A stretch of 24,317 nucleotides of DNA from a virus, in the IMG/VR virus record IMGVR_UViG_3300030106_003612, positions 1-24,317 of that record; one strand, written 5' to 3'. The position numbers and the translations under genes are program-made. How positions within the stretch are numbered: position 1 is the first letter of the stretch; each line of letters opens with the position of its first letter. Shown piece by piece: positions 1-24,317 of this stretch. Below the pieces are notes generated by a model. It ran no database searches. It was not told the origin of the DNA and saw only the letters and a program-made list of their open reading frames with translations.

Positions 1-1
1 T

Positions 2-532
2 GTAAAGGATAGTCTTGCGTCTGGAGATGCAGCCAAGGTTATTAAAGGTAGTGATATAGATGCAGAGTTATCTGCCATAGCTACGGCTATAGCAACTAAA
101 CAAGAAGGAGGAGATGTACCTTCTGGAAGTGCAATGGTGTTTTTTCAGACAGCAGCACCTACGGGGTGGACTAAATCTACCGCTAACAACGACAAAGCAC
201 TTAGAGTTACGTCAGGAGATGGCGGGGGTACAGGAGGTAGCGTAGCATTTGAAACTGCTTTTGCTAGTCAAGCTGTCTCAGGAACAAACGCAGGAACAGC
301 TTTGAGTACTAACCAAATTCCAGCGCATACCCACCCAATCTACGCTCACCAAAACGGGGCAGCAGGGGGAGCAAATAATACTACTTACACAGGAGTTTCA
401 AGTGGTGCAGTAGCTACAAGTGCTACGGCAGTAAATAGCACAACAGGAGCTACCCATACACACACGTTTTCTGGAACAGCTATAAATTTGGATGTGCAGT
501 ATATTAATGTAATTGTGTGTACTAAAGATTAA
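2..532 (+). CDS. Tail fibre protein, C-terminal part (gene starts before the window)
   Basis: The frame is open from base 2 with no start, so only the last 176 residues of a longer protein are present. The block PSGSAMVFFQTAAPTGWTK, then KALRVTSG and a Gly/Ser/Ala/Thr-rich stretch with the N-Q-I-P-A-H-T-H motif and a later T-H-T-H, is the C-terminal pattern common in phage tail fibre and collar proteins. His-rich turns of this kind bind metal in some fibre trimers (family knowledge). The internal ATG at 134 is not taken as the start because homologous-looking sequence continues upstream of it. It is the first of a run of plus-strand virion genes, and the next gene starts 1 base after its stop. 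The role is host recognition at the tail tip, with good confidence for the class and none for the receptor. Confidence 0.75.
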   Translation, partial: VKDSLASGDAAKVIKGSDIDAELSAIATAIATKQEGGDVPSGSAMVFFQTAAPTGWTKSTANNDKALRVTSGDGGGTGGSVAFETAFASQAVSGTNAGTALSTNQIPAHTHPIYAHQNGAAGGANNTTYTGVSSGAVATSATAVNSTTGATHTHTFSGTAINLDVQYINVIVCTKD

Positions 533-533
533 T

Positions 534-884
534 ATGAAACTAGAATCTAAAGATAACTGTCCGTTAAATAAATTTAAACCTTGCAAAAAGTTTGATTGTG
601 CTTGGTACATAAAAGTGATGGGTAAAGACCCACAAACTAATGCGGATATAGAAGATTGGCGATGTGCTATCTCTTGGTTTCCTATGTTACTTATAGAGAA
701 CTCACAACGACAGATGCAGACAGGAGCAGCAGTAGAGTCCTTTCGTAACGAGATGGTAAAGTCTAACGAAGTATCGAATAAAATTTTATTAAAGAGTGTA
801 ATGAATGGCGGACAAACTAACTCTCAAGTTATTGAAGACAAAGCCACTCATGTTGATTACTTGGAAAGATATAACGAGCAGTAA
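534..884 (+). CDS. Conserved small phage protein with four cysteines
   Basis: This 116-residue protein starts at ATG 534, one base after the fibre stop; the frame is open further upstream only inside the fibre gene. Cysteines fall at residues 9, 17, 22 and 44 (C-P-L-N, P-C-K-K-F-D-C, W-R-C-A-I-S-W). The rest is helical, with the block TGAAVESFRNEMVK. I recognise the pattern from unnamed proteins of marine podoviruses and cyanophages that sit beside fibre and internal virion genes; no function is established. The four Cys could hold a metal ion or Fe-S cluster, which is inference only. Its 3' end overlaps the next gene. Confidence 0.7.
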   Translation: MKLESKDNCPLNKFKPCKKFDCAWYIKVMGKDPQTNADIEDWRCAISWFPMLLIENSQRQMQTGAAVESFRNEMVKSNEVSNKILLKSVMNGGQTNSQVIEDKATHVDYLERYNEQ

Positions 885-1089
885 TACAGGGTGGTTTGAG
901 TCTACAAAGAACTTAGAGACAGCAACAATAAAGACTCCTTGTTGGATAATGGAAGAAACAGACAAGGACGTAAAGGTTGTATCCTCTATAGGTTGGCACT
1001 CTGACGAAACATTTTTAGGGTTTGATACGGTAATACCAAAAGGTTGTATAGAAGAGATTAAAATATTAAAGAAACAATGGTGGAGATAA
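850..1089 (+). CDS. Small hypothetical protein
   Basis: A 79-residue protein starts at ATG 850 (M-L-I-T-W-K-D-I), overlapping the preceding gene by 35 bases in another frame. An ATG at 805 would add 15 residues and increase the overlap, so 850 is preferred. The composition is that of a compact soluble domain: alternating beta-type stretches, KTPCWIMEETD, a G-W-H-S-D turn and a basic end (KILKKQWWR). Similar short Trp-rich proteins are found before internal virion genes in marine phages, but I cannot assign a function. It ends 3 bases before the next start. Confidence 0.6.
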   Translation: MLITWKDITSSNTGWFESTKNLETATIKTPCWIMEETDKDVKVVSSIGWHSDETFLGFDTVIPKGCIEEIKILKKQWWR

Positions 1090-1092
1090 ACG

Positions 1093-2016
1093 ATGGGTTT
1101 ATTTAGTTCAATAGGCGGTTTGTTTGATAGCAAACCTAGCAAACAGTTTAGAAAAGCAAAAGCAGAAACCGAAAGAGTTCTATACGGTACTTTTGGAGAA
1201 GGACCACCAGACGGCCCGTTTACAATGTCTGAGGGGTCTTACAGCAGTCCTTTTGCCGAAGGGTTTTATGGCCCAGGCGGTTCGGGGTATTCGTTTACAC
1301 AACCAATACAAAATTTATTTGACCAAGGATTAGCGCAAGCAGGTACTACGAATCAATTATACAATCAATACATAACACCTGATTTCTTCACCAGTGGGCC
1401 GTTGTTTGATATGTTAAATGAATCTCGTATCGGTAGAGTACAAAGACAAGAAGATGCTGCAACTAACGCTTTGTCGCAACTCTTCAATACAGGCGGCATA
1501 AACACTGCTAGTATGATGGATATGTCAAAAGTTAACGCAGACTTAGCAGCAGCTAAAGCTCAAGAAGACGCTAACGTACTTTTTAATTTACAGAGATTTC
1601 AACAGGGTCTTCAAGGTGCTAGAGGCAGGGATATGAATTACCTTGCAGGGTTTGATGCGTTTGGTAATCAAGCGGTTAACAATGCAAGGGCATTGTCTGG
1701 AGACTTAACAAACCTAGAACTAGCTAAACTGTCCAAATATCTAGATGCAAATAATGCGTTTAGAGCCGCTAAAGCACAAGAACCGGGATTAGGAGCTACG
1801 TTAGGCGGTATAGCAGACGCAGGACTATCTTTCTACGCAGGTGGTGGAGGTTTTGGTGGAGGTGGTTTTGATTTTGGACAAGCTTTACAATCCCAGTTTA
1901 ACCCTAATTTTGCTATGGACCAATTTTTTGATAGGTTAGCTAGCACAACGGCAGGTACTCAAAATGCCTCGACTGGGTTTGACTCTTACGGCAACCCATT
2001 AAGAATCACTATTTAG
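1093..2016 (+). CDS. Putative internal virion / DNA ejection protein (first of three)
   Basis: The protein has 307 residues. It begins MGLFSSIGGLFDSKPSKQ, a short hydrophobic Gly-rich start typical of podovirus internal or DNA-transfer proteins. The middle (about residues 110-230) is helical and rich in Ala, Gln and Asn. A run of glycines and phenylalanines near residue 250 (AGGGGFGGGGFDFG) makes a flexible hydrophobic segment. Position and order match the small first member of the T7 gp14-gp15-gp16 ejection set, but it is longer than gp14 (196 residues) and I see no direct sequence match. The next gene follows with a good Shine-Dalgarno sequence (AGGAG). The call rests mainly on context. Confidence 0.5.
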   Translation: MGLFSSIGGLFDSKPSKQFRKAKAETERVLYGTFGEGPPDGPFTMSEGSYSSPFAEGFYGPGGSGYSFTQPIQNLFDQGLAQAGTTNQLYNQYITPDFFTSGPLFDMLNESRIGRVQRQEDAATNALSQLFNTGGINTASMMDMSKVNADLAAAKAQEDANVLFNLQRFQQGLQGARGRDMNYLAGFDAFGNQAVNNARALSGDLTNLELAKLSKYLDANNAFRAAKAQEPGLGATLGGIADAGLSFYAGGGGFGGGGFDFGQALQSQFNPNFAMDQFFDRLASTTAGTQNASTGFDSYGNPLRITI

Positions 2017-2025
2017 GAGTTTATG

Positions 2026-2736
2026 ATGGCAGTACAAGGTAATTTATTAGCAGGTAGCGATTTAAGTCGTATGGTAGCTGCGGCTCAAGGAAACCGTCCT
2101 GAAACATTAGGGCAATATGCCGACAAGAGAAGGGCAGAGCGTACTCAAGCCGAACAAAACTTAATGAAGTTTGCAGCAGAGTATGGTTTAAAACAAGCTG
2201 ATTTAAGGGACAAAATACAAGACAGAGCACTCACAAGAGACATCCAAAAATTAAAAATCGATAACGAATTTAAATATCAAACAGCGATGACTAGTCAAAG
2301 GGCTGCTGAAGTTCAGAATCAAATAAAGAAAGCTACCAACGAGCACAGCATAGCCATACGAAACGCTAAAACTACCGAAGAGAGACAAAAGGCTGAGGAA
2401 TTATATCAAAACAACCAGATAAAAAATAAACAATCCGAGTTAGCTATTACAGATTTATATAATAGGTTGCGGGTTTGGAATGACATGATAAGAGTAGATT
2501 CGGCAACAGGTGCTACGGGGATGGGTTTTGGGACTACAGAAACTTTTGTTGATGCTAAGAAAGGTGAAGAACTTTTTAACCTTGTGTTTGGAGACTATGT
2601 AACAGACAAGAAATACCCACATATTAAATGGGAAGACGGTTTTGAAAATTTCTTCGATACAAAACCAGATAACTCTGAAAACCCTCCTGAAAACGACTTC
2701 GGAGGAGTCCCGCAAGTCGGAAAAAAAGGCTCATAA
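2026..2736 (+). CDS. Coiled-coil virion protein (putative internal protein, second of three)
   Basis: Two ATGs stand in tandem at 2023 and 2026. The AGGAG at 2015-2019 is only 3 bases from the first and 6 from the second, so 2026 is preferred, giving 236 residues. Residues of roughly 30-145 are strongly charged and helical (RRAERTQAEQNLMKF, TTEERQKAEELYQ), predicting a long coiled coil. The C-terminus is acidic and Pro-rich. It occupies the slot of T7 gp15 but is much shorter (gp15 is about 750 residues), so homology is unproven. The large third gene starts directly after its stop (TAAATG). A structural or ejection role is inferred from the neighbours. Confidence 0.5.
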   Translation: MAVQGNLLAGSDLSRMVAAAQGNRPETLGQYADKRRAERTQAEQNLMKFAAEYGLKQADLRDKIQDRALTRDIQKLKIDNEFKYQTAMTSQRAAEVQNQIKKATNEHSIAIRNAKTTEERQKAEELYQNNQIKNKQSELAITDLYNRLRVWNDMIRVDSATGATGMGFGTTETFVDAKKGEELFNLVFGDYVTDKKYPHIKWEDGFENFFDTKPDNSENPPENDFGGVPQVGKKGS

Positions 2737-5700
2737 ATGGCTTCTTACATAGATACAGCAAATAATGACGAGTTCGTTACCAGAGCTAGAAGAACTCTAA
2801 TGTCTTTGGGCCAAGAAGACCCTGGGTATGACCGCACAAAAATAACAGACGCTATGCTAAAAGAGAGAAGATACTTTAATGTTAACCTTCCTCAAGTAAT
2901 ACAGTACAGTTCTCTTATGGGCGAAATGACCGCAGAAGATAAATACAATCTAGCTTATTCTTTTAACGCAGTAGACCAGATTCCCGCTACGGGAGAAGGA
3001 AGTGTGCCTACTTGGAACGCATTAAAAGATTATACAGGGGCAGTATTTTCTGACCCCGCTAATATTATTGGTATAGTTGCTGCAGCCTACACAGGGGGTA
3101 CGTCTCTTTATGCCACTCAAGCAACTAAAGAAGCGGCTAAACAAGGTGTTATGGGCTACATAAAAAATAAAGTAGCTGCTGCGACAAGTAAAAGCACCTT
3201 GAAAGCTCTCGGTGCTGAAGCTAGTATTACAGGTGCGGCAGGTTTTGGTAGAAGTCTTCAATCCCAAAGTTTAGAAAAAGAAATTGGTTTAAGAAAAGAT
3301 GTTAGTGTGGGGAGGGCTGTAGCGACTGGTGTTTTGGAAGGGCCGTTATCTGTTGCAATAGGTTATACAGGAGGCACTTTACTTAAAGACGGAGCAAAAG
3401 CAATCGACAATAATTTAATGGCTGGCAAAATGGGTGACGGAGCTTCCTACGCTGCTAACTGGGTTAAGTCTACGTTTCTTCCCAAGAGCCTTGCAGACGA
3501 AAATATAATTAGGTTGCAAGAACAATTCTTGGGGTTGGAAAATTATTATTCAAAACAGTCTAGAGTTTACGGAGAAGCGTTGGACAAAGCTATTAAGGCG
3601 TGGAAACCAGAAAATGTAGAAGAAGGTTTCAACCTTGTGAATAAAGCTGCGGAGGGGGACGAAATTGCTTACTCACAGTTGCCTGATGATATAGCTGCGT
3701 TACTTGCAAAAAACAAAAGTATTGCCCAAGAAATATCAGAAAGAGCTATTAATTTAAGAGTAAGAGACCCAGATAATCCTGGGGAATTTGTAGACATATT
3801 AAGCCCTAAGTTTAAACAGATGTGGGATAATAACGATAGTTATTTAAGAAACATTTACAGAGTTTTTACAAAGCCGTCTGAACAAACAGCACAAAGATTT
3901 TCTAAGTTAATGGAAGACGGTTCTATTGTTAGAGAAATTAGCGAATTAATTGCTACCAAGCCAGACTGGGTGCTTAACTTACCTAAATCTGCCTTGAAAG
4001 GTTTTACTATTTCAGAAAGAGACGCACTTTTAAGAAGAGACCCTCAAGCTATAGAAAAATTAGCCAGAAATTTTTATGATAATACTAAAGGGACTTTTAG
4101 AATCGAAGGGAGTGCAGAGGCTAGAGTTGCTTTGCAAAGTTTTCAAAAAACTCTTTGGGGTCAAAATTATTCTCCTGGAGAACGGTTTATACAATCTATA
4201 GAGGGGCAAATGTCTATGATAAATAGAATTGCCTTCGGAGCAAGTACCGCTGAGTCTTTGTTACAACGAGGTCTGGGAGTTCAGGCAAGAACAGCTAAAG
4301 ATGCTGCTGAAATGTTTAACAACAGGCAGCAGGTGGGGCAAACCAGTAACCTTACTCCAGAGACCCTTGTTCATAAATCAGATATGGTAAAAGTATTTGG
4401 AGAAGATTCTTCTTCTATGATAAGGATTCCTTCTGGCAGAATAGACAGCCGTGTACATGATGTTTGGATTCCTAAATATTTAGCAGATAGGTTTAAACCT
4501 GCTTACAGTGCTTTCGCTGACGCAGAACGATTTTTTAACAATTATTTTGTTTCGCAAGTTGTCAGTATGTCTGCTAGGATGCAAGGTTCTTTGAAAATAG
4601 GTAAAGTTCCTTTAAGTCCTGTCAGTATTATAAGAAATACTTACGGGGCAGCACAAGCAGTTGCGGGGAGTGGTAATGTTGCTAGGGGTATTAAACGTCT
4701 TATTTCGGTTGGATTTGCGGGAAAAGAACAACGAGACACTTTAGCCAGACAAATGCAGGAAATGGGTATCGCTGCTACGTCTGTAGACTTGGGGCAAATT
4801 TTAGTTAGACTAGGCAGGGAGTTGGATGCAGACCCAACTTTAATAGAAAAAGTTTTTACTCTGGGGTTTGCTGGCGCTTTTCCTAAAACGTATAGAGGGG
4901 CATTAAAATTTTACGGGGGGATAGATGACTTCAGTAAAATGGTTTCTTTTTTGGGGGAACTGGACGCAGAACAAGCCTTGTGGAAAACGCTTTCTGCTGA
5001 AAGAAAAGCTGCTAAAAGAAAAGCAATAGAGCCTAGTTTGCCCATGCGGTTTGAAAGGGGCGGTGTTCTCTCAGACCGAACTGCTTTGGCTAGGGCGGGA
5101 GACGAAGGAGAAATTTTACCTGGTAGTACTCCCCTTACTGTACGGGGAGAGGGAGACCCAAGACAAGCGGGAGTTGTTAAACCGTATAGCGATGACGAGA
5201 TTATACAAGAAATAGCGACAAGAAGAACTATGGCAGTTATGCCTATCTATACCCGAACACCTGCATTTATAGATGCTTTTAAAGGCATTCCTGTTTTGGG
5301 TAATTTTTCTTCCTACCCCGCAGAGGTTTTTAGGAACGGAGCGAATATAACTAGGATAGCAGCAGAAGAATTAGAAGAAGGGTTTCAATTAAATAACTGG
5401 ACTTTAATTGGCCGAGGTATGACAAGACTAGCTTCTATTTCTGCGTTAGCTACAGCTCCTTTTGCGTTATCGGCATACGCAAACGGCAAAAACCAAAACT
5501 ATAAAAAAGTAGCTGCATTAAGACCCTACTTGCCTGAGTGGAATAAATACGGGGCCATTACAATTTCCAGTATTAAAGATGCTCCGAATGACGATGTAGA
5601 AATAGAGTACCAAAATCTGGCTTACTCTAGTGCATACGGCCCCCTTACTCAAAGCATATCCCCGCTTATTATGTCTGCCGCTTCTGGCGGTGACGTTAAG

Positions 5701-6630
5701 GGTGTACTCCAAGAACGCTTACTTCACGCCTATAAATATTTTGCTAGTCCTTATGTAGAGCCTTCTATGCTTGCCCAATCTTTTAAACATCTTATGGATG
5801 GAGAATATGGCAAGTGGGCTAAGACTGTTAGCCCTACTTTGGTTAGGCATGGTGTTGATGCTATGGCAGAATCGGGGAAATTAAAAGGTATTAACACACT
5901 TAAAGACATTTCAAACGCTTTGCCAGAAGTAGACGTAGTTCCTGGTTTAAGTTTAGAAAAATTGTTAACAAATAAAACTGCTGGGGAGGGATACAACCCC
6001 CCTAAAACTTTAAAAGAAACTGGAGAAACGCTCTGGAAAAAGGGGTATAATCCTACGGGTTTAAGTACTTATAAATTAAGTGCCAGAAAAATTACTAATT
6101 TCGCTGTAAGACATTTGAAACAAACAGAAGACGAAGCTAGGGCCGATTTTAAAAAGTCTCTTATGGAAATCTTAGGAGACCCTTACGAACCTATTAATCA
6201 AAAAGAAATTTTAAAAAATTATGACGAAGTGTTGAAAACTCAATTTGCATTATTAGACGGTAAAATGCAAATGCTTGATAATTTAAAAACTCTTATTGGA
6301 GAAGAAAAAGCTTTGAAAATATGGAGCGCTGCCGAAGTAAAAGCGGGTAACAAAAAAGAACGGATAGGGTTAACGTACAGAACAGATGCTAGAGGTAAAC
6401 CAGTAGGGTATCCTAAAGGCAAGCCAGACCCAAGAGCACTCACATACCTCTTCAGCCAAGACAAGAGTGTAATAACTGCTCTAAAAAACCGCAAACAGAT
6501 AAGAGAAAACCCGCAAAGAATACGAGAAATACACACATTATTGTTGGGAATGCGGGAAGTGGAGAAAGCTTACTGGAATAAACCTATTTATGGGGGTGTT
6601 CCAGATGGGTATTTTACACCCGAAAGATAA
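2737..6630 (+). CDS. Large internal virion protein (gp16-like by size and position)
   Basis: This is the longest gene of the window, 1297 residues, close to T7 gp16 (about 1318), and it ends the late plus-strand unit. An N-terminal helical region is followed by Ala/Gly-rich, weakly hydrophobic stretches around residues 105-180 (NIIGIVAAAYTGG, ITGAAGFG) and again near 900 (LASISALATAPFALSAYA). Such segments could enter membranes during DNA ejection. I see no lytic transglycosylase motif of the kind present at the N-terminus of T7 gp16, so any cell-wall activity would lie elsewhere. The start ATG follows AAGG at normal spacing. A terminator lies 14 bases after the stop. The virion role is an inference from size, order and composition. 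Confidence 0.55.
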   Translation: MASYIDTANNDEFVTRARRTLMSLGQEDPGYDRTKITDAMLKERRYFNVNLPQVIQYSSLMGEMTAEDKYNLAYSFNAVDQIPATGEGSVPTWNALKDYTGAVFSDPANIIGIVAAAYTGGTSLYATQATKEAAKQGVMGYIKNKVAAATSKSTLKALGAEASITGAAGFGRSLQSQSLEKEIGLRKDVSVGRAVATGVLEGPLSVAIGYTGGTLLKDGAKAIDNNLMAGKMGDGASYAANWVKSTFLPKSLADENIIRLQEQFLGLENYYSKQSRVYGEALDKAIKAWKPENVEEGFNLVNKAAEGDEIAYSQLPDDIAALLAKNKSIAQEISERAINLRVRDPDNPGEFVDILSPKFKQMWDNNDSYLRNIYRVFTKPSEQTAQRFSKLMEDGSIVREISELIATKPDWVLNLPKSALKGFTISERDALLRRDPQAIEKLARNFYDNTKGTFRIEGSAEARVALQSFQKTLWGQNYSPGERFIQSIEGQMSMINRIAFGASTAESLLQRGLGVQARTAKDAAEMFNNRQQVGQTSNLTPETLVHKSDMVKVFGEDSSSMIRIPSGRIDSRVHDVWIPKYLADRFKPAYSAFADAERFFNNYFVSQVVSMSARMQGSLKIGKVPLSPVSIIRNTYGAAQAVAGSGNVARGIKRLISVGFAGKEQRDTLARQMQEMGIAATSVDLGQILVRLGRELDADPTLIEKVFTLGFAGAFPKTYRGALKFYGGIDDFSKMVSFLGELDAEQALWKTLSAERKAAKRKAIEPSLPMRFERGGVLSDRTALARAGDEGEILPGSTPLTVRGEGDPRQAGVVKPYSDDEIIQEIATRRTMAVMPIYTRTPAFIDAFKGIPVLGNFSSYPAEVFRNGANITRIAAEELEEGFQLNNWTLIGRGMTRLASISALATAPFALSAYANGKNQNYKKVAALRPYLPEWNKYGAITISSIKDAPNDDVEIEYQNLAYSSAYGPLTQSISPLIMSAASGGDVKGVLQERLLHAYKYFASPYVEPSMLAQSFKHLMDGEYGKWAKTVSPTLVRHGVDAMAESGKLKGINTLKDISNALPEVDVVPGLSLEKLLTNKTAGEGYNPPKTLKETGETLWKKGYNPTGLSTYKLSARKITNFAVRHLKQTEDEARADFKKSLMEILGDPYEPINQKEILKNYDEVLKTQFALLDGKMQMLDNLKTLIGEEKALKIWSAAEVKAGNKKERIGLTYRTDARGKPVGYPKGKPDPRALTYLFSQDKSVITALKNRKQIRENPQRIREIHTLLLGMREVEKAYWNKPIYGGVPDGYFTPER

Positions 6631-6640
6631 AGAACCTCTC

Positions 6641-6805
6641 TTACCCCCTCTTCGGAGGGGGGTTTTTTACCAAGTTATCGTACTTCTCTTTATACTCCAG
6701 AGCAAGCTTTCTGTTAAGCTCTGCTTCTCTTTTTGCGTATATAGCTTCCTCTTTTAGCTCGGTTATCTCTGCTAGAATAGAGTCTATTACAGTAGGTCTT
6801 TTCAT
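6641..6805 (-). CDS. Small coiled-coil hypothetical protein
   Basis: A 54-residue, charged, helical protein (ILAEITELKEEAIYAKREAE). The start ATG at 6805 overlaps the stop of the upstream DUF3310 gene as ATGA, with GGAGG seven bases before it; an upstream extension would run inside that gene and is rejected. The last codons (N-P-P-P-K-R-G, stop) are written in the hairpin of the late terminator on the other strand, so the C-terminus may be shaped by the terminator rather than by protein function. It is the last gene of the leftward unit. Function unknown. Confidence 0.65.
   Translation of the reverse strand: MKRPTVIDSILAEITELKEEAIYAKREAELNRKLALEYKEKYDNLVKNPPPKRG
6644..6668 (+). terminator. 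Rho-independent terminator of the late virion genes
   Basis: The seven-base stem CCCCCTC / GAGGGGG closes on a TTCG loop, giving the very stable C(UUCG)G tetraloop in RNA, and is followed by G and six T. It lies 14 bases after the stop of the 1297-residue protein. The opposite strand has no T tract after the stem, so it should act on rightward transcripts only. The last codons of the convergent minus-strand gene lie inside this hairpin. Confidence 0.9.
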
Positions 6806-7074
6806 TTTGAATCCTCCAGTAAAGCTTGTCTCAACTTCTCTTGATACCACGTAGCCTTTGCCAAATCCTGGATAGGTTTGCCTTTGCTACGAAGCCTCCA
6901 GAGATACTTCATCGCATTCCCCCTTAGAAACCCTATAAACTCTTCTTTACTTAGCATAGACTGTAGGGCTGCTATGCACTCGATATTCCCTTCGTTGTAG
7001 TGCTCTGGGCTGTTAACCAACTCTTCTCTTATGTCGTAAGATGATTTATCTTCGTCTCCCTCCAACCACTTCAT
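6802..7074 (-). CDS. DUF3310 family protein (related to the C-terminal part of T7 gp1.7)
   Basis: The 90-residue protein carries the DUF3310 signature almost throughout: VNSPEHYNEGNIECIAALQ, then F-I-G-F-L-R-G-N-A-M-K-Y-L-W-R and KGKPIQDLAKATWYQEKL. The family is common in phages. T7 gp1.7, which contains this domain, is reported as a nucleotide kinase; whether this short form has activity is not known. It lies directly after the ribonucleotide reductase gene with an ATGA overlap (7071-7074), so the two are probably translated together, in keeping with a role in nucleotide supply. Confidence 0.85.
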   Translation of the reverse strand: MKWLEGDEDKSSYDIREELVNSPEHYNEGNIECIAALQSMLSKEEFIGFLRGNAMKYLWRLRSKGKPIQDLAKATWYQEKLRQALLEDSK

Positions 7075-8978
7075 AACTCACACGCCCCTGCAGTGCAAGC
7101 CAACTCAGGCTGTACTGTAGTATTGTCCCCTGTTTCAAACTCTGCAAGCTGTTTCCAGTCTATGTTCTTGGGCATCTCAGCTTTCAGTTTCTTGTATGTG
7201 TCTTTATCTATCTCTTCGTAGGGGGCTTGGGTGTACGTGTGGTCACTCCTCGGAAGAAACGATATACCACTCATACTATCAAAATGCTTCCAGACGTAAG
7301 CACACACTTCTGGAAACTCTTCCTCACTATAATAGATAGTGACAGAAGGTTTATGTTCCGTGTAGTGGTCATTGTATAACTGCCATATCTTTAGCTGTTC
7401 AACAGCGTTTACTTCCTTGACAACAATACTTTTATCAGGAGCTTTCATAGGAAAGGAGAATACCATGTTCTCTTTATTTGCTACGTCAGGCTCCGTAGGT
7501 ATGCCTATCTTCTGCATAAATTCAGTAAGAGGGTCTTTAACATCTCCCCGTACTCTTCGTATGTAATACTCAGAGAATCTGGGGTGTATGCCAGACGCTG
7601 TATCACATAGCTGAGACACAGTACCAGACGGTTTGACGCAGGTTACTGCAGCAGCAGGTTTGATACCTAACTTCTTCGCAACCTTGGCGTTACAAGATAC
7701 AGCTAGGCTTTTTAATGTCTCTAACCACTTGATGGTTTCGTCCTGCATGACTGCTGACTTACGGTATCCGTTAAGTATTTTGTGGTCAGCACAACCCGTA
7801 AGACTTACTCCAAGCAAAGCCTCTTCATCGCAATTATCTTTCCACCTTTTTGATAGGAATTTAAAATCAGTTAGACTCGCCTGTAGCGTACCTAGAAACG
7901 AAGCTTGTATAATCTTAGTCTCCAAGTCTTTAAAAGTATCCTGGGGACGTACAATAACTTCGGTTAAGTTACAGAATTGTGCAGGTCTGAGCAAGATTTC
8001 TGAGCAGGGATTACAACCCCACTCTTGGTTTTCATCTCTTCGGTGGTCTCTGTATTTCTCTTTAGCTGCATACCGACTAAAGATACCTCTCTCTCCGTTT
8101 TTATCTTTACACATTCCGACCATTTCGGCCATGTAGGAATCGACATCTGGTTTTGTCGTATATGCGATAGAATTGTTGGCGAGTCTCCTCTGCGGTGCTC
8201 CTCCCTCCTCAAGCGGTAGCCAATATTGTCCTGATTTAGCGCCTCTAAGACGTTCATCAGTGAGGTTACTAAGAGAGATAAGAGCAGACCTCCTGACACC
8301 CCCAACGACAACAATATCAGCGATTTTGCAAACAACATCATGTACCTCCAATGTAGTTAATTTTCTGCCTTTCGCTGTTTTAAATGTTTCTACAGTGTAT
8401 CTAAACAATTCATCCAGAGGCTCTGGGCCTGATGCCCTGCCTCCAAATGTTTTAAGTCTAGACCCTGCAGGTCTTATCTTTGACAAGTCCCACTGGGGCA
8501 CTCGTCCAGAATATAGTAATGATATAAGTTCTCGGTAGGCACTAGCCCACCCTAGTTTGCTGTCCTTAACTCGTATGACAGTCTCTGTATTCATCATGTC
8601 CTTGTTTACTTCAGGTAACCGCTCTACGTAATCTCGCTCCACACTGAACCCAACGCCAGTACCACACATAAGGACGTACACTATCTCGGAGAATACTCTG
8701 GGGTCATCTATAGGTACATACGCACAGTTGTACCCCGCTACGTGGTGGTCAGATAAAGCCTTACCCGCACTCATCATGATACGCATGGAGGGCATAATAT
8801 CCTGGTTGCGTACAGCTTCCATAGCGTCCGTTAAGTCTTCTCGCATAGACTTGGGTATACGGTCAGACCAGAAGTCCCGTACTCTGTCTACAGTTTCATC
8901 CCAAGTTTCTCTTCTATCTAAATCATCTCTGTACCTGCTGTACCTCGACTGGTGTATGTACTCTTGGTATAAGTCCAT
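7071..8978 (-). CDS. Adenosylcobalamin-dependent (class II) ribonucleotide reductase, monomeric type
   Basis: This enzyme reduces ribonucleotides to deoxyribonucleotides for phage DNA synthesis, using vitamin B12. The 635-residue protein has Cys85 (Y-N-C-A-Y), then C-N-P-C-S-E-I with Asn323, Cys325 and Glu327, and Cys336. The 11-residue gap between Cys325 and Cys336 equals that between C408 and C419 of the Lactobacillus leichmannii enzyme. The block VKPSGTVSQL and the C-terminal pair C-T-A-G-A-C (CX4C, re-reduction of the active site) are also present. All key residues of the family are visible. The start is ATG 8978, overlapping the preceding stop as TGATG; a TTG one codon upstream is less likely. 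It implies that the host makes or imports B12. Confidence 0.95.
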   Translation of the reverse strand: MDLYQEYIHQSRYSRYRDDLDRRETWDETVDRVRDFWSDRIPKSMREDLTDAMEAVRNQDIMPSMRIMMSAGKALSDHHVAGYNCAYVPIDDPRVFSEIVYVLMCGTGVGFSVERDYVERLPEVNKDMMNTETVIRVKDSKLGWASAYRELISLLYSGRVPQWDLSKIRPAGSRLKTFGGRASGPEPLDELFRYTVETFKTAKGRKLTTLEVHDVVCKIADIVVVGGVRRSALISLSNLTDERLRGAKSGQYWLPLEEGGAPQRRLANNSIAYTTKPDVDSYMAEMVGMCKDKNGERGIFSRYAAKEKYRDHRRDENQEWGCNPCSEILLRPAQFCNLTEVIVRPQDTFKDLETKIIQASFLGTLQASLTDFKFLSKRWKDNCDEEALLGVSLTGCADHKILNGYRKSAVMQDETIKWLETLKSLAVSCNAKVAKKLGIKPAAAVTCVKPSGTVSQLCDTASGIHPRFSEYYIRRVRGDVKDPLTEFMQKIGIPTEPDVANKENMVFSFPMKAPDKSIVVKEVNAVEQLKIWQLYNDHYTEHKPSVTIYYSEEEFPEVCAYVWKHFDSMSGISFLPRSDHTYTQAPYEEIDKDTYKKLKAEMPKNIDWKQLAEFETGDNTTVQPELACTAGACEL

Positions 8979-9214
8979 CAATCTAGCTCCTCGTAAATTT
9001 TCTTTAAACGGTTGTAGGTATTCTTGAAGCCTAAGTCTTCTATCTCCCTGCCTAGTCTAGTGACTGTCAGGTGAGCACCTTCAATCATACAAGTTCCCAG
9101 AAAGATGGTGTCCTTCTCTTTTCCACATCCTTTTTTCTTTGCAGCGGATGTAGTCTTTTTTCTTGGAGGGTTCGACCCTCTGCCTGTACTTTTCGGTTCT
9201 GACTTCTTTAGCAT
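8978..9214 (-). CDS. Small basic hypothetical protein
   Basis: A 78-residue protein. The first 35 residues are a basic, Pro/Ser-rich, probably disordered tail (RKKTTSAAKKKGCGKEKD); the rest is a helical domain (MIEGAHLTVTRLGREIEDLGFKNT by composition). A GTG at 9223 overlaps the previous stop (GTGA) but the AGGAGG box is only one base from it, while the ATG at 9214 is 10 bases away, so ATG is chosen with moderate confidence. The basic tail suggests contact with nucleic acid, which is inference. Its stop overlaps the RNR start. Confidence 0.6.
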   Translation of the reverse strand: MLKKSEPKSTGRGSNPPRKKTTSAAKKKGCGKEKDTIFLGTCMIEGAHLTVTRLGREIEDLGFKNTYNRLKKIYEELD

Positions 9215-9219
9215 AGGGG

Positions 9220-9402
9220 TCACGCCTCCTCAGTTGTCTCTTCATGTTCGTCAAGGTCATTGAACTTCTCTCTTTTCTCTATAAACTCATCCATAAATGC
9301 GTCCAGGATTTGCTTACTGGACAGGTCTAATATTTCTACGATTAAATCTGGGTCATAGTTCTGGGCTACTCTGTCTGCTAACTCCTGCGGAGTAAGTATC
9401 AT
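9220..9402 (-). CDS. Small acidic hypothetical protein
   Basis: A 60-residue, strongly acidic helical protein (M-I-L-T-P-Q-E-L-A-D-R at the start, DEHEETTEEA at the end). The frame is open up to 9582, but that part lies wholly inside the metallophosphoesterase gene. The ATG at 9402 makes an ATGA overlap with that gene's stop and has GAAGGA upstream, so the short form is taken. Function unknown. The acidic protein lies next to a basic one in the operon, which could mean a pair, but nothing proves it. Confidence 0.7.
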   Translation of the reverse strand: MILTPQELADRVAQNYDPDLIVEILDLSSKQILDAFMDEFIEKREKFNDLDEHEETTEEA

Positions 9403-10160
9403 GTGTATTCCTTCAGCAGGTAGTTCATGCTTACTTCCATTAAATCGTAGTCCCCGTTTGAAACTTCGTGTTTCATCAAAACTCCAGACCAACTCTGGGC
9501 GTTTTTTTGCGGGCCTAAATATTCGTGATGGTCTTGATAGAATCTTCCACAAACTAAACCTCTTCTCCTCTCTCCAGTACATGTGAACACCTCCCCAGAT
9601 TGTTTATGTTGTTGATGTCCCATAGTAAAGCTATGGCCTAAGTTTTTAAGCTTTGATTCTATTGTACCGCCAATAGGGTTAGGAAACAAACTAGTGGGAT
9701 TCACAAAATAGTGGCTGTAGCAAATACCGTCTAGGACGAATATTTCTAGAAACCCGTGGGTCTGTACGTCTAACGCCTGTAGAGGCTCTATAATCAGCTC
9801 TTCGAGGCTTAGAAAGCCTCCCATCATACGAGTCTCTGCACTGTTAGCAGCCCTTGTAATCCTATCTTCGTGGTTGCCTACAGCAAAGTGTATTTCTGGA
9901 GAATATTTCGGACCTCTTGTGGTGGTTAGAAACTTCTTCATCATCTTCCACCCAATATCTATATCGGCTTTTACATCCTTGTGTTCCCAACCTTTATCTC
10001 CTGCGGTATCGTAAGAGCTGAGAGAAGGCATATCCCACCAGTCCCCTATGATAATTATCTTGTCGGGTTTATGTTTCTTAATGTATCTAGCTGCTGCTAC
10101 AATATGTTCTGTCTTGGAAGACGGAAATATCTGCGTGTCGGGTATCATAATATGTTTCAT
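9399..10160 (-). CDS. Calcineurin-like metallophosphoesterase
   Basis: The 253-residue protein has the metallophosphoesterase motif series: I-P-D-T-Q near residues 6-10 (in place of the usual DxH, so the His is Gln), G-D-W-W-D at 39-43, G-N-H-E-D at 95-99, and a later G-H-Q-Q-H. These residues hold two metal ions that cleave phosphate esters in this superfamily. Phage members include nucleic acid phosphatases or nucleases, but the substrate here cannot be told. The start is ATG 10160, making an ATGA overlap with the endonuclease stop and having AAGGAG five to six bases upstream; a GTG at 10166 is less favourable. Its position among replication and recombination nucleases suggests DNA metabolism. 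Confidence 0.8.
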   Translation of the reverse strand: MKHIMIPDTQIFPSSKTEHIVAAARYIKKHKPDKIIIIGDWWDMPSLSSYDTAGDKGWEHKDVKADIDIGWKMMKKFLTTTRGPKYSPEIHFAVGNHEDRITRAANSAETRMMGGFLSLEELIIEPLQALDVQTHGFLEIFVLDGICYSHYFVNPTSLFPNPIGGTIESKLKNLGHSFTMGHQQHKQSGEVFTCTGERRRGLVCGRFYQDHHEYLGPQKNAQSWSGVLMKHEVSNGDYDLMEVSMNYLLKEYT

Positions 10161-10738
10161 AACCACTCCTTGGGTATAGTTTTCCCTACCGCTGCGATAA
10201 TGTCATGCCTCTCGCACCAGTCCATATAAGTCATCTTGTGTGCCTTTGTTATCCAGTTGTTATACATGAATAACATACGAAAATTATCTACGGTTAAGGC
10301 ATTAGAGGTTGAGAGGACTGCCAGGATTTTAGTGCGGCCCTGCCCGTCCCACTTTCCCTTGGCTTCGACCCAGACTCCGCTAGAATGGATGCGGAAATCA
10401 GGAGTATAAATAGCCCTGCGGCCAACAGAGACACCACCACAGTCGCTACAATATCCGTTTTTAACTGGATAGATGTAATTAATTTTCTCAGGCTCATAAT
10501 CAAATTCAATCCCTTGCTCCTCCATTAGTTGTGCAATTTCATATTCATATTTACTACTGTACGGTGCTATCGAGAACTTCTTTGTTCTCTTCGAGCGTGT
10601 GCGGACATTCGTCTGGGATGGTACGCCATATCCATAGGAGCTTGGCGTTCCTGTTGTAGACTTCTTCCCACTCTTCCTCGTACTCTTTCTTGTAGAAAGA
10701 CGAGACGATTTCTTTCGCTTTTTCGTCACTGATACCAT
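10157..10738 (-). CDS. T7-type endonuclease I (Holliday junction resolvase)
   Basis: The C-terminal two thirds matches the T7 gp3 pattern: Y-E-Y-E-I-A-Q-L-M-E-E-Q-G-I-E-F-D-Y-E, Y-T-P-D-F, then W-V-E-A-K-G-K-W and C-E-R-H ending K-E-W-L. These supply the Glu20, Asp55, Glu65 and Lys67 equivalents that bind metal and cut branched DNA. A Cys pair (Y-C-S-D-C) is inserted before YTPDF, absent from T7. The catalytic Glu lies upstream of the internal ATG at 10525, and no ATG, GTG or TTG exists between there and 10729, so translation must begin inside the exonuclease gene. ATG 10738 with AAGAGG upstream is the best choice (193 residues), GTG 10768 or 10729 possible. The first 55 residues are very basic and low in complexity. 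Confidence 0.85.
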   Translation of the reverse strand: MVSVTKKRKKSSRLSTRKSTRKSGKKSTTGTPSSYGYGVPSQTNVRTRSKRTKKFSIAPYSSKYEYEIAQLMEEQGIEFDYEPEKINYIYPVKNGYCSDCGGVSVGRRAIYTPDFRIHSSGVWVEAKGKWDGQGRTKILAVLSTSNALTVDNFRMLFMYNNWITKAHKMTYMDWCERHDIIAAVGKTIPKEWL

Positions 10739-11432
10739 CGGGCAAATACCTCTTGGATTTAGCTTCACCTATACCGTCAATACCCCGTATGTTGTCAGCA
10801 GTATCGCCTTGTAGCATCTGCCTCCAGAAGAACAGTCTCGCTTTCTTTTTGCTTACCTGTTCAAACTTACGAGTTACCAAATTAAGGTGTACGCCCCATA
10901 GTTGTTTCAAGTCTTTATCTACAGACACAACGACAGGTTCTTTCTGAGCCTTCCTTGCGTCAGACTGGGCGTGTCCAAAAAAGTCATCGGCCTCACAGCC
11001 TTCTGTCCTGTAACCGTGGTGGTTATCTATCAGGTACTGAAGTATTTCCTCTAGGTAGGTTGGTCTATGTTCCTTCTTCCTATGGGCTTTATACTGCGGG
11101 TCTATTTCTTTTCTGAAGTTCTTTTTCTTTTTGTTACCTGATATAAAAGTTGTGTACTCTATTTCCTGTCCAGGATACCTGTCTCCGATAGAGTTTAAAC
11201 AATTTTGTATCAGGCTCTTAGCGTTTTGCAAAGCGTTCTCTATAGGTTCTAGCTTTCGGCTAGACTCCAGATACTGCTCTTCAACGTGCCTTAACGCCTC
11301 TTTTTTGTAGTCCCAAGTCCTCCCCCCTGAATCGGGGGGATTCCTTGAATCAAAGTAATAACGCTTTTCTGCGGCAAACCCCGCTCTGTAAGCGACTACA
11401 TCGCCATCGAAAAACGCAGCTACTTTTTTCAC
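10554..11432 (-). CDS. 5'-3' exonuclease, FEN/T7 gp6 type
   Basis: A 292-residue exonuclease for primer removal, recombination and host DNA breakdown. Visible family residues are Asp9 and Asp11 (F-F-D-G-D), E-A-D-D at 147-150, S-V-D-K-D at 170-174, G-D-T-A-D-N at 209-214 and the helix-hairpin-helix G-I-D-G-I-G-E-A-K-S at 217-226, in the correct order for a flap-nuclease fold. The start is GTG 11432, overlapping the SSB stop by one base (TAGTG); no ATG lies before the catalytic FFDGD. The last 62 codons overlap the endonuclease gene in another frame. A G:C hairpin (TCCCCCC / GGGGGGA) lies in codons about 31-37. Confidence 0.9.
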   Translation of the reverse strand: MKKVAAFFDGDVVAYRAGFAAEKRYYFDSRNPPDSGGRTWDYKKEALRHVEEQYLESSRKLEPIENALQNAKSLIQNCLNSIGDRYPGQEIEYTTFISGNKKKKNFRKEIDPQYKAHRKKEHRPTYLEEILQYLIDNHHGYRTEGCEADDFFGHAQSDARKAQKEPVVVSVDKDLKQLWGVHLNLVTRKFEQVSKKKARLFFWRQMLQGDTADNIRGIDGIGEAKSKRYLPDGISDEKAKEIVSSFYKKEYEEEWEEVYNRNAKLLWIWRTIPDECPHTLEENKEVLDSTVQ

Positions 11433-11929
11433 TACGAGGCAGCTCTCAACTTACCTGCAGCTTCCTGCCAGTCCTCTTCAGAGGGTTCGGATTTGCTCTC
11501 GGCAGGTTTTATATCCGAATCTCCGCTAGTGTAAGCCTCGAACTCCCTGGCAATGGATAGGACTTCTTCTATATTGAAGTCCCCGCCATCTTTCATTTGC
11601 AACTCCATTGCTTTGACAGCGTTAGTCAAAGCGTTTTGTCGCAGGATTAACCTATCCCTAACCAGAGCGGTCTGCCCTGCTGCTGCGGGGGAAGGAGGAG
11701 GAGTACTCCCAGACCCGCCAGTAATCGTGACGTTACCTTGAATGTTATGGTAAATCTTGTCTCCCACTTCTTTGGAAGTGTAAGCAAAAGAAACCTTATC
11801 CCCAACTTGGGCGTCAGCTAACTGGCTCATATTGAATGCACCGAACCACTTGGAATCTGTCTCTGCTAACTGGAAAGACTTTCCGTTTTGGCCGATACGA
11901 CTAACAACACCTGATACAACTTCTTTCAT
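11432..11929 (-). CDS. Single-stranded DNA-binding protein (OB-fold)
   Basis: The protein has 165 residues. Residues 1-70 have beta-barrel character (VVSGVVSRIGQNGKSFQL, K-W-F-G-A-F, GDKVSFAYTSK, YHNIQGNVTI), the pattern of small phage OB-fold ssDNA-binding proteins. A Gly/Ser/Pro linker follows, then a helical and acidic C-terminal part (SEPSEEDWQEAA), as expected for a partner-binding tail. Role: covers ssDNA at the fork and in recombination. It is the first gene after a clear promoter, and the leader has five CTAA repeats and a weak SD, suggesting separate or stronger expression than the polymerase genes upstream. The family call comes from pattern and context. Confidence 0.75.
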   Translation of the reverse strand: MKEVVSGVVSRIGQNGKSFQLAETDSKWFGAFNMSQLADAQVGDKVSFAYTSKEVGDKIYHNIQGNVTITGGSGSTPPPSPAAAGQTALVRDRLILRQNALTNAVKAMELQMKDGGDFNIEEVLSIAREFEAYTSGDSDIKPAESKSEPSEEDWQEAAGKLRAAS

Positions 11930-11941
11930 AATAATTATCCT

Positions 11942-11961
11942 CTAACTAACTAACTAACTAA
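11942..11961 (-). repeat. (CTAA)5 tandem repeat in the SSB leader
   Basis: Five perfect copies of CTAA (TTAG on the transcribed strand) lie between the -10 element and the SSB start. In the mRNA they give an unstructured U/A/G leader immediately before AGAGGATAATTATT and the ATG. Slipped-strand length change here could alter the leader, which is inference. Confidence 0.85.
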
Positions 11962-11972
11962 TCTACACTAAT

Positions 11973-12000
11973 ATTATACCACACATCTGCCTTTATTCAA
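11973..12000 (-). promoter_or_regulatory. Sigma70-type promoter for the SSB gene and genes downstream
   Basis: Reading the minus strand, TTGAAT (11995-12000), 16 bases, then an extended -10 TGGTATAAT (hexamer at 11973-11978). It overlaps the polymerase stop codon and points at the SSB gene about 45 bases away. The 15-base sequence TGTGGTATAATATTA is repeated exactly inside the primase gene at 15296-15310. Confidence 0.75.
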
Positions 12001-12821
12001 ACATTATGCTTGACTTCTAGCAAAGTTAATCCCATAGAATAATCTACGGGAAATTCTATCGGGCTTTTAACTCCGAACGTCTCAGAAATAGCCTTTGGAA
12101 CACCCTTCAGCAGGTCTGCTATTCTCTTGGCTATGTCTTCCGAATCTTTTTCTGGTATCTCACACAGCACCGAATCGTGTACCGTGTTGAGCAATGTTAT
12201 GGGTTTGTCCAAAGCGTACTTGGACAGCCTATTCAGCATAAGCATCATAATATCCGAGGCAGCTCCCTGTATCGGATAGTTCTTGCACTTGGTCGGAGAT
12301 ACATATGCAGTATTCTTGTACTTGGATATATCTCCCGCAACTGCAAAGTGAGTTATAGCTCGACCAGAATCGTCCCTCCAAATTCCTGGAATGTAAAACC
12401 GAGGTACGCTCTCTCCGTCTTTGCGGTCTCCCTTGTGGACCAGAGAATCCTCGGCCTCTTTCTGGACTCTCTTTTGCCAAGCGTGGACTTGGGGGTATCG
12501 AGTATAGTACTCGTCTATAAAAGCCTTTGTAAGCTCCTCTTTAACGTCCCAGAATCGAGCTATGCCCTTGGCTCCAGCCCCATACTGAAGCTGAAAGCTG
12601 AATCCTTTGGCTACCTTTCGTTCTCCAAAATTTATATCTTTCTCTGGCTTGTTGTATATCTTACTGGCAAAGTAGGTGTGCATATCCTGCCCGTTGTTGA
12701 TATCGAGTATCAGTTGTTTATCCATAGAGGCTAGAGCTAGCACTCGTATCTCCAGTTGGGCGTAGTCAAACTCCGCAAACGTGTTCGGATAGCGAGCTAC
12801 AAAGTAGTTCTGTATGTTCAT
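11997..12821 (-). CDS. DNA polymerase A, palm/fingers part (second half of a split gene)
   Basis: This 274-residue polypeptide carries the catalytic core of a family A DNA polymerase. Motif A is F-A-E-F-D-Y-A-Q-L-E-I-R, motif B is R-K-V-A-K-G-F-S-F-Q-L-Q-Y-G and motif C is V-H-D-S-V. In motif B the residue equal to E. coli Pol I 762 is Phe (T7 has Tyr), a position linked in virioplankton work to enzyme behaviour and lifestyle. It lacks the exonuclease and thumb, which the preceding gene encodes. The ATG overlaps that gene's stop as ATGA. Read upstream in its own frame it continues R-E-E-G-I-R before a stop, recalling the EEGRRIR block of E. coli Pol I. The two products must associate, or be joined by frameshifting. 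Confidence 0.93.
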   Translation of the reverse strand: MNIQNYFVARYPNTFAEFDYAQLEIRVLALASMDKQLILDINNGQDMHTYFASKIYNKPEKDINFGERKVAKGFSFQLQYGAGAKGIARFWDVKEELTKAFIDEYYTRYPQVHAWQKRVQKEAEDSLVHKGDRKDGESVPRFYIPGIWRDDSGRAITHFAVAGDISKYKNTAYVSPTKCKNYPIQGAASDIMMLMLNRLSKYALDKPITLLNTVHDSVLCEIPEKDSEDIAKRIADLLKGVPKAISETFGVKSPIEFPVDYSMGLTLLEVKHNV

Positions 12822-13996
12822 TCTGATTCCTTCTTCCCGTTAATGTTTTGCATATTTGGTTTACTGCTACTTAATCTGCCTGTCTGCGTAACGCAGTGGT
12901 TGTAGGACGGGTGCAGCGTGTAGTCTACCGCAAAAGATATGTAAGGGCGATAGTAGGTGGATATGCTTTTAGAGACTTGTCTCAAAATCTCTATCTCAAA
13001 ACATAAATCCTCTGCGGGACTGTCTTCCTCATACTTTTGTATGTACTCTAGCGTCTTAGCACCCGCTTTCTTTTCCCACCCACGATTCTCGAAAAGCTTT
13101 ATAGTTTCTGGCTTTACCATAGGCTCGACTCTCTGCTTTCTTATTCCCTTGCGGGTCTTTATCTGCCCCTTCTTATCGCCAGACTTATAACGAACTGGGT
13201 TACCTTCCTCATCAAGCACTTCTTCTACGATAGGCACATTTACTTCTCCACCCCAGAGAAGAGTTTCTATCTGGGCGGCAGAGTTCGGATTAAACTCGCC
13301 AGGATAAATGTCTTTGTACCGCTCGGCAAGATATTCTTCCTTCTGCATAGCCACAAGATGCGTTTTCTTCGATTGTTTCGTTGCACCTCCAGTATCAAAC
13401 TCGAAACCTACGTGGGTCATTTGGCTTGTGACCCCGATACCGTTAAGCATCTCTAGGTAATACTTTTGGGTTTGCTCTGGTTGCTGAGATAACCAAGCAT
13501 ACTGCTTATCGAATATCTGTTTAGTTACTCGAACATCCGATTGCAAGTAGCTTTCCAAAAGCTCTCGGTCTATTTCGTCAGCACCTATACCCGCCTTAAA
13601 CCGTTCCTTTATCTCGGTATCCTTACGAAAGGGTAACCTAAGACTCTTCGCTACCGTTTCTAGCGAGGGTTGTACAAGCTTCCTGCCATGCTGGATATAA
13701 GCAAACTTCTGCGTATCCCAGATAGGGTTATGCCCAAGTTCTAGCCCATATCTAGCTAGGTAGAGAATATCAAATGCTATGTTATGCCCCACAATCAGGT
13801 GTTCATCCCTTCGCATTTCCTCGGTGAATTGTTCTATCTCTCTTCTGTCCGTCAGGATATCTTCCGTCTCTCCAGACTGATAGCCTAGCATAACTATGCG
13901 GTTTGAAGGGTAAGTTGGACTTGCCCCAAAGTGTGGTGTCGGAGCTTTGATGGTAGTCTCAAGGTCTAACACGGTTATCTTATTAAAATCTAGCAT
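12818..13996 (-). CDS. DNA polymerase A, 3'-5' exonuclease and thumb part (first half of a split gene)
   Basis: The 392-residue product starts with a DEDD proofreading exonuclease: V-L-D-L-E-T-T near residue 10, V-G-H-N-I-A-F-D and Y-L-Q-S-D-V. A helical thumb region follows, and the protein ends with T-G-R-L-S-S-S-K-P-N-M-Q-N-I plus seven more residues. That last block normally sits some 25 residues before motif A in an intact polymerase, so the gene stops just before the catalytic palm. An insertion with E-V-L-D-E-E-G-N-P-V and many Lys/Arg lies at about 255-290. The start is ATG 13996, overlapping the helicase stop (TAATG) with AGGAG upstream. Confidence 0.93.
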   Translation of the reverse strand: MLDFNKITVLDLETTIKAPTPHFGASPTYPSNRIVMLGYQSGETEDILTDRREIEQFTEEMRRDEHLIVGHNIAFDILYLARYGLELGHNPIWDTQKFAYIQHGRKLVQPSLETVAKSLRLPFRKDTEIKERFKAGIGADEIDRELLESYLQSDVRVTKQIFDKQYAWLSQQPEQTQKYYLEMLNGIGVTSQMTHVGFEFDTGGATKQSKKTHLVAMQKEEYLAERYKDIYPGEFNPNSAAQIETLLWGGEVNVPIVEEVLDEEGNPVRYKSGDKKGQIKTRKGIRKQRVEPMVKPETIKLFENRGWEKKAGAKTLEYIQKYEEDSPAEDLCFEIEILRQVSKSISTYYRPYISFAVDYTLHPSYNHCVTQTGRLSSSKPNMQNINGKKESE

Positions 13997-15240
13997 TACG
14001 TAGCTCCTAGTAGAGACACAATCTGCGCTCTTTCTTTATCAATACGAACAGCAGCTCCCGCATTTCTGAAATCGTTGTTCGCATAGCTTAGTTTGTTTTT
14101 TGGGGCAGATAGAAACCTTACATCTACTCCCTCGTTGGGGTTCTGCCCTATGCAGACAATCGCATCGGCCTCTCCCTGTACCGCAGTCTTACTGTTATAC
14201 AGTGCATTCATCTTGGGGTACTTCTCCCCGTCAGCCGAACCATCTAACTGACTAGCTCCGATAATCGGACCGTACCTCTTGGCAAGCTCTCGAATGTACT
14301 GGGCTAACTTGGCGTAGCGGTCTATACCGTTATGCGAGTTTTTCTCGAAACCCCCTACCTTCCATATCTGGTCAATAATAATTATTCTGGGGTTAGATGC
14401 TTCGATAGCAGCCTCTATGTCGTGTACTGTCATGCTGGTATTGTCTAGCATTTTAATTTTACCTACACCCACCTTGTCGTTGTAGGTATCTACACTTTTC
14501 TGGAGGTCTTTCATTACCTCCTCACGAGTCCAAGCGAGGGCGGCCTGAGTCTGCCTTAATCTTACTCGACTCGCACTCTCTTCGTTGTTACACCAGAGTA
14601 CACACTCATCTTCCTTAAGCTGTTTCGCCCAGTGGACTGCTTGCGTAGCTAACAAAGTTGTCTTACCCCCGTCTGGTCTCGCACCCAAAATGATAAAGTC
14701 TCCCTTGGATATCGGGCCGAGCATCAGCTCTAGCTCTGGTACACTCCAAGAATACTTGGGAGCATCCTTCAGCTCCTGTAGTTGCTCCATCATTTCGGTA
14801 TCGGAAAGGTTGAGAGAATCCAAGTCCCACTCTACGCCCTTGACCTCCATGTTGTACTCTCTCAGCAACTCAGTAATGCGAGACATTTCGGAATCTCCCA
14901 CACTCACATCGTAAGCAGCGTCAGATATTTTCTCCGCCCAGTGGCGAGTTGAAAGTGTCTTAAGCACAGAGCAATCAACATCCTGGCAACCATCTCGAAT
15001 AAGCCACAAGTAGCCTTGTATGGCTTTTATTCGCTCGTCCGATAGGTTGGGGTGGTTAAGCGTTACCCAAGTGTTAAACTCGTTCCACTCCACCTCGGCT
15101 TTGCCCGTGTCGCTGAAGTAGGGTTGAAGTTGTTGTAAGATAAATCTTATATCTTTAGATAATCTCTCTTCTCTTATAAGAGAAGAGAATCTTTTAAGAT
15201 TAGATTCTTTAGATAATAGTTTTACAATGTCAAGTTCCAT
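13996..15240 (-). CDS. DnaB-like replicative helicase (separate from the primase)
   Basis: The 414-residue protein has a RecA-type motor in its C-terminal half. Walker A is G-A-R-P-D-G-G-K-T at 186-194, a four-Ile strand ending in Asp (I-I-I-I-D-Q-I-W) serves as Walker B, and G-A-S-Q-L-D and an Arg-rich C-terminal strand follow, as in DnaB/T7 gp4 helicases. The N-terminal 170 residues form a helical linker without primase motifs. It unwinds DNA ahead of the polymerase. In T7 the primase and helicase are fused; here they are two genes overlapping by 11 bases. Codons about 13-30 hold a 24-bp perfect palindrome flanked by 12-bp direct repeats, an unusual constraint for coding sequence. Confidence 0.9.
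   Translation of the reverse strand: MELDIVKLLSKESNLKRFSSLIREERLSKDIRFILQQLQPYFSDTGKAEVEWNEFNTWVTLNHPNLSDERIKAIQGYLWLIRDGCQDVDCSVLKTLSTRHWAEKISDAAYDVSVGDSEMSRITELLREYNMEVKGVEWDLDSLNLSDTEMMEQLQELKDAPKYSWSVPELELMLGPISKGDFIILGARPDGGKTTLLATQAVHWAKQLKEDECVLWCNNEESASRVRLRQTQAALAWTREEVMKDLQKSVDTYNDKVGVGKIKMLDNTSMTVHDIEAAIEASNPRIIIIDQIWKVGGFEKNSHNGIDRYAKLAQYIRELAKRYGPIIGASQLDGSADGEKYPKMNALYNSKTAVQGEADAIVCIGQNPNEGVDVRFLSAPKNKLSYANNDFRNAGAAVRIDKERAQIVSLLGAT
15165..15188. repeat. 24-bp perfect palindrome inside the helicase gene
   Basis: The palindrome is centred on TTATAA (15174-15179), with twelve matching bases on each side made of CTCT/CTTC runs. A second inverted repeat AATCTT-TT-AAGATT follows at 15188-15201, and the 12-mer TCTTTAGATAAT flanks the cluster at 15152-15163 and 15206-15217. 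It encodes helicase residues around 18-26. It resembles the TCTTATA/TATAAGA palindromes of the control region at 22570-22640. Confidence 0.9.
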
Positions 15241-16072
15241 GAATAACCTCTCTTATTTCCGAGTCATGTATGAAATGCTTCGGCTCTTTCTTAAGTAATA
15301 TTATACCACAATCTACAAAAGGGGAAAGTTGTTTGCGAATATCTTTCGCCCGATGTACTACTGCTTGGCTGTCATTGTCAAGCCAGACCAATACCCGCCT
15401 ACCCTCTTTATACCATTTTGTTATAAGAGAAAAGCCGTTGCTATTCAATGACGTACCCATCAAAGGTAAAGTTGCATATGACCTGCTTATCCGCAGGGCA
15501 GAGCAGTAATCTTCTGTCAATACCAAGGTATCTGGGGGCGTCTCAGCTTGTGTAAAAGGTGCGACTAATTTGCTTCCGAGCAAAATCCATTTAGGCAAGT
15601 TGTCCTTCAAGGGACGAATTGCCAAGCCAGTAATACTCTTGTTGTCTCCAGACAACGGGATTGTCAAACGGTTTCCGTCAAGCAATTTGATACCCGCAGC
15701 CTCGTACTCTGATACGTTTAGCCCATTCGAGAACCACCACTTCCTGGTAAGCAATGGCAAGTCCCCAAACGGTACGGTCTCCCATCTATCACAAGCCTCC
15801 CATTTGGTCAGCTCTGGCACTCCCCATCTCTTGAAAGGGTCTGCACTGTCTGGTTGGCAGTGTGAAGTCCTCCCAGAAATGCGTCTCTGAGCTACAGAGG
15901 GGCGATAGAAGCCACTTTGACAGCAGTGGTGGCAGTACCCTACCACTCCACCTCCTTCGACTCGTGTAAGGTAAAATTTGCGGTTCGAGTCTCCCTCCTT
16001 ACAATGGTTGATTCTAACAGAACCAGTCTCTGGAAAATGCTCCTCGTAGGGAGCTAAGTCAATCGAGTTCAT
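15230..16072 (-). CDS. DNA primase (zinc-binding and TOPRIM domains)
   Basis: A 280-residue primase that makes RNA primers at the fork. The zinc-binding module is N-H-C (Cys24) and C-H-H-C (Cys47, Cys50), one Cys pair short of the T7 gp4 four-Cys site unless His23 serves. The TOPRIM part has V-L-T-E-D-Y (Glu187) and V-W-L-D-N-D-S-Q (Asp232, Asp234), the metal-binding acidic residues. It lacks any helicase domain, which the next gene supplies. The start ATG has the strongest SD of the region (AGGAGGTGA). An extended -10 promoter lies in its 3' part and could drive helicase independently. Confidence 0.88.
   Translation of the reverse strand: MNSIDLAPYEEHFPETGSVRINHCKEGDSNRKFYLTRVEGGGVVGYCHHCCQSGFYRPSVAQRRISGRTSHCQPDSADPFKRWGVPELTKWEACDRWETVPFGDLPLLTRKWWFSNGLNVSEYEAAGIKLLDGNRLTIPLSGDNKSITGLAIRPLKDNLPKWILLGSKLVAPFTQAETPPDTLVLTEDYCSALRISRSYATLPLMGTSLNSNGFSLITKWYKEGRRVLVWLDNDSQAVVHRAKDIRKQLSPFVDCGIILLKKEPKHFIHDSEIREVIHGT
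15296..15310 (-). promoter_or_regulatory. Extended -10 promoter element upstream of helicase
   Basis: TGTGGTATAATATTA is identical over 15 bases to the element of the SSB promoter at 11969-11983. The hexamer TATAAT is at 15300-15305 with TGG directly before it. No good -35 is seen (CTTTCC at 17 bases). Initiation would fall near 15293, giving a leader of about 50 bases to the helicase ATG. The exact repeat in a coding region argues for a functional element. Confidence 0.55.
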
Positions 16073-16229
16073 GGTTCACCTCCTGATAACCAAATTCTAG
16101 AGTTACTTCCTCAGTCGTGGGAGCTACGTGAATAGCTTGCCTACACTCCAAGCATAAATCCTCGAACTCCTGTACTTTTTTTCTCCAACTCACGTACTCT
16201 ATTTTGGCATTACAAGCCTTGCACCTCAC
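16059..16229 (-). CDS. Small zinc-finger protein (CxxC...CxxC)
   Basis: A 56-residue protein reading V-R-C-K-A-C-N-A-K-I-E-Y, then E-F-E-D-L-C-L-E-C-R, so two CxxC pairs with a short basic segment between (WRKKVQ). This is the layout of the tiny zinc-binding proteins often found in phage early regions. The start is GTG 16229, making a GTGA overlap with the gene before it, and its 3' end overlaps the primase start by 14 bases, which also holds the primase ribosome binding site. It may bind nucleic acid or protein; the role is unknown. Confidence 0.7.
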   Translation of the reverse strand: MRCKACNAKIEYVSWRKKVQEFEDLCLECRQAIHVAPTTEEVTLEFGYQEVNHELD

Positions 16230-16540
16230 AAGCCTATGTCCCGATTAAGGTAAGCTTCTCGCACTGCATCCAGCGATTGTTTGCGAAACATCGCAAGCAC
16301 ACAAGCTCCAAGTCTAGCGAGAGAGGGCTGCTCTGAGCCGTCTTTCCCTGTGGTATGCAGTACGTTCTCTAGGCAAATGGTGAGGTGGTCTAACGACTCT
16401 TCTCCGAGGTCTAAGTAGTCCAAAATGTCCCTACCCTTCACGTTGTATAAATACTGTACCTCAAGGTGTACTCGTTCATCGGCTGTTAAGTCTTCCCAAC
16501 CTCTATTATCCATTGGCTCATCGCCCCAAAAAATTCCCAT
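16226..16540 (-). CDS. Hypothetical protein
   Basis: A 104-residue soluble helical protein (LTADERVHLEVQYLYNVKGRD by composition; LARLGACVLAMFRKQ; ends YLNRDIGL). ATG 16540 has AGGAGG nine bases upstream. The stop overlaps the GTG of the zinc-finger gene. I do not recognise the family. Its location just before the primase suggests early replication support, without proof. Confidence 0.65.
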   Translation of the reverse strand: MGIFWGDEPMDNRGWEDLTADERVHLEVQYLYNVKGRDILDYLDLGEESLDHLTICLENVLHTTGKDGSEQPSLARLGACVLAMFRKQSLDAVREAYLNRDIGL

Positions 16541-16551
16541 ATCTATACCTC

Positions 16552-16842
16552 CTAATGTATGGTTACTTTACGTGTGTTGTCGATAGCTTGCGCTATTTCC
16601 CGCAGTCTTGCAAGAGCTTCGATGGCGGGAGCAAGCTCCCTAGCGATAGCAGTTTGGTTGAACACTTCCTGACTGACTACTTGCGAGGGTGTATCTGTAG
16701 ACAGATTCTCTTCGAGCAGCTCCAGGAATTTATTCTCTACCAGTTCGACCAACTCCTCTACGCTTTCACTTTCGGGCAAGGCTACGAAATCGCTATCAGC
16801 ACCCACCGTTTTGTCTCCGCTGCACTTTGCGTAGCCTCGCAT
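16552..16842 (-). CDS. Hypothetical acidic helical protein
   Basis: Up to 96 residues; the middle is acidic and helical (ESESVEELVELVENKFLELLEEN), followed by ARELAPAIEALARLREIAQAI, which predicts two amphipathic helices or a coiled coil. ATG 16842 has a weak SD. A GTG at 16806 has CGGAGA seven bases upstream and would shorten the overlap with the small ORF before it to 11 bases, so the true start may be 16806 (84 residues). Function unknown. Confidence 0.6.
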   Translation of the reverse strand: MRGYAKCSGDKTVGADSDFVALPESESVEELVELVENKFLELLEENLSTDTPSQVVSQEVFNQTAIARELAPAIEALARLREIAQAIDNTRKVTIH

Positions 16843-16939
16843 CAGCGTCCCGCTTGATAAGCCAGAGACTCCACTTGAGTCGAAGCATACCTAGCTCCCA
16901 GTTCAAATCCGATAATAATCTTGATAGTTTAAGCAACAT
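16796..16939 (-). CDS. Very small basic/hydrophobic ORF (47 residues)
   Basis: The ORF starts at ATG 16939 (M-L-L-K-L-S-R-L-L-S-D), inside the last codons of the preceding gene, with GGAGGAA seven to eight bases upstream. The first 26 residues are amphipathic and Trp/Leu-rich (W-S-L-W-L-I); the rest is basic (R-L-R-K-V-Q-R-R). It fills the only gap between two genes in this packed operon, and its stop falls next to the good GTG start of the following gene. No family recognised. The SD-like box also encodes M-E-E of the upstream protein, so chance is possible. Confidence 0.45.
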   Translation of the reverse strand: MLLKLSRLLSDLNWELGMLRLKWSLWLIKRDADARLRKVQRRQNGGC

Positions 16940-17492
16940 CTTTTAATTCCTCCATGAAGTTTGGTGTTGGTCTGTCAGTCCATTTTGCAAAAGACTTTTT
17001 GTACTGTACATAATAGTTACGGTATGCGTCAACAGCGTTGTCAGCTTTAACATCATCAGGCATACACTGTGGCATTTCCGTAAGTCCTTTATTGTGGTCA
17101 ATGTTTTTAGGTATTAAAGGTAAATAGTGTTGTAGTGTTTGAAATGTTTTATGTTTTTTTGCATTGTGCCAAAAACGATATTCATATTCTAAACACAACT
17201 CATACCATAGGTTTGCAAGGTATCTGTAATTATCTTCGGATGCTCGTACCCATACCGCACTTGGATGGTTTATGAAGGAAGCCTTATATAAATTATTTTC
17301 CATTTCAACGTCATCAAGTTTCCAGCGTTTGATTCTACGCCCACTACTGCTGTCGATATACTGCTCTCCATTTAACACTCTGTGTGCGGTACTGAGTAGC
17401 TGTGCGTACTCTACAATCATTTTTGTGACGTGTTTATCACAATGTAACTTTGCACATTCTCTCGGATTTTCATGTAAATAAAAAATATTCAT
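16929..17492 (-). CDS. Conserved phage protein of unknown function
   Basis: The 187-residue protein opens M-N-I-F-Y-L-H-E-N-P and continues C-D-K-H-V-T-K-M-I-V-E-Y-A-Q and S-T-A-H-R-V-L. It has the later blocks N-H-P-S-A-V-W-V and R-P-T-P-N-F. I recognise this opening from proteins widespread in cyanophages and other marine phages. They are usually unnamed and sometimes annotated, weakly, as pyrimidine-dimer glycosylase-like. Conserved Cys13, Cys18, His21 and His37 could form a metal or active site. The ATG overlaps the upstream stop as ATGA. DNA repair is possible but unproven. Confidence 0.75.
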   Translation of the reverse strand: MNIFYLHENPRECAKLHCDKHVTKMIVEYAQLLSTAHRVLNGEQYIDSSSGRRIKRWKLDDVEMENNLYKASFINHPSAVWVRASEDNYRYLANLWYELCLEYEYRFWHNAKKHKTFQTLQHYLPLIPKNIDHNKGLTEMPQCMPDDVKADNAVDAYRNYYVQYKKSFAKWTDRPTPNFMEELKDVA

Positions 17493-17914
17493 GCCAATCT
17501 ACACTCCCTATCTAGTCCAAATTGTTCTGCGTGAGCAGAAAGTATAACAAAGTCCAAATAAAACTCTAGAGCCATGTGAACATACCTGTGGTTCACCCCA
17601 CGCTTACCCGCATAGGTATAAATCTGTGAAGGGCGATTACCTCCCCCGTTATTGTAGAGGTCATAGTAAGCGTTCGAGACTACCCGCAAGTGCTCCAAGT
17701 GTTTGTTCTTACGAGGATTTTTAACCCTACCTTCGCCAGGAATTAAAGGCTGAAGGTCATCAGCTAAAGCCTGATGCCTCCCGTTACCGCACCAGTAGCT
17801 ATCCTCTGGGAGCATTTGGTGAACACCTCGAAGACTGCGAGTCCATCGGAACTCACCCCTCTCACTGTGCAAGTCATCTCCAAACGCTTTCCAAAACTTC
17901 TCAATTCTATTCAT
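17489..17914 (-). CDS. Hypothetical protein
   Basis: A 141-residue protein, Arg/His/Trp-rich at the N-terminus (GEFRWTRSLRGVHQM, W-C-G-N-G-R-H-Q) and helical at the end (H-M-A-L-E-F-Y-L-D-F). The basic N-terminal half suggests nucleic acid contact, which is inference. ATG 17914 has AGGA five to six bases upstream and overlaps the small acidic ORF before it; the stop overlaps the next gene as ATGA. Family not recognised. Confidence 0.65.
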   Translation of the reverse strand: MNRIEKFWKAFGDDLHSERGEFRWTRSLRGVHQMLPEDSYWCGNGRHQALADDLQPLIPGEGRVKNPRKNKHLEHLRVVSNAYYDLYNNGGGNRPSQIYTYAGKRGVNHRYVHMALEFYLDFVILSAHAEQFGLDRECRLA

Positions 17915-18005
17915 TACTTTCCTGTTCCTCTTGTTGTTCTAAGTCCTGTTGTTTCCACCAGTTATCGTCATCCAATGTCGGATAATCTGGGTCTGCCTCT
18001 AGCAT
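17907..18005 (-). CDS. Very small acidic ORF (32 residues)
   Basis: ATG 18005 opens M-L-E-A-D-P-D-Y-P-T-L-D-D-D, followed by N-W-W-K and a Gln/Glu-rich tail to TAG 17907. It fills the space between two genes, overlapping the stop of the upstream gene (ATGCTAG) and the start of the next (ATGAATAG). A GTG at 18035 in the same frame would add ten residues. The strong acidic composition and tight fit make it a plausible gene. Function unknown. Confidence 0.5.
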   Translation of the reverse strand: MLEADPDYPTLDDDNWWKQQDLEQQEEQESNE

Positions 18006-18190
18006 TTTTTCCCAATCTGATTTAAATCTTCCCACCTTCTTACCCCCCTTTGGATTGATTCTACCTTACTTGTAATTTTATCATAGGTTTCCTGACCGCT
18101 AGTAGAGAACCTGTCGTAGTCCCAACCTAACTGGTCTACTAAGTCTAAAATCTCCCTAACGTCTTTAGGATAGAGCAGTACTTTTTCCAT
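17999..18190 (-). CDS. Small hypothetical protein
   Basis: A 63-residue helical, charged protein (YPKDVREILDLVDQLGWDYD). ATG 18190 has GGGAGGAA about nine bases upstream. It overlaps the upstream gene by 26 bases in another frame, and its own stop overlaps the small acidic ORF. Family not recognised. Confidence 0.6.
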   Translation of the reverse strand: MEKVLLYPKDVREILDLVDQLGWDYDRFSTSGQETYDKITSKVESIQRGVRRWEDLNQIGKKC

Positions 18191-18482
18191 TAATCTGTTC
18201 CTCCCTTTTTATTCTTCTAGAACTTATACTGTATGGTTCTTTTTCAATTCTATTATCCTCATGCCAAATAATAAAATCAAGTAGCCTTTGACAGTGTCTT
18301 AATTCTTTTTTCAAATCATCATTGGTAACTGAATCGGATGCTTTACCCAATGTTTTGTTAATATAACCAACCACTTCAGAAGGTTCCCACTCTATATCGC
18401 ATAGTTCTTCTATAAATTCTACCTCTTGTTCCTCTTCGATAGTAAGATACACATCGAGTGGCATATAAAGTTTTTCAATCAT
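18165..18482 (-). CDS. Hypothetical acidic protein
   Basis: A 105-residue protein with an acidic first half (TIEEEQEVEFIEELCDIEWEP by composition) and a basic C-terminus (SSRRIKREEQ). ATG 18482 overlaps the previous stop (TAATG) and has a GGGGGAA box upstream. Codon content is more A/T-rich than that of its neighbours. No domain recognised. Confidence 0.6.
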   Translation of the reverse strand: MIEKLYMPLDVYLTIEEEQEVEFIEELCDIEWEPSEVVGYINKTLGKASDSVTNDDLKKELRHCQRLLDFIIWHEDNRIEKEPYSISSRRIKREEQINGKSTALS

Positions 18483-18793
18483 TAGTCTGTTCCCCCTACT
18501 TTAAAATAATCTGGGTCAGAACCCCAGACACAGTTGACTGCGTGTGCCGAAGAAGAGCTTAGTCCCGCTTCCTCCAGTTTTGCCAAAGCAATTTTCGACA
18601 TATCCAGGATTTCCTTAAATCTGCGGGAAACATCGTCTATGTCGTTCTGGTCTTCAGCACTCGCAAGGTCGGACAATCCCCACTCGGCCTGTGATTTAAT
18701 GTTATCAAGCATAGTCCGAGCAGACAGACAGCCGTCTATCTCGATATATTTAAACTCTTGTTTTCTTTTTTCGTCAACTAAAATTACATACAT
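18482..18793 (-). CDS. Hypothetical protein, first gene after an internal promoter
   Basis: A 103-residue protein: an N-terminal beta-type stretch (MYVILVDEKRKQEFKYIEI), a central helix (RRFKEILDMSKIALAKLEEAG) and a Gly-rich end. ATG 18793 lies about 20 bases after the -10 of the TTGACA promoter, with AGAGG upstream. It heads the transcription block that runs on to the primase. Function unknown. Confidence 0.65.
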   Translation of the reverse strand: MYVILVDEKRKQEFKYIEIDGCLSARTMLDNIKSQAEWGLSDLASAEDQNDIDDVSRRFKEILDMSKIALAKLEEAGLSSSSAHAVNCVWGSDPDYFKVGGTD

Positions 18794-18815
18794 AAATAAT
18801 TACCTCTTTTTTTCT

Positions 18816-18843
18816 AAAATAAACCTTTATTCGCATTTGTCAA
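18816..18843 (-). promoter_or_regulatory. Sigma70 promoter before the gene at 18793
   Basis: On the minus strand a perfect TTGACA (18838-18843), 16 bases, then TATTTT (18816-18821). It overlaps the stop of the methyltransferase-like gene, and the next start is about 23 bases from the -10. This is one of the few intergenic gaps in the operon. Confidence 0.7.
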
Positions 18844-19538
18844 GCTTTAATTTTATTTGCCTCAAATACTGCTCTGGCAAACCCCCTCGGGGTTGCACTT
18901 CTGATGTTCTTAGTGCGGATACTCTTACCCCCTAGTTTCCTGTGCTGCAAGCTGTAACCTTCCGCTACGGCTACGGGTTTTTTCTCTGGCATCACAAACC
19001 CGCCCCCAGTCCATAAGCAAGTCTTTTTGGGGTAGGCATCGCGGGGCATAATCAGGTCAGGCCATTTTGGGTGAACATCACCCTCTGGTAAATACCCCCC
19101 GTACTCATACGGTTGGAAAATATAATCTGGTTTACGCCACTTGGTTGATAGCACACTAACGGGATTTTCTACCATATATCGCGCCCCTATAATTTCCGCA
19201 AACTCCGCTACCATTTTAGCATGGTGAACTGCTCGCTCTTGAAAACCAGGATTTTCTAATTCCTTTCTCTTGAAATGTGCCGCACCGCTCACTGCTAGGT
19301 CAGTGCAAGGCGGAAAGCCAAACACAAAGCGCGTATTCCCTGTAAACTTTTCCTTCAAATGCTGAAGCATTTCAGGCTGATATAAATCAACTTGGGTGTA
19401 AGTGATACACCCCCTACCCTCGACCACTTCAGGCTTTACCCCTAAGTGTTGGATATCCAGAGCGTGACACTCGTACCCCGCCTCTGCCCAAGGTCTCAAA
19501 GCCTCCCCTGTAAAATCGTATAAACTTATAATGTTCAC
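18840..19538 (-). CDS. DNA cytosine methyltransferase-like protein
   Basis: The 232-residue protein has F-G-F-P-P-C-T-D at about 73-80 (the PPC catalytic loop of C5-cytosine methyltransferases) and V-E-N-P at 123-126 (ENV-like motif). The start is S-L-Y-D-F-T-G-E-A-L-R-P-W-A-E-A-G-Y, a degenerate form of motif I without F-x-G-x-G. The C-terminal R-S-A-T-P-R-G-F-A-R-A-V is typical of a phage branch of the family. It is short, with little room for a target-recognition domain. A role in modifying phage DNA against host nucleases is possible, but base and target are unknown. The start is GTG 19538, overlapping the small membrane peptide's stop (GTGA). Confidence 0.75.
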   Translation of the reverse strand: MNIISLYDFTGEALRPWAEAGYECHALDIQHLGVKPEVVEGRGCITYTQVDLYQPEMLQHLKEKFTGNTRFVFGFPPCTDLAVSGAAHFKRKELENPGFQERAVHHAKMVAEFAEIIGARYMVENPVSVLSTKWRKPDYIFQPYEYGGYLPEGDVHPKWPDLIMPRDAYPKKTCLWTGGGFVMPEKKPVAVAEGYSLQHRKLGGKSIRTKNIRSATPRGFARAVFEANKIKA

Positions 19539-19630
19539 TTTCTACCCTCCCAATACCAGACTAAACAAAGTCCTATTATAAACACACTGAAAGAAATTAC
19601 AATCGAAACGGTGTCTTGTTGGTAATACAT
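19535..19630 (-). CDS. Single-span membrane micropeptide (31 residues)
   Basis: ATG 19630 reads M-Y-Y-Q-Q-D-T-V, then a hydrophobic span of about 18 residues (IVISFSVFIIGLCLVWYW) and the polar end E-G-R-K. It is locked into the operon: the start overlaps the SprT stop (TAATG) and the stop overlaps the methyltransferase GTG (GTGA), with GAGAGG upstream. That double fit is strong support for a real gene despite its length. It may act in the inner membrane early in infection; nothing more can be said. Confidence 0.75.
   Translation of the reverse strand: MYYQQDTVSIVISFSVFIIGLCLVWYWEGRK
19575..19602 (-). promoter_or_regulatory. Possible promoter for the methyltransferase-like gene
   Basis: On the minus strand TTGTAA (19597-19602), 16 bases, then a perfect TATAAT (19575-19580), inside the membrane micropeptide gene and about 37 bases before the GTG 19538 start. 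The location in coding sequence lowers confidence. Confidence 0.35.
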
Positions 19631-20190
19631 TAGACCTCTCCCAAAGCGGGCAAAATCTGTTCTTTACATTTGGGGCAACGATAACGGGCTTGCCCTCGCA
19701 TAACCTTGTTATGTCTAACCTTTGTGAATACCCACTCTTTACACCCGCACGTATACACAGTCCCGTTTTTAACCACTTTTCGGACGTCGAGCTTATGCCT
19801 AACATTGGGCTTTGCGCCCAGGATTTTCATAAGTTTCTGCCACACTTTGCCATGCGGTCTATCCTTATAAAATCTAGACTCTTTTACATATTGGTTAGTG
19901 AGTTGGACAAAGTGGGAGACCTCATGCGGGATAGTCTGAGCGATAAAATAGTCCAAGTTATCCCGCATTAAAACTGGGTTAAAATTGATATAGCTGTCCC
20001 AGTGTAGGTCCAGAACATCCTTTGAAACGCTAGCCTGTCCCGCAGATTGTCCGCGCAAGTCTACCCTAATTCTAGGAAAGTCTAAAAAGGTTTCTAATGG
20101 TAAAAGCTTTTTATCTATTGCTTTGGATAGCGTCAAAATATGTTTTTCTGTCTCTGCACTAGCTATTTTATGCAGTTCTGTTGTGTCCAT
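19630..20190 (-). CDS. SprT-like zinc metalloprotein
   Basis: The 186-residue protein has the zincin signature H-E-V-S-H at 89-93 with a third likely ligand in H-G-K-V-W at 113-117. A C-terminal zinc ribbon follows, made by C-G-C near 148-150 and C-P-K-C at 172-175. That is the domain order of SprT and of the protease part of Spartan, which cuts proteins crosslinked to DNA. Phage members are common but untested. ATG 20190 follows GGAGG. Peptidase action is inferred from the complete HExxH motif. Confidence 0.85.
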   Translation of the reverse strand: MDTTELHKIASAETEKHILTLSKAIDKKLLPLETFLDFPRIRVDLRGQSAGQASVSKDVLDLHWDSYINFNPVLMRDNLDYFIAQTIPHEVSHFVQLTNQYVKESRFYKDRPHGKVWQKLMKILGAKPNVRHKLDVRKVVKNGTVYTCGCKEWVFTKVRHNKVMRGQARYRCPKCKEQILPALGEV

Positions 20191-20192
20191 GA

Positions 20193-20360
20193 TTACTTAA
20201 CCTCCACACTGAACAACTCACCACTATTAACAAAAACTTGCTGTCTGTCTCTATATTGGTTTGCTCGTTGTCGTTCCCAATGTTGGAACATTTTAACAAA
20301 GCTCTTTCCGTTATTTTTTGTACTAATAACCTTTATTTTTCGTGGTTCTCTATTTCGCAT
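20193..20360 (-). CDS. Small basic ORF (55 residues)
   Basis: ATG 20360 opens M-R-N-R-E-P-R-K-I-K-V-I-S and continues with F-V-K-M-F-Q-H-W-E-R-Q-R, ending L-F-S-V-E-V-K at TAA 20193. It ends 3 bases before the SprT start, and its last codons hold the GGAGG box for that gene. The composition (many Arg, Lys, Asn, Gln) suits a nucleic-acid-binding peptide. It explains most of an otherwise empty stretch. Family not recognised. Confidence 0.65.
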   Translation of the reverse strand: MRNREPRKIKVISTKNNGKSFVKMFQHWERQRANQYRDRQQVFVNSGELFSVEVK

Positions 20361-20479
20361 TTTATACCCTTTTTCGCTAGTTTGCGATTGTAATTATTGG
20401 CAGTTTTTCTGTCTCTTTTAGTGCAGATTCTTTTTCTACTACCCGCTTTTAATTTACCCTCTTTTCTATACCTTTGCAA
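20333..20479 (-). CDS. Very basic small ORF with TTG start (48 residues)
   Basis: TTG 20479 has GGAGGG about six bases upstream, lying across the stop of the membrane micropeptide before it. The product is strongly basic (Q-R-Y-R-K-E-G-K-L-K, S-R-K-R-I-C-T-K-R-D-R-K) and ends at TAA 20333, overlapping the next ORF by 28 bases. No ATG is available in this frame. The basic composition and good SD support it; the rare start codon weakens the case. Confidence 0.5.
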   Translation of the reverse strand: MQRYRKEGKLKAGSRKRICTKRDRKTANNYNRKLAKKGIKCEIENHEK

Positions 20480-20483
20480 AGCT

Positions 20484-20594
20484 CTACCCTCCGATTGTAT
20501 ACAATGCGGCTAAGTAATATTGGATTAGAGCGTATGTACCGCAAGCTATCACTAAACAGCTCGCAAGTAATAAAAGTTTATCGGCTAGACTCAT
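20484..20594 (-). CDS. Single-span membrane micropeptide (36 residues)
   Basis: ATG 20594 reads M-S-L-A-D-K, then a long hydrophobic span (LLLLASCLVIACGTYALI) and Q-Y-Y-L-A-A-L-Y to TAG 20484, with GGGGAA upstream. It starts 12 bases after the preceding stop. It could also be read as a lipoprotein-like signal (L-V-I-A-C), but a plain transmembrane peptide is more likely at this length. It is the second such peptide in this early region. Confidence 0.7.
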   Translation of the reverse strand: MSLADKLLLLASCLVIACGTYALIQYYLAALYTIGG

Positions 20595-20606
20595 GTTACT
20601 ATTCCC

Positions 20607-20810
20607 CTATTGATTAAAATAATGAACGATAGACCAATGTCTCAAAACTATTTTTGCAGCCGCGAGCCGCTCATTCTCTTCTACTGTGTTAAGTCGCGGT
20701 AGCATCGACAAAGCCTTAACCATGTTACGCACTGCATAGCGCGGTTGGTTGCCTACGATAGCGTGAGCTTTCCTTATTTTTTGGATAGTCTGTGGCGTTA
20801 ATTTTCGCAT
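20607..20810 (-). CDS. Small basic helical protein
   Basis: A 67-residue protein with a net positive charge ([16 protein letters not shown]) and two or three predicted helices, possibly a helix-turn-helix-sized domain, though no clear turn motif is visible. ATG 20810 has AGGGAG upstream; the gap to the preceding gene is 12 bases. It might bind DNA as an early regulator, which is inference from size and charge. Confidence 0.65.
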
Positions 20811-20822
20811 TGTTTATGCTCC

Positions 20823-21575
20823 CTAATGTTGGACTATTGCTATTGATTTAAAGCTTTTTGAGCTTGTACCCGCGCAAAGCTTACACTTGGCGCATTCTGA
20901 TTTTACACCCGCCTCTTTACTGGCGGGGCAAAGTATCTCGTTTTTATCCGTCGCATTTTCTCGCATAACTCGAAAATAGCGGTAATTCTGAGCGGTAGCT
21001 TGCTTGGCCTCTTCTCTAGATTCTACGCTAGCCATAACTATTTTATTCCACCCGTCCGCCAGGATTTTCTTATTTTGCCATTGGTGGGTATAACCCGTAT
21101 GAGCTTTAACAGTCTGTAACAAGTTATTCCAGATAGCTTGTGGGACTGCTAGCGGGTCACCATAAGACCCTATTCTTAAAACTCTACCTTTTACCAACTC
21201 ACGAGCTTTTAATGCTGTAGGCTTTCCGTACGGGTTCTTAGTATATGCCTTAGTCCATATGCCTAGCTTTGTTTCCACAGTGTGTTTTTTCCAGACTGCC
21301 AGTGGGGCTTGAAAGGTTTTAACGTAACAAGTACGTTTTTCTATCCATTTTTTGCCATTCCACAACCCGCGATGTTTGCAATCACCGCACACAGATTTAT
21401 CTGCGCCAGTCTTAATGGCTTCATGCGGTGCGGTATTCTTGTCTAAAATCCAAGTTTGCAGCATATTGCCTGTTTTTTTGTTGGAGCTAACATCTTCTAA
21501 CCCCGTTAGAATAACCACAATATCGGACTCGTTGTCTAATTGCGATTTACCGTCGTATAAAATAATACCGTTCAT
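20823..21575 (-). CDS. Cysteine-rich protein resembling phage gene product 88 (unknown function)
   Basis: A 250-residue protein with seven cysteines in two groups: C63-x2-C66 and C83 (V-C-G-D-C, R-T-C-Y), and C216 with C228-x2-C231-x2-C234 (E-C-A-K-C-K-L-C-A-G). Between them lies V-L-R-I-G-S-Y-G-D-P. The layout, including C-P-A at 216 and the CxxCxxC end, resembles the gp88-type family seen in mycobacteriophages and many environmental phages; the function is not known. CxxCxxC is also the ferredoxin signature, so an Fe-S cluster is possible, zinc being the alternative. It is the second gene after the control region, so it is expressed early. ATG 21575 follows AAGGA. Confidence 0.7.
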   Translation of the reverse strand: MNGIILYDGKSQLDNESDIVVILTGLEDVSSNKKTGNMLQTWILDKNTAPHEAIKTGADKSVCGDCKHRGLWNGKKWIEKRTCYVKTFQAPLAVWKKHTVETKLGIWTKAYTKNPYGKPTALKARELVKGRVLRIGSYGDPLAVPQAIWNNLLQTVKAHTGYTHQWQNKKILADGWNKIVMASVESREEAKQATAQNYRYFRVMRENATDKNEILCPASKEAGVKSECAKCKLCAGTSSKSFKSIAIVQH

Positions 21576-21578
21576 GTT

Positions 21579-21920
21579 TTACTGTCCTTTTTTAATAAGT
21601 AGTGTTTCGTATGTTAACTCACAATTAATGGTATTTAAACCTTCAATCGTAATAGCTGTATTCTTTCCGCCTAAAATGGTTCTAATATTCTGGCTCTTTT
21701 TGCCGTCGCATAAGTCTATGACTGGTATCAAAATACCGCTTTTAACTTTCTTCGATATTTTCTTTTTGCCGTCGGCCGTTTTTGCTAGCGAGACAGTGTT
21801 TTTCCCGTAATAGATATTATATCTGTCACCCGCATTAAATCCATTAGAAGACAATATTGAACCTTCTAGATAGATTCTTGCATTGCCTTTGTATTCGCCT
21901 ATCAGCTTATCTAAATTCAT
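21579..21920 (-). CDS. Hypothetical protein, first leftward gene after the control region
   Basis: A 113-residue, beta-rich, Lys-rich protein (KGNARIYLEGSILSSNGFN, G-D-R-Y-N-I-Y-Y, then DGKKKISKKVKSG). The L-E-G-x-x-L-x-x-x-G-F-x-x-G-D series faintly recalls AbrB/SymE-type swapped-hairpin DNA-binding folds, too weak for a call. As the first leftward gene it could be an early regulator or host-takeover factor. ATG 21920 is preceded by AAGGTTAG. It ends 3 bases before the next gene. Confidence 0.65.
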   Translation of the reverse strand: MNLDKLIGEYKGNARIYLEGSILSSNGFNAGDRYNIYYGKNTVSLAKTADGKKKISKKVKSGILIPVIDLCDGKKSQNIRTILGGKNTAITIEGLNTINCELTYETLLIKKGQ

Positions 21921-22036
21921 TTTAACTAACCTTTTTTATAAAATGTTACCTAGCTTATAGCAGTAAACGTGCCAAATTCATAAGTCATTGTTTTATAAGG
22001 TTTTATGGTTTTTAAGCTTTGGCATAGGTTATGCGC

Positions 22037-22088
22037 TTGCACCAATAAAGTGCAATTTATACAGCTACAAAGCGAATATTGCACCAAT
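22037..22088. repeat. Direct and inverted TTGCAC repeats (possible operators)
   Basis: The 11-mer TTGCACCAATA occurs at 22037-22047 and 22079-22089, 42 bases apart, which is four turns of B-DNA. The first copy is also one arm of the inverted repeat TTGCAC/GTGCAA (22037-22055). A third TTGCAC lies at 22165-22170 beside the inverted repeat GCACTA-AAC-TAGTGC (22167-22181). Such phased copies are typical of repressor operators. Confidence 0.6.
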
Positions 22089-22103
22089 ATAGGGAAATCC
22101 GCT

Positions 22104-22131
22104 TTTAAATAAGAATGATTCTTACAGTCAA
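22104..22131 (-). promoter_or_regulatory. Possible leftward promoter with an operator in its spacer
   Basis: Minus strand TTGACT (22126-22131), 16 bases, then TTTAAA (22104-22109). The spacer is almost entirely the 15-bp palindrome TAAGAATGATTCTTA (22110-22124), so a bound repressor would block polymerase directly. It would give a leader of about 180 bases to the gene at 21920. The -10 is only a partial match. Confidence 0.4.
22110..22124. promoter_or_regulatory. Fur-box-like palindrome 1
   Basis: TAAGAATGATTCTTA is a perfect 7-1-7 inverted repeat matching 12 of 14 fixed positions of the Fur-type pattern TGAGAATNATTCTCA common in gammaproteobacteria. It lies between the -35 and -10 of a possible leftward promoter. 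Confidence 0.5.
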
Positions 22132-22243
22132 ATTGATAAATCCGTTAGCATTCAAGGATTTACCTTGCACTAAACTAGTGCGATGTAGGTGCTTCACTCA
22201 CTCTTTCTCACGCTCACACACGTAAAAAATAATGTCATGTAAA

Positions 22244-22258
22244 TGATAATCATTCGCA
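22244..22258. promoter_or_regulatory. Fur-box-like palindrome 2
   Basis: TGATAATCATTCGCA matches the 7-1-7 Fur consensus TGATAATNATTATCA at 12 of 14 fixed positions. Its core AATGATAATCATT (22242-22254) is a perfect 6-1-6 palindrome equal to the centre of the classic Fur box. The CATTCGCAT end is shared with site 3. Confidence 0.6.
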
Positions 22259-22273
22259 TTAACCTAGTAATAA

Positions 22274-22288
22274 TGAGAAGCATTCGCA
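22274..22288. promoter_or_regulatory. Fur-box-like palindrome 3
   Basis: TGAGAAGCATTCGCA matches TGAGAATNATTCTCA at 12 of 14 fixed positions and lies exactly 30 bases from site 2 in the same orientation, about three helical turns, so two dimers would bind on one face. Confidence 0.5.
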
Positions 22289-22569
22289 TCTGCCGTAGAC
22301 AGTCCCAATAATTAACGAAGGGGGCGGGGAGCCTGGATTGCATACCAATATATATATGCAGCAACACTCATACTTGAGAGCAGGTATAGCTAATTCACCA
22401 TCTAAATACGATTAATTCATAAACTAAATAACTAAATAGATTACAAATTAACAACAGACAGAAAACTAACCTAAGTGTTTGATATATAAAGCAAATAAAT
22501 ACGTATGGGTAATGGTATTCAAAAACGCCCCAGTAATGAGAACAGATAGCCTCTGAGAGAGGCTCATAC

Positions 22570-22640
22570 ATCTTATATAAGATATATCTTATCTTATCTA
22601 TATTACTCTCTATAAGAGTAATATATCTTATCTTTAAGAT
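22570..22640. repeat. AT-rich palindrome cluster, possible replication origin
   Basis: Contains the palindrome ATCTTATATAAGAT (22570-22583), the inverted repeat TATATTACTCT/AGAGTAATATA (22599-22625, five-base loop), ATCTT-T-AAGAT (22630-22640) and the direct repeat ATATATCTTATCTT (22582-22595 and 22621-22634, 39 bases apart). It is A/T-rich and easily melted, and the same TCTTATA/TATAAGA words recur in the helicase gene palindrome. Confidence 0.6.
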
Positions 22641-22650
22641 GATTATATTA

Positions 22651-22700
22651 CCTGTCTACGTTAAAACTCCGACAGGTGAATGTTTCCTTAAACAGGAAAC
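22651..22700. repeat. Two adjacent stem-loops
   Basis: CCTGTC/GACAGG (22651-22676, 14-base loop) and GTTTCC/GGAAAC (22682-22700, seven-base loop) follow the AT-rich cluster. They lie about 90 bases upstream of the rightward promoter, so they are not in its mRNA and may act as DNA sites. No T tract follows either, so they are not terminators. Confidence 0.55.
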
Positions 22701-22789
22701 TGAACACACTTCAACTAATCCGAATATAATTTCGGGTAATGCATACCCATAGTATGCTACTCCCATTACTAACGGTTAGAATATAAAGG

Positions 22790-22818
22790 TTGACAAACCT
22801 TTTACTTTCGTGTATACT
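22790..22818 (+). promoter_or_regulatory. Strong sigma70 promoter of the rightward genes
   Basis: Perfect TTGACA (22790-22795), 17 bases, TATACT (22813-22818). Initiation near 22825 would give a leader of about 45 bases to the ATG at 22869. The sequence after the -10 (TATACTATTA) resembles that of the two leftward elements (TATAATATTA). Confidence 0.85.
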
Positions 22819-22868
22819 ATTATCACGATGCGTATAACTTTCTGTTTACCCTTTAAAGAGGATACTTT

Positions 22869-23153
22869 ATGGAATATTTTTCGGGTTCTTTGTTGAACCC
22901 TTCAAGACCTGGAGGAAAGGATAATAGAAACAAAACGCCATTCGACCAATACTTTCCAGGTATGTCTCAACCTGCTCCACAAGCAGGATTACTATCTGCG
23001 CCTCGCAACGAGGCATTTCAACTTCCCCCGATTTTAAACCCTTCTGCTTCTTATCGCGCTTTTGCGATACCTAAAGCAGCAAGCCCTTTCATGGGCTTTA
23101 TTAAAAACTTAAGGAAGGGGTTTTCATCCCCGTCTTCAATGTATATGAGGTAA
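22869..23153 (+). CDS. Hypothetical Pro/Ser-rich protein, first rightward gene
   Basis: A 94-residue protein low in regular structure and rich in Pro, Ser, Phe and Asn (M-E-Y-F-S-G-S-L-L-N-P-S-R-P-G-G-K). The C-terminal 25 residues are basic and aromatic (F-M-G-F-I-K-N-L-R-K-G-F-S). ATG 22869 has AGAGGAT upstream. It is the first product of the strong promoter. I know of no family; disordered small virion or adaptor proteins look like this, but the sequence does not decide. Confidence 0.65.
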   Translation: MEYFSGSLLNPSRPGGKDNRNKTPFDQYFPGMSQPAPQAGLLSAPRNEAFQLPPILNPSASYRAFAIPKAASPFMGFIKNLRKGFSSPSSMYMR

Positions 23154-23157
23154 TAGT

Positions 23158-23640
23158 ATGGAACCGTTAAGTGTGATGGCTGCACTCAGTGTAGCAAACA
23201 AAGCGTTTAACGGAGTCTCTAGAATGGTCAGCAAGGGTAAGGAAATAGAATCCACTCTAGGGCAATTAGGGAAATGGTTTGAAGCATTAGCCGATGTTAA
23301 TGCGGCTACAGAACGGAGCAAAAATCCTCCGCTATTTAAGAAAATAGCAGGTAGTAAGTCAATCGAGAAAGAAGCTCTCGATTGCGTTATTGCAAAACAA
23401 AAGATGTATCAGCAGAGGAAAGAGCTACGAGAGCTTATACTTTACGGGTACGGTAAGGATGTTTGGGATGATTTACTAGCTACCGAAAAACAAATACGGG
23501 CAGAACGAAAGAACCAAATACACCGAAGACTAGAGTTTAAACAGAAAATGATAGACTTTACGCTTATTGTTTTTGGTAGTTTTACTATTATTGGATTAAT
23601 TACGGGAACAATCTGGATTATCTCGCAAGGAGGTAACTAA
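23158..23640 (+). CDS. Conserved marine phage protein with C-terminal membrane segment
   Basis: The 160-residue protein has a long charged helical region (GKEIESTLGQLGKWFEAL, SKNPPLFKKIAGSKSIEKEAL, ELRELILYGYG) ending in a hydrophobic span at about 132-156 (FTLIVFGSFTIIGLITGTIWII). The G-Q-L-G-K-W-F and K-N-P-P-L-F-K-K blocks are familiar from unnamed proteins of cyanophages and other marine phages that sit near structural and lysis genes. A tail-anchored topology, coil in the cytoplasm, is likely. A lysis or membrane role is a guess from the span and the probable endolysin gene nearby. Confidence 0.75.
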   Translation: MEPLSVMAALSVANKAFNGVSRMVSKGKEIESTLGQLGKWFEALADVNAATERSKNPPLFKKIAGSKSIEKEALDCVIAKQKMYQQRKELRELILYGYGKDVWDDLLATEKQIRAERKNQIHRRLEFKQKMIDFTLIVFGSFTIIGLITGTIWIISQGGN

Positions 23641-23849
23641 TGGTCCTGGTATTTATGCTTACTACGTTTATAAACGGTGAGCCTCAACCAGACAAAAGCT
23701 ACTGGTATAACATCGACCGATGCCAGTATTTTGCCATGAGTTTAAGAAGGCAGAACTACTGGTTAAGCCAGAAGTATCGTCAAAACGAAGTAGGTGCTAC
23801 CTGCACCCCAGTACACGTTAACGATGAAGTGACTAAGGTTTGGAGGTAA
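23640..23849 (+). CDS. Small protein with hydrophobic N-terminus
   Basis: A 69-residue protein starting M-V-L-V-F-M-L-T-T-F, too short for a clear transmembrane helix but able to act as a weak signal or anchor. A soluble aromatic part follows (KSYWYNIDRCQYFAMSLRRQ) with two Cys (residues 28 and 55) that could pair outside the cytoplasm. The start overlaps the previous stop (TAATG). Similar tiny proteins follow the membrane-anchored family in cyanophages. Together the pair could form an envelope complex, which is inference. Confidence 0.65.
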   Translation: MVLVFMLTTFINGEPQPDKSYWYNIDRCQYFAMSLRRQNYWLSQKYRQNEVGATCTPVHVNDEVTKVWR

Positions 23850-23855
23850 TAAAAG

Positions 23856-24185
23856 ATGAGCATTGTTTTTCACAGCTCTGCTGCTAAAAAAGTTAAAGAG
23901 ATTTTACAGGAAGATTCAGAAATTTCAGAAGATATTTCTTTGCGGGTTTTTATACAGGGAGGGGGTTGTTCTGGGTTTCAATACGGATTTACTTTTGATG
24001 ACCAAAAAGAAGATGACGAAACTGTTACTACCGATGGTATTACTTTAGTTGTAGACCCCCTAAGTCTACAGTATTTAAACGGAGCAGAAATTGACTACTC
24101 TTCCAATCATTTTTCATCTCAATTTACTATTAGAAATCCGAATGTGCAGACAACGTGTGGTTGTGGAAGCTCTTTTGCTGTATAG
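23856..24185 (+). CDS. erpA: ErpA-like A-type Fe-S cluster carrier
   Basis: A 109-residue protein closely following bacterial ErpA: G-G-G-C-S-G-F-Q-Y-G-F-T-F-D-D at 35-49, V-V-D-P-L-S-L-Q-Y-L at 65-74, N-P-N at 94-96 and T-C-G-C-G-S-S-F at 100-107. The three cluster-binding cysteines Cys38, Cys101 and Cys103 are all present, so it should receive and pass on Fe-S clusters. Length is that of the family (E. coli ErpA 114) and only the first few residues diverge, so it is intact and probably active. ATG 23856 has GGAGGT eight bases upstream. It lies in the rightward phage operon before a probable endolysin gene, an auxiliary host-derived gene rather than a structural one. Confidence 0.92.
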   Translation: MSIVFHSSAAKKVKEILQEDSEISEDISLRVFIQGGGCSGFQYGFTFDDQKEDDETVTTDGITLVVDPLSLQYLNGAEIDYSSNHFSSQFTIRNPNVQTTCGCGSSFAV

Positions 24186-24188
24186 AAA

Positions 24189-24317
24189 ATGAGAATAGAT
24201 ACTAATATAGCCTATACTTATAACAAACCAAAAAGGATAAAAGCTCCCGTGGAAATAGATTGGAGAAGCTACCCTAACTTTAAGGAAGAAGAGTTTAAGT
24301 GTACTGCTAGTGGGTTA
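24189..24317 (+). CDS. Probable M15-type peptidase (endolysin), N-terminal part only
   Basis: The frame opens at ATG 24189, 3 bases after the ErpA stop, and runs out of the window after 43 codons. The segment Y-P-N-F-K-E-E-E-F-K-C-T-A-S-G resembles the start of peptidase M15 (D,D-carboxypeptidase-like) phage endolysins, whose domain begins with F-x-x-x-E-F-x-C. The catalytic His and Asp would lie beyond the window, so activity cannot be checked. The SD is poor, so translation may depend on coupling to erpA. Confidence 0.6.
   Translation, partial: MRIDTNIAYTYNKPKRIKAPVEIDWRSYPNFKEEEFKCTASGL

What the first reader, a model, noticed from the sequence alone, without database searches (positions are those of the whole stretch)
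11997..13996. Family A DNA polymerase split between the QNI block and motif A
The first ORF ends seven codons after T-G-R-L-S-S-S-K-P-N-M-Q-N-I, and the second begins about 20 residues before motif A, with an ATGA junction. Upstream of its ATG the second frame reads R-E-E-G-I-R, like EEGRRIR in E. coli Pol I, so a -1 shift in the GGGAAGAAGG run would rebuild an almost continuous polymerase. Alternatively, joining K-K-E-S-E directly to I-Q-N-Y-F-V also reads naturally, implying a small insertion. Either a recent split or a two-chain enzyme.
Basis: partly seen in the sequence, partly recalled or inferred. Interest (0 to 1): 0.6.

Follow-up and report, generated by a model that had tools for sequence, protein, structure and literature searches.

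The report
Two-chain family A DNA polymerase
This phage makes its DNA-copying enzyme as two separate protein chains that should fit together, and the same kind of split is kept across a large set of related phages, so it looks like a stable working arrangement and not a broken gene or a sequencing error.

Summary
A family A DNA polymerase is encoded by two minus-strand genes. The N-chain (13996-12818, 392 aa) carries exonuclease, thumb and QNI block. The C-chain (12821-11997, 274 aa) carries motifs A, B and C. They overlap by ATGA.

It is not an indel error, frameshift site or decaying gene. The junction is the same in two independent metagenome contigs, while the halves differ at synonymous sites (dS 0.23-0.85) with dN/dS 0.03-0.05. 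Relatives put the C-chain in all three frames relative to the N-chain, from overlaps up to 3.6 kb downstream. The 'GGGAAGAAGG' run is the C-chain's Shine-Dalgarno. End to end, the chains tile Bst Pol I (313-632 and 632-876).

I found 74 split loci, in two groups with different breakpoints. A single origin for both is rejected (p 0.011). Vibrio phage ICP2 carries an HNH gene at the junction; its Haiti relative lacks it yet stays split. No group I intron was found where sought.

Best reading: an obligate two-chain PolA, translationally coupled, probably born near a known intron/HNH hotspot. Split PolA genes in ICP2 and MEP401 were already noticed, but read as intron-interrupted. Assembly and activity are inferred.

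The parts
12818..13996 (-). N-chain gene: 3'-5' exonuclease, thumb, first palm segment, QNI block; 392 aa, stop TGA at 12820-12818
   Evidence: ORF; DNA_pol_A 6.3e-12, phrog_17 2.9e-43; model pLDDT 92.4, Z up to 18.4 on Bst Pol I 313-632
11997..12821 (-). C-chain gene: motifs A, B and C (palm and fingers); 274 aa
   Evidence: ORF; DNA_pol_A 1.6e-39; model pLDDT 93.4, Z 23.7 on Bst Pol I 632-876
12818..12821 (-). ATGA overlap: start of the C-chain and stop of the N-chain (translational coupling)
   Evidence: sequence; the same ATGA overlap in L002, L003, L008, L019, L103, L104, L109, L157
12828..12835 (-).
   Evidence: sequence; C-chain starts as a group have stronger anti-SD pairing than internal ATGs
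12842..12883 (-). TGRLSSSKPNMQNI block, last conserved block of the N-chain
   Evidence: alignments
13958..13966 (-). Exonuclease motif I (D11-x-E13)
   Evidence: alignments
12765..12767 (-). Motif A catalytic Asp (D19 of the C-chain)
   Evidence: alignments
12582..12620 (-). Motif B (R68, K72, F76, Y80 of the C-chain)
   Evidence: alignments
12174..12179 (-). Motif C (H215-D216 of the C-chain)
   Evidence: alignments
13996..15240 (-). DnaB-like helicase gene directly upstream; same gene order as in MEP401 and ICP2
15230..16072 (-). DNA primase gene of the same replication module
   Evidence: phrog_47 5.5e-11

Best explanation
The phage encodes a genuine two-polypeptide family A DNA polymerase. 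The N-chain carries the proofreading exonuclease, thumb and first palm segment. The C-chain carries motif A, the fingers and motif C. The two are made from one mRNA by translational coupling: the ribosome stops at TGA and restarts at the overlapping ATG, helped by AAGAAGGA. They then assemble without a covalent bond into a normal PolA fold, broken only in the short segment between the QNI block and motif A (E. coli Pol I residues about 680-688). Shown: two conserved coding chains, purifying selection on both, a Shine-Dalgarno, complementary predicted folds, and conservation of the split over diverse phages. Inferred: that the chains bind each other and polymerise DNA. Also inferred: that the splits arose from invasion by an intron or HNH homing endonuclease at this known hotspot, with later loss of the element.
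For: Split kept in L002 and L003 (93-98% identical), L008, and L004 (55-62%). dN/dS is 0.033-0.035 for the N-chain and 0.039-0.049 for the C-chain. 74 loci have the halves in separate ORFs; gaps run from overlap to 3598 nt and all three relative frames occur. In MW202796 a cytosine methyltransferase gene lies between the halves. Shine-Dalgarno pairing before C-chain starts has mean -5.0 against -2.3 kcal/mol at internal ATGs, p 7e-15. The models fit Bst Pol I 313-632 and 632-876 with no gap. Catalytic and exonuclease motifs are present. ICP2 has an HNH gene between the halves; ICP2_2013_A_Haiti has only 9 nt there yet keeps the stop, so an allele without the insert is not rejoined. No group I intron was found by sensitive search, with the Pf-WMP3 intron as a detected control. 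Precedent: split gene 43 (PolB) of phage 25 co-purifies with polymerase activity, and split NrdA of Aeh1 is fully functional (PMC2988022).
Against: No biochemistry: assembly and activity are not shown for any member. The two chains could not be folded together with the tools given. A low level of fused product by rare frameshift cannot be excluded. Class 1 (the window's type) is not resolved as one clade, and intact polymerases fall next to the ICP2 lineage, so a re-fusion or a second class-1 split is possible.
Confidence: 0.87

Rival explanations
1. Programmed -1 frameshifting at the GGGAAGAAGG run makes one continuous polymerase.
For: The C frame is -1 relative to the N frame in the window, and the C frame is open for some codons upstream of its ATG in L002 and L003.
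Against: No slippery heptamer; the relative frame is +1 in L004 and L020, 0 in L101 and Haiti, and -1 in the window. A Shine-Dalgarno and ATG sit exactly there. In the window the C frame meets TAA just upstream. Other relatives have kilobases between the halves.
Confidence: 0.03
2. Sequencing or assembly indel in an intact gene.
For: The window is an environmental virus record, not an isolate.
Against: Same junction in two independent contigs that differ at many synonymous sites, and split homologues throughout the clade.
Confidence: 0.01
3. Gene interrupted by a self-splicing intron, as suggested for MEP401 and as RefSeq annotates ICP2.
For: HNH genes occur at the junction in some relatives. 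Known PolA introns lie at E. coli 674 and 676 (PMC3428280). The MEP401 paper considers it.
Against: The window has no insert at all. Haiti lacks the insert and stays split. No group I intron was found in the window or the split loci tested, although the control intron was detected. Halves 3.6 kb apart with other genes between them are not intron-like.
Confidence: 0.03
4. The polymerase is a decaying gene and the phage relies on the host polymerase.
For: Splitting inside the catalytic core would be expected to destroy a gene.
Against: dN/dS 0.03-0.05 on both halves, intact motifs, and retention across many diverse phages.
Confidence: 0.03

Closest known systems
Split DNA polymerase of Vibrio phage ICP2 and relatives (Zobellviridae, Icepovirus; NC_015158, NC_024791, MZ073369)
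   Same: Family A polymerase broken at the same place (N-chain ends QNISN, C-chain starts M-S-D-I-K); similar order of replication genes; about 30% identity to each half.
   Different: ICP2 has an HNH gene between the halves and VP41s3 a small ORF; the window has a 4-nt overlap. RefSeq joins the ICP2 halves as one CDS.
DNAP in two ORFs of OM43 phages MEP401 and MEP402 and their group I relatives (PMC10580990)
   Same: Family A polymerase in two genes in a Zobellviridae-like replication module; published as split.
   Different: Breakpoint about 15 residues further on, just before motif A; a small ORF (gp14) between the halves; a separate group in the tree. The authors considered an intron.
Split gene 43 (43A/43B, family B polymerase) of Aeromonas phages 25 and 44RR
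   Same: Phage replicative polymerase in two chains; those of phage 25 co-purify with polymerase activity (PMC2988022). Works like it.
   Different: Family B, unrelated fold; not a member.
Split NrdA of Aeromonas phage Aeh1 (mobE insertion)
   Same: Enzyme split by a homing endonuclease and fully functional as two chains (PMC2988022).
   Different: Ribonucleotide reductase, not a polymerase.
Group I intron with HNH endonuclease in phage PolA genes (SPO1, SP82, Bastille, Pf-WMP3, phiL7)
   Same: Interruption of PolA at the QNI block (E. coli 674 or 676), a few codons before this split (PMC3428280).
   Different: There the RNA is spliced and one chain results; here no intron is found and two chains are expected.

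Membership tests
Family A DNA polymerase | Match to PF00476 DNA_pol_A above the curated cut-off | tested here: met
   both chains, consecutive parts of the model; phrog_17 likewise
Family A DNA polymerase | Catalytic motifs A (D), B (R-K-F-Y) and C (HD) | tested here: met
   invariant or nearly so in the 59-row alignment;
Family A DNA polymerase | Right-hand polymerase fold as in Klenow, Bst and Taq | tested here: met
   N-chain Z up to 18.4 on Bst 313-632; C-chain Z 23.7 on Bst 632-876
Family A DNA polymerase | Polymerase activity | not testable with these tools
   needs purified chains
ICP2-type split PolA | PolA in two ORFs, broken just after the QNI block and well before motif A | tested here: met
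ICP2-type split PolA | One clade with the ICP2 polymerase | tested here: inconclusive
   one clade for all class-1 splits is neither supported nor rejected (AU p 0.186)
MEP401-type split PolA | Break just before motif A, C-chain starting M-[LI]-[LI]-x-ADA | tested here: not met
   the window breaks earlier; the MEP401 group is a separate clade (support 99-100), and one clade with class 1 is rejected (p 0.011)
Group I intron-interrupted PolA | Group I intron at the junction | tested here: not met
   4-nt overlap, no insert; no Rfam match in the window; control intron detected
Split intein (trans-splicing) | Intein N and C parts at the junction | tested here: not met
   only 7 residues follow QNI and the C-chain starts two residues before the next conserved segment, so there is no room for an intein
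Programmed -1 frameshift gene | Slippery heptamer and conserved relative frame | tested here: not met
   no X XXY YYZ site in the junction; frames differ among relatives
T4-type split gp43 | Family B polymerase | tested here: not met
   the polymerase domain matches family A in Pfam and in fold

The most novel reading that the evidence does not exclude
Splitting the catalytic core is an adaptation and not just a tolerated scar. Phages have split PolA at this palm segment at least twice and kept it, so chain stoichiometry, exchange or extra subunits regulate the polymerase, including a small acidic protein encoded between the halves in the MEP401 group. The free N-chain may act as an independent 3'-5' exonuclease.
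Probability: 0.15. Interest if true: 0.75.

Novelty: new variant of a known kind. Interest (0 to 1): 0.5.

Why it matters
Family A polymerases (Klenow, Taq, T7) are textbook single-chain enzymes, and phage PolA is used as a marker gene in viromics. A large, diverse set of phages keeps the enzyme as two chains broken inside the palm, close to the catalytic Asp. That means single-ORF gene calls undercount or misannotate these phages (ICP2 is annotated as one joined gene). It also offers naturally evolved split polymerases for engineering, such as conditional enzymes. The ICP2/Haiti pair gives a natural test that the split does not depend on the HNH insert.

Tried and rejected
Indel error, frameshift, intron, split intein and pseudogene were tested as listed. 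Rfam at the gathering threshold proved too strict: it would miss the known Pf-WMP3 intron (31.9 bits against a cut-off of 50), so the key searches were repeated by E-value with that intron as control. 'REEGIR' as a remnant of EEGRRIR was rejected: it is the translation of the Shine-Dalgarno and is absent from the more distant relative L004. L127 was set aside because its polymerase is split elsewhere (exonuclease/polymerase boundary). A literature search for an engineered 'split Taq' found nothing in the held library. Calling the split recent was rejected because no intact polymerase was found inside the window's own clade.

Full report
What is there. On the minus strand, a 392-aa ORF (13996-12818) and a 274-aa ORF (12821-11997) overlap by ATGA. 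Pfam DNA_pol_A matches them as consecutive pieces, profile 62-136 then 140-360, as does phrog_17. The N-chain carries the exonuclease motifs D11/E13, N72/D76 and Y150/D154, and the TGRLSSSKPNMQNI block. The C-chain carries motif A D19, motif B R68/K72/F76/Y80 and motif C H215/D216. These are invariant or nearly so over about 60 relatives. By sequence, the N-half profile matches Klenow up to about residue 681 and the C-half profile from about 689. Placed end to end, the two chains keep the canonical 9-residue spacing between the Ile of QNI and the Ile that starts the next conserved segment.

Not an artefact and not decay. IMG/VR contigs L002 and L003, from other metagenomes, carry the same ATGA junction and Shine-Dalgarno. 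The halves meanwhile diverge at synonymous sites (dS 0.23-0.58 for N, 0.44-0.85 for C) with dN/dS of 0.03-0.05. The more distant L004 (55% N, 62% C) and L008 keep the split. L004 has its C-chain in a different relative frame.

A wide set of split polymerases. Profile scans of IMG/VR, with the named phage records already fetched, gave 83 loci, 74 after removing duplicates, in which the N and C halves lie in different ORFs. These loci were found with profiles made from split members, so their share is not a prevalence. Excluding one locus split elsewhere, 67 have a definable C-chain start: 30 of class 1 (break just after QNI, as in the window and ICP2) and 37 of class 2 (break just before motif A, as in MEP401). 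Gaps run from overlaps to 3598 nt, and all three relative frames occur in both classes. Between the halves lie nothing, HNH genes (clear in L018/L101/L102 and L059, weak in ICP2), DUF3310 genes (L110-L113), a cytosine methyltransferase (MW202796), or small unknown ORFs. C-chain starts have stronger Shine-Dalgarno pairing than internal ATGs (median -4.8 against -2.2 kcal/mol, p 7e-15). In the window this element is the AAGAAGGA run suspected as a shift site.

History. Trees of the joined N and C alignments put class 2 in one clade (support 99-100). Class 1 is not supported as one clade, but a single clade is not rejected (AU p 0.186). One clade holding both classes is rejected (AU p 0.011). So the gene was probably split at least twice, at two points about 15 residues apart. 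No intact polymerase falls inside the window's own clade or inside class 2. In ICP2 an HNH gene separates the halves. In ICP2_2013_A_Haiti the gap is 9 nt and the stop codon remains, so the split does not depend on the insert. Known phage PolA introns with HNH endonucleases sit at E. coli positions 674 and 676 (PMC3428280), just upstream of this break. Invasion by such elements is therefore the likely origin, which is an inference. No group I intron was found in the window or in the split loci tested, with settings that do find the Pf-WMP3 intron.

Structure. AlphaFold models of the two chains are confident (pLDDT 92.4 and 93.4; in the N-chain only residues 387-392, at the break, form a stretch below 50). 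In VIA-align against solved structures the N-chain covers Bst Pol I 313-632 (Z 18.4) and the C-chain covers 632-876 (Z 23.7), with no gap.

How it most likely works. Coupled translation of two chains from one mRNA, followed by non-covalent assembly into a PolA with proofreading. Precedents for functional two-chain phage enzymes are split gene 43 of phage 25 and split NrdA of Aeh1 (PMC2988022). Binding and activity remain untested here.

Novelty. Split PolA genes had been noticed in MEP401-like phages, where the authors considered an intron (PMC10580990), and ICP2 is annotated as one joined gene. What is added here: the evidence against an intron and against a frameshift, the probable separate origins, the translational coupling, and the structural tiling that together support a stable two-chain enzyme.

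Noticed in passing
L014 5154-5387 and the gaps of L023, L024, L032, L034, L037, L042, L044, L045, L047, L048, L162, L169, L171: A small acidic protein family (MEP401 gp14; about 57-90 aa, HxHT..EF..I...G motif) sits between the two polymerase genes in many class-2 phages and gave no hit in class-1 loci or the window: a candidate third subunit.
   Followed up: partly
L101, L102, L018 (gap 570 nt); L009 7224-7673; L059; L062: HNH or HNH-like endonuclease genes (Pfam-supported in L018/L101/L102 and L059, weak in ICP2, no Pfam hit in L062) have colonised the junction between the two polymerase genes in several lineages, including a relative inside the window's own clade.
   Followed up: partly
window 23856-24185 +: A-type iron-sulphur carrier (Fe-S_biosyn, 1.2e-20), a host-like metabolic gene on the phage.
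   Followed up: no
window 19630-20190 -: SprT-like metalloprotease domain.
   Followed up: no
window 16929-17492 -: Weak pyrimidine dimer DNA glycosylase match (Pyr_excise).
   Followed up: no
window 6802-7074 -: DUF3310 protein; the same family lies between the two polymerase genes in L110-L113.
   Followed up: no
L127 3339-5289: A polymerase whose ORF is broken at a different place, between the exonuclease and polymerase domains.
   Followed up: no
NC_015158.1 40112-42680: RefSeq joins the ICP2 polymerase halves as one CDS although no intron was detected there; probably a misannotation.
   Followed up: yes

Follow-up and report, generated by a model that had tools for sequence, protein, structure and literature searches.

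A control region between two divergent operons of a phage genome holds an array of Fur-box-like sites, and related phages carry in the same slot either comparable arrays or sites for other host proteins. The DNA analyzed is a virus record of 24,317 bases, referred to here at its full length as the window. From comparison of the window with its relatives, we consider it probable, at roughly 0.7, that this region serves host DNA-binding proteins as a docking cassette whose contents can be exchanged, with a Fur-box array in the window and DnaA boxes or a parS-like site in relatives. The array, where it lies, its reappearance among relatives and the differing content of the slot are read directly from the sequence. 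As we envisage it, the cassette would lie between two fixed landmarks, a left anchor and a GC-rich element, within the region of divergent control in a group of marine tailed phages, and the bound host protein would build a nucleoprotein complex through which the state of the host gates the flanking operons, the start of phage DNA replication, or both. In the window phage, iron-loaded Fur would hold back or license the programme. We put such gating at somewhat short of an even chance.

Layout of the divergent control region

A divergent gap of 948 bp (21921-22868) separates the leftward genes of the window (6641-21920), which include replication and nucleotide genes, from its rightward genes (22869 onward, and 1-6630). 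The genes and landmarks around the gap are as follows.

21579-21920, minus strand: opening gene of the leftward operon (113 aa), no assigned function; 38% identity to part of L119, a DnaA-type phage
22036-22059, 22078-22101 and 22164-22187, no strand: three TTGCAC/GTGCAA-type repeats, lying in the interval from the leftward operon to the Fur array
22182-22208, plus strand: left anchor, GATGTAGGTGCTTCACTCACTCTTTCT, the left boundary of the cassette
22320-22378, plus strand: bipartite G-rich element, GGGGGCGGGGAGCCTGGAT-N32-TACTTGAG, the right boundary, with an exact 32-base spacing
22551-22641, no strand: AT-rich nested palindromes, strongly conserved in L003
22869-23153, plus strand: opening gene of the rightward operon (94 aa), no assigned function; conserved within the phage group
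23856-24185, plus strand: gene 4 of the rightward operon, coding for an ErpA/IscA-like Fe-S cluster carrier of the A type (Pfam PF01521, E=1.2e-20)

The left-anchor 14-mer GATGTAGGTGCTTC has one mismatch-free occurrence in the window, and eight relatives (L001-L004, L075, L114, L116, and L119) have an RTGTRGGTRC-type copy in the equivalent position; the anchor is diverged in L008, L087, and L111, and the L007 contig is too short to include it. The 32-base spacing of the G-rich element is exact in all nine copies, from eight phages and one bacterial MAG (L090). At the place of this right landmark, L111, L114, L116, L119, and L075 have a stretch that on inspection reads as C-rich, not G-rich. 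An RNA structure for the G-rich element was considered and found to be unsupported (fold z-score 0.12), and an Rfam search of the window returned nothing at the gathering threshold, with two sub-threshold matches in 21900-22900.

Among 84,980 species genomes of bacteria and archaea, the L090 MAG alone yielded a copy of the element (L090:5558-5616, noted together with L090:5167-5218); it is intergenic and without a Fur array. Next to it stands what appears by eye to be the 3' half of a tRNA-Phe, and tRNA and Rfam scans detected no gene at that place. The L090 copy may be what is left of an integrated element or a satellite.

The TTGCAC/GTGCAA-type repeats of the window may be operators or iterons, and GGTGCA-type repeats that resemble them by eye occur in L004, L111, and L119. 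Elsewhere in the window, DNA polymerase A is seemingly split into overlapping ORFs (11997-12821 and 12818-13996), the second of which matches DNA polymerase families and the first of which was assigned only by eye; the same region comprises two overlapping ORFs in the L001 contig and two separate ORFs in the L004 contig. The leftward operon of the L004 phage (L095:15810-16610 and 16627-17769) encodes CobT-like and porphyrin-biosynthesis-type AAA proteins. A search of a phage collection for close cultured relatives gave no DNA match to 19500-24317, and the protein matches were distant.

Three Fur-like sites in the window

A first-pass annotation of this DNA had reported Fur-box-like operators at 22110, 22244, and 22274, and the sequence confirms sites at exactly these coordinates.

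22110-22124, no strand: Fur-like site 1, TAAGAATGATTCTTA, a perfect 7-1-7 palindrome scoring 12/14 on the 7-1-7 form
22244-22258 (extended, 22236-22260), no strand: Fur-like site 2, TGATAATCATTCGCA, with overlapping 19-mers offset by 6 bp
22274-22288 (extended, 22266-22290), no strand: Fur-like site 3, TGAGAAGCATTCGCA, with overlapping 19-mers at 22266 and 22272, each 13/18

Scoring against the 7-1-7 consensus forms TGATAATNATTATCA or TGAGAATNATTCTCA, which have 14 fixed positions, reproduced the reported 12 matches for each of the three sites, and sites 2 and 3 lie 30 bp apart in the same orientation, as had been claimed. A second scoring used the published 19-bp Vibrio Fur consensus, AATGATAATAATTATCATT, in which hexamers follow each other in 6-bp steps (PMC7536154); it has 18 fixed positions. 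On this measure site 1 is the weakest (12/18 by hand count) despite its perfect palindrome, and site 2 contains the top two 19-mers of the window, CATGTAAATGATAATCATT at 22236 (14/18) and AATGATAATCATTCGCATT at 22242 (16/18). The several adjacent hexamers and 7-1-7 repeats expected of a Fur box are present, the former at 22236/22242 and 22266/22272 and the latter in the three 12/14 sites.

The sites exceed what shuffled sequence yields, a comparison that the first-pass annotation had itself put forward. Three sites of at least 12/14 fall in the divergent gap, and 1000 dinucleotide shuffles gave a mean of 0.025, with 25 shuffles containing at least one such site and none containing three. The fixed 200-bp stretch that precedes the G-rich element has four matches of at least 13 to the Vibrio consensus, a count that 0 of 1000 shuffles reached. 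The whole window has a single additional 12/14 place (11926-11940), which overlaps the start of the leftward ORF 11432-11929. With the Vibrio 19-mer, both matches of at least 14 in the window are located at 22236-22260, and four of its five matches of at least 13 at 22236-22290, the fifth being at 11924.

Slot contents in related phages

Relatives were sought by protein, by the conserved G-rich element and by primase alignment, with the Fur motif left unused, and the slot was readable in eleven of them (L001, L002, L003, L004, L007, L008, L087, L111, L114, L116, and L119). The module compared was the 200 bp leading up to the G-rich element or, in four more distant relatives, the 133-200 bp after the left anchor. 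Six relatives hold Fur-like arrays, four hold DnaA boxes, and one holds a parS-like (ParB) site. Conservation in related phages, proposed earlier as a check on the sites, took the form of Fur-like arrays that diverged relatives also hold in this slot.

Matches of at least 13 number six in L003, seven in L004, five in L007, nine in L008, and two each in L114 and L116, compared with four in the window, and the count of each of these six relatives was reached by 0-3 of 1000 shuffles. The DnaA-type modules contain four strict DnaA boxes in L001, four in L002, two in L111, and five in L119 (0/1000 shuffles each) and are without Fur matches of at least 13; the window's own module has zero DnaA boxes. 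The L087 module has one parS match of 13/14 (0/1000 shuffles), a single site in a single phage. A 13/14 parS match in L123 and L124 lies inside polA and is probably meaningless.

When the eight Fur-type modules (the window, the six relatives, and L075) were pooled, they contained 40 matches, a number reached by none of 1996 random palindromes matched for composition (mean 0.86, maximum 22 matches over the eight modules); six of the 1996 matched in all eight modules. L075 and another phage, G011 (L079), were fetched with the Fur pattern and hence excluded from the eleven relatives. Every match of at least 14 in the 37.9-kb L004 contig sits within its array. Host-regulator sites are concentrated in non-coding control DNA in these phages, and they recur among relatives.

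The primases of L001 and L002 are 98% identical, as are those of L114 and L116, so the eleven relatives amount to fewer than eleven independent lineages. The primase search returned 21 loci. L111, L114, L116, and L119 were used; L118 was outside the scan; L107, L108, L112, L113, L115, L117, L123, L125, and L126 stop short of the region or are without the landmark; L109, L110, L120, and L121 repeat known contigs; and L075 had been fetched earlier. Among distant primase relatives with 10 kb of upstream sequence, L124 has no array and L122 has one isolated 14/18 match only. Isolated single 14/18 Fur matches occur elsewhere in L111, L115, L119, and L122.

Apparent exchange of slot contents between close relatives

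Slot contents differ even between phages that are otherwise very similar. The primases of L116 (Fur-type) and L119 (DnaA-type) are 99% identical, with values of 97-99% when both L114 and L116 are compared with L119, and a 160-aa protein is 100% identical between the window (Fur-type) and L001 (DnaA-type). L116 and L119 align in four long blocks, mostly at 80-94% nucleotide identity, that flank the slot on both sides, and 28 of 28 bases are identical immediately past the GC-rich side of the slot. There is no alignment between L116 29-1149 and L119 1593-1965, the stretch that contains the module. This stretch comprises the module and the left part of the gap, to which L116 adds an SprT-like gene and a short ORF. 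Because it is wider than the module and holds an extra L116 gene, what is exchanged may extend beyond the array. A pure iron-switch reading of the window is too narrow, because close relatives fill the slot with DnaA boxes or a parS-like site instead.

The probable binder of the array

The binder very likely has Fur specificity, because the sites exceed shuffled sequence and the arrays recur in the slot of diverged relatives. A search for a phage-coded Fur found no FUR family (PF01475) gene in the window or in 18 further viral contigs, which comprised seven relatives, seven contigs with strong Fur boxes, and L111, L114, L116, and L119; most of these contigs are partial, so that a phage-coded binder could lie elsewhere. 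A host protein is the most parsimonious binder. Host Fur is therefore the likely one, and we hold with considerable confidence that it would occupy the window array.

A phage-coded protein whose site only resembles a Fur box is a far less credible binder, although most of the genomes are partial and L116 has, adjacent to its array, an extra gene that is absent from L119. The motif agrees in detail with published Fur consensus sequences, the extra SprT-like gene is also present in the DnaA-type L111, and no examined gene is exclusive to Fur-type phages beyond the L114/L116 pair. Two candidates for genes tied to the Fur-type cassette were rejected, namely the SprT-like gene of L114 and L116, on account of the L111 copy, and the window's first leftward gene, on account of its 38% match in DnaA-type L119. 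Across 12 contigs, leftward slot neighbors that have relatives do not track module type; several neighbors are without a relative, which limits the comparison. Cooperative assembly on DNA is a trait of Fur, DnaA, and ParB, all of them proteins of the host chromosome, and this may be the property that links them in the present slot.

Promoters around the sites

Several promoter-like sequences bear on whether the array acts as an operator.

22131-22102, minus strand: weak leftward promoter-like sequence, TTGACT-18-TAAAAG, with site 1 within its spacer
22283-22312, plus strand: weak rightward promoter-like match, 9/12, overlapping site 3
22790-22818, plus strand: sigma-70 promoter, TTGACA-17-TATACT, 11/12

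In a classical operator, host Fur would directly repress or activate the early promoters and lysis would be timed by iron. Several observations are compatible with this arrangement. First, site 1 was described in the first-pass annotation as filling the spacer of a possible leftward promoter, and this placement holds. Second, the window and five relatives (L001, L002, L003, L004, and L087) have leftward TTGACA/T or TTGGCA hexamers 163-233 bp to the left of the element, positions that would put the arrays directly upstream of a candidate leftward promoter; the strongest leftward promoter-like sequence is that of L003 (TTGACA-16-TAAAAT). Third, middling promoter-like matches lie inside the arrays of L003, L007, and L008, as the 9/12 match does over site 3, and an additional Fur box lies to the left of the L114 array. 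Finally, the rightward operon's Fe-S carrier gene fits an iron theme, which is no proof of it, and phages controlled through host Spo0A or CtrA offer precedents.

Against an operator of this kind stands the position of the promoters themselves. The only promoter that is both strong and found in all eight phages scanned is rightward (TTGACA-17-T(A)n or near-TATAAT), starts 210 to 582 bp from the start of the G-rich element, beyond the right landmark, and is overlapped by no Fur-like site. In contrast to textbook Fur operators, the present arrays are off the conserved strong promoter. The leftward promoter-like sequence around site 1 is weak, and across the window gap promoter-like matches occur at shuffle level (5 versus a shuffle mean of 4.3). 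In addition, an operator leaves the replacement of the array by DnaA boxes or a parS-like site in relatives unexplained. The earlier proposal that host Fur times the early genes by iron supply is accordingly retained in part: a Fur-specific binder is very likely, and iron timing of the early genes is a lesser possibility. A simple iron operator is possible, and we judge it unlikely and a poorer fit than the docking cassette.

Relatives of the window's Fe-S carrier are encoded at 25 viral loci, and at the five loci inspected its neighbors are tail, lysis, replication or other genes.

Replication, titration and packaging as possible alternative functions

The docking cassette might also be understood as part of a replication origin, in which an initiation complex recruits a host protein that is usually DnaA, with Fur or ParB as a substitute. 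DnaA boxes in four of the eleven relatives, all found without the Fur pattern, point this way, as do the constant spacing of the G-rich element, the AT-rich nested palindromes, which are a possible unwinding region, and a nearby change in the sign of the GC skew. That change is confounded, however, since it coincides with the switch of transcription direction at the divergent gap, and no initiator was identified. Fur is not known to act in replication initiation. The origin-like location drawn from the DnaA boxes of relatives, the palindromes and the switch in strand composition is suggestive only, and we regard an origin of this kind as a tenable minority reading.

A second alternative is that the phage copies serve as decoys that titrate the host regulator (Fur, DnaA, or ParB) and thereby rewire the host. 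The presence of several sites per array, and of sites for three different host proteins across the group, would suit such a role. A few sites per phage genome are, however, a small number relative to cellular Fur levels, and a decoy has no need of a fixed place between conserved landmarks. We consider titration improbable.

Packaging provides a third alternative, in which the G-rich element would be a cos or pac site marking a genome end and the neighboring array the site of an accessory protein. A separate phage, G011, has a Fur array and a G-rich stretch just before its terminase genes, and CtrA phages cluster CtrA sites at genome ends or in gaps, as described in a published account (PMC9437464). 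In the window and in the L001, L002, L004, and L087 contigs, however, the assembly continues well through the element, and the terminase large subunit gene of the L087 contig is about 3 kb away. A packaging role is doubtful on this evidence, if slightly less so than titration.

Fur boxes in other phages

A strict Fur pattern, GATAATGATAATGATTNNCATT, matched 15 stretches in 2.9 million viral contigs, including L005 (which is the L004 contig), L008, and L075, the last of which was later shown to be a relative. G011 is a 43.9-kb phage with no evident close tie to the group, in which all matches of at least 14 fall within about 70 bp in a gap ahead of the terminase genes, with a G-rich stretch after them. 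Having been fetched with the Fur pattern, G011 does not count as independent evidence by carrying such sites, but the confinement of these sites to one gap is informative.

Other viral contigs show different arrangements. A prophage-like family (L068, L069, L071, L074, L076, and L078) has a cold-shock-type gene and a full-score Fur box, with a 140-aa gene starting about 100 bp from the box in five of the six members; L078 is cut there. In L071 an endolysin gene follows the 140-aa gene. Another phage (L077:820-1070 and L080:4278-4528) has two strong Fur boxes about 230 bp apart, one at the start of a leftward ORF and one in the gap before the terminase large subunit gene.

Significance and comparison with known systems

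We tentatively hypothesize, from these sequence comparisons, that marine lytic phages may possess a plug-in slot for host sensors, in which exchange of a short cassette would change the licensing or restraining protein (Fur, DnaA, or ParB). If so, the window phage would take its cue from iron status and its sisters from the replication or segregation of the chromosome, and a single control slot would take an exchangeable host input with the remainder of the phage largely constant. Ocean iron supply would then be tied directly to a lytic phage infection programme, and iron-dependent timing of viral lysis would be open to simple binding and reporter assays. The combination of left anchor, host-site array and GC-rich element would also provide a signature for locating phages that sense other host states.

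Among the matches listed in a search of the open-access literature, there were no Fur-site arrays in lytic phages and no slot alternating between host proteins; Fur in a host-regulator-docking role and the swapping of cassettes appear to be new within the scope of that search. One published account treats Fur expression in infected marine Pseudoalteromonas (PMC12282109).

The window sites share the 19-bp Vibrio consensus and the 6-bp hexamer steps with gammaproteobacterial chromosomal Fur boxes. Unlike these, they lie off any recognized strong promoter or iron-uptake gene. Host Fur also acts on a prophage promoter in Stx1 prophages, where it controls the stx promoter. That promoter belongs to a cargo gene of a temperate phage, whereas the present array lies in the central control region of a phage group.

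Closer parallels come from phages that exploit other host regulators, as covered in one account (PMC9437464). LexA-controlled phages and prophages co-opt a host stress regulator via its binding sites, and these sites differ from the present ones in lying within the promoters of lytic-switch genes and responding to DNA damage. Phages of Alphaproteobacteria carry dense clusters of sites for one host regulator, CtrA, in non-coding phage DNA, as the Fur-type phages do for Fur, and are associated with deferment of lysis; in their case binding and regulation have been shown experimentally, and the part of the account available describes no swapping of regulator type for them. The virulent phage phi29 uses Spo0A boxes near its promoters together with Spo0J (ParB) to suspend its cycle (PMC9437464). 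The likeness to phi29, within what that text covers, lies in the exploitation by a virulent phage of sites for a host master regulator and of a host ParB-type protein. The phi29 case concerns Spo0A and sporulation in Bacillus, whereas in the present group Fur-like, DnaA, and parS-like sites of putative function alternate in one slot.
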